DNA of 49,680 bases. It comes from Gemmatimonas sp. Lineage in GTDB: Bacteria; Gemmatimonadota; Gemmatimonadetes; Gemmatimonadales; Gemmatimonadaceae. Within the stretch, counting starts at the first letter, position 1. Every line of letters starts with the position of its first letter. Positions 1-49,680 of the stretch are shown piece by piece. The translations under genes and the position numbers were made by a program. The stretch is taken from assembly GCA_011390885.1 (NCBI GenBank), contig JAABRO010000020.1, positions 1 to 49,680 on the forward strand. Reading direction: 5' to 3'. The notes under the pieces were generated by a model that was not told where the DNA came from, did not search any database, and saw nothing but the letters and a program-made list of their open reading frames with translations.

Positions 1-917
1 CCCACGACGGCCGCCAGCCGGCGGGTGTACGCCTCGCGACTCGCGCGCTCACGCGCCAGGTGTTCACGCCATGCGTCACGAGAGACGGTCAGGGTCGGAT
101 GCTCGAAGGGGCCATGCGCGCGGCGTACGCCCGACGGCGCGATCGTGGTGACCGTGTAGTCGTCTGCATGGATCAGCGCGATCGTCCCGTCCGCGAACAC
201 GCCCCACTCGTTGACTGCTGCAAACGGCCCGAGGCCGAGTGTCCATGCGTTGTCGCCCGCAATCGTCGGGAAGGCACTCTGCGCGTCGCCCACACGAAGC
301 CAGGCGACCGTATCGACGTGCACGCTCTCGAGTGAGACGCGGAGCAACGGTGCCGAATCCCCCTTGCTGAACCCCAGGCCGCTGCCCATCGGCGAGAAGA
401 TGTACGGCATGCCGAACAGCTGCCCGCTCGTGTCGGCGAACGCGAACGTCGGCATGCTGGCCACGAGGCTGGGGCGCACGATCGCGCGCGCACCGGGGGC
501 ATCGGGCGTGTCGAGTCCGATGTTGACCGATCGCTCGGGTCGTCCGAGCGGCGAGATGAGCGACACGCGGGTGGGCACCCCTCGTGACACGACGGCCAGC
601 GTGTCGGCACGCAGCCGGAAGATCGAGGTGATCGACCTGAACTCGCCTGGGCCGTCGCCTGCCCGGCCGTGCGGTCGTACGCTGTCGAGGCGAAAATCGG
701 CGACGAGCACGTCGCGCGTCCGACGGTCGGCGATCGCGACCGTCTCATCAGAAAGCTCCACCACCGCCACCGCCGACGCGAAGCGCGTGCTCAAGCTGTC
801 GGTCGATGCCGGGAAAGGCGTACCCGTACGCACGGCAGGGCGCTCTCTCGTGCAGCCAGCCAGTGCGACGGCGAACATGACCAGTCCTGCGTAGGCTCCA
901 TCAACACGAAATCGCAT
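1..917 (-). CDS. Partial exported lipoprotein, beta-propeller-like
   Basis: Open frame running off the left edge, so the C-terminus is missing; about 305 residues are visible. It starts at ATG 917 on the minus strand. The N-terminus (MRFRVDGAYAGLVMF) leads into a hydrophobic stretch ending in a lipobox (LAGC), so it is probably a lipid-anchored periplasmic or outer-membrane lipoprotein. The body holds repeated short strands of the type seen in 6-bladed or NHL propellers, including the segment GRAGDGPGEF, which is common in such proteins (GxGPGEF). No enzyme motif was seen. It is divergent from the exported gene at 1075. The family assignment rests on repeat style and the GPGEF motif only; the specific function is unknown. 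Confidence 0.7.
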   Translation of the reverse strand, partial: MRFRVDGAYAGLVMFAVALAGCTRERPAVRTGTPFPASTDSLSTRFASAVAVVELSDETVAIADRRTRDVLVADFRLDSVRPHGRAGDGPGEFRSITSIFRLRADTLAVVSRGVPTRVSLISPLGRPERSVNIGLDTPDAPGARAIVRPSLVASMPTFAFADTSGQLFGMPYIFSPMGSGLGFSKGDSAPLLRVSLESVHVDTVAWLRVGDAQSAFPTIAGDNAWTLGLGPFAAVNEWGVFADGTIALIHADDYTVTTIAPSGVRRAHGPFEHPTLTVSRDAWREHLARERASREAYTRRLAAVV

Positions 918-1074
918 GAGTCCTCGCGTGGGAGTGGAGGCAACGCGGGCGGCGAGCGCGCCGGACCCGCGTTGCCGGACTACACGGTCATTCGGGCTCG
1001 ACGCATCCCACCGTGAGCAACCAGTTGAGCGTTCCCGTATCGTTCACCTCAACAATTTGAACTCCGGAGGAGTC

Positions 1075-1617
1075 ATGAGCATGTCAGCCGTCACGGTATT
1101 GCGAATGCTTGGCGCCGCACTCCTTGTTCTCGGCGGAACCACGGCGCACGCGCAGCGCACGTCGACAGAATCGGCTGGGGCAGCCTGGATAGTCCACGTC
1201 GGCAGGGGCAGCTTTGCCAGAGCGCTGGACGTCGAGACGGGCAGCCGCTCAATCAGCGTTCCGATCATCGGGGCCGCGTTCGAGCTGCCATTGGGTGACC
1301 GAGCTCGGCTCGGTCTCGCCGCTGGCGCTGGCGCGCTGCTCGGCGGAACGCCGGGTGGAAGCACTGCAGAAGGCACCATGCTCGATGCGGCAGCACTCTG
1401 GCTCGTCACGCCCCTCGAGCACGAGTGGGGCGTGCTCGTCGGGCCCGGGCTCACGCACACACGGTTCGGCGTGTCGCGTACCGGTGTCGGTGGCGTCGTC
1501 AGTGCCGGTGTGCGACGCGGCATCGGCCCGCGCCTCACGGTGCGATCGCACGCCATGTCGGGAGATGGGATCGGCGTCGCGACGCGAGTCGAACTCGGGC
1601 TCGTGCTGACCCGCTGA
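1075..1617 (+). CDS. Small exported protein, barrel-like
   Basis: 180 residues from ATG 1075, chosen because a CCGGAGGAG ribosome-binding site sits just upstream; the longer in-frame ATG at 916 has no such site and would put a non-signal sequence first. The N-terminus is a clear signal peptide (hydrophobic run followed by THAQ near residue 27). The mature part alternates glycine-rich and amphipathic strands and ends in LGLVLTR, as in small outer-membrane barrels or barrel-like domains. No enzyme motif is visible. It converges with bchZ, separated by a strong hairpin. Unrelated by sequence to photosynthesis genes; function unknown. Confidence 0.7.
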   Translation: MSMSAVTVLRMLGAALLVLGGTTAHAQRTSTESAGAAWIVHVGRGSFARALDVETGSRSISVPIIGAAFELPLGDRARLGLAAGAGALLGGTPGGSTAEGTMLDAAALWLVTPLEHEWGVLVGPGLTHTRFGVSRTGVGGVVSAGVRRGIGPRLTVRSHAMSGDGIGVATRVELGLVLTR

Positions 1618-1618
1618 C

Positions 1619-1667
1619 CATCGTGTCCGGTCGCGACGCCACGAGCTTGGCGCGACCGGACACGATG
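1619..1667. terminator. Bidirectional hairpin at the photosynthesis-cluster edge
   Basis: Perfect 17-bp inverted repeat: arms 1619-1635 (CATCGTGTCCGGTCGCG) and 1651-1667, with a 15-nt loop. It lies between the stop of the exported gene at 1617 and the stop of bchZ at 1675, which converge, so it can end transcripts from both sides. There is no long T run, so whether it works alone is inferred. Confidence 0.8.
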
Positions 1668-1674
1668 ACGCGCC

Positions 1675-3132
1675 TTAAGCGCCCACGCCCTGCACCGCGC
1701 GACGCGATGCGAGCACGTGATCGCGCGTCACTTCGGCGTCGCCCAGTTCGCGCGCGTCCTTCTCGGCCGCGTCGCGCAGGCGCTTCGCCACCGAGATGCG
1801 GATGAGCACCGGCTGCGACTCGCACAGCTCGTCGAGCAGCGCCTTGGCATCGTCGCTCCACGGCAGCTCCTGGTGCAGGCGGCTCGGCGTGGCGTCGATC
1901 TTGTCCATGTCCGTGCCCAGCGGCAGGATGTGGAAGAGCGCATCGAACAGCTGGTTGCACACTTCCTGGATGAGATACGTGGCGCCGGCGTAGCCCATGA
2001 ACGGCGTGCCCGTGTGCCGGCGCACGATCGCGCCGGGGAACGACGCGGGAATGTACATGGCGCGCGAGCCGCTCTCGGCCAGGTACATGCGCTCGTTGTA
2101 GCTGCCGAACATGATGAGTGGCGGCTTCTCCTTGATCGCCGCGCGCACCGCCTGATTGTCGGGCTTCACACCGGGACGGCGCGCGAAGCTGAACGTGCAG
2201 GGCAGCCCCATCTCCGTTTCGAGGAAATGGCGAATGCCGCGCGCGTGCGTTTCGTTGGCCACGATGGCGAAGCTGGCCGTGCCGAAGAAGTCCTGCGTGA
2301 CCGAGCGCCACAGGTCCCACAGCGGCTTGATCGTGGTGTGCTTCTCGCGCTCGATGAACGGCTCCGGATCGAGACCGAGCAGCTCGCCCAGCGTGCGCAG
2401 GAACTTGGTGGTGCTGTGCAGGCCGATCGGCGCCTGCAGGAACGGCACTTCGAGATCTTCGCACAGCATGCGCCCGAACTCGCGGTACATGCAGATGTTC
2501 ACGTCGGCATCGACGAGGCGCGGCACGTCCTGCAGGTGGCTGCCGAGCGGAAACACCATGTTGATCTCGGCACCGATGCCTTCCACCAGCCGGCGCATCT
2601 CGGCCAGGTCGCTCCACGTGTTGAAGTAGCCGTAGATGGGACCGATGATGTTCACGCGTGGCTTGTCGCCGGGCTGGCGCTCGCGCTTCTTCGGGCGCAC
2701 GCCCTTCTTGAGGCCGTACTCCGTCCACAGCCAGTACATGGCGCGGTTCGCGGCCTGCCACTGGTCTTCGTCGATCGTGCGCGGCAGGAAGCGCTGGATG
2801 TTCGTGCCTTCGGGCGTCACGCCACCGCCGATCATCTCGGCGATGGAGCCCGTCACGACCACGGCGGGCAGTTCGGGATCGAGCGTGCGATGCGCGCGGC
2901 GCATGGCGCCTTCGGTGCCGGTCTGGCCGAGCTCCTCTTCGCCCAGGCCGGTGACCACGATGGGCAGCTCGTGCGGCGGCAGCGCGTCGGTGTAGTGCAG
3001 CACCGAGGTGACCGGCAGGTTCTCGCACCCCACCGGTCCGTCGATCACGACCTGCATGCCCTTGATCGCGGTGAACACGTACACCGCGCCCCAGTAGCCG
3101 CCCGCGCGGTCGAGGTCCAGAATCAGCGTCAT
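1675..3132 (-). CDS. bchZ: Chlorophyllide a reductase subunit Z
   Basis: 485 residues. One half of the catalytic BchYZ component of chlorophyllide a oxidoreductase, the nitrogenase-like enzyme that reduces ring B of chlorophyllide a to give the bacteriochlorin. Recognisable by the N-terminus [20 protein letters not shown], the conserved cysteine in [11 protein letters not shown] (C36), the [16 protein letters not shown] region and the C-terminal DHVLASRR segment. C36 matches the cysteine known to contribute to the BchYZ iron-sulfur cluster. ATG 3132 overlaps the bchY stop by four bases (ATGA), so translation is probably coupled. A much longer in-frame open stretch upstream is only a shadow inside bchY. 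Last gene of the crtF-bchCXYZ run; a terminator hairpin, not puf genes, follows. Confidence 0.97.
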
Positions 3133-4811
3133 ACCATCGCCTCGGCCTTGCGCTTCTTGTTGAGCTTCTCGATGTGGCGCTTGTAGTGCTCGCGGAACTC
3201 CGGGCGATCCTGCGGGACTTCCTCCCACACGCCGGCGTTGTAGCCGCTGCCCACGTCGCCGAAGAACGACTTCATCTCGTCGAAGCGATGCTTGTTGGCC
3301 ATCGCCGTGTTCACCACCATGCCGAGCGAGCCGGCGCCGGCGGGGCCGAAGAGCGGACGCGCCGAGATGAGATTGGTGAAGTAGAGCGACGGAATGGTGA
3401 GTTCCTTGGCCTTCTGCACCACCGGCGTGGTGCCGATGGCGAGGTCGGGCTGGAACTCCTGCATGGCGGCGATGTCCTGCTCGAGCGACGCGCGGAACTG
3501 CACGTGCACGCCCTTGGCCTCGAGCCACTCGCGGTCGGCGTCGCTGAAGCGCGTGCGCGGGCAGGCACTGCCCACGTAGCGCACATCGGCGCCGCTCTCG
3601 ATGAGCAGGCGCGCCACGAGCAGCTCCGAGCCCTCGTAGCCGCTGAGCGTGATGCGCCCCTTGATCGGCACGGTGGAGAGTGCGCCCTTGATGGCGGGCA
3701 GCACGCGGTTCTTGGTGGCGTCCACCAGGTCGCGCTTCACGTTGGCCATGTCGCCGATGGCGTCGAGCCAGGCGGCCGTGCCGTCGTAGCCCACGGGGCC
3801 CGAGCCCACGATGGGGCGACCGGCGGCCTCGAACTCGCGGAACGACGCCGTATAGAACGGGTGAATGGCGGCCACGCCCACGCAGTCGAGCGCGGCGTAC
3901 AGCTCGCGCCATTCGCGCGTGGGCACGACGGGGCCGGCGGCGAGGCCGAGTCCGTCGAGCAGCATGCCGATGCCGACGGGGTCGGCGGGGAACATCTCAC
4001 CCACGAGCGTGACGGTGGGCTTCTGCGCCTTGCCGCCGCGCGGCGCCTGCACGGGGCCGGCTTCGGCTTCGGTGCGCGCGTACTTGAGCATCGCACCGGC
4101 GAGCACGTCCTTGGCCTCGGCGTGCGTGGGCACGCCGAAGCCGGGCACGTCGATGCCGATGATGCGCACGCCGTTGATCTCCTTGGGGAGGATCTGCAGC
4201 GGCACGCCCGACGCGGTGGGGACGCACAGGTTGGTGATCACGATCGCGTCGTAGAGCGCCGGATCGGCCATCTCGTGCACGGCGTCACGGATGTCCTCGA
4301 ACAGCTTGCCGGTGACGAGCGATTCGGAGTTGAAGGGCACGTAGCCCACGGTGCGCCGCGCGCCGTAGAAGTGCGACGTGAACGTGAGGCCGTACACGCA
4401 GCAGGCGCTGCCGCTGAGGATCGTGGCGGTGCGGCGCATGCGCAGTCCCACGCGCAGCGAGCCGAACGCGGGACACATGCTCTGCGGCTGATCGTGCGGA
4501 CCCTTGGGGTAGTCGGCCGCGTAGCGATCGAGCGTGTCGCTCTTGCCGGCCGCGCGCGCGGCGGCCAGCATCTCGTCGGCGCCCGCGTGGCAGCCGAGAC
4601 CGTCCTGCGTGGTGGCGGCCACGTTGATGGAGTTCGCGTCGACCACGGGGAGGGGCTTGCCGCTCACGCCGGTGGCTGCGGCCCCTTCGCTCGTCGCGCT
4701 CGCCCCGGGGCCGCACCCCATGCCGCCGGGCTGGTCGGCATCGTTCACCATCGGGCTTGCCGCGGCGTCGTCGTACACGACCTCGCCGCTGGTCTTCGTG
4801 TCGGGAGTCAT
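3129..4811 (-). CDS. bchY: Chlorophyllide a reductase subunit Y
   Basis: 560 residues. Partner of BchZ in the catalytic component of chlorophyllide a oxidoreductase. Conserved pieces seen: [12 protein letters not shown] (C74), [18 protein letters not shown] (C113), [11 protein letters not shown] (C137/C138), and the C-terminal [20 protein letters not shown]. These cysteines correspond in position to the BchY ligands of the iron-sulfur cluster in purple bacteria; which of 137/138 serves cannot be told here. The first about 60 residues (alanine/glycine rich, with GGMGCGPG) form an extension that looks poorly conserved. It starts 10 bp after the bchX stop and overlaps bchZ by four bases, so the three reductase genes are one transcription unit. 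Confidence 0.97.
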
Positions 4812-4821
4812 GCGTCGCGTC

Positions 4822-5823
4822 TCAGACGGAATCGTAGACGACTTCGAGCGTGGGCTTGACCACGTCGTCCTTGCCGCACATGTCGAACATGGTGGCCGGC
4901 TCGAGCACGAAGTCGCGCCCGGTGGTCTCGGCCGAGAACAGGTCGAGCAGCGCGTCCATCGTGAGCGGCTTCGGACGCACCGGCGGCGCTTCGGCGACGT
5001 TGGTGGCGAGCTCCGCGAACAGCGGGCCCCACTGTCCCTCGGGGAAGCCGATGATCTCGTAGTTGGCGCTCTTGCGGCGAATGTCCTCGTGCTGCGGCAC
5101 CTTCGCGAGCACCGGGATCGCGGCCTTCTCGGCGAACTTCGCCGCCTCGCCGGTGCCGTCGTCCTTGTTGATCACCATGCCGGCCACGCCCACGTTGCCG
5201 CCGAGCTTGCGGAAGTATTCCACGGCGTTGCAGACGTTGTTGGCCACGTACAGCGACTGCATGTCGTTGGACGCCACCACGATGACCTTCTGGCACATGT
5301 CACGCGCGATCGGCAGGCCGAAGCCGCCGCACACCACGTCGCCGAGGAAGTCGAGCAGCACGAAGTCGAAGCCCCAGTCGTGGAAGCCGAGCTTCTCGAG
5401 GATCTCGAAGCCGTGGATGATGCCGCGTCCACCGCAGCCGCGTCCCACTTCGGGGCCGCCGAGTTCCATGGCGAACACGCCGCCGCGCTTGAAGCAGACG
5501 TCGCCGATCTTCACCTCTTCGCCGGCCAGCTTCTTCTTCGAGCTGACGTCGATGATGGTGGGGCAGGCCTTGCCGCCGAAGAGCAGCGAGGTGGTGTCGC
5601 TCTTGGGATCGCAGCCGATGAGCAGCACCTTCTTGCCCTGCTGCGCCATCATGTACGAGAGGTTGGCGAGCGTGAAGCTCTTGCCGATGCCACCCTTGCC
5701 GTAGATCGCGATGATCTGCGTTTCCTTGGTGACGGGGCCCGTATGCACCTGTTCGGGCTCGCTGTCGGCTTCGGCGCGCACGTTGCTGTGGAGTTGGTGC
5801 AGGGCGGAGGCGTTGTCACTCAT
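4822..5823 (-). CDS. bchX: Chlorophyllide a reductase iron protein X
   Basis: 333 residues. ATP-dependent reductase component that feeds electrons to BchYZ; homologous to nitrogenase iron protein NifH and to BchL. A P-loop is at residues 42-49 (GKGGIGKS), a switch region at LIGCDPKSDTT, and the two conserved cysteines for the intersubunit [4Fe-4S] cluster are in GRGCGGRGI and ARDMCQKV. The N-terminal 35 residues are a variable tail. Start ATG 5823 overlaps the bchC stop (ATGA). Longer frames upstream are shadows within bchC. Confidence 0.97.
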   Translation of the reverse strand: MSDNASALHQLHSNVRAEADSEPEQVHTGPVTKETQIIAIYGKGGIGKSFTLANLSYMMAQQGKKVLLIGCDPKSDTTSLLFGGKACPTIIDVSSKKKLAGEEVKIGDVCFKRGGVFAMELGGPEVGRGCGGRGIIHGFEILEKLGFHDWGFDFVLLDFLGDVVCGGFGLPIARDMCQKVIVVASNDMQSLYVANNVCNAVEYFRKLGGNVGVAGMVINKDDGTGEAAKFAEKAAIPVLAKVPQHEDIRRKSANYEIIGFPEGQWGPLFAELATNVAEAPPVRPKPLTMDALLDLFSAETTGRDFVLEPATMFDMCGKDDVVKPTLEVVYDSV

Positions 5824-6761
5824 GCGGCGGAGCTCCAGTCGAGGATCATCTTGACGCACTCGGGATCGGTGAACGCGGTCACGTAGGCGGCGTCGGCGTG
5901 CGCCGCTTCGCGCCGGTGGGTAATGAGGCCGTCGAGGTCGAGCGTGCCGCTGTTGGCCAGCTCGGCGACGGCCACGAGGTCGCCCGGTGCCCACTGCGCT
6001 GCCACGGTGAGTGTGGCCTCGCGCAGGAAGGCGGGCGGAAACACGAAGGAGACCGGCTCGTGGTAGAAGCCCGCGAGCACGATGGTGCCCTGCGGCTTGA
6101 GCCGGCCGATGAGGGTGTCGAGCAGGCCGTTGGCGCCGCTGACTTCCTGGATGCACTGATAGGTGGTGCCCACGTCGTCATCGGGGTGCACCACGCGGTA
6201 GCCGGCGGCGCCTTCCATGCGAATGGGGTTCACCTCCCACACGGTGGGCGCGGGCCCGCCGAGCACGAGCGTGAGGCGCGCGATGAGCCGACCCAGCGCG
6301 CCGTGCCCCACGATGAGATCGGGGAGCGGCCGCTTGCCCACGCCGAGCGCATGATAGGCGGTGGCGGCGAGGGCGAAGAGCACCCCCTTCTCGCCGACGG
6401 CATCGGTGATGGGGACGGTGCGGGCTCCCGGCACGACGACCCGCGCGGCCTGCCCGCCGAAGAGTCCGCGCGCGCCTTCGAAGCCCTTGGAGCCGGCGAT
6501 GAACACCTGCTGGCCCACGGTGCGTCCGGAGGTGGGGCCGGCCTCGATGATCTCGCCGACCGCTTCGTAGCCGGGCACGAGCGGATAGCCGAGGCCGGGG
6601 AAGGGCGGCATGGTGCCGGTATATAGAAGGCGCTCGGTGCCGGTGCTGATGCCGGACCAGCGGATGGCGACCACGACGTCTTCGTCAGCGGGCGCAACGA
6701 GGGAAAGTCGACGCAGCGCGAGCGTTTCGGGCTGCTCGAACACGACGGCCAACGTGTCCAC
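5820..6761 (-). CDS. bchC: 3-hydroxyethyl-bacteriochlorophyllide a dehydrogenase
   Basis: 313 residues from GTG 6761 (VDTLAVVFEQPE), the start that matches the family and has an AGAGG site a few bases upstream. BchC oxidises the 3-hydroxyethyl group to the 3-acetyl group of bacteriochlorophyllide a. It is an MDR-superfamily dehydrogenase: N-terminal GroES-like part with ISTGTERLLYTG and PGYEAVGEI, then a nucleotide-binding fold with GHGALGRL. The catalytic zinc ligands of classic alcohol dehydrogenases are not evident, as is usual for BchC. An in-frame ATG at 6836 would place the start inside the operator region and is rejected. bchC has its own promoter region, then overlaps bchX by four bases. 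Confidence 0.95.
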   Translation of the reverse strand: MDTLAVVFEQPETLALRRLSLVAPADEDVVVAIRWSGISTGTERLLYTGTMPPFPGLGYPLVPGYEAVGEIIEAGPTSGRTVGQQVFIAGSKGFEGARGLFGGQAARVVVPGARTVPITDAVGEKGVLFALAATAYHALGVGKRPLPDLIVGHGALGRLIARLTLVLGGPAPTVWEVNPIRMEGAAGYRVVHPDDDVGTTYQCIQEVSGANGLLDTLIGRLKPQGTIVLAGFYHEPVSFVFPPAFLREATLTVAAQWAPGDLVAVAELANSGTLDLDGLITHRREAAHADAAYVTAFTDPECVKMILDWSSAA

Positions 6762-6817
6762 GGAACCTCTGAACTGAGTGGAATCGGGCGGGAGAGAGAC
6801 CCGTCGAAGAGACGAAG

Positions 6818-6861
6818 TGTAAACTGAACGTGACACCTCGCTGTGTCAATAAATCCCGACA
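6818..6861 (-). promoter_or_regulatory. Tandem PpsR/CrtJ-type operators of bchC
   Basis: Two perfect TGT-N12-ACA palindromes: 6818-6835 and 6844-6861, exactly 8 bp apart. This is the known recognition sequence of PpsR/CrtJ, the aerobic/light repressor of photosynthesis genes, and the 8-bp tandem arrangement is that described for the bchC promoter of Rhodobacter capsulatus. Reading toward bchC, TTGACA (complement of 6844-6849) falls within the distal palindrome and fits a -35 box; the proximal palindrome would then cover the -10 region. The -10 hexamer itself is weak. Confidence 0.85.
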
Positions 6862-6901
6862 AACTCTTTCGGGAAAAATCGCACGCAAACGCAGGTCGGC
6901 G

Positions 6902-6927
6902 GGAGGGGCGGCCGATGCCACCCCTCC
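6902..6927 (-). terminator. Hairpin after crtF
   Basis: Inverted repeat GGAGGGG/CCCCTCC (6902-6908 and 6921-6927) with a short inner GGC/GCC pairing, 17 bp past the crtF stop. A run of five T lies about 20 bp further in the direction of transcription, so this is not a textbook terminator; it may attenuate read-through from crtF into bchC. Confidence 0.45.
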
Positions 6928-6943
6928 TCCTGGAGCGCCGCGC

Positions 6944-8176
6944 TCAGGTCTCGGCGACGATCAGCCCCGTCTGGATCGGGTAGCGCGTGGCGATCTGACG
7001 GGTCTTGCGGAAGCCGGCGTCGTGGATCATGGCGCGGAGTTCGTCGGGGCGACGGGCGCGCCCCTTGCCCATGGCCATGAGGTAGAAGTTGAAGTAGGCG
7101 TCGCCCACCGGCTCGGCGGAGCGGGCACCCGACATGGCTTCGGCCACGAGCAGCGTGCCGCCGCGTGGCAGGGCGGCGTGCACCTTGCGCAGGAGGCGCT
7201 GCACCGACTCGTCGTCGTGGTCGAGCAGCACACGCACGAGCGAGATCACGTCGGCCCCGACGGGGAGCGCGTCCGCGTGGAAGTTGCCGCCCACCACCGA
7301 CGCGCGGTTGCCGAGGCCGTCCCGCCGCAGGCGGGACTCCGCACGCACGGTCACGGCCGGCAGGTCGAACAGCATGAGGCGGAGCTTGTCGTGCCGCCGT
7401 CCGGCCGTGGAGAGGAAGACGCCCTCGCCGCCGCCCACGTCGAGCAGGCACTGGTGGCGGGAGAGGTCGTAGTGGTCGAGCACGTCGGAGGCGAGGGGCG
7501 GCAGCGTGGCCGCCATCATCTCGGAGTACGAGGCCACGCGGGCGTCATCGATGGCCTGGGGGCGCGGCGCGTCGGCGTAGGGCCAGTAGCGCGAGAGCTC
7601 GGTGCGGAAGTCGCTGCCGGAGCGGAGCAGGGTGACCGGATCGGCGAGGTCGCCGTAGGCCATGGCGTGGTGGCGAATGAGGGCCACGAGCCCCGCGTTG
7701 CCGACCATGGGAGCGCCGAGTGGTCCGAGGGCGATGCGGCCGCCGCGGCGCCGGGCGAAGAGCTGGAGCGAGCAGGCGGCGCGAATGAGTCGCTCGGTGG
7801 CCACCGGCGGCAGGCCGGTCTTCGCGCCGATCTGTTCAGCCGTGAGGGGTCCCTTGGCCAGCAGCTCGAAGAGGTCGAGCTCCACGCAGGCGTACAGCGT
7901 CTGCGTGTACACGAAGCCGGCCATGAGGTCGAACAGGGCGCGGCTGCGGCGCAGGGCCACGGGGCGGGTGAGCGGGAACTTCGCCGCCCAGCGCTGGAAG
8001 CCTTCGGTGGCCACGAACGCGTTCCATCGGTCGCGCCAGCGCTCCCAGAAGGGGGCATCGGCAAGGGTGCCGACGCGCGGGTCGGCGAGGCGGACGTCGC
8101 GGGCGGAGGCCGCGTCGGTCGCGGCGGCCGGGAGCACGTCCGCCATCGAGCGGTCGGGGGGCGTCACCGCGGACAC
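6944..8176 (-). CDS. crtF: CrtF-type carotenoid O-methyltransferase
   Basis: 410 residues. CrtF methylates the C-1 hydroxyl of acyclic carotenoids (hydroxyneurosporene/demethylspheroidene type) with S-adenosylmethionine, giving the methoxy carotenoids of purple bacteria. N-terminal winged-helix dimerisation region (ELLAKGPLTAEQIGAKTGL), then a Rossmann methyltransferase with SAM motif LLDVGGGEGVFL and LFDLPAVTVRAE. The C-terminus (DAYFNFYLMAMGKGRARRPD) is like CrtF rather than BchU. The position immediately before bchC, same strand, is the classic purple-bacterial crtF-bchCXYZ order and supports the call. The exact start is uncertain; MADV at residue 11 is an alternative. A promoter-operator lies 116 bp upstream. 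Confidence 0.88.
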   Translation of the reverse strand: MSAVTPPDRSMADVLPAAATDAASARDVRLADPRVGTLADAPFWERWRDRWNAFVATEGFQRWAAKFPLTRPVALRRSRALFDLMAGFVYTQTLYACVELDLFELLAKGPLTAEQIGAKTGLPPVATERLIRAACSLQLFARRRGGRIALGPLGAPMVGNAGLVALIRHHAMAYGDLADPVTLLRSGSDFRTELSRYWPYADAPRPQAIDDARVASYSEMMAATLPPLASDVLDHYDLSRHQCLLDVGGGEGVFLSTAGRRHDKLRLMLFDLPAVTVRAESRLRRDGLGNRASVVGGNFHADALPVGADVISLVRVLLDHDDESVQRLLRKVHAALPRGGTLLVAEAMSGARSAEPVGDAYFNFYLMAMGKGRARRPDELRAMIHDAGFRKTRQIATRYPIQTGLIVAET

Positions 8177-8268
8177 CCGAGCGGTTGGCGAGCTGGCAAC
8201 GGGGAGCTGGGGGAGCCGGGGATCGACGGTGCTGGATGCGCGTCCGGTCCCGGTGGCGTACGATGGCG

Positions 8269-8309
8269 ACGTTAGTGCGCCCCCCGAACAGTGTCAAGCG
8301 AAGTGTACA
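8269..8309. promoter_or_regulatory. Divergent crtF/bchI promoter with one PpsR/CrtJ site
   Basis: Toward crtF (minus): TTGACA (complement of 8292-8297), a 17-bp spacer, then TAACGT (complement of 8269-8274), a good housekeeping-type promoter. A perfect TGT-N12-ACA palindrome spans 8292-8309 and overlaps that -35 box. Toward bchI (plus): TGTACA at 8304-8309, a 17-bp spacer, and TAATTA at 8327-8332 form a weaker candidate. One bound repressor could therefore block both directions. Confidence 0.75.
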
Positions 8310-8339
8310 GTTGACGCGTCAGGGCTTAATTACCCGCGC

Positions 8340-9371
8340 ATGCGACATGTCTATCCATTCAGTGCCATCGTGGGGCAGGACGAGATGAAGCTCGCCCTGC
8401 TGCTCACCGCCGTGGACCCGTCGATCGGCGGCGTCATGGTGTTCGGGGACCGCGGGACCGGCAAGAGCACGGCCGTGCGCGGACTGGCCGGCCTGCTGCC
8501 GCCGATGACCGTCGTGGAGGGGTGCCGCTACGGCTGCGCGCCGCCGGCCGAGGGGGCGATGTGCGGCTACTGCCAGCGCGGCCACCCGGGGCACGAGAAG
8601 ATCCACAAGGGGAAGGCGCCCGTGCCCGTGGTGGACCTGCCGCTTGGCGCCACGGAAGACCGTGTGGTGGGCGCGCTCGACCTGGAGAAGGCGCTCACCA
8701 CGGGCGAGAAGGCGTTCGAGCCCGGGCTGCTGGCGCGCGCGAACCGCGGCTTCTTGTATGTGGACGAGGTGAACCTGCTCGAGGACCATCTCGTGGACCT
8801 GCTGCTCGACGCGGCCGCGACGGGGGAGAACGTGGTGGAGCGCGAAGGTGTGAGCATTCGCCATCCGGCGCGGTTCGTGCTCGTGGGCAGCGGCAATCCG
8901 GAGGAGGGCGAACTGCGGCCGCAGCTGCTCGACCGCTTCGGCCTCGCGGTGGACGTGAAGACGCCCACCGACCTCGCCATGCGCATCGAGGTGATCCGCC
9001 GTCGCGATGCGTTCGATCGCGATCCGGCCGGCTTCGTGCACCATTGGGAGAAGGCCGAGAAGGCGGTGCGTCGGCGCATCGTGAAGGGACGCGAGCACCT
9101 GGCCGTGGCCACGGTGCCCGACGCGGTGCTCGAGCGCGCGACGGCGCTGTGCGCCAAGCTCGGCACCGACGGCCTGCGCGGTGAGCTGACGCTGCTGCGC
9201 ACGGTGCGCGCGTACGCGGCGCTCGAGGGGCACGACGAGGCCACGCTCGACGACCTGCGTCGCATCGCGCCGCTGTGCCTGCGCCACCGCCTGCGCCGCA
9301 ACGTGCTCGATGAAGCGAGCAGCACGACGCGCGTGGAGCGGGCGCTCGACGAACTGTACGCAGCTGCGTGA
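8340..9371 (+). CDS. bchI: Magnesium chelatase ATPase subunit I
   Basis: 343 residues. AAA+ motor subunit that, with BchD and BchH, inserts Mg2+ into protoporphyrin IX, the first committed step of bacteriochlorophyll synthesis. Walker A is at residues 36-44 (GDRGTGKST), Walker B in [11 protein letters not shown], and the arginine/sensor region in [20 protein letters not shown]. Four cysteines at 62, 66, 75 and 78 sit in the insertion typical of purple-type BchI. Start ATG 8340 matches the family ([17 protein letters not shown]). No ribosome-binding site precedes it and the best -10 ends only 7 bp upstream, so the transcript may be leaderless. The stop overlaps the bchD GTG start by four bases. 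Confidence 0.96.
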
Positions 9372-11233
9372 CGGCCGTGACCGCCGCGCCGATGATCGCC
9401 TCGGTTGACGCGCCTCTGCCCGCGTGGAATGACGCGGCGCTGATCGCGGCGTTGCTGGCGATCGATCCCACGGGGCTGGGCGGCGTGGTGCTCGACCACC
9501 CGTCGCACGAGGCGGCGCGCGAGTGGCTCGAGCTGGTGCGCGCGTGCCTGCCCGCTGGTGCGCCCATGCGCCGCGTGCCGGCGAGCGTGACGGAAGATCG
9601 CCTGTTCGGCGGGGTGGACCTCGCGGCCACGCTCACCACGGGCCGGCTCGTGGTGGAGCCTGGCGTGCTCGCCGCGGCCGATGGCGGCGTGGTGGTGCTG
9701 CCGATGGCCGAGCGCGCGAATGCGAGCGTGCTCGCGGGGCTCGTGGAGGTGCTCGATGCGCACGCGGTACGCGTGGAGCGCGAGGGGATCGCGGCGCGGC
9801 ACGAGGCGCGCGTGGCGCTCGTGTGCTACGACGAAAGTGCCGACGATGAATCGCTGCCGGCAGCGCTCACCGATCGTCTCGCGTTCCGACTGATCGGCCT
9901 GCACGTGTACGCGGTGAGTGCGCGCACCCGCGCATCGCTGACGCAGGCAGTGGGCGCGGCGCGTGCACGGCATGCGCAGGTGGCCGACGGCGGGGACTGG
10001 CTGGGCGCGGTGTGCGAGCTGGCGAGTGCGTACGGCATCAGCTCGCTGCGGGCACCGCTGCTGGCGTGGCGCGCGGCGCGGGCCCACGCGGCGCTGCACG
10101 GACGCGATGTGGTGACCGAAGACGATGCCACGGTGGCCTCGCGCCTCGTGCTGCTGCCGCGCGCGGTCACGATGCCGGCACCGCCTCCGCCGCCAGAGGG
10201 CGAGGAGCAGGAGCCCGCGCCGGACCAGCCGCCCCCCGACGAACCGCCGCCGCCTCCGCCGGAGGCGCAGCAGGAGCCGCAGGAGCAGCCGGACACGCCC
10301 CCGGAGCCGCCCGAGACGCCGCCCGACCAGGACGAAGAGTCGGACGATGCGCGTCCGCCGTCGGACATCCTGCGGGATGCGGTCGCCGCGTCGCTGCCGC
10401 CGGGCATGCTCGAGCAGCTGCTCGCGCGCAGCGCCGCGATGCGCGGGGTACAGGGGCGCGTGGGTGAGGAAACGATGAGCCTGCTGCGCGGGCGTCCGCG
10501 CGGGTCGCGGCAGGGTGAACCGCGTGGCGGTGCCCGGCTGCACCTGCTCGAGACGCTGCGTACGGCGGCGCCGTGGCAGCGCGTGCGCGGGCGTGTGGAT
10601 CGCTCGCAGCGTGTGGCGCTGCGCAAGGACGACTTCCGGGTGCGGCGCTTCATCGAGCGCACGGGCACGACGGTGATCTTCGTGGTGGACGCGAGCGGCT
10701 CGTCGGCGCTGGCGCGGTTGAGCGAGGCGAAGGGGGCGATCGAGCTGCTGCTCGCGGAGAGCTACGCGCGTCGCGACCGGGTGAGCCTGATCGCGTTCCG
10801 TGGCACCACGGCGGAGACGCTGCTCCCGGCCACGCGCGCGCTGGCGCGCGCGAAGAAGGTGCTGGCGGCGCTGCCTGGTGGCGGCGGCACGCCGATGGCG
10901 ACGGCGATCGACGCAGCGGTGCTGGCGGGACTCGCGGCGCAGCGTGCGGGATCGTCGCCGCTGGTGGTGTTTCTCACCGATGGGCGCGCGAACATCGCGC
11001 GCGATGGCACGCCGGGCCGTGGCAAGGCGGGGGAGGATGCGCTGGCGAGCGCGCGCGCGTTCGCGCAGTCGCGGGTGTCGGCGCTGTTCGTGGACACGTC
11101 GCTTCGCCCCGATGCGACCACGCGCGCGCTGGCCGCGGCCATGGGCGCGCGGTATGTGCCGCTGCCGAGTGCAAACAGCGACGCGTTGCGCGGGCTGGTG
11201 CGCACCGTGCAGCAGCAGGCGGCGGGCACATGA
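9368..11233 (+). CDS. bchD: Magnesium chelatase subunit D
   Basis: 621 residues from GTG 9368, overlapping bchI (GTGA). BchD links the BchI ring to BchH. The N-terminal about 270 residues are a degenerate AAA module without an intact Walker A. Next comes a proline/glutamate-rich linker around residues 272-325 made of [11 protein letters not shown]-like runs. The C-terminal integrin-I/VWA domain has a MIDAS motif DASGS at 441-445, followed by GGGGTPM and FLTDGRANI. Length and order fit BchD. The stop overlaps the puhE start by four bases, so bchI-bchD-puhE form one coupled operon. Confidence 0.95.
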
Positions 11234-12123
11234 GTGACGGCGTGAGCGTGGCGCGTGATGCGCTCGATGCGGTGGCCGCGCCGGCGGCCCGGCCGTCGCT
11301 GCTCGACCGGCTGCTGCTGCGCGCGTCGTCGCAGCAGGTGATCGCCGTGCGCGAGACGCCGCTGCGCGTGCTGCTGCGGTCGGTCACGTTCGTGGTGCTG
11401 TACTGGTGGCTGGCCACGGGCGCGATCTTCGCGCTCGAGCGCAGTGCGGCCACGCGCGGCGCGGGGCTGGTGCTGGCGATCGCGCTGGGCGCCGTGGGCG
11501 TGCTGCTCATGGTGCGCGCACGCGACGATGCGTCGCCGCTCGGCGCGCGCCGTTCGTTCCTCGGCGGGGCGTTCGTGTGGAGCCTCGTGCAGGTGAGCTT
11601 CTACGGCGGCTGGCTGGTGGGGCCGCAAGGGCTGGCGGTGCATGTGCCGGTGCAGCCGCCGTCGCTGCCGTTCGCCACGCAGGCGGTGATCAGCATGCTC
11701 TGGTACCAGCTCGCGATGCTGTTCGCGTTGTGGCTCGCGTTCAGCATCACCTGGGACCGCGTGAACCGCACGGGCTGGTGGGCGCTCGCGGTGTTCTACA
11801 CCACGCACCAGCTGGCGTGCATCAGCATCTTCCTGGGCGTGGAGAATCCGGGGCGCGGGTTCTTTCCCACGGACCTGGTGTTCCTCGAGTCGTACTTCGG
11901 CCCGGCGCGCAACTCGCTGTTCCTGATCTTCTCGATCGCGGCGCTGCTGCTGCTCACGCTGACGCTCACGATCAAGGCGTTGCGCGCCACGATGCCGATG
12001 CGCCGTCAGGCGCTGACGCTGCTCACCGTGCTCGGCACGCTCGGCGTGCTGGAACTGCTGGTGCTGGGGCTCGCGGTGCAGCTCAACCTGTGGGACACGT
12101 TCCTGGAGTTCCGCGGGTACTGA
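11230..12123 (+). CDS. puhE: Photosynthetic complex assembly protein PuhE (DUF3623)
   Basis: 297 residues, integral membrane protein with about six to seven hydrophobic helices. Segments such as [38 protein letters not shown] and the C-terminal [11 protein letters not shown] identify the PuhE/DUF3623 family, found only in purple-type phototrophs and implicated in assembly of light-harvesting/reaction-centre complexes. In many purple bacteria puhE sits in the puhABC-acsF neighbourhood; here it is the third gene of the Mg-chelatase operon, with an ATGA overlap to bchD. The first 55 residues are a family-atypical soluble extension that includes an arginine-rich part before the first helix. Confidence 0.85.
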
Positions 12124-12187
12124 GGGGGCGGGGCGTTCTTCTCGTGCCTGGGCACCGTGGAAGCGCCGCTGGTCTGCGCGTGCGGTT

Positions 12188-12313
12188 TTCGCGTCCTCGC
12201 GTTCCATCGCGCCTTCGCGTCCTGCCGTTCTCTCTGCTTCCGATGTGCTGCCGGCCCGCCGTGCGACCGTAGGTGCGACGGCCGCCAGAACTGCAGGACG
12301 CGAAGGCGCGATG
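12188..12313. repeat. Non-coding inverted/tandem repeat after puhE
   Basis: Gap of about 256 bp between puhE (stop 12123) and the converging permease gene (stop 12380), with no gene seen. It contains a perfect 21-bp inverted repeat: 12205-12225 (CATCGCGCCTTCGCGTCCTGC) and 12293-12313, separated by 67 bp; allowing one mismatch the arms extend further. TTCGCGTCCT is also repeated directly at 12188 and 12214. It could fold as a long stem separating the convergent units. Confidence 0.7.
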
Positions 12314-12379
12314 TGGCGCGATGGCGCGAACACAGCATGTGGCGATCAGTTCGTCGCTCGGTGCCGACGAAATCCCCGC

Positions 12380-13687
12380 CTATTCGTGCCGCAGTGCTTC
12401 GATCGGGTCGAGACGGGCGGCGCGGCGCGCGGGGACCATGCCGAAGACGATGCCGATGCCGACCGAGACGGCCACGGCGATCGCCGTGAGGCCGAGCGGG
12501 ACGCCGGTCTCCACGTCGAGCAGCATCGTGACCACGCGGCCGGTCACGATGCCGAGCAGGATGCCGATGACGCCGCCGATGCCGGTGAGGGTGGCTGCCT
12601 CCACGAGGAACTGCGAGAGGATGTCGCGCTTCGTGGCGCCCACCGCCTTGCGCAGGCCGATCTCGCGCGTGCGGCTCGTGACCGACACCATCATGATCGC
12701 CATCACGCCGATGCCCCCCACGAGCAGCGCGACGGCGGAGAGCACGATCATCACGAGGAAGAACACGCCGGTGAGGCTGTTGAACGTGTCGAGGATCTGG
12801 TCCTGCGTCACGATGTCGAACGAGTTCCTGTCGGCCGGGCGCAGGCCGCGTGAGGCGCGCAACTCGATCGTGACGGCCTCCTGTGCGGTGGCGACCGACA
12901 CGCCCTCGCGCGGCTTCACCGGAATCCACAGCGCCGCGGTGCGGTCGATCGTGAACGAGCGGTCGAGGAAACGGAACGGGACCACGCCGCCGGTTTCCTG
13001 TCCGGGGGGCGCAAAGATGTTGCCCGGTTCCTGCCACACGCCGATGACCTGCGCGGGGCGACCGCCAATGCGGATCCACTGTTCGAGCGGGTTCACCTCG
13101 CCGAACACGCGGCGGGCCACGTTCTCCTGAAGGATCGCCACCGCGGCGCCCGAAGCGATCTCCGACCGCAGGAACCATCGGCCGCTGAGCAGCTCGCCGC
13201 CCTGGATGATGGGAAACCCCTCGTCGGCGCCGAACATCGCCACGGCCTGCGTGCGCACGCCGTCGTACTCGACGCGCGCGAGCGTCTGGGACCAGAGGCC
13301 GGCGTAGCCGACCTCCGGCAGCCGGCGAAGGCGCACCGCCTCGTCCTCGCTGAGATCCGGCCGGATGCGCACGTAGGCCGGCGGGTTCTGCGGATTGATC
13401 GGCGTCTGCGAGAACACCTTGAACACGTAGAACGTGCTCGGTCCTGCCACCTCGATCGTGCTCACGATCTGGTCGCGAATGCCCTGCACGATCGAGGCCA
13501 TCGTCATGACCGTGGCGACGCCGATCACGACTCCTAGAATGGTGAGCGCCGAGCGCAGGCGTGCCGACGCAATCGCCCGGAGCGCGATCCCGACGTTGTG
13601 GCGGAACGCACGCGGGTGCCACATGCTCACGACGGCGGCCGCGAGCGCCCGCGCGTCGTCGGAACCGGAGCCGGACGGGCGTGCCAC
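12380..13687 (-). CDS. FtsX/MacB-type ABC permease (type B, third pair)
   Basis: 435 residues from GTG 13687; ATG 13624 (MWHPRAF) is an alternative start. One transmembrane helix near the N-terminus (LRSALTILGVVIGVATVM), a periplasmic MacB-type domain, then three C-terminal helices with the FtsX core SVTSRTREIGLRKAVGATKR and the type-B ending FGMVPARRAARLDPIEALRHE. It carries no ATPase domain. It follows directly on the type-A permease stop (TGA then GTG) and probably forms a heterodimer with it. Unlike the other two type-B copies, it lacks the CDGT-x-DTC loop. Likely served by the single ATPase gene at 20222. Substrate unknown. Confidence 0.88.
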   Translation of the reverse strand: MARPSGSGSDDARALAAAVVSMWHPRAFRHNVGIALRAIASARLRSALTILGVVIGVATVMTMASIVQGIRDQIVSTIEVAGPSTFYVFKVFSQTPINPQNPPAYVRIRPDLSEDEAVRLRRLPEVGYAGLWSQTLARVEYDGVRTQAVAMFGADEGFPIIQGGELLSGRWFLRSEIASGAAVAILQENVARRVFGEVNPLEQWIRIGGRPAQVIGVWQEPGNIFAPPGQETGGVVPFRFLDRSFTIDRTAALWIPVKPREGVSVATAQEAVTIELRASRGLRPADRNSFDIVTQDQILDTFNSLTGVFFLVMIVLSAVALLVGGIGVMAIMMVSVTSRTREIGLRKAVGATKRDILSQFLVEAATLTGIGGVIGILLGIVTGRVVTMLLDVETGVPLGLTAIAVAVSVGIGIVFGMVPARRAARLDPIEALRHE

Positions 13688-14932
13688 TCAGTCCGGCCGC
13701 ATGGCGGCGATCGGGTCGAGCCGCGCCGCGCGGGCCGCCGGGTACACGCCGAAGATGACGCCGACGCCGGCACCCAGGCCCAGCGCGAGTGCAACGCTCC
13801 ACGAGGTCACGCGCGCCGGCAGGGGCGAGAAGGCGGCGATGAGCTCCGCCAGCAGCCACCCGCCGAGCACGCCGAGCACGCCGCCGGCCAGCGCGAGCAT
13901 CACCGACTCGGCGAGGAACTGCCGGCGCACGTCGGACGCCGTGGCGCCGAGCGCCTTGCGGATGCCGATCTCGTGCGTGCGCTCGCTCACCGACATGAGC
14001 ATGATGTTCATGATCACGATGCCGCCCACAACGATGCCGATGCCCACGACGGCCGGGATCACCGCGAAGAGCACCTGCGTGAGCTGGCGCCAGAACGCGA
14101 CGAGCGCATCGGAGGTGGAGAGCGAGAAGTTGTTCTCCTCAGCCGGCCGCAGCCCGCGCGCGAGCCGCATGGCCTCCTCGGCGCGCAGCATGGCGGGCTC
14201 GACCTCCGCGGCGTCGGCGAGCTTGACGGAGATCGTGGTGGTGTTCCGTCGGCCCCAGATACTCTCGAACGCGGTGATGGGGATGAGCACGAAGCCGTCG
14301 AACGACTGGCCGAGCACGCGTCCCTTGCGCGCCGTCACGCCGATCACCTCGAAGCGCCGGCCCTGCAGGCGGACCTCCTGGCCGATCGGGTCGACCGTCT
14401 CGAACAGGTTCTCGGCGACCTGCGCGCCGATCACGATGACCGGCCGGCGCTCGCGCACGTCGAGCTCCGACATCGGGCGTCCCTTCTCGAAGCGGTAGTC
14501 CTGCACTACCTGATATTCCGGCGTCACCCCGAACACGAGGGCGTCGCCCACGGCGCGGTTGCGCCAGATCACGTCGGACGTGGGCGTGGGCCAGCCGCTC
14601 TGCAGCGAGATGGCCTGCGCGTCGGGGAGGGCCGCGCGCACGGCGACCACGTCCGCCTCGCCGATGCGAGGCCAGCGCTGCGTGCGACGCACCGCCTCGT
14701 CGTCGAAGAGGCCAATGGAGACGGGCGACCGCCTGACCTGAAATGCGTTCATGCCGATCATGGCATCGGCGATGTTCTCCTTCACGTACGCGTTCATGCC
14801 CGAGATGATCGCGACCACGGCCACGAGAAAGCCGACGGACACGATGATGCCGAGCAGCGTGAAGAACGAGCGCAGCAGGTTGGCGCGCAGCTGGCCGAAC
14901 GCGGAGCGCAGGACATCCTCGGGGCGCATCAT
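13688..14932 (-). CDS. FtsX/MacB-type ABC permease (type A, third pair)
   Basis: 414 residues. N-terminal helix in the context LRSFFTLLGIIVSVGFLVAV, a MacB-type periplasmic domain (VIGVTARKGRVLGQSFDGF), and three C-terminal helices around SVSERTHEIGIRKALGATAS, ending FGVYPAARAARLDPIAAMRPD. Type A is defined by the motif FLIAVVSI(V)xG after the first helix, here FLVAVVAIISG. This is the most diverged A copy. It is separated from the upstream permease pair by 234 bp with a hairpin, so it may have its own promoter, but it is adjacent to and same-strand with the rest of the export operon. Confidence 0.88.
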   Translation of the reverse strand: MMRPEDVLRSAFGQLRANLLRSFFTLLGIIVSVGFLVAVVAIISGMNAYVKENIADAMIGMNAFQVRRSPVSIGLFDDEAVRRTQRWPRIGEADVVAVRAALPDAQAISLQSGWPTPTSDVIWRNRAVGDALVFGVTPEYQVVQDYRFEKGRPMSELDVRERRPVIVIGAQVAENLFETVDPIGQEVRLQGRRFEVIGVTARKGRVLGQSFDGFVLIPITAFESIWGRRNTTTISVKLADAAEVEPAMLRAEEAMRLARGLRPAEENNFSLSTSDALVAFWRQLTQVLFAVIPAVVGIGIVVGGIVIMNIMLMSVSERTHEIGIRKALGATASDVRRQFLAESVMLALAGGVLGVLGGWLLAELIAAFSPLPARVTSWSVALALGLGAGVGVIFGVYPAARAARLDPIAAMRPD

Positions 14933-15051
14933 CCCGGCAATTTAGCCAGCACCGTTCCGGGCAGCATCGGGACAGCGCCGCCCCGGGGGCGGGAAGCGTG
15001 GGCTGGCCTTGACGCAACTGCAACAGAGCGCGGAAAGAACTGAAGATGAAC

Positions 15052-15105
15052 CGAAGAAATGAAGAAGAGCCCTTCTTGGTTCTTCTTCACTTCTTCATTT
15101 CTTCG
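15052..15105 (-). terminator. Hairpin between permease pairs
   Basis: 16-bp inverted repeat: 15052-15067 (core GAAGAAATGAAGAAG) and 15090-15105, with a 22-nt loop. On the minus strand the right arm is followed by a pyrimidine-rich stretch, so it can act as a terminator or attenuator after the second permease pair. The rest of the 234-bp gap 14933-15166 shows no gene. Confidence 0.55.
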
Positions 15106-15113
15106 TCTTGCTC

Positions 15114-15137
15114 GGTTGCGGTTGCGGTTGCGGTTGC
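15114..15137. repeat. GGTTGC hexanucleotide repeat, four copies
   Basis: Four exact tandem GGTTGC units between the permease stop at 15167 and the hairpin at 15052-15105. A short simple repeat that may vary in copy number between strains; no function is visible. Confidence 0.8.
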
Positions 15138-15166
15138 TCCCCGACCGGCCCAAACGCCCGTCTCCC

Positions 15167-16432
<1,266 letters not shown>

Positions 16433-16438
16433 GATCGC

Positions 16439-17677
<1,239 letters not shown>

Positions 17678-17685
17678 GCGGTTCG

Positions 17686-18921
17686 TTATTCGTGGCGGAG
17701 CGCGACCACCGGATCGAGCCGGGAGGCGCGCAGGGCAGGCAACATGCCAAAAAGCACGCCAGTAATGACGCTGGCCGCAAGGGCTGCCACGACGGCGAGC
17801 GGCGGAACCGAGGCCGCAATGGGGGTGGCCGACCGGATCGCCACCGCACCGAGCCAGCCGCCCACGAGCCCGATCACCACACCGATGCCGGTGAGCGTGA
17901 TCGCCTCCACGAGGAACTGCCACAGGATCGTGACCCGCGTGGCCCCGAGCGCCTTGCGCACCCCGATTTCGCGGGTGCGCTCGGTGACCGAGATCATCAT
18001 GATGGCCACCACACCCACGCCGCCCACGAGCAGTCCCACCGCGGAGAGCGCGATCATGACCAGGAAGAAGACGCCGAAGATGCTGTTGTAGGTCTCGAAC
18101 AGCTTGTCCTGCGTGATGATCGCGAATGACGACTCCTCGGTGGGGCGCTGGCCACGGATGCCCCGCAGGGTGGCCGTGACCTGGTCCACCATGACGTCAC
18201 GCTCCACCGACGGCCGCGGCTTGACCGCCAGCCCGATGTTGTTCATGCGCGCGCCCAGGTGCCGCACGGCCGACTGCACCGGGATCACGGCCTTGGGGCG
18301 ATCACCACCACTCAGGAACGAGGCGTTGTCCTTGTACACGCCGATGACCGTGAAGGGCCTGCCGTTGAGCTGGATCTCCCGGTCGATCGGATCGATGCCA
18401 GCGAACAGGCGCTCGGCCATGATGGTGTTGATCACGGCCACTCGCGCGCCGCTCTCCGCTTCAGCGCCCGTGAAGGCGCGGCCCGGCCAGACGTCCGGCG
18501 CGCTCAGCTCCGGCCACTCGGCCGAGTAGGCCTCGATGGAGGAGGACTGCAGGCGCGTGCTGCGATAGCTCACGTCGGCGCTCCAGTCCAGGCGCATGCC
18601 CACCGCCAGCGCCTCGGGGAGCGCCTGCAACGCCTTCACCTCGCTTGGCCGGATCGGCGGGTTGGACAGCCACTTGCACGTGTCGCCCGTCCCGTCGCAG
18701 TTCTCGAACGAGATGGGGTAGCGCGAAACGAAGAACGTGGTCGGGCCGGCCGACTCGAACTCCTTGGCCACGCTGAGGTTGATGCCGTGCACGGCAGACG
18801 CGATCATGACGACGACGAACACGCCGATGGCCACGCCCATGATCGTGAGGGCGGCGCGGACGCGATTGCCGCGCAGCGAGCCGAGGGCGATGAGCACGCC
18901 CTCCTTGATCGTGGAGAACAC
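17686..18921 (-). CDS. FtsX/MacB-type ABC permease (type B, first pair)
   Basis: 411 residues, GTG start, 4 bp after the type-A stop. First helix in VRAALTIMGVAIGVFVVVMI; periplasmic domain with the cysteine loop CDGTGDTC; FtsX core SVTERTREIGVRKALGATRV; ending FGMLPALRASRLDPVVALRHE. Strong similarity to the type-B copy at 15167, including the cysteine loop and the following NPPIR, points to duplication of an A/B gene pair. No ATPase domain. Confidence 0.9.
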   Translation of the reverse strand: MFSTIKEGVLIALGSLRGNRVRAALTIMGVAIGVFVVVMIASAVHGINLSVAKEFESAGPTTFFVSRYPISFENCDGTGDTCKWLSNPPIRPSEVKALQALPEALAVGMRLDWSADVSYRSTRLQSSSIEAYSAEWPELSAPDVWPGRAFTGAEAESGARVAVINTIMAERLFAGIDPIDREIQLNGRPFTVIGVYKDNASFLSGGDRPKAVIPVQSAVRHLGARMNNIGLAVKPRPSVERDVMVDQVTATLRGIRGQRPTEESSFAIITQDKLFETYNSIFGVFFLVMIALSAVGLLVGGVGVVAIMMISVTERTREIGVRKALGATRVTILWQFLVEAITLTGIGVVIGLVGGWLGAVAIRSATPIAASVPPLAVVAALAASVITGVLFGMLPALRASRLDPVVALRHE

Positions 18922-18925
18922 GGGC

Positions 18926-20173
18926 CTACTCCTGCCGCAGGGCGGTGATGGGGTCGAGGCGCGAGGCGCGGCTCGCCGGATAGACGCCGGAGATGATGCC
19001 CACGCCGGCCCCCACGAGCACGCCGAGCGCGACCGACCAGGGCGCGACCACGGTGGGCAGCGGCGTGACCTGCCGCATCACGAAGGCGAGGAAGACGCCG
19101 AGCGCCACGCCGGCCATGGCGCCAACGGCGCCGAGCGTGGACGACTCCACGAGGAACTGCGCCAGCACGTCGCGGCGGCGCGCGCCCAAGGCCTTGCGCA
19201 GTCCGATCTCCGAGGTGCGTTCGGCGACGGCCACGAGCATGATGTTCATGATCACGATGGCGCCCACCACCAGCCCGAAGGCCGGGAGGGCGACGCCGGC
19301 GAGCACCAGATAGCCCTGCAGCTTGTCCCAGAACGCGAGCGCACTGTCGGACGTTTGCAAGGAGAAGTCGTCCTTCTGCGCCGGGCGCAGCTGGTGCTGC
19401 ATGCGCATGACCTGGCGCGTGGCCTCCATCGCCTCGGTCATCTCCGCCTCGGAGGGCGACTGGATGATCACGGCGTCGATCATGTTCGCTTCGGCATTGA
19501 AGAGCCGCCGGGCGGGTGCCTGCAGGGGCACGTAGGCCACGTTGTCGAACGACATGCCGAAGGCGCTGCCCTGCGATTCGGCGATGCCGACCACGGTGTA
19601 GGGGAGGCCGGCGATACGCACCTCGCGCCCGATCGGGTTGAGCGAGGGGAAGAGCCGCTCGACGACGTCGGGGCCGATCACGGCCACCGGCGTGCCCATG
19701 GCGTACTCCTGCGGCGTGAAGAGGCGGCCGTCGCTCACCTCGAGCGCCTTGATGTCGAAGTACGCGCCTTCCACGCCCGTCACGCGCACCGAGCGCGGTC
19801 CGCCGCCGAACGACGACGTCATGTTGATGGGCGCATCGGCGACCACCGCGTAGCGCGTGCCGGCGGGCAGCGCCTCGATGACGGCGGGCACCTCGTAGTC
19901 GCGCAGGCGCTTGCGGCGCTGGTATTCCTGCCAGGTGGCCGCGTCCACGTCGCCCATGTTGATGTTGGGGCGATGGCGCAGCTCGAAGCTGTTGATGGCG
20001 ATGAGCTTGCCGACGAGGTCGTCCTTCAGGTAGCGCCCCATGCCGTTCACGATGGACACGACGGCGATGAGAAACATGACCCCGATGCATACGCCCATGA
20101 GCGTGAAAGCGCTCTTGAGTTTCTGCGTGCGGATCGTGCCGAGGGCGAGTCGGATGGCTTCGAAAGTGTTCAC
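18926..20173 (-). CDS. FtsX/MacB-type ABC permease (type A, first pair)
   Basis: 415 residues, GTG start. First helix in KLKSAFTLMGVCIGVMFLIAV, MacB-type periplasmic domain with YFDIKAL and TVVGIAESQGSAFG, three C-terminal helices around VAERTSEIGLRKALGARRRD, and the ending SGVYPASRASRLDPITALRQE. It is the first permease after the ATPase gene (48 bp gap), so this pair is probably the original one. Together with 17686 it would make the membrane part of a MacB-like mechanotransmission exporter. Confidence 0.9.
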   Translation of the reverse strand: MNTFEAIRLALGTIRTQKLKSAFTLMGVCIGVMFLIAVVSIVNGMGRYLKDDLVGKLIAINSFELRHRPNINMGDVDAATWQEYQRRKRLRDYEVPAVIEALPAGTRYAVVADAPINMTSSFGGGPRSVRVTGVEGAYFDIKALEVSDGRLFTPQEYAMGTPVAVIGPDVVERLFPSLNPIGREVRIAGLPYTVVGIAESQGSAFGMSFDNVAYVPLQAPARRLFNAEANMIDAVIIQSPSEAEMTEAMEATRQVMRMQHQLRPAQKDDFSLQTSDSALAFWDKLQGYLVLAGVALPAFGLVVGAIVIMNIMLVAVAERTSEIGLRKALGARRRDVLAQFLVESSTLGAVGAMAGVALGVFLAFVMRQVTPLPTVVAPWSVALGVLVGAGVGIISGVYPASRASRLDPITALRQE

Positions 20174-20221
20174 AGCGAGCGGGGGCAGGGGACGGGCCGT
20201 GCGGCCCGCCCGAGTGAACGA

Positions 20222-21046
20222 TCAGTCGTGCGCGACTTTCGTGGTGGCGTGGGCGATGCCCACCCGGTCCACGAACTTCTCGCGACGCTCATCGCTTTCC
20301 ACGACACCGTCACGCAGCACCACGACGCGGCGCGCGTGGGCGGCGATGTCGGGTTCGTGCGTGACCATGACGACGGTCTGGCCCTGGCGGGACAGTTCCT
20401 CGAACACGCGCATGATTTCCTGCGACGTGGTGGAGTCGAGGTTGCCCGTGGGTTCGTCGGCGAGCAGGATGGACGGCCGGTTCACGAGCGCGCGCGCAAT
20501 GGCGACGCGCTGACGCTGACCGCCCGAGAGCTCGTTGGGACGGTGGTGCAGGCGCGGCCCGAGCTGCACGGAATCGAGCGCCTCGGTGGCGCGACGCTTG
20601 CGCTCGTCGGCGGGGATGCCGGCGTACACGAGCGGCAGCTCGACGTTCTGCAGCGCCGTGGCGCGCGGGAGCAGGTTGAACGTCTGGAAGACGAAGCCGA
20701 TCTCCTTGTTGCGCACGCGGGCGAGCGCATCGTCGCTCATGGCCGACACGAGCTGGCCGTTGAGCCAGTACTCGCCGCCATTGGGCGAGTCGAGACAGCC
20801 GATCAGGTTCATGAGCGTGGACTTGCCCGAACCGGACGGGCCCATGATGGCCACGTATTCGTTGCGCCCGATCGCGAGGTCGACGCCACGCAGGGCGCGC
20901 ACCACCTCGCCGCCCATGTCGTACTCGCGCTTGAGGCCGCGGGCCACGATGACCCAGTCCTTGCCCGGCGCGACGCCGGGCGCGGCCACGACCGCGCGGC
21001 GCTCGCCGGTGGTGCTGATGCCAATGTCGTCGATGGTGTTCGTCAC
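20222..21046 (-). CDS. MacB-type ABC transporter ATPase
   Basis: 274 residues, GTG start 2 bp after the adaptor stop. Complete ATPase: Walker [11 protein letters not shown]-loop [20 protein letters not shown], signature [15 protein letters not shown], Walker [14 protein letters not shown]-loop VTHEPDIA. Belongs to the LolD/MacB/FtsE group that powers FtsX-fold permeases. It is the only ATPase in the operon and so likely serves all six permeases. The first about 30 residues are an unconserved tail before the domain ([15 protein letters not shown]). Confidence 0.95.
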
Positions 21047-21048
21047 GG

Positions 21049-22326
21049 TCAGCTCTTCGGCTTGGTGTCGGTGGGGGCGGCGGTCTTCACCAGCGCGCCG
21101 TCCTTCAGGTCGCGGATCGCCTGGTACGTGCCCGCCACGATGTTCTCGCCGGCCTGCAGTCCCGACAGCACCTCGAAGTGGCGCTCGCCGGCGATTCCGA
21201 CCTTAACGGGACGGAACGTGACTTTGTTGTCCGTGCCGACGACGAACACGCCCTCCACATCCGTACGCCCGATCTGCTTGGCGGGCTCGTTGCGGCCGAT
21301 CGGGAGCGCGGTGTCGCCGCTGGCGAGGGCCGAGTCCTCACGCACGGTCAGCGCGATGATCGGGATGGAGAGTGCCTTCGTGCGCGTGTCGGTGACGATC
21401 TTGGCGGTGGCCGAGAAGTCGGGGCGCGTTTCGGCGGGCGGGTTCAGCAGCTCGATCTTCACCTCGAAGTCGACGGCCTGATCGGTGGCCGTGGCCGTGG
21501 TGGTCGCGCCGGCCGTGGAGCTGAGCGAGATCTCGACGACGCGCCCCACGAAGGTGGTGTCGCTGAAGGCGTCGATCTGGACCACGGCCGAGTCCCCGAC
21601 CTTCACGCGCGCCACATCGGTCTCATCGACCTTCACCTTGGTCTCGAGTACGCTCATGTCGGCGATCGTGAGCAGCGTGGCGGCATCGCGGTTGAGCGTG
21701 CCCATGATGGCCGTTTCGCCTTCCTGCACGCGCAGCCGGGTGATCTTGCCGTCCATCGGCGCGACGATCGTGGTGCGGTTGAGGGCCTGGCGCGCGTCGC
21801 GCACGTTGGCCTCGGCCTGCGCCACGGCGAAGCGCGCGGCCTCGAGCAGCGCGGCGTTCACTTCCTGCTGCGTCTTGGCCTGCTCCAGCTGCTCCGCGGA
21901 CACGAGGTTGGGCGTCGCGGTCTTGATCTGCAGCAGACGCTCGTAGTTGCGCGCGGCCTGGATGCTGTTGGCGCGCGACTGCGCTTCCTGCGCCTTGGCC
22001 GAGGCGAGCGCTGCTTCCGAGCGCTGCACCTGCGCGGTGGGCTGCTCCGGATCGATCTGCAGCAGGAACTGCCCGCGCTTCACGATGTCGCCTTCCTTCA
22101 CGGCCAGCCGCACGATGCGGCCGGTGACATCGGCGCTGACGTCCACCTTGGTGCGCGGCTGGATCTTGCCGCTCGCGGTGACGGACGAGACGAGGTCACG
22201 CGATTCGACGGCCTCGATGCGGACTTCGGTGGCCTTGGGGCCGCTCCGCTTGACGCCCATGTAGCCGAGACCGGCGAGGCTTGCGACGACGACACCTGCG
22301 ATGCCGAACTTGACGGCGTTGGTCAT
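21049..22326 (-). CDS. MacA-like periplasmic adaptor (membrane fusion protein)
   Basis: 425 residues. One N-terminal transmembrane anchor ([19 protein letters not shown]), then barrel-sandwich halves ([25 protein letters not shown] and [18 protein letters not shown]) flanking a coiled-coil hairpin rich in Ala, Gln and Arg, then beta-barrel and membrane-proximal domains ([14 protein letters not shown]). This is the HlyD/MacA fold that bridges inner-membrane MacB-type permeases to TolC. It sits between tolC (18 bp gap) and the ATPase gene (2 bp gap), the usual tripartite arrangement. Confidence 0.93.
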
Positions 22327-22344
22327 TGTGAAGGGATCCCGGGG

Positions 22345-23826
22345 TTAGCGAAGCGGACGGCCGACCGCCGCTTCGAGCGACGCAAACGCGCGCTGGAAAT
22401 CGAAGATCGCGTTGATGCGGTCGGTCTCGGCACGCTCGAAGTCGGTGCGCGCCTGGATGAGTTCGACGAGGTTGATCGCGCCGGCGCGGTAGCGCTCTTC
22501 GGCGAGCAGCAGCGCCGTGCGGGCGGTGGCCGAGTTTTCCACCTGGAGGTCGACGGCCTGCTTGTTGGCCGTCAGCGTCAGGTATGCGGCTGTCACCTCA
22601 GTGGAAACCCGCAGCTCTTCCTGCCGCAGGCTGTTCTCGGCGTTGCGACGCTGCACGGTGGCCTGCTGCACTTCGGACTCGCGGCGGAATCCGTTGAACA
22701 GCGGCAGCGAGAGCGTGGCACTGAGGTTGTACGGCTGCCGCGTGAAGTCGAAGGGGTACCGTCCCTGATCGTCGCGCACGGCCTGCTCCGCCTCCGGGGT
22801 CCAGGCGATCGCGCTGCACTGCGCGAGGTTGTTGGGCAGCCCCACGGCCGCGCGCACCTCCTCGCTCCGGACGCAGTTGGCCTGCGCCGAGATCACGCCC
22901 GCCTGCTGCTGCGCGATGAACGCGTTGAGGTTCGTGAACCGCTGTGTGAAGCCGGACACACCAGCTGAGAGACTGAGCGAGGGCAGGTAGGCGCTGCGCG
23001 CGGTGGAGACCCCGCGCTCCGCCTGCCGCTCACGCTGCCGGGCGGCGTCGATCACGGGATTGGCGCGCTCCGCCTGCTGGAGAAGCGACTCCACCGAGAC
23101 CGACGGCAGCGTGACGTCGAGTTCGCCCACGAGGCGGGTGCTCGCGACCGGCGGCACGCCCATGATCTGGTACAGGCGCAGCAGCTCGATCTCGGCCGTG
23201 TTGCGCGCGGTGAGCGCCGCGACGCGCTGCTGGCCGTTGGCAACTTCGGCGCGCTGCACCTCGAGCTGCGTGCCGGAGCCCACCGTGAGCCGCGCCTGCG
23301 CGAGTTCCAGCTGCGCCCGGGTGGTGGCGACCAGCGTGTCCTGCAGGATGGCGCGCGCTTCGGCCTGCCGCGCGGTGATGAACTGGTTGGTGACCTGCTG
23401 GCGGAGGTTCTGTTCCGCGCCTGCGATGTCGGCTTCGACCGCGTCCGCCGCCGCCCGCTGGGCGCGCAGCGTGTACACGTTGCCCATCGACAGCTGCATG
23501 TTGGCACTGATGTTGCCATTCGTGTTCAGCTGATCGTTCGTGGAGCCGAAGCCCTGACCGCCGAAGAACTGCTGGCGGCCTTCACGAAAGTCGCCCGAGA
23601 AGCTCGTGTTGACGTTGGGCAGGAACGCGCCGTAGGCATTGCGCACATTCGCGTCGGCCGTGCGGCGCGCGTTCTGCGCGGTGCGGAACGCCGGATTGTT
23701 CTGCCGGGCGAGCGTGAGCGCGTCGTTCAGGGTGAGGACCTGCCCCTGGGCGGGGGCGACGCCCGCTTGGGCGCCAAGGGCTGAGGCCGTGCCGAGGCAC
23801 GCGAGCACGAGCAGCAGGTTTCGCAT
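22345..23826 (-). CDS. TolC-family outer-membrane efflux channel
   Basis: 493 residues from ATG 23826 (MRNLLLVLACLG), with a signal peptide ending near ALGAQ; TTG 23832 is an alternative two codons earlier. Two structural repeats with long helical segments: LTLNDALTLARQNNPAFRTAQNARR near the N-terminus, a second half with NPVIDAARQRERQAERGVSTARS, and the C-terminal AGAINLVELIQARTDFERAETD region typical of outer-membrane efflux proteins. First gene of the core export operon. A 12-bp palindrome (CGGTCCGGACCG, 23903-23914) lies in the 108-bp gap upstream. Confidence 0.93.
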   Translation of the reverse strand: MRNLLLVLACLGTASALGAQAGVAPAQGQVLTLNDALTLARQNNPAFRTAQNARRTADANVRNAYGAFLPNVNTSFSGDFREGRQQFFGGQGFGSTNDQLNTNGNISANMQLSMGNVYTLRAQRAAADAVEADIAGAEQNLRQQVTNQFITARQAEARAILQDTLVATTRAQLELAQARLTVGSGTQLEVQRAEVANGQQRVAALTARNTAEIELLRLYQIMGVPPVASTRLVGELDVTLPSVSVESLLQQAERANPVIDAARQRERQAERGVSTARSAYLPSLSLSAGVSGFTQRFTNLNAFIAQQQAGVISAQANCVRSEEVRAAVGLPNNLAQCSAIAWTPEAEQAVRDDQGRYPFDFTRQPYNLSATLSLPLFNGFRRESEVQQATVQRRNAENSLRQEELRVSTEVTAAYLTLTANKQAVDLQVENSATARTALLLAEERYRAGAINLVELIQARTDFERAETDRINAIFDFQRAFASLEAAVGRPLR

Positions 23827-23934
23827 GAGCAAGATAGGAGGAGTGGGTGGGTCACTGAGGCGTACGGGGGGCGCTCGGCAACGGTTTCAACACCGGGCGA
23901 ATCGGTCCGGACCGCCGGGCCGGTCGTCGGGCCG

Positions 23935-24711
23935 CTAGCGCGGCACGTCGTCGCGGATCGCGTCCAGCCCGCGCGCGGGCACCGTCACCCGGAGCACACG
24001 GCCGTCCGCGTCCGACCATAGGACACGCCGATCGCCCGCATCGTCCACCACCCAGCGCGTGGCGGCCAGGCGGACGCCGGCCACGGTCACGGTGTCGGTC
24101 GCGGCGTCGAGGGTGACGCGTATGTCGCGCTCCCGATTTTCCATGGGTGCGAGCGCGCGCACTTGGAAGTCGCTGCGCCCACGACCGGCCAGCAGCAGCT
24201 GCGCCGCCTGGTGGAAGGCCTCCGTCTCCAGGACGACTGCGCCCGCGGGGAGCAAGTACTCGCGGGCCGCCTCGCCGCGGTCGGTGCGGGCCAGGGTCGC
24301 GAAGCGCCCGCGCGTGCGCTGACCGCCAAGGCGCAGCACCACCGCAGTCCCCTCACGCACTTCGGCGGAGTAGCGGAGCGGCGTGCCGGCCGAGTCGGTC
24401 TCGAGGCGCGTGGCAAGCCGCCGGTCGCCGATCGCCGACTCGGCGCGCAGCTCGAACGCTACACCCTCCGCCGAGCCGACGTGACGCAGGCTGAACTGCT
24501 CGCGTCCCACCCGCGCGCCTTCGCGGAGGATGGTGAAGCTGCCCACGTCCACGCGGTCCGGCTGCGATGCCGCGCGAAAGGCCCCGCGATCGGCGTCAAT
24601 CGCGCGCGGCGCCGCGGGCGCGCCAACACCGAGCGGGGCGGTCAGGGAGAGGCCGGTCATTGCGAGCGGCCAGAGCCGTCGGGCGAGGGCGGGCGGGAGT
24701 CGCGGAACCAT
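23935..24711 (-). CDS. Exported protein of unknown function
   Basis: 258 residues with an N-terminal arginine-bearing hydrophobic signal region ending around PRAIDA. The mature part is beta-rich (FTILREGARVGREQFSLRHV, LRYSAEVREG) and resembles exported lipid- or carotenoid-binding-like barrels in general style, but no family is recognised with confidence. It precedes tolC on the same strand with a 108-bp gap, so it may be part of the export operon or a separate unit. It is divergent from the giant histidine kinase (76 bp). Confidence 0.6.
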   Translation of the reverse strand: MVPRLPPALARRLWPLAMTGLSLTAPLGVGAPAAPRAIDADRGAFRAASQPDRVDVGSFTILREGARVGREQFSLRHVGSAEGVAFELRAESAIGDRRLATRLETDSAGTPLRYSAEVREGTAVVLRLGGQRTRGRFATLARTDRGEAAREYLLPAGAVVLETEAFHQAAQLLLAGRGRSDFQVRALAPMENRERDIRVTLDAATDTVTVAGVRLAATRWVVDDAGDRRVLWSDADGRVLRVTVPARGLDAIRDDVPR

Positions 24712-24787
24712 GGCGAGGAATGTAGTGATACGAGGGTGCTAACTTGGCCCTGCCTGCTCGACTCCCCGACTTCCTGCCCGCCATCGC

Positions 24788-27700
24788 GTGACGCTCCTCG
24801 CACCCACCGTCACCACGTCGCGCGCCCGCTGGCCCCTGCCGTGGCTCGGCGGCGCACTGTTGACGGTGCTGGCGCTGGCGCGCTGGCTGCGCCTCGAGGA
24901 CGTGGCGTCGCTCGTCGCGGCGGGCGCCGGGCTGCTGATCGCCAGCGTGGCCGTGCGCGCGCTGCGACGGCCCCGGCACTGGGCCGTGGTGTCGCTCGCG
25001 GCGCTCGCCGTCGCGCTCGGAGTGGCCGTGGCCGAGACGCGCGCGATGCGCGACCTGTCGCTGGCCGGAGAGGCGTGGGCGTTGGCAGCGCGCAACCGCG
25101 ACGTGGCGCGCGTCGCCGACGCGATGGCCGACGTGTCGCGCGAGGCCGCCCGCGCCGCCGACGCGGCGGCCGTGGGAGGCGTCGCGATCGCGCCGGTCGT
25201 CGAGGAGGCGGAGACGGGGCTGGTGCTCCTGCTTGACGGCCGACCGGTCGCGCGCGCGGGACAGGCCCGGGTCCTACTCACGCCGGGCGCCGATGGGGTC
25301 TACCTGGAGCAGAGCGCGTTCTACTCGGCGCTCGTCGCGCGGTCCACCCGGCAGACGGCCTCCGGGGTGCGCACGGCGGTGGCCACCGTGCTGCTCACCG
25401 CGTCGCCGCCGGCCGATCGGTTCGCGCGCCCGCTGGTGCCGCGCCTCACCTCAGCCGACGTCGCGCCGTCGATCCGGCTCGACCCGCCGTCGGCGTTCTA
25501 CTCGCTCGACACGGCGGACTTCACGCGGCGCGTCGTGCGGGCCACCCCCGACACGAGCGCGGTGCTGGTGGTGTCGGCGGAACCACGTTCGCTCGAGGAG
25601 GCGCGCCTCGCGGGGCGACAGCGCGCGCGGGTGCGCACGGCGGTCCCGCTCGCGATCGGGGCCGTCTTCCTGCTCGTGGTGGGGTGGCGGCGACCGGCCC
25701 GGCTGCGCGAGCGGCTCGTCATGGTCGCGGGGCTGCTGGCCGCGCTCGCCCTCGTGCCGCTGGGCACTCTCTCGAATGTGTCGCCGCTGTTCAATGCGGC
25801 CAACTACTTCTCGCCAGTGGGTGGTCCGTTCACCGGCAACGTCGCGGCGCTCACGATCGCGGCAGCGCTGTGCCTGCTGGCGCTGTTCCGCGTGCTGCGC
25901 AGCACGCGCATGGCGCAGTCGCGGCGATCGGCGCTGTTCGCGGTGGTCGGCATCGCGGCGCTGGGGCCGTTCGCGCTCCGCGACCTGGCGCGCGGCATCG
26001 CCTTCCCGCCGAGCGGGCCAAGTGTGGGGCTCTGGATCGCGTGGCAGCTGGCGATCGCACTGGCCGCGGCCGGGATCCTGATCGCGGGTGCGAGTGCGGG
26101 GCAGGTGGTGCTCGGTCGGCGTCGCGGCTTGCCGGCCGTGCTCGGACCGTTGCTGGCCGGCCTGTCGGCGCTGGCCGCCCCGCTGCTGTGGCAGCCACCG
26201 GGCGAGTGGCCCGCGTGGTATCCGCTGCTGTGGATCGGCGCGATCGGCGCGCTGGCCTTCGTGCGGCGCGGACGTGCGCTCGTGACCGCAGTGGCGTTCG
26301 TCGCAGGCTGTGGGGCGGTCACGCTCACATGGGGCGCGACCACGCGCACGCGTATGCAACTGGCCGAGCGTGACGTGCCGCGGCTGGGCGCGGTGGATGA
26401 GAGCGCCTATCCGCTGCTCATGCGGTACGCCGAGACGCTGGCGCTCGAGGTTCGGGCGCCCGGGCGTGAGCGGCTGCTGCAGGGCTTCGCCGACACGGAA
26501 CTGGCGCGCGCCGGCTATCCGGGACGGCTGTCGATCTGGACCGCCGCCGAGCCCGGCGTGCCGGCGGCCTCGATCGGCCTCGCGCCGATCACCGACGCAG
26601 GGGGCGTGCAACGCGCCATGGCGGCGATGGTGCGGGAGAGCGGCGTCTGGGAGGTGCTGGCGGCCGACGACGGACCGTTCACGATGCTGGTGGCCGCCGT
26701 GCCGTTCGGTCGCGACACCGTGGTCACGGTGGCCGTGCCGCCACGCACCTGGCTGCTGCCGCCCGATCCGTTCACGCGGCTGACCGGCATCGCCGCGACG
26801 CCCGATCGCATGCCGCCGTACCGCCTCTCGCTCGGCGCGCCGCTGCCCGGCATCATGAACGATGCCCCCACGCGGCTTGCCTGGTCACGTGACGGCGCGA
26901 TCATGAGTGCCGACGCCAACCTCGGCAGCGAGGGAGAGCGACGGCGCGTGCATGTGGAGGTGGACCTGCGCGGCATGGACGTGCTCGGCGCGCGCGGCGC
27001 GCTGCTGGTGCTGCTCGACGTGGGTGTGGTGCTGCTCGTGTGGGCGGCGAGCGCGATGGCCGACGGCGGGCTCTGGCGCTGGCTGCGCTGGCAGCGTGGA
27101 CGCTGGCGGCGGTCGTACCGCTCGCGGCTGTCGGTCGCACTGCTCGCCTTCTTTCTCGCGCCGGCGGCGGCCTTTGCGGCGTGGGAGGCGTACCGACTGC
27201 GCGAGGACGACCGCAACGCGCGCGAACTGCTGGTGCGCGAGGCGCTGCGCCAGCTCGAGCTGCCCGACGGGCTGCGCGGGCTGCCGTCGTCGTCGCTGCT
27301 GACCACGGGCACGCTGGCCGACCTCGCGGGCGATGTGGGCGGCCCGCTCTTCGCCTACCGCGACGGCCTGCTCACGCAGGCGAGCGATCCGGTGCTCGCC
27401 GAGCTCGCGCCCTTCGGCACGCTGCTGCCCGCCGACGTCCCCACCGGGGCTACCGCGGAGCGCATGCGCCTCGACGTGAGCGACGCCGAGGTGTTCGCGC
27501 GCCCCATCGCGCTCGCCTCGCGCAGCGGACTGGTGGGCTTCCGTCCGACCACGGGGCCGGAGGGGATGCCGCTCGTGCTCGCGACGGCCGCGCGTGGCGA
27601 CGAGTTCGCGCTGGACGCGCGGCGCGCCGACCTCGCGGTACTCGTGCTGCTCGTGACGATCTCGGGTGTGCTCGCGGCGCTCTGGTCGAGTGGCGTGGCC

Positions 27701-28924
27701 GCGCGCCAGCTGGCGCGCCCCATTGGCTCGCTGCGCGACGCGGCCCTCGCCATCGCCGATGGCCGGCCCACGCCGCCGCTCGACGCGCTCCCGCCGGCGG
27801 AGTTCGTGCCCGTGTTCGGGGCCTTCGCGCAGATGGCGACCGATCTTTCCACCAGCCGCGCGGCACTGGAGGAGGCCCAGCGCCGCACGGCCGCCGTGCT
27901 GCGCGAGGTGGCCAGCGGCGTGGTGGCCATTCGGCACGATGGCACCGTGCTGCTGGCCAACCCGCGCGCCGCCGAACTGCTCGGCGCCACGCTGCCACCG
28001 GGCCGCGCCGTCCTGGGCACGGCCGAAGGAGCCGCCGAGGGCGCCCTGCCGCTCGTTGCGCCGCGCGTGCGGGAGTTCTTCGATCGTCCCGAACGCTCGC
28101 TCGCCGCCTTCGACCTCTCGGTGGGGCCGTCGGCGCGACAGCTGCGCGCCTCGCTCACGCGGCTTCCGGGCGGCGCGGTGCTCACCCTCGACGATGTCAC
28201 CGACCTCGCGACGGCGCAGCGTGTGCTCGCGTGGGGCGAGATGGCGCGCCAGGTGGCACACGAGATCAAGAATCCGCTCACCCCCATTCGCCTCGGCGTG
28301 CAGCATCTGCGCCGCGCCTGGCGCGATGGCCGCGCCGACTTCGGCGACATCCTCGACGCCAACGTCTCTCGCATCCTGGCCGAGATCGATCACCTCGACG
28401 AGATCGCGCGCGCCTTCAGTCGGTACGGCTCCGCGCCCACGGAGCGCGCGCCGGCGGAAGCGGTGGACGTGGCGCGCGTGGCACTCGACGTCGTGAACCT
28501 CGAGCGCATGGGCGAGGGGGAGGTGCGCTGGGAGTTCGAGGTGGCCGGACATGCCATTGAGGCCGGGCATGCCGCCGTGCCGCCGCTGAAGGCGCTCGCC
28601 CGCGCCGACGAGCTCAAGGAGGTGCTGCTCAACCTGCTCGAGAACGCGCGGCTCGCGGAGGCGCGCACCGTGCGCTGTTCGCTGGTGCAGGAGGGTGAGC
28701 AGGTGCTCGTGCGGGTGTCGGACGACGGGATCGGCATGCCCACCGAACTGCTGCACCAGATCTTCCAACCCCACTTCTCGACGCGCACGAGCGGCAGCGG
28801 GCTGGGCCTCGCGATCAGTCGTCGCCTGCTCGAAGGATGGGGCGGCACGATCGCCGTGCAGAGCGCGCCGGGCCGCGGCAGCGCGTTCACCGTCACGCTC
28901 CGCGCCGTCGCACGTCCGGATTAG
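24788..28924 (+). CDS. Very large NtrY-like membrane sensor histidine kinase
   Basis: 1378 residues from GTG 24788 (start uncertain; no ribosome-binding site seen). Order: three N-terminal helices (about 19-82), an extracytoplasmic part, a cluster of helices (about 285-510), a second extracytoplasmic part, two helices near 735-800, a third extracytoplasmic part, a last helix near 950, HAMP-like (ARQLARPIGSLRDAALAIADG), a PAS domain (about 1035-1140), then HisKA with phosphoacceptor His1158 in HEIKNPLTPIRLGVQHL and a HATPase domain with NLLENARLAE, DDGIGMP and GSGLGLAIS. HEIKNPLTP is the NtrY/NtrB-type H-box. No response regulator is adjacent. It is followed 9 bp later by a Ser/Thr kinase gene, so the two may be co-expressed. 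Confidence 0.9.
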   Translation: MTLLAPTVTTSRARWPLPWLGGALLTVLALARWLRLEDVASLVAAGAGLLIASVAVRALRRPRHWAVVSLAALAVALGVAVAETRAMRDLSLAGEAWALAARNRDVARVADAMADVSREAARAADAAAVGGVAIAPVVEEAETGLVLLLDGRPVARAGQARVLLTPGADGVYLEQSAFYSALVARSTRQTASGVRTAVATVLLTASPPADRFARPLVPRLTSADVAPSIRLDPPSAFYSLDTADFTRRVVRATPDTSAVLVVSAEPRSLEEARLAGRQRARVRTAVPLAIGAVFLLVVGWRRPARLRERLVMVAGLLAALALVPLGTLSNVSPLFNAANYFSPVGGPFTGNVAALTIAAALCLLALFRVLRSTRMAQSRRSALFAVVGIAALGPFALRDLARGIAFPPSGPSVGLWIAWQLAIALAAAGILIAGASAGQVVLGRRRGLPAVLGPLLAGLSALAAPLLWQPPGEWPAWYPLLWIGAIGALAFVRRGRALVTAVAFVAGCGAVTLTWGATTRTRMQLAERDVPRLGAVDESAYPLLMRYAETLALEVRAPGRERLLQGFADTELARAGYPGRLSIWTAAEPGVPAASIGLAPITDAGGVQRAMAAMVRESGVWEVLAADDGPFTMLVAAVPFGRDTVVTVAVPPRTWLLPPDPFTRLTGIAATPDRMPPYRLSLGAPLPGIMNDAPTRLAWSRDGAIMSADANLGSEGERRRVHVEVDLRGMDVLGARGALLVLLDVGVVLLVWAASAMADGGLWRWLRWQRGRWRRSYRSRLSVALLAFFLAPAAAFAAWEAYRLREDDRNARELLVREALRQLELPDGLRGLPSSSLLTTGTLADLAGDVGGPLFAYRDGLLTQASDPVLAELAPFGTLLPADVPTGATAERMRLDVSDAEVFARPIALASRSGLVGFRPTTGPEGMPLVLATAARGDEFALDARRADLAVLVLLVTISGVLAALWSSGVAARQLARPIGSLRDAALAIADGRPTPPLDALPPAEFVPVFGAFAQMATDLSTSRAALEEAQRRTAAVLREVASGVVAIRHDGTVLLANPRAAELLGATLPPGRAVLGTAEGAAEGALPLVAPRVREFFDRPERSLAAFDLSVGPSARQLRASLTRLPGGAVLTLDDVTDLATAQRVLAWGEMARQVAHEIKNPLTPIRLGVQHLRRAWRDGRADFGDILDANVSRILAEIDHLDEIARAFSRYGSAPTERAPAEAVDVARVALDVVNLERMGEGEVRWEFEVAGHAIEAGHAAVPPLKALARADELKEVLLNLLENARLAEARTVRCSLVQEGEQVLVRVSDDGIGMPTELLHQIFQPHFSTRTSGSGLGLAISRRLLEGWGGTIAVQSAPGRGSAFTVTLRAVARPD

Positions 28925-28933
28925 CTTTACGCC

Positions 28934-30745
28934 ATGTCCACGGTCGATCCGCTGCTGACGCCTTCACGGCTCAAGGCCACGCTTCCTCGGCATCTGGCCG
29001 ACTGGACGTTGCCCCCGGGTTGGGCGTGGGGACACGACAGTGTGTGGGGAGATCGGCGTCACTACCAGGAAGTGGTGGACGCGCTCGGCCGCTCGCTCTC
29101 GCTCGTGAGCGCGCCCGATCCGGAGCACGGCGATTGGCTGCGCGCCGAGGCGCGCGCCCTGGCGCACCGCAACCATCCGTCGGTGCCCACCACGTACCAC
29201 TACTGGGCGAGCTACCAGGAGAGCCGGCGCGGTCCGGGATACCTGCGCCGGTGGATTGCGGGCGAAACGGTCGCGCAGCGCGTCACCCGGCTCGGTCCCG
29301 AATCCGTGCCCACCGTGCTGCAGCTGCTGCGCGAGGCGGGGAGCACGCTGTCGTACCTGCACGACGCCGGTTCGCTGCACCGCGCGCTGTCGGCGAACAA
29401 TGTGTGGCTCACGCCCGGCGGCCGGCTCTGGCTGCTCGGCTGGGAGTGGGTGCTTACTCCGGACCAGATTCCGGCCGGCCTGCGTCCCGATCCCGCGCGC
29501 ACGCCGCAGGCTCCCGAGTGGACGGACGGGGTGTGGGAGCCCTCGATCGCCAGCGACCAGTGGCAACTGGCAGCGATGGTGTTCACCGCGCTCACCGGCG
29601 AGACGCCTCCGGAGCGCGATGCGCCCCCGATCGCGCTGCTGCGCCCGGATTGTCCGGCGGGACTCGCGCGCGCGCTCGAACAGGCGCTCAACCCCGATCC
29701 GTCCCGTCGCTTCCCCTCGGTGCGTGCGCTGCTGCGCGAGGTCGACCGCCTCGTGTCGGTTCGCGCCGTGATGGTGGAGCCCGAAGGGGACCTGCTGCCG
29801 GCCGCGCAGGAGGCCCCCGAGGCGCGCCTGCGCTGGGCCACCTCCGACGACTACGAAATTCTCGCGCCGCTCGGCTCCGGCACCTTCGGCAGCGTGTGGC
29901 GCGCGCGCGATCTCACGCTCGCGCGCGAAGTCGCGATCAAGGTGCTGCATCCGCACATCGCCAAGGACGACGTGGCCGTTTCGCGCTTCCGGCGCGAGGC
30001 ACGGCTCGCCGCGCAGCTGGCGCACCCCGCCATCGTGCCGATCTACGACAGCGACGAGCGCGGCGGGATCGTGTGGTACACCATGGAGCTTGCCGAGGGC
30101 GGATCCGTGGCGAGCCTCGTCGCGCGGCGCGGGCCGCGTGACTTCGAGGAGATCGCGGCGCAGGTGGACGGCGTGCTCGACGGCCTGATGACGGCACACG
30201 CGAGCGGCATCATTCACCGCGACCTCAAGCCGGAGAACATCCTCATCGACCGGTACCGGCGCTGGCGCATCGGCGACTTCGGCATTGCGCAGGCGTGGGG
30301 CGAGGACCCGACGACCGGCTCGTCCGGCACGCCGGCGTTTGCCGCGCCGGAGCAGCTGCTGGGCGAGCCGCAGGGGCCGGCGACCGATTGCTACGCGCTG
30401 GCGGGCATCGTGTATTTCGTGCTCACCGGTCGCGCGCCCTTCGGCGACGCGAGCGCGGAGCAGGTGCTCGCGCACCAGCTCGGCGACCGGCTGCGCGAGC
30501 GTCTGCAGCTCGATGCGTTTCCGGATCCGCTCGAGGAGTTCCTCATGCAGGGGCTCGCGCCCAACGTGGAGGAGCGCTTCGCCGATGCGGCCGAGCTGCG
30601 GCAGGCGTGGCGGCAGGTCGTGCGGGCCATGCGCCGCGCCGACGATCCGCGCCCGTGGTGGCGGCGCGTGTTCGAGGGGCCGCTCGACGACGACTCGCCC
30701 TTCGACGACCCGCTCACCGCCGCCTCGGCCCGCGACAGCGACTAG
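28934..30745 (+). CDS. Ser/Thr protein kinase with N-terminal pseudokinase
   Basis: 603 residues. Residues about 305-560 are a complete Hanks-type kinase: glycine loop GSGTFG 314-319, Lys336 in VAIK, HRDLKPEN with Asp430, DFG 448-450, and FAAPEQ. Residues about 25-275 repeat the kinase fold without catalytic residues: LHRALSANN at 148-156 replaces HRDLKPEN (Ala151 for Asp), LGW at 168-170 replaces DFG, and the C-lobe ends RRFPSVRALLREVDRL. No transmembrane helix is seen, so it is probably cytoplasmic. It lies 9 bp after the histidine kinase, suggesting shared expression. Its stop is only 7 bp from that of the converging dehydrogenase. Confidence 0.9.
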   Translation: MSTVDPLLTPSRLKATLPRHLADWTLPPGWAWGHDSVWGDRRHYQEVVDALGRSLSLVSAPDPEHGDWLRAEARALAHRNHPSVPTTYHYWASYQESRRGPGYLRRWIAGETVAQRVTRLGPESVPTVLQLLREAGSTLSYLHDAGSLHRALSANNVWLTPGGRLWLLGWEWVLTPDQIPAGLRPDPARTPQAPEWTDGVWEPSIASDQWQLAAMVFTALTGETPPERDAPPIALLRPDCPAGLARALEQALNPDPSRRFPSVRALLREVDRLVSVRAVMVEPEGDLLPAAQEAPEARLRWATSDDYEILAPLGSGTFGSVWRARDLTLAREVAIKVLHPHIAKDDVAVSRFRREARLAAQLAHPAIVPIYDSDERGGIVWYTMELAEGGSVASLVARRGPRDFEEIAAQVDGVLDGLMTAHASGIIHRDLKPENILIDRYRRWRIGDFGIAQAWGEDPTTGSSGTPAFAAPEQLLGEPQGPATDCYALAGIVYFVLTGRAPFGDASAEQVLAHQLGDRLRERLQLDAFPDPLEEFLMQGLAPNVEERFADAAELRQAWRQVVRAMRRADDPRPWWRRVFEGPLDDDSPFDDPLTAASARDSD

Positions 30746-30752
30746 CGCGCGG

Positions 30753-32135
30753 TCACTCCGCGACGCGCACCGTCTTCGTGTTGGTGAACTCGCGGAAGCC
30801 CGGCGTGCCGAGCTCGCGGCCCATGCCCGACTGCTTCACGCCGCCGAACGGCACGCGCGGATCGGACACCACGACCTCGTTCACGAAGACCATGCCCGCT
30901 TCGAGGTCGGCCACGAAGCGCGCGGCCTGCACCGAATCGCGCGTCCAGAGGCTGGCGCCCAGGCCGAAGCGCGTCGCGTTGGCCTTCGTCAGTGCGGCGT
31001 CGGCGTCGGGCACGCGAAACACGGCCGCCACCGGTCCGAACAGCTCCTCATCCGACGCGGGGCAACCGTCCGGGGCATCGACCAGCACGGTGGGCGGATA
31101 GAAGAAGCCGGCGCCGGCCGGAAGGCGTCCGGCCGCGGCCACGCGTGCGCCGGCACGCACCGAGGCGTCCACCTGCGCGGTGAGCGTCTCGCGCATGCCC
31201 TGCGTGGCGAGCGGTCCCACGTCGGTGCGCGTGTCCATGGGATCGCCCACGCGCAGTGCGCGCACCCGCTCGACGAAGCGCGCGAGGAACCCCTCATACA
31301 CGGCGTCGCACACGATGAAGCGCTTGGCCGCGATGCACGACTGCCCGTTGTTGACCATGCGGGCCGACACTGCGGCCTTCGCCGCGCGCTCCACGTCGGC
31401 GTCGTCGAGCACGATGAAGGGATCGCTGCCGCCGAGTTCGAGCACCACCTTCTTCAGGTGCTCGCCGGCCGTGCGCGCCACCGATGCGCCGGCGCGCTCG
31501 CTGCCCGTGAGCGTCACGCCCGCGATGCGCGGGTCGGCGATCACGGCGGCGAGGTCATCGCTCTCGGCGAGCAGCAGCGAGGTGATCGCAGGCGGCGCAC
31601 CGGTCTCGTGCGCGGCGCGCTCGAGCAGCGCATGCATGCGCTGCGCACTCCCCGGCACGGAGGAGGCAGGCTTGTGCACGACCGCGTTGCCGGCGAGCAC
31701 GTTCGGCACGAGCACGCGCATCGCCTGCCAGTAGGGGAAGTTCCACGGCATGATGGCGAGCAGCGTGCCGAGCGCGTGGTACTCCACGCGCCAGGCGCCG
31801 ATCGCATCCTCGGTGATCCGCTCGGGGGCGAGCGCGCGCGGGGCCAGCGTCAGCGCGCGTTCGCACAGCGCGGCGCACTTCTCCACCTCGGCTCGTGCCG
31901 CCACGACCGGCTTGCCCATCTCGCGCGTGGCACGCTCGGCCAGGTCATCGCGCGTCTCGAGCAGCAGCGCGCCGACGCGCTCGATGAATCGCAATCGCTG
32001 CTCGAGTGGACGGCGCCGCCATTCGCGCTGCGCCGCGTGCGCGGCGGCCAGGGTGCGCTCGATGGTGGCACCGTCGAAAGCCGGAACCTCGTCGAGGACG
32101 ATCTCGCGGAACGGATCGATCGCGCGGTAGCTCAT
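30753..32135 (-). CDS. NAD(P)-dependent succinate-semialdehyde-type dehydrogenase
   Basis: 460 residues, aldehyde dehydrogenase fold. Motifs: MPWNFPYWQAMR (cofactor pocket), TGSERAG, catalytic glutamate in VLELGGSDPF, catalytic cysteine in NNGQSCIAAKRF, and C-terminal PFGGVKQSGMGRELG. The short N-terminus and the ANGQSC-like cysteine loop fit the succinate-semialdehyde dehydrogenase (Sad/GabD) group, but the substrate cannot be fixed from sequence. It would send succinate semialdehyde or a similar aldehyde into central metabolism. It is 46 bp downstream of the diguanylate cyclase, same strand. Confidence 0.88.
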   Translation of the reverse strand: MSYRAIDPFREIVLDEVPAFDGATIERTLAAAHAAQREWRRRPLEQRLRFIERVGALLLETRDDLAERATREMGKPVVAARAEVEKCAALCERALTLAPRALAPERITEDAIGAWRVEYHALGTLLAIMPWNFPYWQAMRVLVPNVLAGNAVVHKPASSVPGSAQRMHALLERAAHETGAPPAITSLLLAESDDLAAVIADPRIAGVTLTGSERAGASVARTAGEHLKKVVLELGGSDPFIVLDDADVERAAKAAVSARMVNNGQSCIAAKRFIVCDAVYEGFLARFVERVRALRVGDPMDTRTDVGPLATQGMRETLTAQVDASVRAGARVAAAGRLPAGAGFFYPPTVLVDAPDGCPASDEELFGPVAAVFRVPDADAALTKANATRFGLGASLWTRDSVQAARFVADLEAGMVFVNEVVVSDPRVPFGGVKQSGMGRELGTPGFREFTNTKTVRVAE

Positions 32136-32181
32136 GACGCTCGTGGCCGGGGGCGGGGAGGGACAGGCACTCCCCCGAACC

Positions 32182-33594
32182 CTAGGCCACGGACGGCACC
32201 GCGGTCAACTCGGAGAGGATGGCGTGCCCGTCGATCGGCTCGCTGGCTGGCGCCGGCACCTGCGCCCTTGCGCGCGCGCGCGGCGGTCGCGCAGTGAGGG
32301 TGATCTCGTCCATGGCGCGTCGCACCACGCGGCGCGCCGCCTTCCGGTGGATCAGGTCGCGGTCGGCGGCGTCGAGCAGGTCGGCGAGTGGAGTCGCGTT
32401 GGCGGCGGGCACCCCCACGTGGCCGATCGTGACGCCGACCGGCATGGGCAGCAGCCCGGCCCGGTTGAGCGCATCGAGGCGCGCATGGATCCGGGCGCGA
32501 ATGCTCTCCGCGCAGTCACCGACGGTGTCCTGGGCGAGCACGGCGAACTCGTCGCCGCCGAGTCGTGCGATCACGTCGGACTCGCGCAGGCACACGCGCA
32601 GGGCCCGGGCGATCTCGAGGAGTGCGCGATCGCCAACCGCGTGGCCGTACGCGTCGTTGATGTCCTTGAACGCATCGCAATCGAGGTAGAACAGGTGCGC
32701 ATCGTAGCCGAGCTGTCGCGCCGAGTCGAGCAGGGGGACGGCACACGCCACGAAGCCGCGGCGATTGAGGAGGCCGGTGAGCGGGTCGGCGTGCGAGGCG
32801 CGGTGCAGGCGACGGGTTTCGCGCTTGCGATCCCGAATGTCGGTGAGCGTCACGGCGAGGCCGCCGTCGACCGGCACGGCGCGCACGCGCAGCCACGATG
32901 TCGCGACGTGTCGCGGATGGGCGCGCACCTCCTCGCGGTAGGTGGTGTCCTGCGCGAGCGCGTCGACGAGCGCCCGGAAGAGCGCCGTGTCGCTGGCGAG
33001 GCTGGCCAGCGAGGACGTGCGCATGCCGGGCACCGCTGCCGGCTCGCGGCGAAAGAGCGCGGCGGTACGCGCGTTGGCCTCGGTCACGACGAAGTCCATG
33101 ACCTCGCCGCGCGCATTGCGGATCGGCTCGAGATGGGCGAGGCCATCCTCGCTGTCGTGCACCGATCGACGCAGCCGCTGCTCGCGGGCCTGCAGCGCCT
33201 GCAGGTCGTGCTCGTGCCGTCGCGTCTTCGCCTGCAGCACCAGCGTGTTGCGCGTGGTGAGTCCGAGCGCCGTCACGCCGGCCATCGCGCTGAGGGCAAG
33301 GAACACGAGCGGGCTGGCCGGGAGCAGGCGCAGCGTGGCCTCGACGACGAGGTCCGGCCGCGTCGTGGCTGCGGGTTCGGCGGCCATGGCTCTGGCGGGC
33401 AGCGGCCCGAGGGGCGCCCGCTCGAGCCGCGTCGGCTCGACGGGGATCGACTCGACGGGGATCGACGCGACGGTCAGCGCCTCGATGGCCGACAGGTCGG
33501 CGGCATGCTGGGAGGCGCCGGCGGTCGCCGGCGTCAGCGCGGCGAGGAGCAGGGCGGGGCAGAATCGGAGAACGTGCAAGCGCAGCAAGTGCAT
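32182..33594 (-). CDS. Membrane-anchored diguanylate cyclase (GGDEF)
   Basis: 470 residues from ATG 33594. A signal/anchor region, then a helix near residues 90-110 (PLVFLALSAMAGVTALGLTT), a short coiled coil, a PAS-like domain (IRNARGEVMDFVVTEANARTAALF), and a GGDEF domain with HADPLTGLLNRRGF, FKDINDAYGHAVGD and the active site RLGGDEF. The inhibitory I-site RxxD (RESD) lies five residues before GGDEF, so the enzyme should be active and product-inhibited, making cyclic di-GMP. No EAL domain. The longer frame upstream is a shadow over actP. The 5' region holds a small hairpin abutting the start. Confidence 0.9.
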   Translation of the reverse strand: MHLLRLHVLRFCPALLLAALTPATAGASQHAADLSAIEALTVASIPVESIPVEPTRLERAPLGPLPARAMAAEPAATTRPDLVVEATLRLLPASPLVFLALSAMAGVTALGLTTRNTLVLQAKTRRHEHDLQALQAREQRLRRSVHDSEDGLAHLEPIRNARGEVMDFVVTEANARTAALFRREPAAVPGMRTSSLASLASDTALFRALVDALAQDTTYREEVRAHPRHVATSWLRVRAVPVDGGLAVTLTDIRDRKRETRRLHRASHADPLTGLLNRRGFVACAVPLLDSARQLGYDAHLFYLDCDAFKDINDAYGHAVGDRALLEIARALRVCLRESDVIARLGGDEFAVLAQDTVGDCAESIRARIHARLDALNRAGLLPMPVGVTIGHVGVPAANATPLADLLDAADRDLIHRKAARRVVRRAMDEITLTARPPRARARAQVPAPASEPIDGHAILSELTAVPSVA

Positions 33595-33911
33595 GGAGCG
33601 GCAAAGAGGAGTTGCCGTCGGTGCCGCCCCCGGTGGGCGCGCATCGGTCGGCCGGTCTCTGCCTGTGCAACTGCAATGCCAATGTGACGTCGGACACCGT
33701 CTGTGACGGTTCTCAGCACGGGTGTCATGTGCAAGATGTTTATTTGCAGCATTTTCAAAACTCAGGAAAATAGAAAGCGGCCAGCCGAGAGGATCGTCGC
33801 GCCGATACGTGGCGCCACCTTGGGCCGCGCCGAAGCCCGGTCGGTCCCGCCGACCGAGCAGGGCCATCCGGCAGAAATCGCCGAGTGGAGAGCGGGTACC
33901 CCGCCCGCCGC
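33595..33911. promoter_or_regulatory. Upstream region of the diguanylate cyclase gene
   Basis: 317 bp without a gene. A hairpin CGGCAA/TTGCCG (33599-33604 and 33612-33617) ends 5 bp before the cyclase start codon and could limit ribosome access. CCGTC-TGT-GACGG (33697-33709) is a second small dyad, and TGCAA-N9-TTGCA spans 33730-33748. Bases 33730-33780 are AT-rich against a GC-rich background, a likely promoter zone. No known riboswitch class was recognised. Confidence 0.45.
33838..33856 (-). terminator. Hairpin after actP
   Basis: CGGTCGG/CCGACCG inverted repeat (33838-33844 and 33850-33856) with a 5-nt loop, 55 bp past the actP stop on the same strand. No T run follows; a possible rho-dependent or 3'-end stabilising structure. 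Confidence 0.4.
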
Positions 33912-35510
33912 TCAGTGCGAGATCGGCAGCTCCTCGCCCTGCTCGGCGCCCAGCAGCGTGCGCCGCTCGAGCGCGGCGAAGCGCGCGGCGCCGTCCGCGT
34001 CCGGGCGCAGCAGCGACACGAGCATGCCCACCGCGAACGAGATCGGCACCGAGAGCAGCGCCGGGTTGCGGAGCGGAAAGAGCGCCGTGTCGCGGTGCAA
34101 GAGGTCCACCTGGATCGCCGGCGAGAGCGCGATGAGTCCCACCGTGGTGAGCGTGCCCACGATCATGCTCGCCGCCGCGCCGGCGGTGCTCGTTCGCCGC
34201 CAGAACACGGCGAGCAGCAGCGCGGGGAAGTTGCCACTGGCCGCGATCGCGAAGGCGAGCCCCACCATGAACGCCACGTTCTGCCCCTTGAACACCACGC
34301 CGAGGGCGATCGCGACCAGGGCCAGCACCACCGTCGCGATGCGGGCCACGCGCAGCTCTTCGCCGGGCCGCGGCGCGCCGCGTCGGACCACGTTGGCCCA
34401 CAGGTCGTGCGAAATGGCAGCCGCACCGCTCAGGGCAAGGCCGGCCACCACGGCGAGGATCGTGGCGAACGCGACGGCGGCGATGAAGCCGAGGAACGGC
34501 CGTCCGCCCAGCAGTTCGGCGAGCAGGGGAGCGGCCATGTTGCCCCCCGCGTCCACGCTGCGAATGACGTCGGGGCCCACGAGCACCATGGCGCCGAAGC
34601 CGAGGATGAACGTGAGCAGGTAGAACAGGCCGATGAGGCCGGTGGCGAAGAAGACGGACCGGCGCGCGGCGCGCGCGTCGGGCACCGTGTAGAAGCGCAT
34701 GAGGATGTGCGGCAGCCCCGCCGTGCCGAACATGAGCGCGATGCCCAGCGAGATGGCGTCGTACGGGTTCTGTACGAGCTTGCCGGGCGCGAGCACGCCG
34801 TCGCCGTAGCGCTCCGCGGCCGCGGCGAAGAGCGCGAGCGGGGAGAAGCTGAACTGCGCGAGCACCATGAGCGCGAGCATGGCCGCGCCGCCGAGCAGCA
34901 GCACCGCCTTCACGATCTGCACCCACGTGGTAGCGAGCATGCCGCCGAAGAGCACGTAGGCCATCATGGCCACGCCCACGCCGATCACGGCCGTCTCGTA
35001 CGGCACGCCCAGCAGCAGGCGGATCAGGCCGCCGGCGCCCACCATCTGGGCAATGAGGTAGAAGGTGATCGTGGCCAGCGTGCCGACCGCCGCGGCGATG
35101 CGCACCGGGCGCGGGTTCAACCGGGCCGCGACCACGTCGGCGAAGGTGTAGCGCCCCAGGTTGCGGAGCGGCTCGGCCACGAGGAACAGCACCACCGGCC
35201 AGCCGACGAGCCAGCCCGTGCTGTAGAGCAGCCCGTCGAAGCCGGAGGTGGACACGAGCCCGGCGATGCCGAGGAAGGAGGCCGCGCTCATGTAGTCACC
35301 CGCGAGCGCCAGTCCGTTCTGGCCGGCGGTCACCGACCGGCCGGCCGCGTAGAAGTCGTCCGTGGTGCGCGTGCGGCGCGCGGCCCAGTACGTGATGCCG
35401 AGCGTGGCCGTGATGAACACGGCGAAGAACGCGATCGCGACCGCGTTCGGCTCACCGATGCTCGTGGCGGCGGGCGTCGCGGCCTGCAGTGCGTACAGCG
35501 GCCCCCTCAT
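33912..35510 (-). CDS. actP: Cation/acetate symporter
   Basis: 532 residues, sodium:solute symporter family with about 13 helices. N-terminal GITYWAARRTRTTDDFYAAGRS and the segment GDYMSAASFLGIAGLVS are characteristic of ActP-type acetate/pyruvate permeases. It starts at ATG 35510, overlapping the stop of the DUF485 gene by four bases, the usual yjcH-actP pair. It would import acetate or other short carboxylates with Na+ or H+. Downstream lie a cyclase and an aldehyde dehydrogenase, but a 317-bp gap separates them. Confidence 0.93.
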   Translation of the reverse strand: MRGPLYALQAATPAATSIGEPNAVAIAFFAVFITATLGITYWAARRTRTTDDFYAAGRSVTAGQNGLALAGDYMSAASFLGIAGLVSTSGFDGLLYSTGWLVGWPVVLFLVAEPLRNLGRYTFADVVAARLNPRPVRIAAAVGTLATITFYLIAQMVGAGGLIRLLLGVPYETAVIGVGVAMMAYVLFGGMLATTWVQIVKAVLLLGGAAMLALMVLAQFSFSPLALFAAAAERYGDGVLAPGKLVQNPYDAISLGIALMFGTAGLPHILMRFYTVPDARAARRSVFFATGLIGLFYLLTFILGFGAMVLVGPDVIRSVDAGGNMAAPLLAELLGGRPFLGFIAAVAFATILAVVAGLALSGAAAISHDLWANVVRRGAPRPGEELRVARIATVVLALVAIALGVVFKGQNVAFMVGLAFAIAASGNFPALLLAVFWRRTSTAGAAASMIVGTLTTVGLIALSPAIQVDLLHRDTALFPLRNPALLSVPISFAVGMLVSLLRPDADGAARFAALERRTLLGAEQGEELPISH

Positions 35511-35797
35511 GGGGCGCTCCGCCGCTGCTCGGCGACCATCGTGTCGTACACGCTGTTGGCCCAGCGCACGTATACCCAGGTGAGCACCCACGCGCACACG
35601 ATCACGAGGGCGCCCAGCAACACGCCGAGCGAGAGCCCCGGCGCGAGGCGACGGGCGAGCGTGCCGGGCGCCCAGGCGACCATGGCGAGAAAGCCGAAGT
35701 ACACGGCCATCATGCCGGCGGTCAGGGCGCCGGCGAGCCGCCAGCGGGTGCGCGCGACGGCGCGCATGCGGTCGAGGGACGACTCGGTGGGAGGCAT
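35507..35797 (-). CDS. yjcH: DUF485 membrane protein (YjcH-like)
   Basis: 96 residues from ATG 35797 (MPPTESSLDRM). Two transmembrane helices: WRLAGALTAGMMAVYFGFLA and GVLLGALVIVCAWVLTWVYV, followed by RWANSVYDTMVAEQRR, the DUF485 C-terminal pattern. Such proteins are nearly always encoded just upstream of actP and are thought to assist or form part of the permease. It overlaps actP by four bases. ATG 35833 would add 12 residues with no signal and is less likely. Confidence 0.88.
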   Translation of the reverse strand: MPPTESSLDRMRAVARTRWRLAGALTAGMMAVYFGFLAMVAWAPGTLARRLAPGLSLGVLLGALVIVCAWVLTWVYVRWANSVYDTMVAEQRRSAP

Positions 35798-35894
35798 GGG
35801 GGCGCAACCTATGGCCGGGGCGGGGCGGGGCAAGGCGCACGCGCTCCGGACACATCCCCACGTGCTGCCTCAGGAACGCGAGGCAGGTGGCGCG

Positions 35895-37511
35895 CTACGG
35901 CGCGCTCGTCGCCTCCGGGGCCGAGAGCCGCACGCGCGAGAGATGCAACCCGGTCGCGTCGCGGTTGCCGAGGAACACCACGCGTCCCGGCCCGAAGCCG
36001 GCGAGTGTGTAGCCGGGCGGCAACTGGATGCGATCCACGAGCGCGCCGCGTCCGTTCACCACGTCGAACACGAGTCCGTCGCGCGCGGTCGGTGGCGTGG
36101 TGCGGATCCACAGGTTGCCGTCGGCGTCCGCGCGCGCGGCGCCGGTCGCGAAAGGCGGCTTGTAGTCGGGCAGGTCGGACGCCCGCACGAGTGTGGGCGC
36201 GCGGTAGATCGGGGCCGGCGGCGTGTAGCCGCTGCCGTACATCTCGGTGAAGTAGGTTTGCGTGCAGTTGGGCTGCCCGGGCTGCGGCGGCCCGCTCGGC
36301 GCGGCCGGCATCATGCCCGGGAACATGCCGGCACCACCGTTGGGCGGCGACACGCCGGGCGGGCAGGCGGGCACGTAGTCGGCGGGGAACTGCACCCCCT
36401 TGGGCAGGATCCAGTCCTTGGGCAATCCCGGGGGTGGCACGTACCCCGCGGGCACCGCGAAGCTCGCGGGATACGGCTTGTTGAGCAGGTTGGACCACGC
36501 GATCATCTGCGTGGCGTAGTTGGTCTGGGCGCTCTTCACCTGCGCCGTGCGCATGGAGTCCGCGAAGCGCTCCTTGTCGTCGTCGCCGAGGCGCACCCAC
36601 GGGTACACGAGCTTCTCCGCGGCGCGCATGGTGCCGTCGGGCTCGCGCACCTCCACGCGGTAGTCGATGCCGCGCACGAAGGCCACCGAGCCATCGGCGA
36701 GCACGGCCCAGTCATCGATCACGGGCAGCGGATTGGGCACGCTGTTGAAGCTGAAGTAGCCGTCCGGCTCGAGACGCGCCGAGTACACCACCTTCGGCGT
36801 GCGGATCACCCCCAGCGTGTCGATGCGCCGCGTGTCGAGGTGAATCCCCACGATGAACGCCGAGTCGGCGGGCGACGGGATGTACGGCATCCCGGGAGGC
36901 GGAGCGACGGTGGGCGGCGCCATCATCGCGGCCATGCGGTGTACGAGGCGGCCGTTCGGATCCACCGCCGGCTCACCGTACTGCAGGCTCGGCGACGTCA
37001 GCAGGAAGTTCAGCGACTGGGCCCGCGGCACGGCACGTACGCGCGCGATGCGTCCGCCCTCGTCGAGCACGAGCAGCGCGAGTGTGGCCGGATCGACGAA
37101 CAGGGACGAATCGCCGCGGTGACGGAGCAGCGTGCCATTGCGCACGCCGTAGGCGTTCTCGACCTCGCTGAGCGAATCCAGCACCACGGTGACCTGCTGC
37201 AACGTGCTGTCGAGCAGCAGCAGGCGTCGGCTCGCGCCGTCGTTGAGCAGCACGCGGCCATCGGAGAGCGCGCGCACGTTGTTGATCATGCCGAGCGGCA
37301 CGGTGCTGATCGCCTGTGCGGTCGCGATGCGGCGCACCGGTGGTCCGGGCACTACGACGGTGGGCGATCGGTTCGCCGAGTCGCGTCGGGCGCTGTCCTG
37401 GGCGGCACCCGTGACCGGCGGTGGCGCACCCTGCGCGCGCGCGGGCGCGGCCAGGCCGAGCACCAGCACCGCGCTCGACACGAAGATCGCGGAGACGCTC
37501 GACGCGCGCAT
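35895..37511 (-). CDS. Exported beta-propeller-like protein
   Basis: 538 residues with a signal peptide ending at PARAQ (residue 27). The body has propeller-style repeats (SDGRVLLNDGASRRLLLLDS, EPDGYFSFNS, ADADGNLWIRT) interrupted by a proline/glycine-rich insert around residues 360-410 that carries two cysteines (ACPPG, NCTQT). No catalytic motif. Start ATG 37511 overlaps the receptor stop by one base (TGATG), so the two are co-translated and probably work together at the cell surface. The same protein style appears in the partial lipoprotein at the left edge. Confidence 0.75.
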   Translation of the reverse strand: MRASSVSAIFVSSAVLVLGLAAPARAQGAPPPVTGAAQDSARRDSANRSPTVVVPGPPVRRIATAQAISTVPLGMINNVRALSDGRVLLNDGASRRLLLLDSTLQQVTVVLDSLSEVENAYGVRNGTLLRHRGDSSLFVDPATLALLVLDEGGRIARVRAVPRAQSLNFLLTSPSLQYGEPAVDPNGRLVHRMAAMMAPPTVAPPPGMPYIPSPADSAFIVGIHLDTRRIDTLGVIRTPKVVYSARLEPDGYFSFNSVPNPLPVIDDWAVLADGSVAFVRGIDYRVEVREPDGTMRAAEKLVYPWVRLGDDDKERFADSMRTAQVKSAQTNYATQMIAWSNLLNKPYPASFAVPAGYVPPPGLPKDWILPKGVQFPADYVPACPPGVSPPNGGAGMFPGMMPAAPSGPPQPGQPNCTQTYFTEMYGSGYTPPAPIYRAPTLVRASDLPDYKPPFATGAARADADGNLWIRTTPPTARDGLVFDVVNGRGALVDRIQLPPGYTLAGFGPGRVVFLGNRDATGLHLSRVRLSAPEATSAP

Positions 37512-40500
37512 CAGCGGGCCACCTCGAACATCATGCCTTCCGTGCTGAAGAAGAACATGCCATCACCGCCGAAGCCGGCCGTCGCGGGCACGTACAATCC
37601 GTTCCCCTCGCGGATCAGCTTGAGGAAGCGCGGGTCGAGGAAGTTGGTGATCTGCGGCGGCAGCTTGCGGCGCTGCGTGGGGGTGAGCAGCGCCGACACC
37701 GTCGGCACCGTGCGCGCGAGCAGGTCCACCTGCGCGCGCCGCGCCCGCTGGAAGCGCGCGTAGGCATCGGGCTCCTCGTACTCGTTCGGGAGCGCCGACA
37801 GGTGGCGCGCCACGGGCGCCCAGATGGAGTCGGTGCGGAACGAGTAGCGCCGGTTCATGGAGGCGATGCTGTCGGCCTGCTCGGCGGTGAGGCGCAGCGA
37901 GTCCTGCTGTCGGATGATCGCCGTCATGGGGTTCATGATGCCGCCCGCGATCATGCTCCGGAAGTCGCGCTCCGGAATGCGCGTGTTCCCCGTGCGGCGT
38001 CCGTAGGCCAGCTGTTCCGACAGCATCTGTCGCTCCATCGGGGGACCGAGGTCGATGCGCACCGACACCGTCATGGCGACCGGTGAGCGCAGCGTGAGGA
38101 ACTGCGGGCGCGTCTGTCCGAAGCGCTGGTTCACTTCGTAGCGGTAGCGCCGAGTGTCCGGGTCGAAGCCGCGCACGTAGAGCAGCGCCTGGTCCGGGAA
38201 GGGGTTCTGTCCCCAGCCGCGCAGGTTGCCGGAGCCGTTGAGCAGCAGGTCGGCGGCGCCGAGCGGATTGGAGACGGACACGTCGACGGCAGCACGCTGC
38301 GGCAGCCGGAAGCGTGCGCGGTCGAGCGTGAGCGACAGCTGGGCGGTGGAGGCCCACGGCGCGCGGCAGCTGTTGTAGCCCGCCACACGGCCCACCTGCC
38401 GTTCGAGACACCGACGCGTGCTGCCGGGCAGCGTGCCGTAAAGCTGTTGCAGCGACGTGCGCAGCGTCGGGTCGTCGACGGTCGCCGGATCGTGAATGAA
38501 TGCGCGATCGTTGGTGTAGCCGTCGCCGTTGATGTCCCCGGCCACGGTCGGGGTGAAGGCGGCACCGGAGCGGAACTGGCCGCTCCAGTTGATGGTGACG
38601 TAGTCCAGGAGGTTGTAGCGAAGGTTGTAGCTGATCTGATGCGGACCGATGGACGCGACGGCCCACTCGGGAGCGAACGGCGAGCCCGCCGTGCTCCGGA
38701 AGCCGCCTACCTGCTCGCGCACGTACGTGTAGGTGTAGGCGCCGCTCCAGCTGAAGCGCTGGAAGCCGCGCGCGATCGGCGACAGCCGAAGGCTCAACTG
38801 CGAGGTGGTGGAGCGCAGGTCGGAGCGGTACTGCGTCACGCGATTGAAGTTCGGCGTGAGCCGCGCATCGCGCTCGGCGATGGCACCGGTGAGCGGGTCG
38901 ATGCTCGACAGCCCCACGAACACCGGGCGCGCGCCCTCGCCCGGCAGCGCGAACTGCTCGAGGGCGCGCAGGTTGAGTTCGATCGGCTGCTGCTGGTTGA
39001 GGTTGAGGGCGAACGTACCCTCGGCGTTGAGCGAGAAGCGTGCGTCCGCAATCGGCCCCTGCCATGACAGGTTGGCGCGCACGGCCCGCTGCGGCATGAA
39101 GTCACGCGCGAAGAGCACGACGTTGGGCGACGCATTCGCGAACACCGTGCCGCCGGTGCCGTCGGCGCAGCGATCCGGGATGCGACCGGGATCGGACAGG
39201 TACGCGCTCCAGTCGGGAATCGGGACCGCGTCGCCCGTGCAGATGAGCTGCTGCACCCCGCTCGGCAGGCCGGTGTTGTCGAGCGCCGTGCCCACCGGGC
39301 CGGCAACGCCGCCGTTGGTGAAGACGCCGAGTCCGCCCCGGACGATCGCGCGCGGCGCGCGGAATGCGCCCGTGAACGCCGCGATGTCCTGCGACGAACC
39401 GAGCGTGTACGAGAAGCCGATGCGCGGGCTCACGGCGATGGGGGTGGGCAGCCGGTCGTTGCGCTGCCCGAAGTCGGCGAGCACATCGCGGTTGAACTGC
39501 GGCGTACTTGCGAAGCGCGCCGTTTCCACGCGCACGCCGTACTGGATCTGCAGGTCGGGCGAGCGGCGCCACGAGTCGCCGAGCGCGAGCGCGAACGAGT
39601 ACTGTCCGAGATCGCGCTGCAGTGCGGTGAGCTGCCGAGAGAACGACGCTGGTCGGCCGGCCTCGAACTCCTCGAGCGAGTTGAAGGCGAAGGTGCCGAG
39701 CAGGTTGCTGGCCACCGTCTGGCGGGTGGTGCTGTAGCGCGCCTCGGTGGTGAGCTTGATGCGATGCTTGTTCTCGTCGTCGAACCAGCTGAGGGTGTTC
39801 TGCATGGTCGCGTTGAGCGAGCGCGACTCGTTGAAGAGCGACTGGCTGCCGCCGAACGCGAGGTTCTGCACGCCGTTCACGCCGTTGTCGAGCTCGGAGT
39901 TCACGCGCACGCGACCGAGCGGCAGGTCCACGTACGGCGTGCCGTAGTTGCGCGACAGGTTCACGCCCGCCGACGACTCGCTGAGCAGCAGCCCGAGGTA
40001 GCGGTTGTGCCGCAGCTGCACGCCGCCGCCCCAGTTCACGCGGTCGCCGCTCGTGGCTGCGAGCTGGGTGGCGCCCACGCCCACCGGTCGCTGCCGGCCC
40101 ACGTTGCCGTTGAAGGCGATGCTGTACGAGTCGCCGTTCACCGCATTGGGGGGCTGCAGGTCGATGCTGCCGAACACGCTCGCGTTGTCGTTGAACAGCG
40201 ACGATCGGTCGGCTCCGGTGAGCCGCGGAATGCCGCGCGCATCGAGCGCGCCGAAGAAGCGCGTGACGGAATCGAGCGCTACGCCGGCGGTGGCGAGGCC
40301 GAGCGCGCCGGTGTTGAGCAGCGTCTGGTTCGGGCGCGCGTTGCGGTCCACCTGGAACGACACGTTGTAGAACGCCTTGTTCGGCGTGATCGGCCCCGAG
40401 GCGCGGCCGCCCACGGACACGCTGGTGAACTCGGTGCCGAGCGCCCGCGCGGCGCGATCGGTCCACTGCAGCGGCGGCGCGTTGGTCACGAGGCTGAGGC

Positions 40501-41224
40501 CGCGGGTGCGGAAGTTGGAGCCGGAGCTCGAGCGCAGGTTGAGGTTGCCACCGGCGAAGCCGCCACGCGACGGATCGAAGGGGGAGGTGGTGAGCGAGGC
40601 GCTCACGGCGGCATCGCGGGGGAGGCCATTCGCGCCGAAATCGAGACCGTTGAGGGTGAGGCTGTTGGCGTCCGCACCGAGGCCGAGCACCGAGAAGCCG
40701 TCCGGTCCGCCATCGGCTCCAGGGAGCAGCGCCACACCCGGGAGCGACGCGGCCAGCGCGCCAAGGTTGCCCTGCAGGTCGGCCATGAGGGTCCGATCCA
40801 CCGTGCGCTCGGTGCCGCCCACATCCGGCGTGCGCGACGTGCGTCCGACGCGCTGCTGCACGGGCGCCACGGCGATGACCGTGTCCAACTGCATGGGTTG
40901 CAGGCGCGTGTCGGCTACGAGCACGTCCTGGTCGACGGTGCGCTTGACCTGCAGCTGGCGCGTGGCGTACCCGACGAGCGAGTAGCTCATGATGTAGTCG
41001 CCTGTGCCGCCGGCGAAGGCGAACTGGAAGCTGCCGCGCCCGTCGGTGCGTGTGGTGCGCGTGACGTTGCCGGGCACGGTCGTGGCCGTCACCCGCACGC
41101 CGGCGAGCGGTTCGCCCTCGACGCTGGTGACGCGGCCACGGATCACGTCGGTTTGCGCCGCCAGGTGGCGCGGCAGGAACAGGGCGCTGATCGCGAGCGC
41201 GAGGAGCGGCAGGAGGCGTCGCAT
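37511..41224 (-). CDS. TonB-receptor-like outer-membrane protein with LTxxQ tail
   Basis: 1237 residues from ATG 41224 (MRRLLPLLALAIS), signal peptide ending LAAQ. Residues about 28-110 form a carboxypeptidase-regulatory-like domain (GRVTSVEGEPLAGVRVTAT); next a plug-like domain (LQGNLGALAASLPGVALLPG), then a long barrel with many alternating strands and Asn/Arg-rich turns. After the barrel (about residue 1060) a helical tail holds two LTxxQ motifs: LTAEQ at 1112 and LTPTQ at 1180, as in Spy/CpxP-type periplasmic chaperones. No TonB box was identified. Substrate unknown; Oar-like adhesion/export receptors are an alternative. Confidence 0.85.
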   Translation of the reverse strand: MRRLLPLLALAISALFLPRHLAAQTDVIRGRVTSVEGEPLAGVRVTATTVPGNVTRTTRTDGRGSFQFAFAGGTGDYIMSYSLVGYATRQLQVKRTVDQDVLVADTRLQPMQLDTVIAVAPVQQRVGRTSRTPDVGGTERTVDRTLMADLQGNLGALAASLPGVALLPGADGGPDGFSVLGLGADANSLTLNGLDFGANGLPRDAAVSASLTTSPFDPSRGGFAGGNLNLRSSSGSNFRTRGLSLVTNAPPLQWTDRAARALGTEFTSVSVGGRASGPITPNKAFYNVSFQVDRNARPNQTLLNTGALGLATAGVALDSVTRFFGALDARGIPRLTGADRSSLFNDNASVFGSIDLQPPNAVNGDSYSIAFNGNVGRQRPVGVGATQLAATSGDRVNWGGGVQLRHNRYLGLLLSESSAGVNLSRNYGTPYVDLPLGRVRVNSELDNGVNGVQNLAFGGSQSLFNESRSLNATMQNTLSWFDDENKHRIKLTTEARYSTTRQTVASNLLGTFAFNSLEEFEAGRPASFSRQLTALQRDLGQYSFALALGDSWRRSPDLQIQYGVRVETARFASTPQFNRDVLADFGQRNDRLPTPIAVSPRIGFSYTLGSSQDIAAFTGAFRAPRAIVRGGLGVFTNGGVAGPVGTALDNTGLPSGVQQLICTGDAVPIPDWSAYLSDPGRIPDRCADGTGGTVFANASPNVVLFARDFMPQRAVRANLSWQGPIADARFSLNAEGTFALNLNQQQPIELNLRALEQFALPGEGARPVFVGLSSIDPLTGAIAERDARLTPNFNRVTQYRSDLRSTTSQLSLRLSPIARGFQRFSWSGAYTYTYVREQVGGFRSTAGSPFAPEWAVASIGPHQISYNLRYNLLDYVTINWSGQFRSGAAFTPTVAGDINGDGYTNDRAFIHDPATVDDPTLRTSLQQLYGTLPGSTRRCLERQVGRVAGYNSCRAPWASTAQLSLTLDRARFRLPQRAAVDVSVSNPLGAADLLLNGSGNLRGWGQNPFPDQALLYVRGFDPDTRRYRYEVNQRFGQTRPQFLTLRSPVAMTVSVRIDLGPPMERQMLSEQLAYGRRTGNTRIPERDFRSMIAGGIMNPMTAIIRQQDSLRLTAEQADSIASMNRRYSFRTDSIWAPVARHLSALPNEYEEPDAYARFQRARRAQVDLLARTVPTVSALLTPTQRRKLPPQITNFLDPRFLKLIREGNGLYVPATAGFGGDGMFFFSTEGMMFEVAR

Positions 41225-41570
41225 GGCGGAGGGCGTGGTCCCGTGGCGAGGGGCGCGAGGCACGGCCGAGGAGGGAGCGGCGTGCGGAACGACGGGTGCA
41301 GCACTGGCAAGACACTTGTAACGCACTGGTGCAGCGGCGGGGCCGGCGGGCCCGTGACCGGCGCGAGCCGACTTCAGTACGCGACGTGGATCACGAAGTT
41401 CCACCGCCTGGCCACGTCGTCGTCACGGCGTGGCGGACTCGACCATTCGATCGTTCTCCGGTGGGCGGCCGCGTGTGCGGGGTGCAATCGGCGCCTCGCG
41501 CGACGATACTCCAGTGCGCCCGCAGTGCCCATATTGTCGCGGTCGCCTTCACTCTCCTTGCTTCGCTCGC
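41225..41570. promoter_or_regulatory. Divergent region between receptor and VKOR gene
   Basis: 346 bp without a convincing gene. Two GCACTGG direct repeats (41301-41307 and 41323-41329) are 22 bp apart, two helical turns, upstream of the receptor start, and may be an activator site. A short rightward open frame (41296-41583) is judged not to be a gene. No clear -35/-10 pair was found. Confidence 0.35.
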
Positions 41571-42011
41571 ATGCAACGCATGATCATCGCGCTCGCCAGT
41601 CTCGTGTCGGGGCTGGTCGCGCTCTACCTGCATCTCTGGAAGATCGGCCTCGCCGGCTCGCTCTCGTGCGGCAGCGGCGGCGGATGCGCGTACGTGCAGG
41701 GCAGCAAGTATGGCTGGTTCCTTGGCATCGACGTCGCGCTGATCGGCACGATCGGCTACGCGCTCATCTTCCTCGTGGCCTTCGCGGGCACGTTGCCGCG
41801 CTTCGTCGACGATCGCCGCGTCACGCGCCTGCTGCAGCTGCTGATCTGGCCGGCGGTGCTCTTCACGATCCGGCTCAAGTGGGCGGAGTTCGTGATCCTC
41901 AAGTCCTTCTGCCCGTGGTGCGCGGTGTCGGCGGTGACGATCACCCTGTGCGCGCTCCTCGTCACGAGTGACGCGCGGCGCCTCGCCCGCCTCGAGGCCG
42001 CGACGGACTGA
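41571..42011 (+). CDS. VKOR family disulfide-bond generator
   Basis: 146 residues from ATG 41571. Four transmembrane helices. Paired cysteines C33/C39 (SCGSGGGC) lie in the first extracytoplasmic loop, and the quinone-reactive CXXC is at 114-117 (FCPWC). This is the bacterial vitamin K epoxide reductase homologue that, like DsbB, passes electrons from periplasmic oxidase partners to quinone. The serine/glycine-rich spacing C-x5-C between the loop cysteines is worth noting. A membrane-anchored thioredoxin-fold protein converges on it across a hairpin at 42036, consistent with an oxidase/regenerator pair. Confidence 0.9.
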   Translation: MQRMIIALASLVSGLVALYLHLWKIGLAGSLSCGSGGGCAYVQGSKYGWFLGIDVALIGTIGYALIFLVAFAGTLPRFVDDRRVTRLLQLLIWPAVLFTIRLKWAEFVILKSFCPWCAVSAVTITLCALLVTSDARRLARLEAATD

Positions 42012-42035
42012 GCGACGCGCGCTTCGGCAACGGGA

Positions 42036-42065
42036 AACGGCCCGGGCTGTGGTGCCCGGGCCGTT
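42036..42065. terminator. Convergent terminator hairpin
   Basis: 12-bp perfect stem, arms 42036-42047 (core ACGGCCCGGGC) and 42054-42065, loop TGTGGT. It lies between the VKOR stop (42011) and the stop of the thioredoxin-fold gene (42094), so it can serve both. It reads as a terminator-type structure; the T run is short. Confidence 0.75.
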
Positions 42066-42093
42066 CGCGTTTCGCGTTCTGCGGAGGGTGCGC

Positions 42094-42819
42094 TCAGTTG
42101 GCCGGCAGCGGGGCCGACCGGTCACCGAGCATGACGTCGAACCACGACGCCAGCCGCTCCGGGCCGGGGTACCCCGGCATCGTGCCGCGAATGCGTCCCT
42201 CGGCGTCCACCGCCACGAACGTGGGCGTGCCGCGGTAGCGGAACGTGAGCAGCACCTGCGCCTGCGACGTGGCGGGTCCGAGCGGCACGGCACCCACGAT
42301 GTTGGCCGCCTGCAGCATCGGCAAACCATCGGCCGCGCCCTCGAGCGTGAGCATGCGCAGGCGCGAGGCATCGCGTCCGTTCGCGTACGCGCCCAGGTCA
42401 CGCAGCGCCATCTTGCAGTAGCCGCAGGTGCGCGAGTTGATCATCACGATGGCCGGCTCGCCGTCGTTCACGATCGGCACCGTGGCGCCGTCGGCGTTGC
42501 GCACGGGGAAGGCGCCGAGCCCCTGCCGGCTCTTGGCCGGTGCGCCCTGCGGGGCGTCCTGCGCGAGCGCGATCACCGTCTCGGCGGCCTCGTTGAGCAC
42601 GGCGTCCCCGGTGGCCGCCGCCGCCGGCGCCGCCGGCGGCGGCGCGATGCGGTCGCGCAATGCGAACACCGCGGAGAGGACGACGGCTCCGCCTCCCACC
42701 GCCATGAGCAGGTCGCGCCCGAAGCGCCCCTGGCGCGACGGCGTGGGTGACGACGCGACATCCGTGTTCGGCTCGGGGGCCGGCGCTGCGCCGACCTCGT
42801 CTCGGTCCGTAGGTTCCAT
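42094..42819 (-). CDS. Membrane-anchored thioredoxin-fold protein
   Basis: 241 residues from ATG 42819 (MEPTDRDEV). One transmembrane anchor at about 37-54, then an Ala/Pro-rich linker whose GCC/GGC codons could form a stable hairpin, then a thioredoxin fold with active site CGYC at 132-135 and a cis-proline loop RGTPTFV. It resembles DsbA/DsbG-like or TlpA-like periplasmic oxidoreductases and is probably the partner of the VKOR protein. The first about 35 residues are acidic and disordered. Its start codon is only 2 bp from that of menG on the other strand. Confidence 0.85.
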   Translation of the reverse strand: MEPTDRDEVGAAPAPEPNTDVASSPTPSRQGRFGRDLLMAVGGGAVVLSAVFALRDRIAPPPAAPAAAATGDAVLNEAAETVIALAQDAPQGAPAKSRQGLGAFPVRNADGATVPIVNDGEPAIVMINSRTCGYCKMALRDLGAYANGRDASRLRMLTLEGAADGLPMLQAANIVGAVPLGPATSQAQVLLTFRYRGTPTFVAVDAEGRIRGTMPGYPGPERLASWFDVMLGDRSAPLPAN

Positions 42820-42821
42820 GC

Positions 42822-43694
42822 ATGAAAGATCGCACCGCCGCGTCCGGCACGGCACCCGTGCCGCCATCCTCACCCCCGCGGGTCGACGCCCGGGCGCTCG
42901 CCGCCATGGACGTTGCCGCACACCTCGCCGACCCGGCGCGCAAGCAGGCCTTCGTCACACCCATGTTCGACGTGATCGCCCCGCGGTACGACGACTTCAC
43001 CCGGCTGTTCTCGTTCGGCATGGACGCGCGGTGGAAGCAGCGGGCGATCGAGGCCGCGGAAAGCGCGCTGTCCGCGCGTGGGCCAGGCGCCGCCGCCGAC
43101 CGCGGCGGCGGCGAGCGGCTGGCCGTCGATCTCGCCTGCGGCACCGGCGACCTGGCGGTGGGCGTGGCGCGGCGGGCCGGGCCGCGCCACCCGGGGTTGC
43201 GCGTGCTTGGCGTGGATGCCGCCTTCGAAATGGTGCGGCAGGCGCGTCACCGACTCGCCTCCAGCGACGCCGACGTCGCGCCGATGGTGCACGTCGCACA
43301 TGGCGATATGACCGCCATCGCGCTCCCCGATGCCGCCGCCGATGTCGTCACCGCCGGTTACGCCGTGCGCAACGCCCCCGATGCGCGACTGGCCATCCGC
43401 GAGGCGGCGCGTGTATTGCGAACGGGCGGCACGTATGTCACGCTTGACTTCTACCGGCCGGCGCTGGCGCCGTGGCGCGCGCTGTTTCTGGCCTACCTGC
43501 GCGTGGCCGGTGACGTCGTAGGCTGGACCTGGCACCGTTCCCCGGTGGTATACGGCTACATTGCGCGTTCGATCGACCAGTTCGTGTCCTGGCAGGCCTT
43601 CTCCGAGGAGCTGGCCGCCAATGGCTTCCGTGTTCGCTCCGTGACCCGATGGCTGGGCGGCGGCGTGGCACTGCATGTGGCGGAGCGCACGTGA
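42822..43694 (+). CDS. menG: Demethylmenaquinone/ubiquinone methyltransferase
   Basis: 290 residues as annotated from ATG 42822; ATG 42906 (MDVAAHLADPARKQAF) is an alternative start that would leave an 86-bp divergent promoter space. Class I SAM methyltransferase of the UbiE/MenG family: SAM loop VDLACGTGDLAVGVA, then HGDMTAIALPDAAADVV, YAVRNAPDARLAIREAARVL, and the C-terminal SPVVYGYIARSIDQFVSWQAF. It methylates the ring of demethylmenaquinone; menaquinone is the expected quinone. An alanine-rich insert after the first helix is unusual. Confidence 0.9.
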   Translation: MKDRTAASGTAPVPPSSPPRVDARALAAMDVAAHLADPARKQAFVTPMFDVIAPRYDDFTRLFSFGMDARWKQRAIEAAESALSARGPGAAADRGGGERLAVDLACGTGDLAVGVARRAGPRHPGLRVLGVDAAFEMVRQARHRLASSDADVAPMVHVAHGDMTAIALPDAAADVVTAGYAVRNAPDARLAIREAARVLRTGGTYVTLDFYRPALAPWRALFLAYLRVAGDVVGWTWHRSPVVYGYIARSIDQFVSWQAFSEELAANGFRVRSVTRWLGGGVALHVAERT

Positions 43695-43765
43695 GGTCCG
43701 GTGGCGCTGCAGCGCCGTTGCTGTGGTCCACGCGCTTCGCCCGATCCCGATTCCCGATCCCTGTC

Positions 43766-44266
43766 ATGATCCGTTCCCGCCTGTCGCGCGTCGCTCGCGT
43801 CTTCGCCCCTCTCGTCGCCCTCACGCTCATGCTCGGCGCCTGCAGCAACTCCGACGCCGGCAACCTGTCCGGTCCGTCCGATCCGGCCACGGAGCAGTTC
43901 GCGTCGTCGCTCGGTGTGAACCTCGCGAGCATGACCGAGTTGGCGACGCGCCTGTACGTGCAGGACATCGTCGTCGGCACCGGGGCCGAGGCCACCGCCG
44001 GCAAGCGGCTGCGCATGCGCTACACCGGATGGCTGCGCACCGGCGTGCAGTTCGACAGCAACACGTCGGCCAACGGCTTCACCTTCGACCTCGGCGTCGG
44101 GCAGGTGATTCCGGGGTGGGACATCGGGGTGGCTGGCATGAAGGTGGGCGGCAGGCGCCGTCTGGTCTTCAGCTCGCAGTACGGCTACGGCGCGCAGGGC
44201 AGCGGTCCGATTCCTCCCAACGCCACGCTCGTGTTCGACGTGGAACTGGTCGCCGTCCTCAACTGA
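43766..44266 (+). CDS. FKBP-type peptidyl-prolyl isomerase lipoprotein
   Basis: 166 residues from ATG 43766. Lipobox LGAC with Cys26, so a lipid-anchored periplasmic protein. After a short linker (DAGNLSGPSDPATEQF) comes one FKBP domain: RMRYTGWLRTGVQFDSN, QVIPGWDIGVAGMKVGGRRRLV, YGAQGSGPIPPNATLVFDVEL. The key aromatic and Asp residues of the isomerase pocket are present. It probably assists folding of exported proteins. It is 19 bp from the stop of the converging phosphopantetheinyl transferase. Confidence 0.92.
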   Translation: MIRSRLSRVARVFAPLVALTLMLGACSNSDAGNLSGPSDPATEQFASSLGVNLASMTELATRLYVQDIVVGTGAEATAGKRLRMRYTGWLRTGVQFDSNTSANGFTFDLGVGQVIPGWDIGVAGMKVGGRRRLVFSSQYGYGAQGSGPIPPNATLVFDVELVAVLN

Positions 44267-44285
44267 TGCGCGTCATCGACGGCGG

Positions 44286-45032
44286 TCAGGGCGTGAGTGC
44301 CGAGCCCACCGCCGTCGCCACCAGGTGCCCTTCCACGCGGGTCCAGTAGGCCTGCACCGTGATGTGCCGTCCGGCGAACTCCGGCAGGGCGAGACGCACG
44401 GCCACGGCGCCCGCGGTGCCCGGAAAGACCTCCACCTCCTGGAAGCGGACGTAGCGCTCCACGTGCGGGTCGATGGCCTTGTAGACCGCCTCCTTGAGCG
44501 CGAAGCGCAGGCGCACCGCCTGCCGATAGGCGAGCGGGTCGTCCGCCGCGAGCGGCGCCAGTTCGTGTCGCTCGAGCGGCGTGAGGATCTTGGGCGCGAG
44601 GTCGGGGCGCGCGAGGTCGCGCTCATCCGGCAGCTCCTCCACATCCACGCCCAGGGTGCGCACCGCCTCGGTGGGCGCGCTCACGAGGGCCACCGCGAGC
44701 CGTCGCTTGTGGCTCACGCTGCCGACGGTGCCCGACGGCATGAGCGGCGCACCGCGCGGCGTGCGCAGCACAGGCTGATGGGCCCGATCGGGGGCCACGG
44801 CTTCAAGCGCGGCGCGCAGCGCGATCCGCCCTCCCACGAAGGCGACGCGACGAGGCACCGCCAGGCGGTCGGCGATCGCCCACTCGGCCGGGAGCAGGGC
44901 CTCGCGCACCGTGTCGAGCGTGGCGAGCACATCGGGATCGGGCGCCGCCGGCGGAAGCGCGACGCCCACGAGCGTGCCGTGCGGCACCGTCTGCTGCGTC
45001 ACGACGCGCAGCGCGGGGAGAATCTGGGTCAT
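44286..45032 (-). CDS. 4'-phosphopantetheinyl transferase
   Basis: 248 residues from ATG 45032 (MTQILPALRV). EntD/Sfp-type: SVSHKRRLAVALVS, LGVDVEELPDERD (magnesium site GVDVE), and FALKEAVYKAIDP (second catalytic signature, F-x-x-KEA-x-YKA). It transfers the phosphopantetheine arm from coenzyme A to carrier proteins; the clear EntD-like SVSHK motif suggests secondary-metabolite or fatty-acid carrier proteins, which are not in this window. It is divergent from the MFS transporter, with 85 bp between start codons. Confidence 0.92.
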   Translation of the reverse strand: MTQILPALRVVTQQTVPHGTLVGVALPPAAPDPDVLATLDTVREALLPAEWAIADRLAVPRRVAFVGGRIALRAALEAVAPDRAHQPVLRTPRGAPLMPSGTVGSVSHKRRLAVALVSAPTEAVRTLGVDVEELPDERDLARPDLAPKILTPLERHELAPLAADDPLAYRQAVRLRFALKEAVYKAIDPHVERYVRFQEVEVFPGTAGAVAVRLALPEFAGRHITVQAYWTRVEGHLVATAVGSALTP

Positions 45033-45059
45033 GCTGCAATCTCCCATCCGGGTGTTCAC

Positions 45060-45079
45060 CATGCCAAGCTTCTGGCATG
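45060..45079. promoter_or_regulatory. 7-bp dyad in the divergent intergenic region
   Basis: CATGCCA and TGGCATG (45060-45066 and 45073-45079) flank a 6-bp centre in the gap between the phosphopantetheinyl transferase and MFS starts. The symmetry fits a dimeric regulator site for either gene; no family match. Confidence 0.4.
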
Positions 45080-45117
45080 ATCGAACGCCGCCGTTCGTGC
45101 TGCCCCGGAGCCCCCGC

Positions 45118-46440
45118 GTGACCACGCCGACCGCAACGCCGCGCTTTCGAGAGGCCCTCACGGGCGGGCAGGCGTGGTACGTCGTGGCGGTGCTGACCCT
45201 CGCGAACGTGAGCGGCTTCGTGGACCGCCAGATCCTGTCGCTGCTCGTCGAGCCGCTCAAGCGAGACCTCGGGGTCACGGACACGCAGGTGTCGCTGCTC
45301 ATGGGACTCAGCTTCGCCGTCTTCTACTCGGTGCTCGGCGTGCCGATCGGACGCCTGGCCGACCGCAGCAGCCGTCGAGCCATCGTGGCCGTGGGCGCCG
45401 CGCTCTGGAGCCTCATGACCGCGCTCAGCGGCCTGGCGCGCAGCTTCACGCAGCTGTTCGCCTTGCGCGTGGGCGTGGGGGTGGGCGAGGCCACGCTCGG
45501 CCCCTCCGCGGTCTCGCTCATCGCCGATGCGTTTCCGCGCGAACGGCGCGGCACCGCGATGAGCGTGTACATGCTCGGCACGTTCCTCGGGTCGGGGATC
45601 GCGTATGCGCTGGGGGCGTGGGTGGTGTCGCTCACCGCGTCGCAGGGGGCGTGGAGCTGGCCGATCGTGGGCGAGATCCGCCCATGGCAGTCGGTGTTCT
45701 TCGTGGTCGGGCTGCCGGGGCTGCTGATCGCCGCGCTGGCCATGACGATGCGCGAGCCGGCGCGTTCGTCCACGAGCGAACCGCTCCCGTTCGGCGAGGT
45801 GCTCGCCTACTTCCGCGCGCACCGGCGCACCATGCTCACCCTGTCGTTCGGCTTCGCCTGCTCCGCGGCGGTCAACTACGGCATCGCCGCGTGGCTCGCC
45901 ACCTTCTTCGTGCGCACGCATGGGTGGACGGCATCCGAGGCGGGCACGCTGCAGGGCGCGCTCACGATGACGGTCGGCGTGGCTGGCACGCTCATCGGCG
46001 GGCGCCTCACCGATCGCTGGGTGCGGGCCGGCCGAATCGATGCTCCGATCCTCGTGGGGATCCTGTCGGCCGTCGGCATGCTGGTCACGGCGGGGGGGTA
46101 CCCGGTCGTGTCGTCGGCCACGGTGGCGGCGGTGCTGCTGGTGCCGGTCAACCTGTTCGCGGCCATGCCATGGGGGGCGGCCAACGCCGCGGTCGCGGAG
46201 GCGCTGCCGTCGCGCATGCGCGGGCAGGGATCGGCCGTGTATTTCCTCGTGGTCAATCTCTTCGCCGGTGCGTTCGGTCCCACCGCCGTGGCCCTGCTCA
46301 CCGACCATGTGTTCGGGGACGCGAACGCGCTGCGCTGGTCGTTGGCGGCCTGCACGATCGGCGGTATGTTGCTGACCATCACGCTGCTGGGCGTCGGGCG
46401 CGCCGCGTACCGGACCACGGTGGCCACACGGGAGAGCTGA
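45118..46440 (+). CDS. Spinster-type MFS transporter
   Basis: 440 residues from GTG 45118, chosen because GGAG (45107-45110) lies 7 bp upstream; ATG 45061 is an alternative. Twelve transmembrane helices. The first loop FVDRQILSLLVEPLKRDLGV and GVPIGRLADRSSRRAIV (MFS motif A) are typical of spinster-like proteins that export lipids, sugars or small molecules in bacteria. The stop overlaps the next start by one base (TGATG), so the following exported protein is co-translated. Substrate unknown. Confidence 0.88.
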   Translation: MTTPTATPRFREALTGGQAWYVVAVLTLANVSGFVDRQILSLLVEPLKRDLGVTDTQVSLLMGLSFAVFYSVLGVPIGRLADRSSRRAIVAVGAALWSLMTALSGLARSFTQLFALRVGVGVGEATLGPSAVSLIADAFPRERRGTAMSVYMLGTFLGSGIAYALGAWVVSLTASQGAWSWPIVGEIRPWQSVFFVVGLPGLLIAALAMTMREPARSSTSEPLPFGEVLAYFRAHRRTMLTLSFGFACSAAVNYGIAAWLATFFVRTHGWTASEAGTLQGALTMTVGVAGTLIGGRLTDRWVRAGRIDAPILVGILSAVGMLVTAGGYPVVSSATVAAVLLVPVNLFAAMPWGAANAAVAEALPSRMRGQGSAVYFLVVNLFAGAFGPTAVALLTDHVFGDANALRWSLAACTIGGMLLTITLLGVGRAAYRTTVATRES

Positions 46441-47060
46441 TGCTTCGGACGCGCCGCGCAGTGACTGCAGTCGTGTTGGGAACCCTTGCGCTGTCGGCGA
46501 CCGCCGGCGCGCAGTCGACGCGCGGTCCGCGCGCCGAAGCCGGTGTGTCGATGATGCTCTCGCCGGCCGGCGACTCGCGCATTCCCGAGATCATGGTCGG
46601 TCCGATGCTCAACGTGACGGTGGCCGAGGTCGCCGGCGGCGTCGTCGGGGTGGAAGGCGCCGTGCGCTTTCGCGCCGATGGCAACCAGCTGCTGCTCTGC
46701 CCGCAGCCGCCGGGTGTGATCTGCGACGCGCGCAACGTGAACACGCTCGGCACGGCCGCGCTGGTCTTCCGTCGCGGCTTCGGGGCGCAGCCGATGCAGC
46801 AGGGTGCCACGATGCGTGCCGGCCTCGGCGCGGCGTTCACGTCGCTCAAGGGCACGGCCACGATCTATCCCAACACGGACGGCACGCTCCCCGCACTCGC
46901 CGAGGTGGGCAAGAACTCCGCAGTGCTCGACCTTGGCCTCGGCTGGATCCAGCGCTACGGCACGGTGCCGTTTCGCATCGAGGGACGCGTGAACGGCTTC
47001 GCGCCGGAGCTCGCGAACACGCGCTACACCTACGGCATCCAGTTCGGCATCGGGTACTGA
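46440..47060 (+). CDS. Small exported barrel-like protein
   Basis: 206 residues. Signal peptide ending TAGAQ near residue 25. Strand-rich mature part (EAGVSMMLSPAGDSRIPEIM, VEGAVRFRADG, RYTYGIQFGIGY) with an aromatic C-terminal residue as in small outer-membrane barrels; two cysteines in LLLCPQPPGVICDARN. It overlaps the MFS stop by one base. Function unknown; the same general style as the product of 1075-1617. Confidence 0.75.
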   Translation: MLRTRRAVTAVVLGTLALSATAGAQSTRGPRAEAGVSMMLSPAGDSRIPEIMVGPMLNVTVAEVAGGVVGVEGAVRFRADGNQLLLCPQPPGVICDARNVNTLGTAALVFRRGFGAQPMQQGATMRAGLGAAFTSLKGTATIYPNTDGTLPALAEVGKNSAVLDLGLGWIQRYGTVPFRIEGRVNGFAPELANTRYTYGIQFGIGY

Positions 47061-47072
47061 ACGCGGCGCCGC

Positions 47073-47103
47073 GCGGCCGGTTGCGCACGAGCGCACCGGC
47101 CGC
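47073..47103. terminator. Convergent terminator hairpin
   Basis: Stem GCGGCCGGT/ACCGGCCGC (47073-47081 and 47095-47103) with an inner GCGC/GCGC pairing and one bulged T, loop ACGA. It lies between the exported protein stop (47060) and the ThrE stop (47112) and can end both. Confidence 0.7.
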
Positions 47104-47111
47104 TGCCCCCG

Positions 47112-48407
47112 CTACGCGAGCTGACCTGGCTCGCCCTCCGGGAATCTCGGTCGCGAGATGCCGGTGACCACATTGCCGGCGAGCAGTCCGGCGGCCAGCG
47201 AGATGCCCACCAGCGCGAGTTGGAACGCCGTGTCGATGCCGGTGATCGTCTCGTTGCCGAGTAGCGAGGTCACCGAGCGGAAGCCGATGCTCCCCGGCAC
47301 GAGCAGCAGCAGCCCCGGCACCTGCGTGACCATGGCGGTCGTGCGCTGCCAGCGCGCGAGCAGGTTGCTGCCGGCACCCACCACGAGTGCGCCGAGGAAG
47401 GCCGCGAGTTCCTCGCCAAGGCTCTGGCCCGCGAAGCGTGAGGTGAGGTAGGCCGCCACGCCCGCAAGGATGATCCACCCCACGTCGCGCCGCTCGGCGC
47501 GCAGCAGCACGGCGAAGCAGAGTGGCGCCAGGATCATGGCGCCCCACACCGTCCACGCGGGCACCCGCGGCGTGCTCACGAGCCACGTGAGATCGTTCGC
47601 CTGCGCCGCCGCGGCGAGCAGACCGCCCGCCTTCACGCCGAGCGCCACGCCGAAGCCCAGGCCAAGGAAGGTCACGAGCGCCCCCGACAGTCGCGCGGTG
47701 CCGGAGGCGAGATGCCGTGTGCTCAGCTCGGTGAGGCCGATCGTGAACATGAGCCCAGGCAGCAGCACGATGAGTCCGGCGAGCGAGGTCTGGTAGGCGT
47801 TGCCGCTGCCCGTGATGCCGGCGATCGCGAACGCGAGGGTGGACACGATGCTGGCCGTGAGTGGTTCGAGCACCGGCGCGAGCGCCGGCCGGCTCGTGGC
47901 CGCGAGCGCGCACAGCCCCGTGACGAGGCCCAGCCCGCACGCCACGAACGCCTCGAACACCGTCACGCCGAAGAAGCAGGAGACCGCGCCCGACGAGAGC
48001 ACGAACGCGACCAGCGTCTGCCAGCGCGTCCAGCGCGGCGGTTCGGCCAGCAGCTTGCCGATGCGGACCGAGCCTTCGGAGGCGGTGATGCGGCCGTCCA
48101 CCACGTCGGTCATGATCTCGTCGAGTCGCGAGAGGTGACCGAGGTTGGTCTCCCCAGGCTCGACGCGCAGCAGGTGCGTGCGCTGCGCGTCCTGCGGCCC
48201 GAATCCGGCAAAGATCGAGGTGGGGGTGGTGAAGAACTGCGCCTCGACGCCGAGCCGGGCCGAGACCTCCCCGAGCACCGACTCGAGCCGGTGCGCCGGA
48301 TAGCCGAACGAATGCAGCGCCCGCGCGAGGTGCAGGATGAAGTGCGACGCGAGGTGCTGCGCGGTGTCCACGAGCGGCGGCGTGACGGGCATGATGCGCA
48401 GCATCAT
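47112..48407 (-). CDS. ThrE-type threonine/serine exporter
   Basis: 431 residues from ATG 48407; ATG 48392 (MPVTPP) is a nearby alternative. Two ThrE halves are fused: an N-terminal part with HLARALHSFGYPAHRLESVL, SIFAGFGPQ, then about ten helices in two groups, ending LAGNVVTGISRPRFPEGEPG. The family exports threonine, serine and other small hydroxylated amino acids or related compounds. It is divergent from the CsoR gene, with 113 bp between starts, so the G-tract element between them might act on both; no functional link to copper is known. Confidence 0.88.
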   Translation of the reverse strand: MMLRIMPVTPPLVDTAQHLASHFILHLARALHSFGYPAHRLESVLGEVSARLGVEAQFFTTPTSIFAGFGPQDAQRTHLLRVEPGETNLGHLSRLDEIMTDVVDGRITASEGSVRIGKLLAEPPRWTRWQTLVAFVLSSGAVSCFFGVTVFEAFVACGLGLVTGLCALAATSRPALAPVLEPLTASIVSTLAFAIAGITGSGNAYQTSLAGLIVLLPGLMFTIGLTELSTRHLASGTARLSGALVTFLGLGFGVALGVKAGGLLAAAAQANDLTWLVSTPRVPAWTVWGAMILAPLCFAVLLRAERRDVGWIILAGVAAYLTSRFAGQSLGEELAAFLGALVVGAGSNLLARWQRTTAMVTQVPGLLLLVPGSIGFRSVTSLLGNETITGIDTAFQLALVGISLAAGLLAGNVVTGISRPRFPEGEPGQLA

Positions 48408-48448
48408 AGCGTGCCGCCGCGGCGGACGGCGCTGCGACTGGCCGAGCA

Positions 48449-48465
48449 ATAGGGGGATGGGGTAT
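48449..48465. promoter_or_regulatory. Possible CsoR/RcnR-type operator
   Basis: ATA-GGGGG-AT-GGGG-TAT element in the gap before csoR: short ATA/TAT inverted ends flank two G tracts, reminiscent of the G-tract operators of this sensor family (inference). An AT-rich TATATAT stretch overlapping its right end is a plausible -10 region. Autoregulation of csoR is the expected use. Confidence 0.4.
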
Positions 48466-48520
48466 ATATCGCGAGGGCGGCCCGCGCCGCCGAGGCGATC
48501 CTGCGTGAGGAGGAGTGACG

Positions 48521-48880
48521 ATGGCGAAGACCCCCCTGGCCCCGAAGGCCCACTGCGGATGCGCCGCGCTGGATGCGTCGGTCGAGGGCGCGCGGCTGGC
48601 CACCGCGGTGGACCCGGAGATCAAGAAGCGCAACCTCGCGCGCCTGCGCCGCATCGAGGGGCAGGTGCGCGGGCTGCAGAAGATGGTGGACGAGGAGCGC
48701 TGGTGCGCCGACGTGCTCACGCAGGTGGCCTCGGTGCAGGAGGCGCTGCGCGGCGTCTCGCGCGAGCTCATGCGAAACCACCTCAAGCACTGCTCGGCAG
48801 CGGCGGTGCGCGCAGGGCCGGACGAAGCGGACGCGGTGTACGACGAACTCACGGACCTGATGTTCCGCTACGCGCGGTGA
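48521..48880 (+). CDS. csoR: CsoR-type copper-sensing repressor
   Basis: 119 residues from ATG 48521, preceded by AGGAGG at a 7-bp spacing. CsoR/RcnR/FrmR fold: KKRNLARLRRIEGQVRGLQKMV, then Cys62 in WCADVL, His87 and Cys91 in NHLKHC. The spacing Cys-x24-His-x3-Cys is exactly that of the Cu(I) site of CsoR, so copper rather than nickel or formaldehyde is the expected signal. An N-terminal extension with HCGC (residues 11-14) is additional. No copper P-type ATPase or chaperone gene is adjacent. A long hairpin at 48900 follows. Confidence 0.85.
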   Translation: MAKTPLAPKAHCGCAALDASVEGARLATAVDPEIKKRNLARLRRIEGQVRGLQKMVDEERWCADVLTQVASVQEALRGVSRELMRNHLKHCSAAAVRAGPDEADAVYDELTDLMFRYAR

Positions 48881-48899
48881 ACGGCGCGTCGCGCGGACG

Positions 48900-48946
48900 C
48901 ATCGGCGCGCGCTGACGCACTGTGTGCAGCGCGCGTGCTGCCGATG
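48900..48946 (+). terminator. Long hairpin after csoR
   Basis: Outer arms CATCGGC/GCCGATG (48900-48906 and 48940-48946) enclose a second stem of GCGCGCTG type (48907-48914 with 48927-48934), giving a long, GC-rich, slightly asymmetric hairpin 20 bp after the csoR stop. Probably a terminator or a transcript-end structure. The gap 48881-49000 holds nothing else. Confidence 0.65.
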
Positions 48947-49000
48947 GCGCGCGCGCACTTTCGGTGACGGTATCGGCGGCCGGCGGCCGCATTGTGGCGC

Positions 49001-49680
49001 ATGCTTGCTGCCACCCTCTCCGCCGCCGTGCTCGGCATCGATGCCGTCGACGTCACCATCGAGGTGCACGTGGCGCCCGGCCTGCCGCAGTGGACGCTGG
49101 TGGGACTCGCCGCCACGGCGGTGAAGGAAAGCCGCGATCGCGTCAGTGCGGCGCTCGTGAACTCCGGCTTCACGGTGCCGCCTCGGCGCATCACGGTGTC
49201 GCTGTCGCCCGGCGACCTGCCCAAGGCGGGTACCGCGTTCGACCTGCCGATCGCGCTCGGCGTGCTGGCGGCGAGCGGACAGCTCGATCCCGACGCGCTG
49301 CGCTCACTCCGCGTTGTGGGCGAGCTCGGGCTCGATGGAGCGCTCCGCCCCGTGCGCGGCGTGCTGGCCGTGGCCCAGCGCGCCGCCGCCTGCGGCGACG
49401 TGCTCGTGATCCCGCCGGGGAACGCGGCGGAGGCGGCGTGTGTGCGCGAGGCCCGCGCGCTCGTACCCGCGACGCTCGGCGAACTCGTGGCCTGCCTGCG
49501 CCAACCGGGCGCGGCCGCGCGCGCGCTCGACGCCGACGCGCTCGCGCGTGGCGTCACCGGCGTGTCCGCCGGCAACCACGCCATCTCGCTCGCCTACTGC
49601 GCGCGCATCCTCGGCACCACGGCCACCGTGGTCATGCCGCGCACGGCGAATGCGTTCCGCGTGCAGGTGTGCCGCGAGCT
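49001..49680 (+). CDS. YifB/ComM N-domain joined in frame to a PLP-fold segment (partial)
   Basis: A frame of 226 codons from ATG 49001 runs off the right edge. Residues 1 to about 172 are a typical YifB/ComM N-terminal domain (VTIEVHVAPGLPQWTLVGLA, ESRDRVSAALVNSGF, AGTAFDLPIALGVLAASGQL, VGELGLDGALRPVRGVL). From about residue 175 the sequence instead matches threonine-dehydratase-like PLP enzymes: LDADALARGVTGVSAGNHA with the SAGNHA motif, then ARILGTTATVVMPRT. The normal ComM ATPase core does not follow within the window. Either a real gene fusion or a chimeric join near the end of an assembly; see findings. The switch lies in a GCGCGGCCGCGCGCGC-like stretch. Confidence 0.6.
   Translation, partial: MLAATLSAAVLGIDAVDVTIEVHVAPGLPQWTLVGLAATAVKESRDRVSAALVNSGFTVPPRRITVSLSPGDLPKAGTAFDLPIALGVLAASGQLDPDALRSLRVVGELGLDGALRPVRGVLAVAQRAAACGDVLVIPPGNAAEAACVREARALVPATLGELVACLRQPGAAARALDADALARGVTGVSAGNHAISLAYCARILGTTATVVMPRTANAFRVQVCRE

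Follow-up and report, generated by a model that had tools for sequence, protein, structure and literature searches.

A probable CrtJ/PpsR tandem operator upstream of bchC in a Gemmatimonadaceae genome, and a PpsR with phenylalanine in place of the redox cysteine

Introduction

The bchC promoter of R. capsulatus carries two palindromes, at positions -47 to -30 and -21 to -4, which span the -35 and -10 elements (PMC5362033). Palindromes recognized by CrtJ/PpsR are typically eight nucleotides apart, and oxidation by oxygen of Cys420 in the helix-turn-helix (HTH) of CrtJ has a strong effect on DNA binding (PMC9144470). The PpsR2 proteins of Bradyrhizobium and of wild Rhodopseudomonas palustris lack the HTH cysteine and are controlled by light, not by redox state (PMC4452267, PMC6899989). 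In vitro, the PpsR of Rubrivivax gelatinosus binds palindromes with an 8-bp spacing without redox dependence, whereas binding at a 9-bp spacing is redox-dependent (PMC4452267). A histidine of AerR has been described as a B12 ligand (PMC9144470).

The photosynthesis gene cluster of G. phototrophica responds little to oxygen or light, and a single PpsR site, before bchID-puhE, has been reported in it (PMC11406998). According to another paper, none of the regulatory circuits came with the gene transfer (PMC12817894). The window described here, a stretch of 49,680 nucleotides, comes from a Gemmatimonadaceae genome and contains a pair of palindromes before bchC. This kind of operator is ordinary and well known, but it is newly placed in Gemmatimonadota outside Gemmatimonas.

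The bchC upstream region

Two perfect TGT-N12-ACA palindromes, separated by exactly 8 bp, are located in the crtF-bchC intergenic region (Table 1). Read on the bchC strand from 6861 to 6818, the pair is TGTCGGGATTTATTGACA-CAGCGAGG-TGTCACGTTCAGTTTACA. About 60 bp separate the proximal site from the downstream start codon of bchC, which is likely a GTG at about 6758; the HMM match to bchC begins at 6755. The initial annotation had given both positions and the gap correctly, and had likened the arrangement to that of CrtJ/PpsR at the bchC promoter of purple bacteria. The likeness is borne out, as the palindromes of R. capsulatus bchC have the same geometry (PMC5362033, PMC9144470).

The last six bases of the distal palindrome, TTGACA at 6844-6849, likely represent the -35 element. 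This role is suggested by the analogy with R. capsulatus (PMC5362033) and by the retention of the hexamer in 16 of 16 promoters of genus g4 that no longer have the TGT half. A sigma-70 -10 element was also sought in the proximal palindrome of the window genome, where no convincing hexamer is present at the purple-bacterial spacing. The purple-type TAnnnT (-10) pattern is absent, and thus not conserved, in Gemmatimonadaceae, which makes the placement of the promoter before bchC, and its exact overlap with the pair, uncertain.

Table 1. Probable operator elements and photosynthesis genes in the window
Feature	Position	Strand	Basis and remarks
Distal operator palindrome TGTCGGGATTTATTGACA	6844..6861	-	Sequence and comparison with promoters of relatives
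Tandem operator spacer, 8 bp, CAGCGAGG	6836..6843	-	Sole conserved spacing upstream of bchC
Proximal operator palindrome TGTCACGTTCAGTTTACA	6818..6835	-	Sequence and comparison with promoters of relatives
Third, single PpsR-type site TGTCAAGCGAAGTGTACA, divergent crtF/bchI intergenic region	8292..8309	+	Conserved in relatives of genera g1 and g4
bchC, presumed target, first gene of bchCXYZ	5820..6758	-	TIGR01202, 411 bits; HMM match 5838-6755
bchX, downstream, same operon as bchC	4822..6156	-	TIGR02016, 414.9 bits; the ORF as listed has a mechanical 5' end, which overlaps bchC
bchY	3129..4811	-	TIGR02015, 692.9 bits
bchZ	1675..3132	-	TIGR02014, 791 bits
crtF-like methyltransferase, upstream of and co-directional with bchC (crtF-bchCXYZ order)	6944..8176	-	Named from context and homology; match to the BchU/CrtF methyltransferase model weak
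bchI, start approximate	8352..9371	+	TIGR02030, 511.8 bits
bchD	9368..11233	+	Magnesium chelatase subunit D model, 665 bits

The bchI and bchD genes are divergent from crtF. Both flanks of the bchZYXC-crtF/bchID block (1-1617 and 11234-20173) look non-photosynthetic, and another contig, C22, carries puf, bchFNBH, ppsR and bchG. The photosynthesis cluster therefore seems to be split in this genome. A puf operon at the left end of the window, joining it to C22, was considered and rejected: the ORFs at 3-917 and 916-1617 look non-photosynthetic, and pufL/pufM start C22. Farther to the right, positions 12380-23832 contain an unusual permease expansion, in which six MacB-type permease ORFs stand in a row and precede a single ATPase, an adaptor of the MacA type and a protein of the TolC type.

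Occurrence of the tandem in the genome and in other bacteria

Single TGT-N12-ACA sites carry little information. There are 7 in the window compared to 3.8 expected, and 375 in the genome compared to 324 for a reversed control pattern. As these counts are at background, judgement by single sites was dropped. Pattern searches of the 4.07-Mb genome returned two tandems with a gap of 8 bp and none for the reversed control, where 0.035 would be expected per genome (P of at least two = 6e-4). Permitting any gap from 0 to 30 added only two pairs, with gaps of 18 and 15, and the control gave 2. Both gap-8 tandems precede bacteriochlorophyll genes, one bchC and the other bchG. The initial annotation had named an equal frequency of pairs in non-photosynthesis regions as the outcome that would speak against it; genome-wide, the gap-8 tandem is found only before bch genes.

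The second tandem (C22:26942-26985) is positioned between ppsR and bchG and overlaps the predicted bchG start. Within C22:26935-26990 (L002:1495-1550) the tandem overlaps the predicted ATG, and a TAAACT lies a few bases before this ATG. The bchG transcript may be leaderless, with its start inside the operator. Two overlapping TGT-N12-ACA sites, each with one mismatch, are present in the divergent bchF/aerR region (C22:24393-24426, genome G000) and are a possible further PpsR target.

Among 395 Gemmatimonadota genomes, 42 contain bchC, and 41 upstream regions could be read. A gap-8 tandem with at most 2 mismatches of 12 precedes bchC in 31 of the 41, and any other gap between 0 and 24 occurs in at most 5. 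Perfect bchC tandems were found in the genus of the window, in genera g24 and g34 and in family f5 of the same class. The bchG tandem, at up to 2 mismatches, is present in 25 of 30 Gemmatimonadota.

The same spacing dominates in a set of 83 bchC loci (80 from named genomes and three from plasmids), nearly all of which belong to purple bacteria and 79 of which are not from Gemmatimonadota. A gap of 8 with no more than one mismatch is found in 54 of these loci, and every other gap in 4 or fewer. The bchC operator is present in 22 of 26 proteobacterial genomes with PpsR compared to 1 of 4 without a detected PpsR (Fisher p = 0.03, with small numbers). A few PpsR-bearing genomes lack it (L121, L123, L164 and L175), which speaks against a strict link. 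A record titled Bordetella parapertussis (L124) has a bchC with a perfect tandem operator, and is probably a mislabelled phototrophic betaproteobacterial bin.

The regulator PpsR and its neighbor AerR

The initial annotation had noted that the regulator gene is absent from the window, and had proposed a search of the rest of the genome for a PpsR/CrtJ homolog, the lack of which would have spoken against it. Such a homolog is present in one copy on C22 (C22:25513-26835), with a score of 481.6 bits compared to a curated cut-off of 275.4. The gene order there is bchF<->aerR-ppsR-(tandem operator)-bchG-pucC-bchP-hemA-hemE, followed by hemF, with bchF divergent. The order around ppsR is likewise found in Roseobacter litoralis and Novosphingobium, and is thus a purple-bacterial layout. 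The protein has the domain architecture of PpsR (TIGR02040), namely N-PAS, Q-linker, PAS1, PAS2 and HTH, with the conserved Q-linker residues LQQRLVEAQQAMERDYWRLRH. It aligns to the structure of R. sphaeroides PpsR (4hh2) over residues 27-397. The recognition region NR.[AST]AAE.LG.SRQ.LY.K is common to Gemmatimonadota and proteobacterial PpsR.

A homolog of AerR/PpaA is encoded beside ppsR (C22:24366-25421; B12-binding domain PF02310, E = 3e-19). It retains the E-x-H-x-x-G motif, as E-Q-H-T-L-G, which aligns with E-Q-H-F-L-G of the Roseobacter homolog. The histidine of this motif would correspond to the described B12 ligand. A bacteriophytochrome was also considered as a PpsR partner, but a search of the window genome for phytochrome (PF00360) found none there.

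In Gemmatimonadota, ppsR is present in all 32 bchC-positive genomes tested and in 40 of 42 overall. Full-length orphan PpsR proteins, with neither bchC nor a reaction-centre gene found in the genome, occur at L226 (G155), L228 (G166), L230 (G088), L232 (G328) and L233 (G329), the last two in genomes that are only 82-84% complete. None of these five loci has a cluster bch gene within the stretch inspected. The orphan of G166 is located between an AerR homolog and a phytochrome (PHY/GAF/PAS) gene. A different situation is found in G331, a genus g4 genome of 8 contigs, where locus L227 retains aerR-ppsR-bchG-pucC-bchP-hemA-hemE-hemF and the tandem operator before bchG. Its bchC, its reaction-centre gene and the bchF beside aerR are all missing, and the locus resembles what would be left after loss of a photosynthesis cluster.

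The redox cysteine

Of the PpsR proteins read, all 30 from Gemmatimonadota have Phe at the position of CrtJ Cys420, whereas 22 of 25 from Proteobacteria have Cys there (Fisher p = 2e-12, kinship not being corrected for). These Gemmatimonadota proteins thus lack the HTH cysteine that characterizes redox-sensing PpsR of the CrtJ type, and the PpsR frames of G319, G135 and G150 contain no cysteine at all.

In a tree that did not include the PpsR2 sequences of Bradyrhizobium and R. palustris, the Gemmatimonadota PpsR group with four proteobacterial PpsR that resemble PpsR2, with a joint support of 1.0. Each of the four is encoded in a genome that has a second PpsR copy, and three have Tyr at the Cys420 position. 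Loss of the cysteine after the transfer is therefore unsupported. Because the proteobacterial members of the clade mostly lack Cys too, the Phe substitution may, judging by this tree, predate the transfer.

The initial annotation had suggested that the regulator and its logic came with the genes or were kept afterwards. This is only partly right. The operator, PpsR and its DNA-reading helix are there, but the oxygen-sensing step was probably not kept, given the Phe in 30 of 30 proteins and published work on G. phototrophica in which oxygen did not control these genes (PMC11406998).

Possible mode of regulation and alternatives

The pair is very probably a CrtJ/PpsR operator over the bchCXYZ promoter that was inherited with the photosynthesis gene cluster, because the gap of 8 stands out against all other gaps in both purple-bacterial and Gemmatimonadota loci. 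Binding and repression by PpsR are what we infer from this arrangement. PpsR would most likely occupy the two palindromes as a pair of adjacent dimers, forming a tetramer over both the -35 TTGACA, with which the distal site ends, and the stretch in which the -10 lies. Occupation of both sites would block RNA polymerase and repress bchCXYZ, in analogy to R. capsulatus (PMC5362033). The bchC tandem, the tandem before bchG and the single crtF/bchI site would together constitute a small PpsR regulon.

The oxygen-sensing HTH cysteine is a Phe here, so oxidation of a thiol probably plays no part in gating repression. Since a thiol switch is unlikely with Phe, the AerR motif is kept and no phytochrome was found, a B12 or light input via the B12-binding AerR homolog is the best remaining candidate. 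A more specific proposal, which is tentative and somewhat doubtful, is that Gemmatimonadota received or soon evolved a redox-blind PpsR (Phe for Cys420), which still occupies the ancestral operators of bchC, bchG and bchI, with AerR and not oxygen as its input. If this is true, the redox-blind PpsR, together with half-operator decay in Gemmatimonas, would explain at the molecular level how the photosynthesis genes became free of oxygen control after their transfer, and would overturn the published view of a transfer without regulatory circuits.

The bchC operator of genus g4, which probably includes G. phototrophica, bears on whether the pair is still in use. In all 16 alignable promoters of this genus the distal palindrome no longer has its left TGT, whereas every one of them keeps TTGACA. 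Judging by this alignment, part of the operator has decayed but the presumed -35 box has not. Two further g4 genomes lack the bchC pair. Such losses, and the near absence of an oxygen or light response of the G. phototrophica genes (PMC11406998), agree with a relic that arrived with the cluster, with PpsR no longer controlling bchC in Gemmatimonadota and TTGACA surviving only as a -35 box. This explanation is nevertheless unlikely. Both palindromes are intact to one mismatch in the genus of the window, in g24, in g34 and in family f5. The g4 promoters, too, have preserved the proximal TGT-ACA outside the -35, and in 15 of the 16 it is perfect. Furthermore, the bchG tandem and ppsR are retained as well. 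Missing oxygen control in G. phototrophica fits a redox-blind repressor and a relic operator equally, and it is the conservation outside g4 that favors continued use. Given the small response of G. phototrophica (PMC11406998), the bchC operator could be weakly used.

It is quite improbable that the palindromes are read by some other regulator sharing TGT-N12-ACA. Single sites occur at genome background and the motif alone names no protein, but the gap-8 tandem is restricted to bch genes, with one copy adjoining ppsR. Moreover, its 8-bp spacing is common to purple bacteria in which CrtJ binding has been shown (PMC5362033, PMC9144470), and proteobacterial genomes without a detected PpsR mostly lack the tandem. 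A chance pair, to which the seven single sites of the window would by themselves be no objection, is refuted by the excess of gap-8 pairs over expectation and by the conservation of placement and spacing in relatives and across purple bacteria.

Comparison with known systems

The operator presumed to be controlled by PpsR here resembles that of R. capsulatus bchC in having two TGT-N12-ACA palindromes 8 bp apart, a distal site that ends in a -35-like TTGACA, crtF before bchC and bchXYZ after it. It differs in its Gemmatimonadaceae host, in a proximal palindrome without the TAnnnT (-10) common in Proteobacteria and in a cognate PpsR with Phe for Cys420. Tandem palindromes are shared with the PpsR operators of Rubrivivax gelatinosus (PMC4452267), although the promoters studied there belong to pucB and crtI, and the HTH cysteine (Cys436) is still present in the Rubrivivax protein.

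Absence of the HTH cysteine is a property that Gemmatimonadota PpsR have in common with PpsR2 of Bradyrhizobium and Rhodopseudomonas palustris. However, PpsR2 is the partner of a bacteriophytochrome, whereas the only candidate partner found in the window genome is AerR/PpaA.

The site at 8292-8309 has the same position as the PpsR site reported before bchID-puhE in G. phototrophica, and it matches sites in g4 genomes, including that of G039. This g4 genome is likely G. phototrophica itself. Whereas the published description gives only the one site in the cluster (PMC11406998), G039 also has perfect single sites upstream of bchC and bchG, each with a degenerate partner 8 bp away.

At the level of sequence, phototrophic Gemmatimonadota, a second family of the class among them, have conserved the operators together with PpsR and AerR, which contradicts the statement that no regulatory circuits were conferred (PMC12817894). 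What is added to the known systems is that both operators and regulators came with the transfer and persist in the phototrophs of the phylum, with the redox cysteine uniformly missing from the PpsR proteins read. What differs is a single residue in the DNA-binding domain and, within Gemmatimonas, one of the two halves of the distal operator. Both the half-operator loss in g4 and the Phe for Cys420 fit the published finding that oxygen does not control these genes in G. phototrophica (PMC11406998), and offer a concrete and testable explanation for the missing oxygen response.
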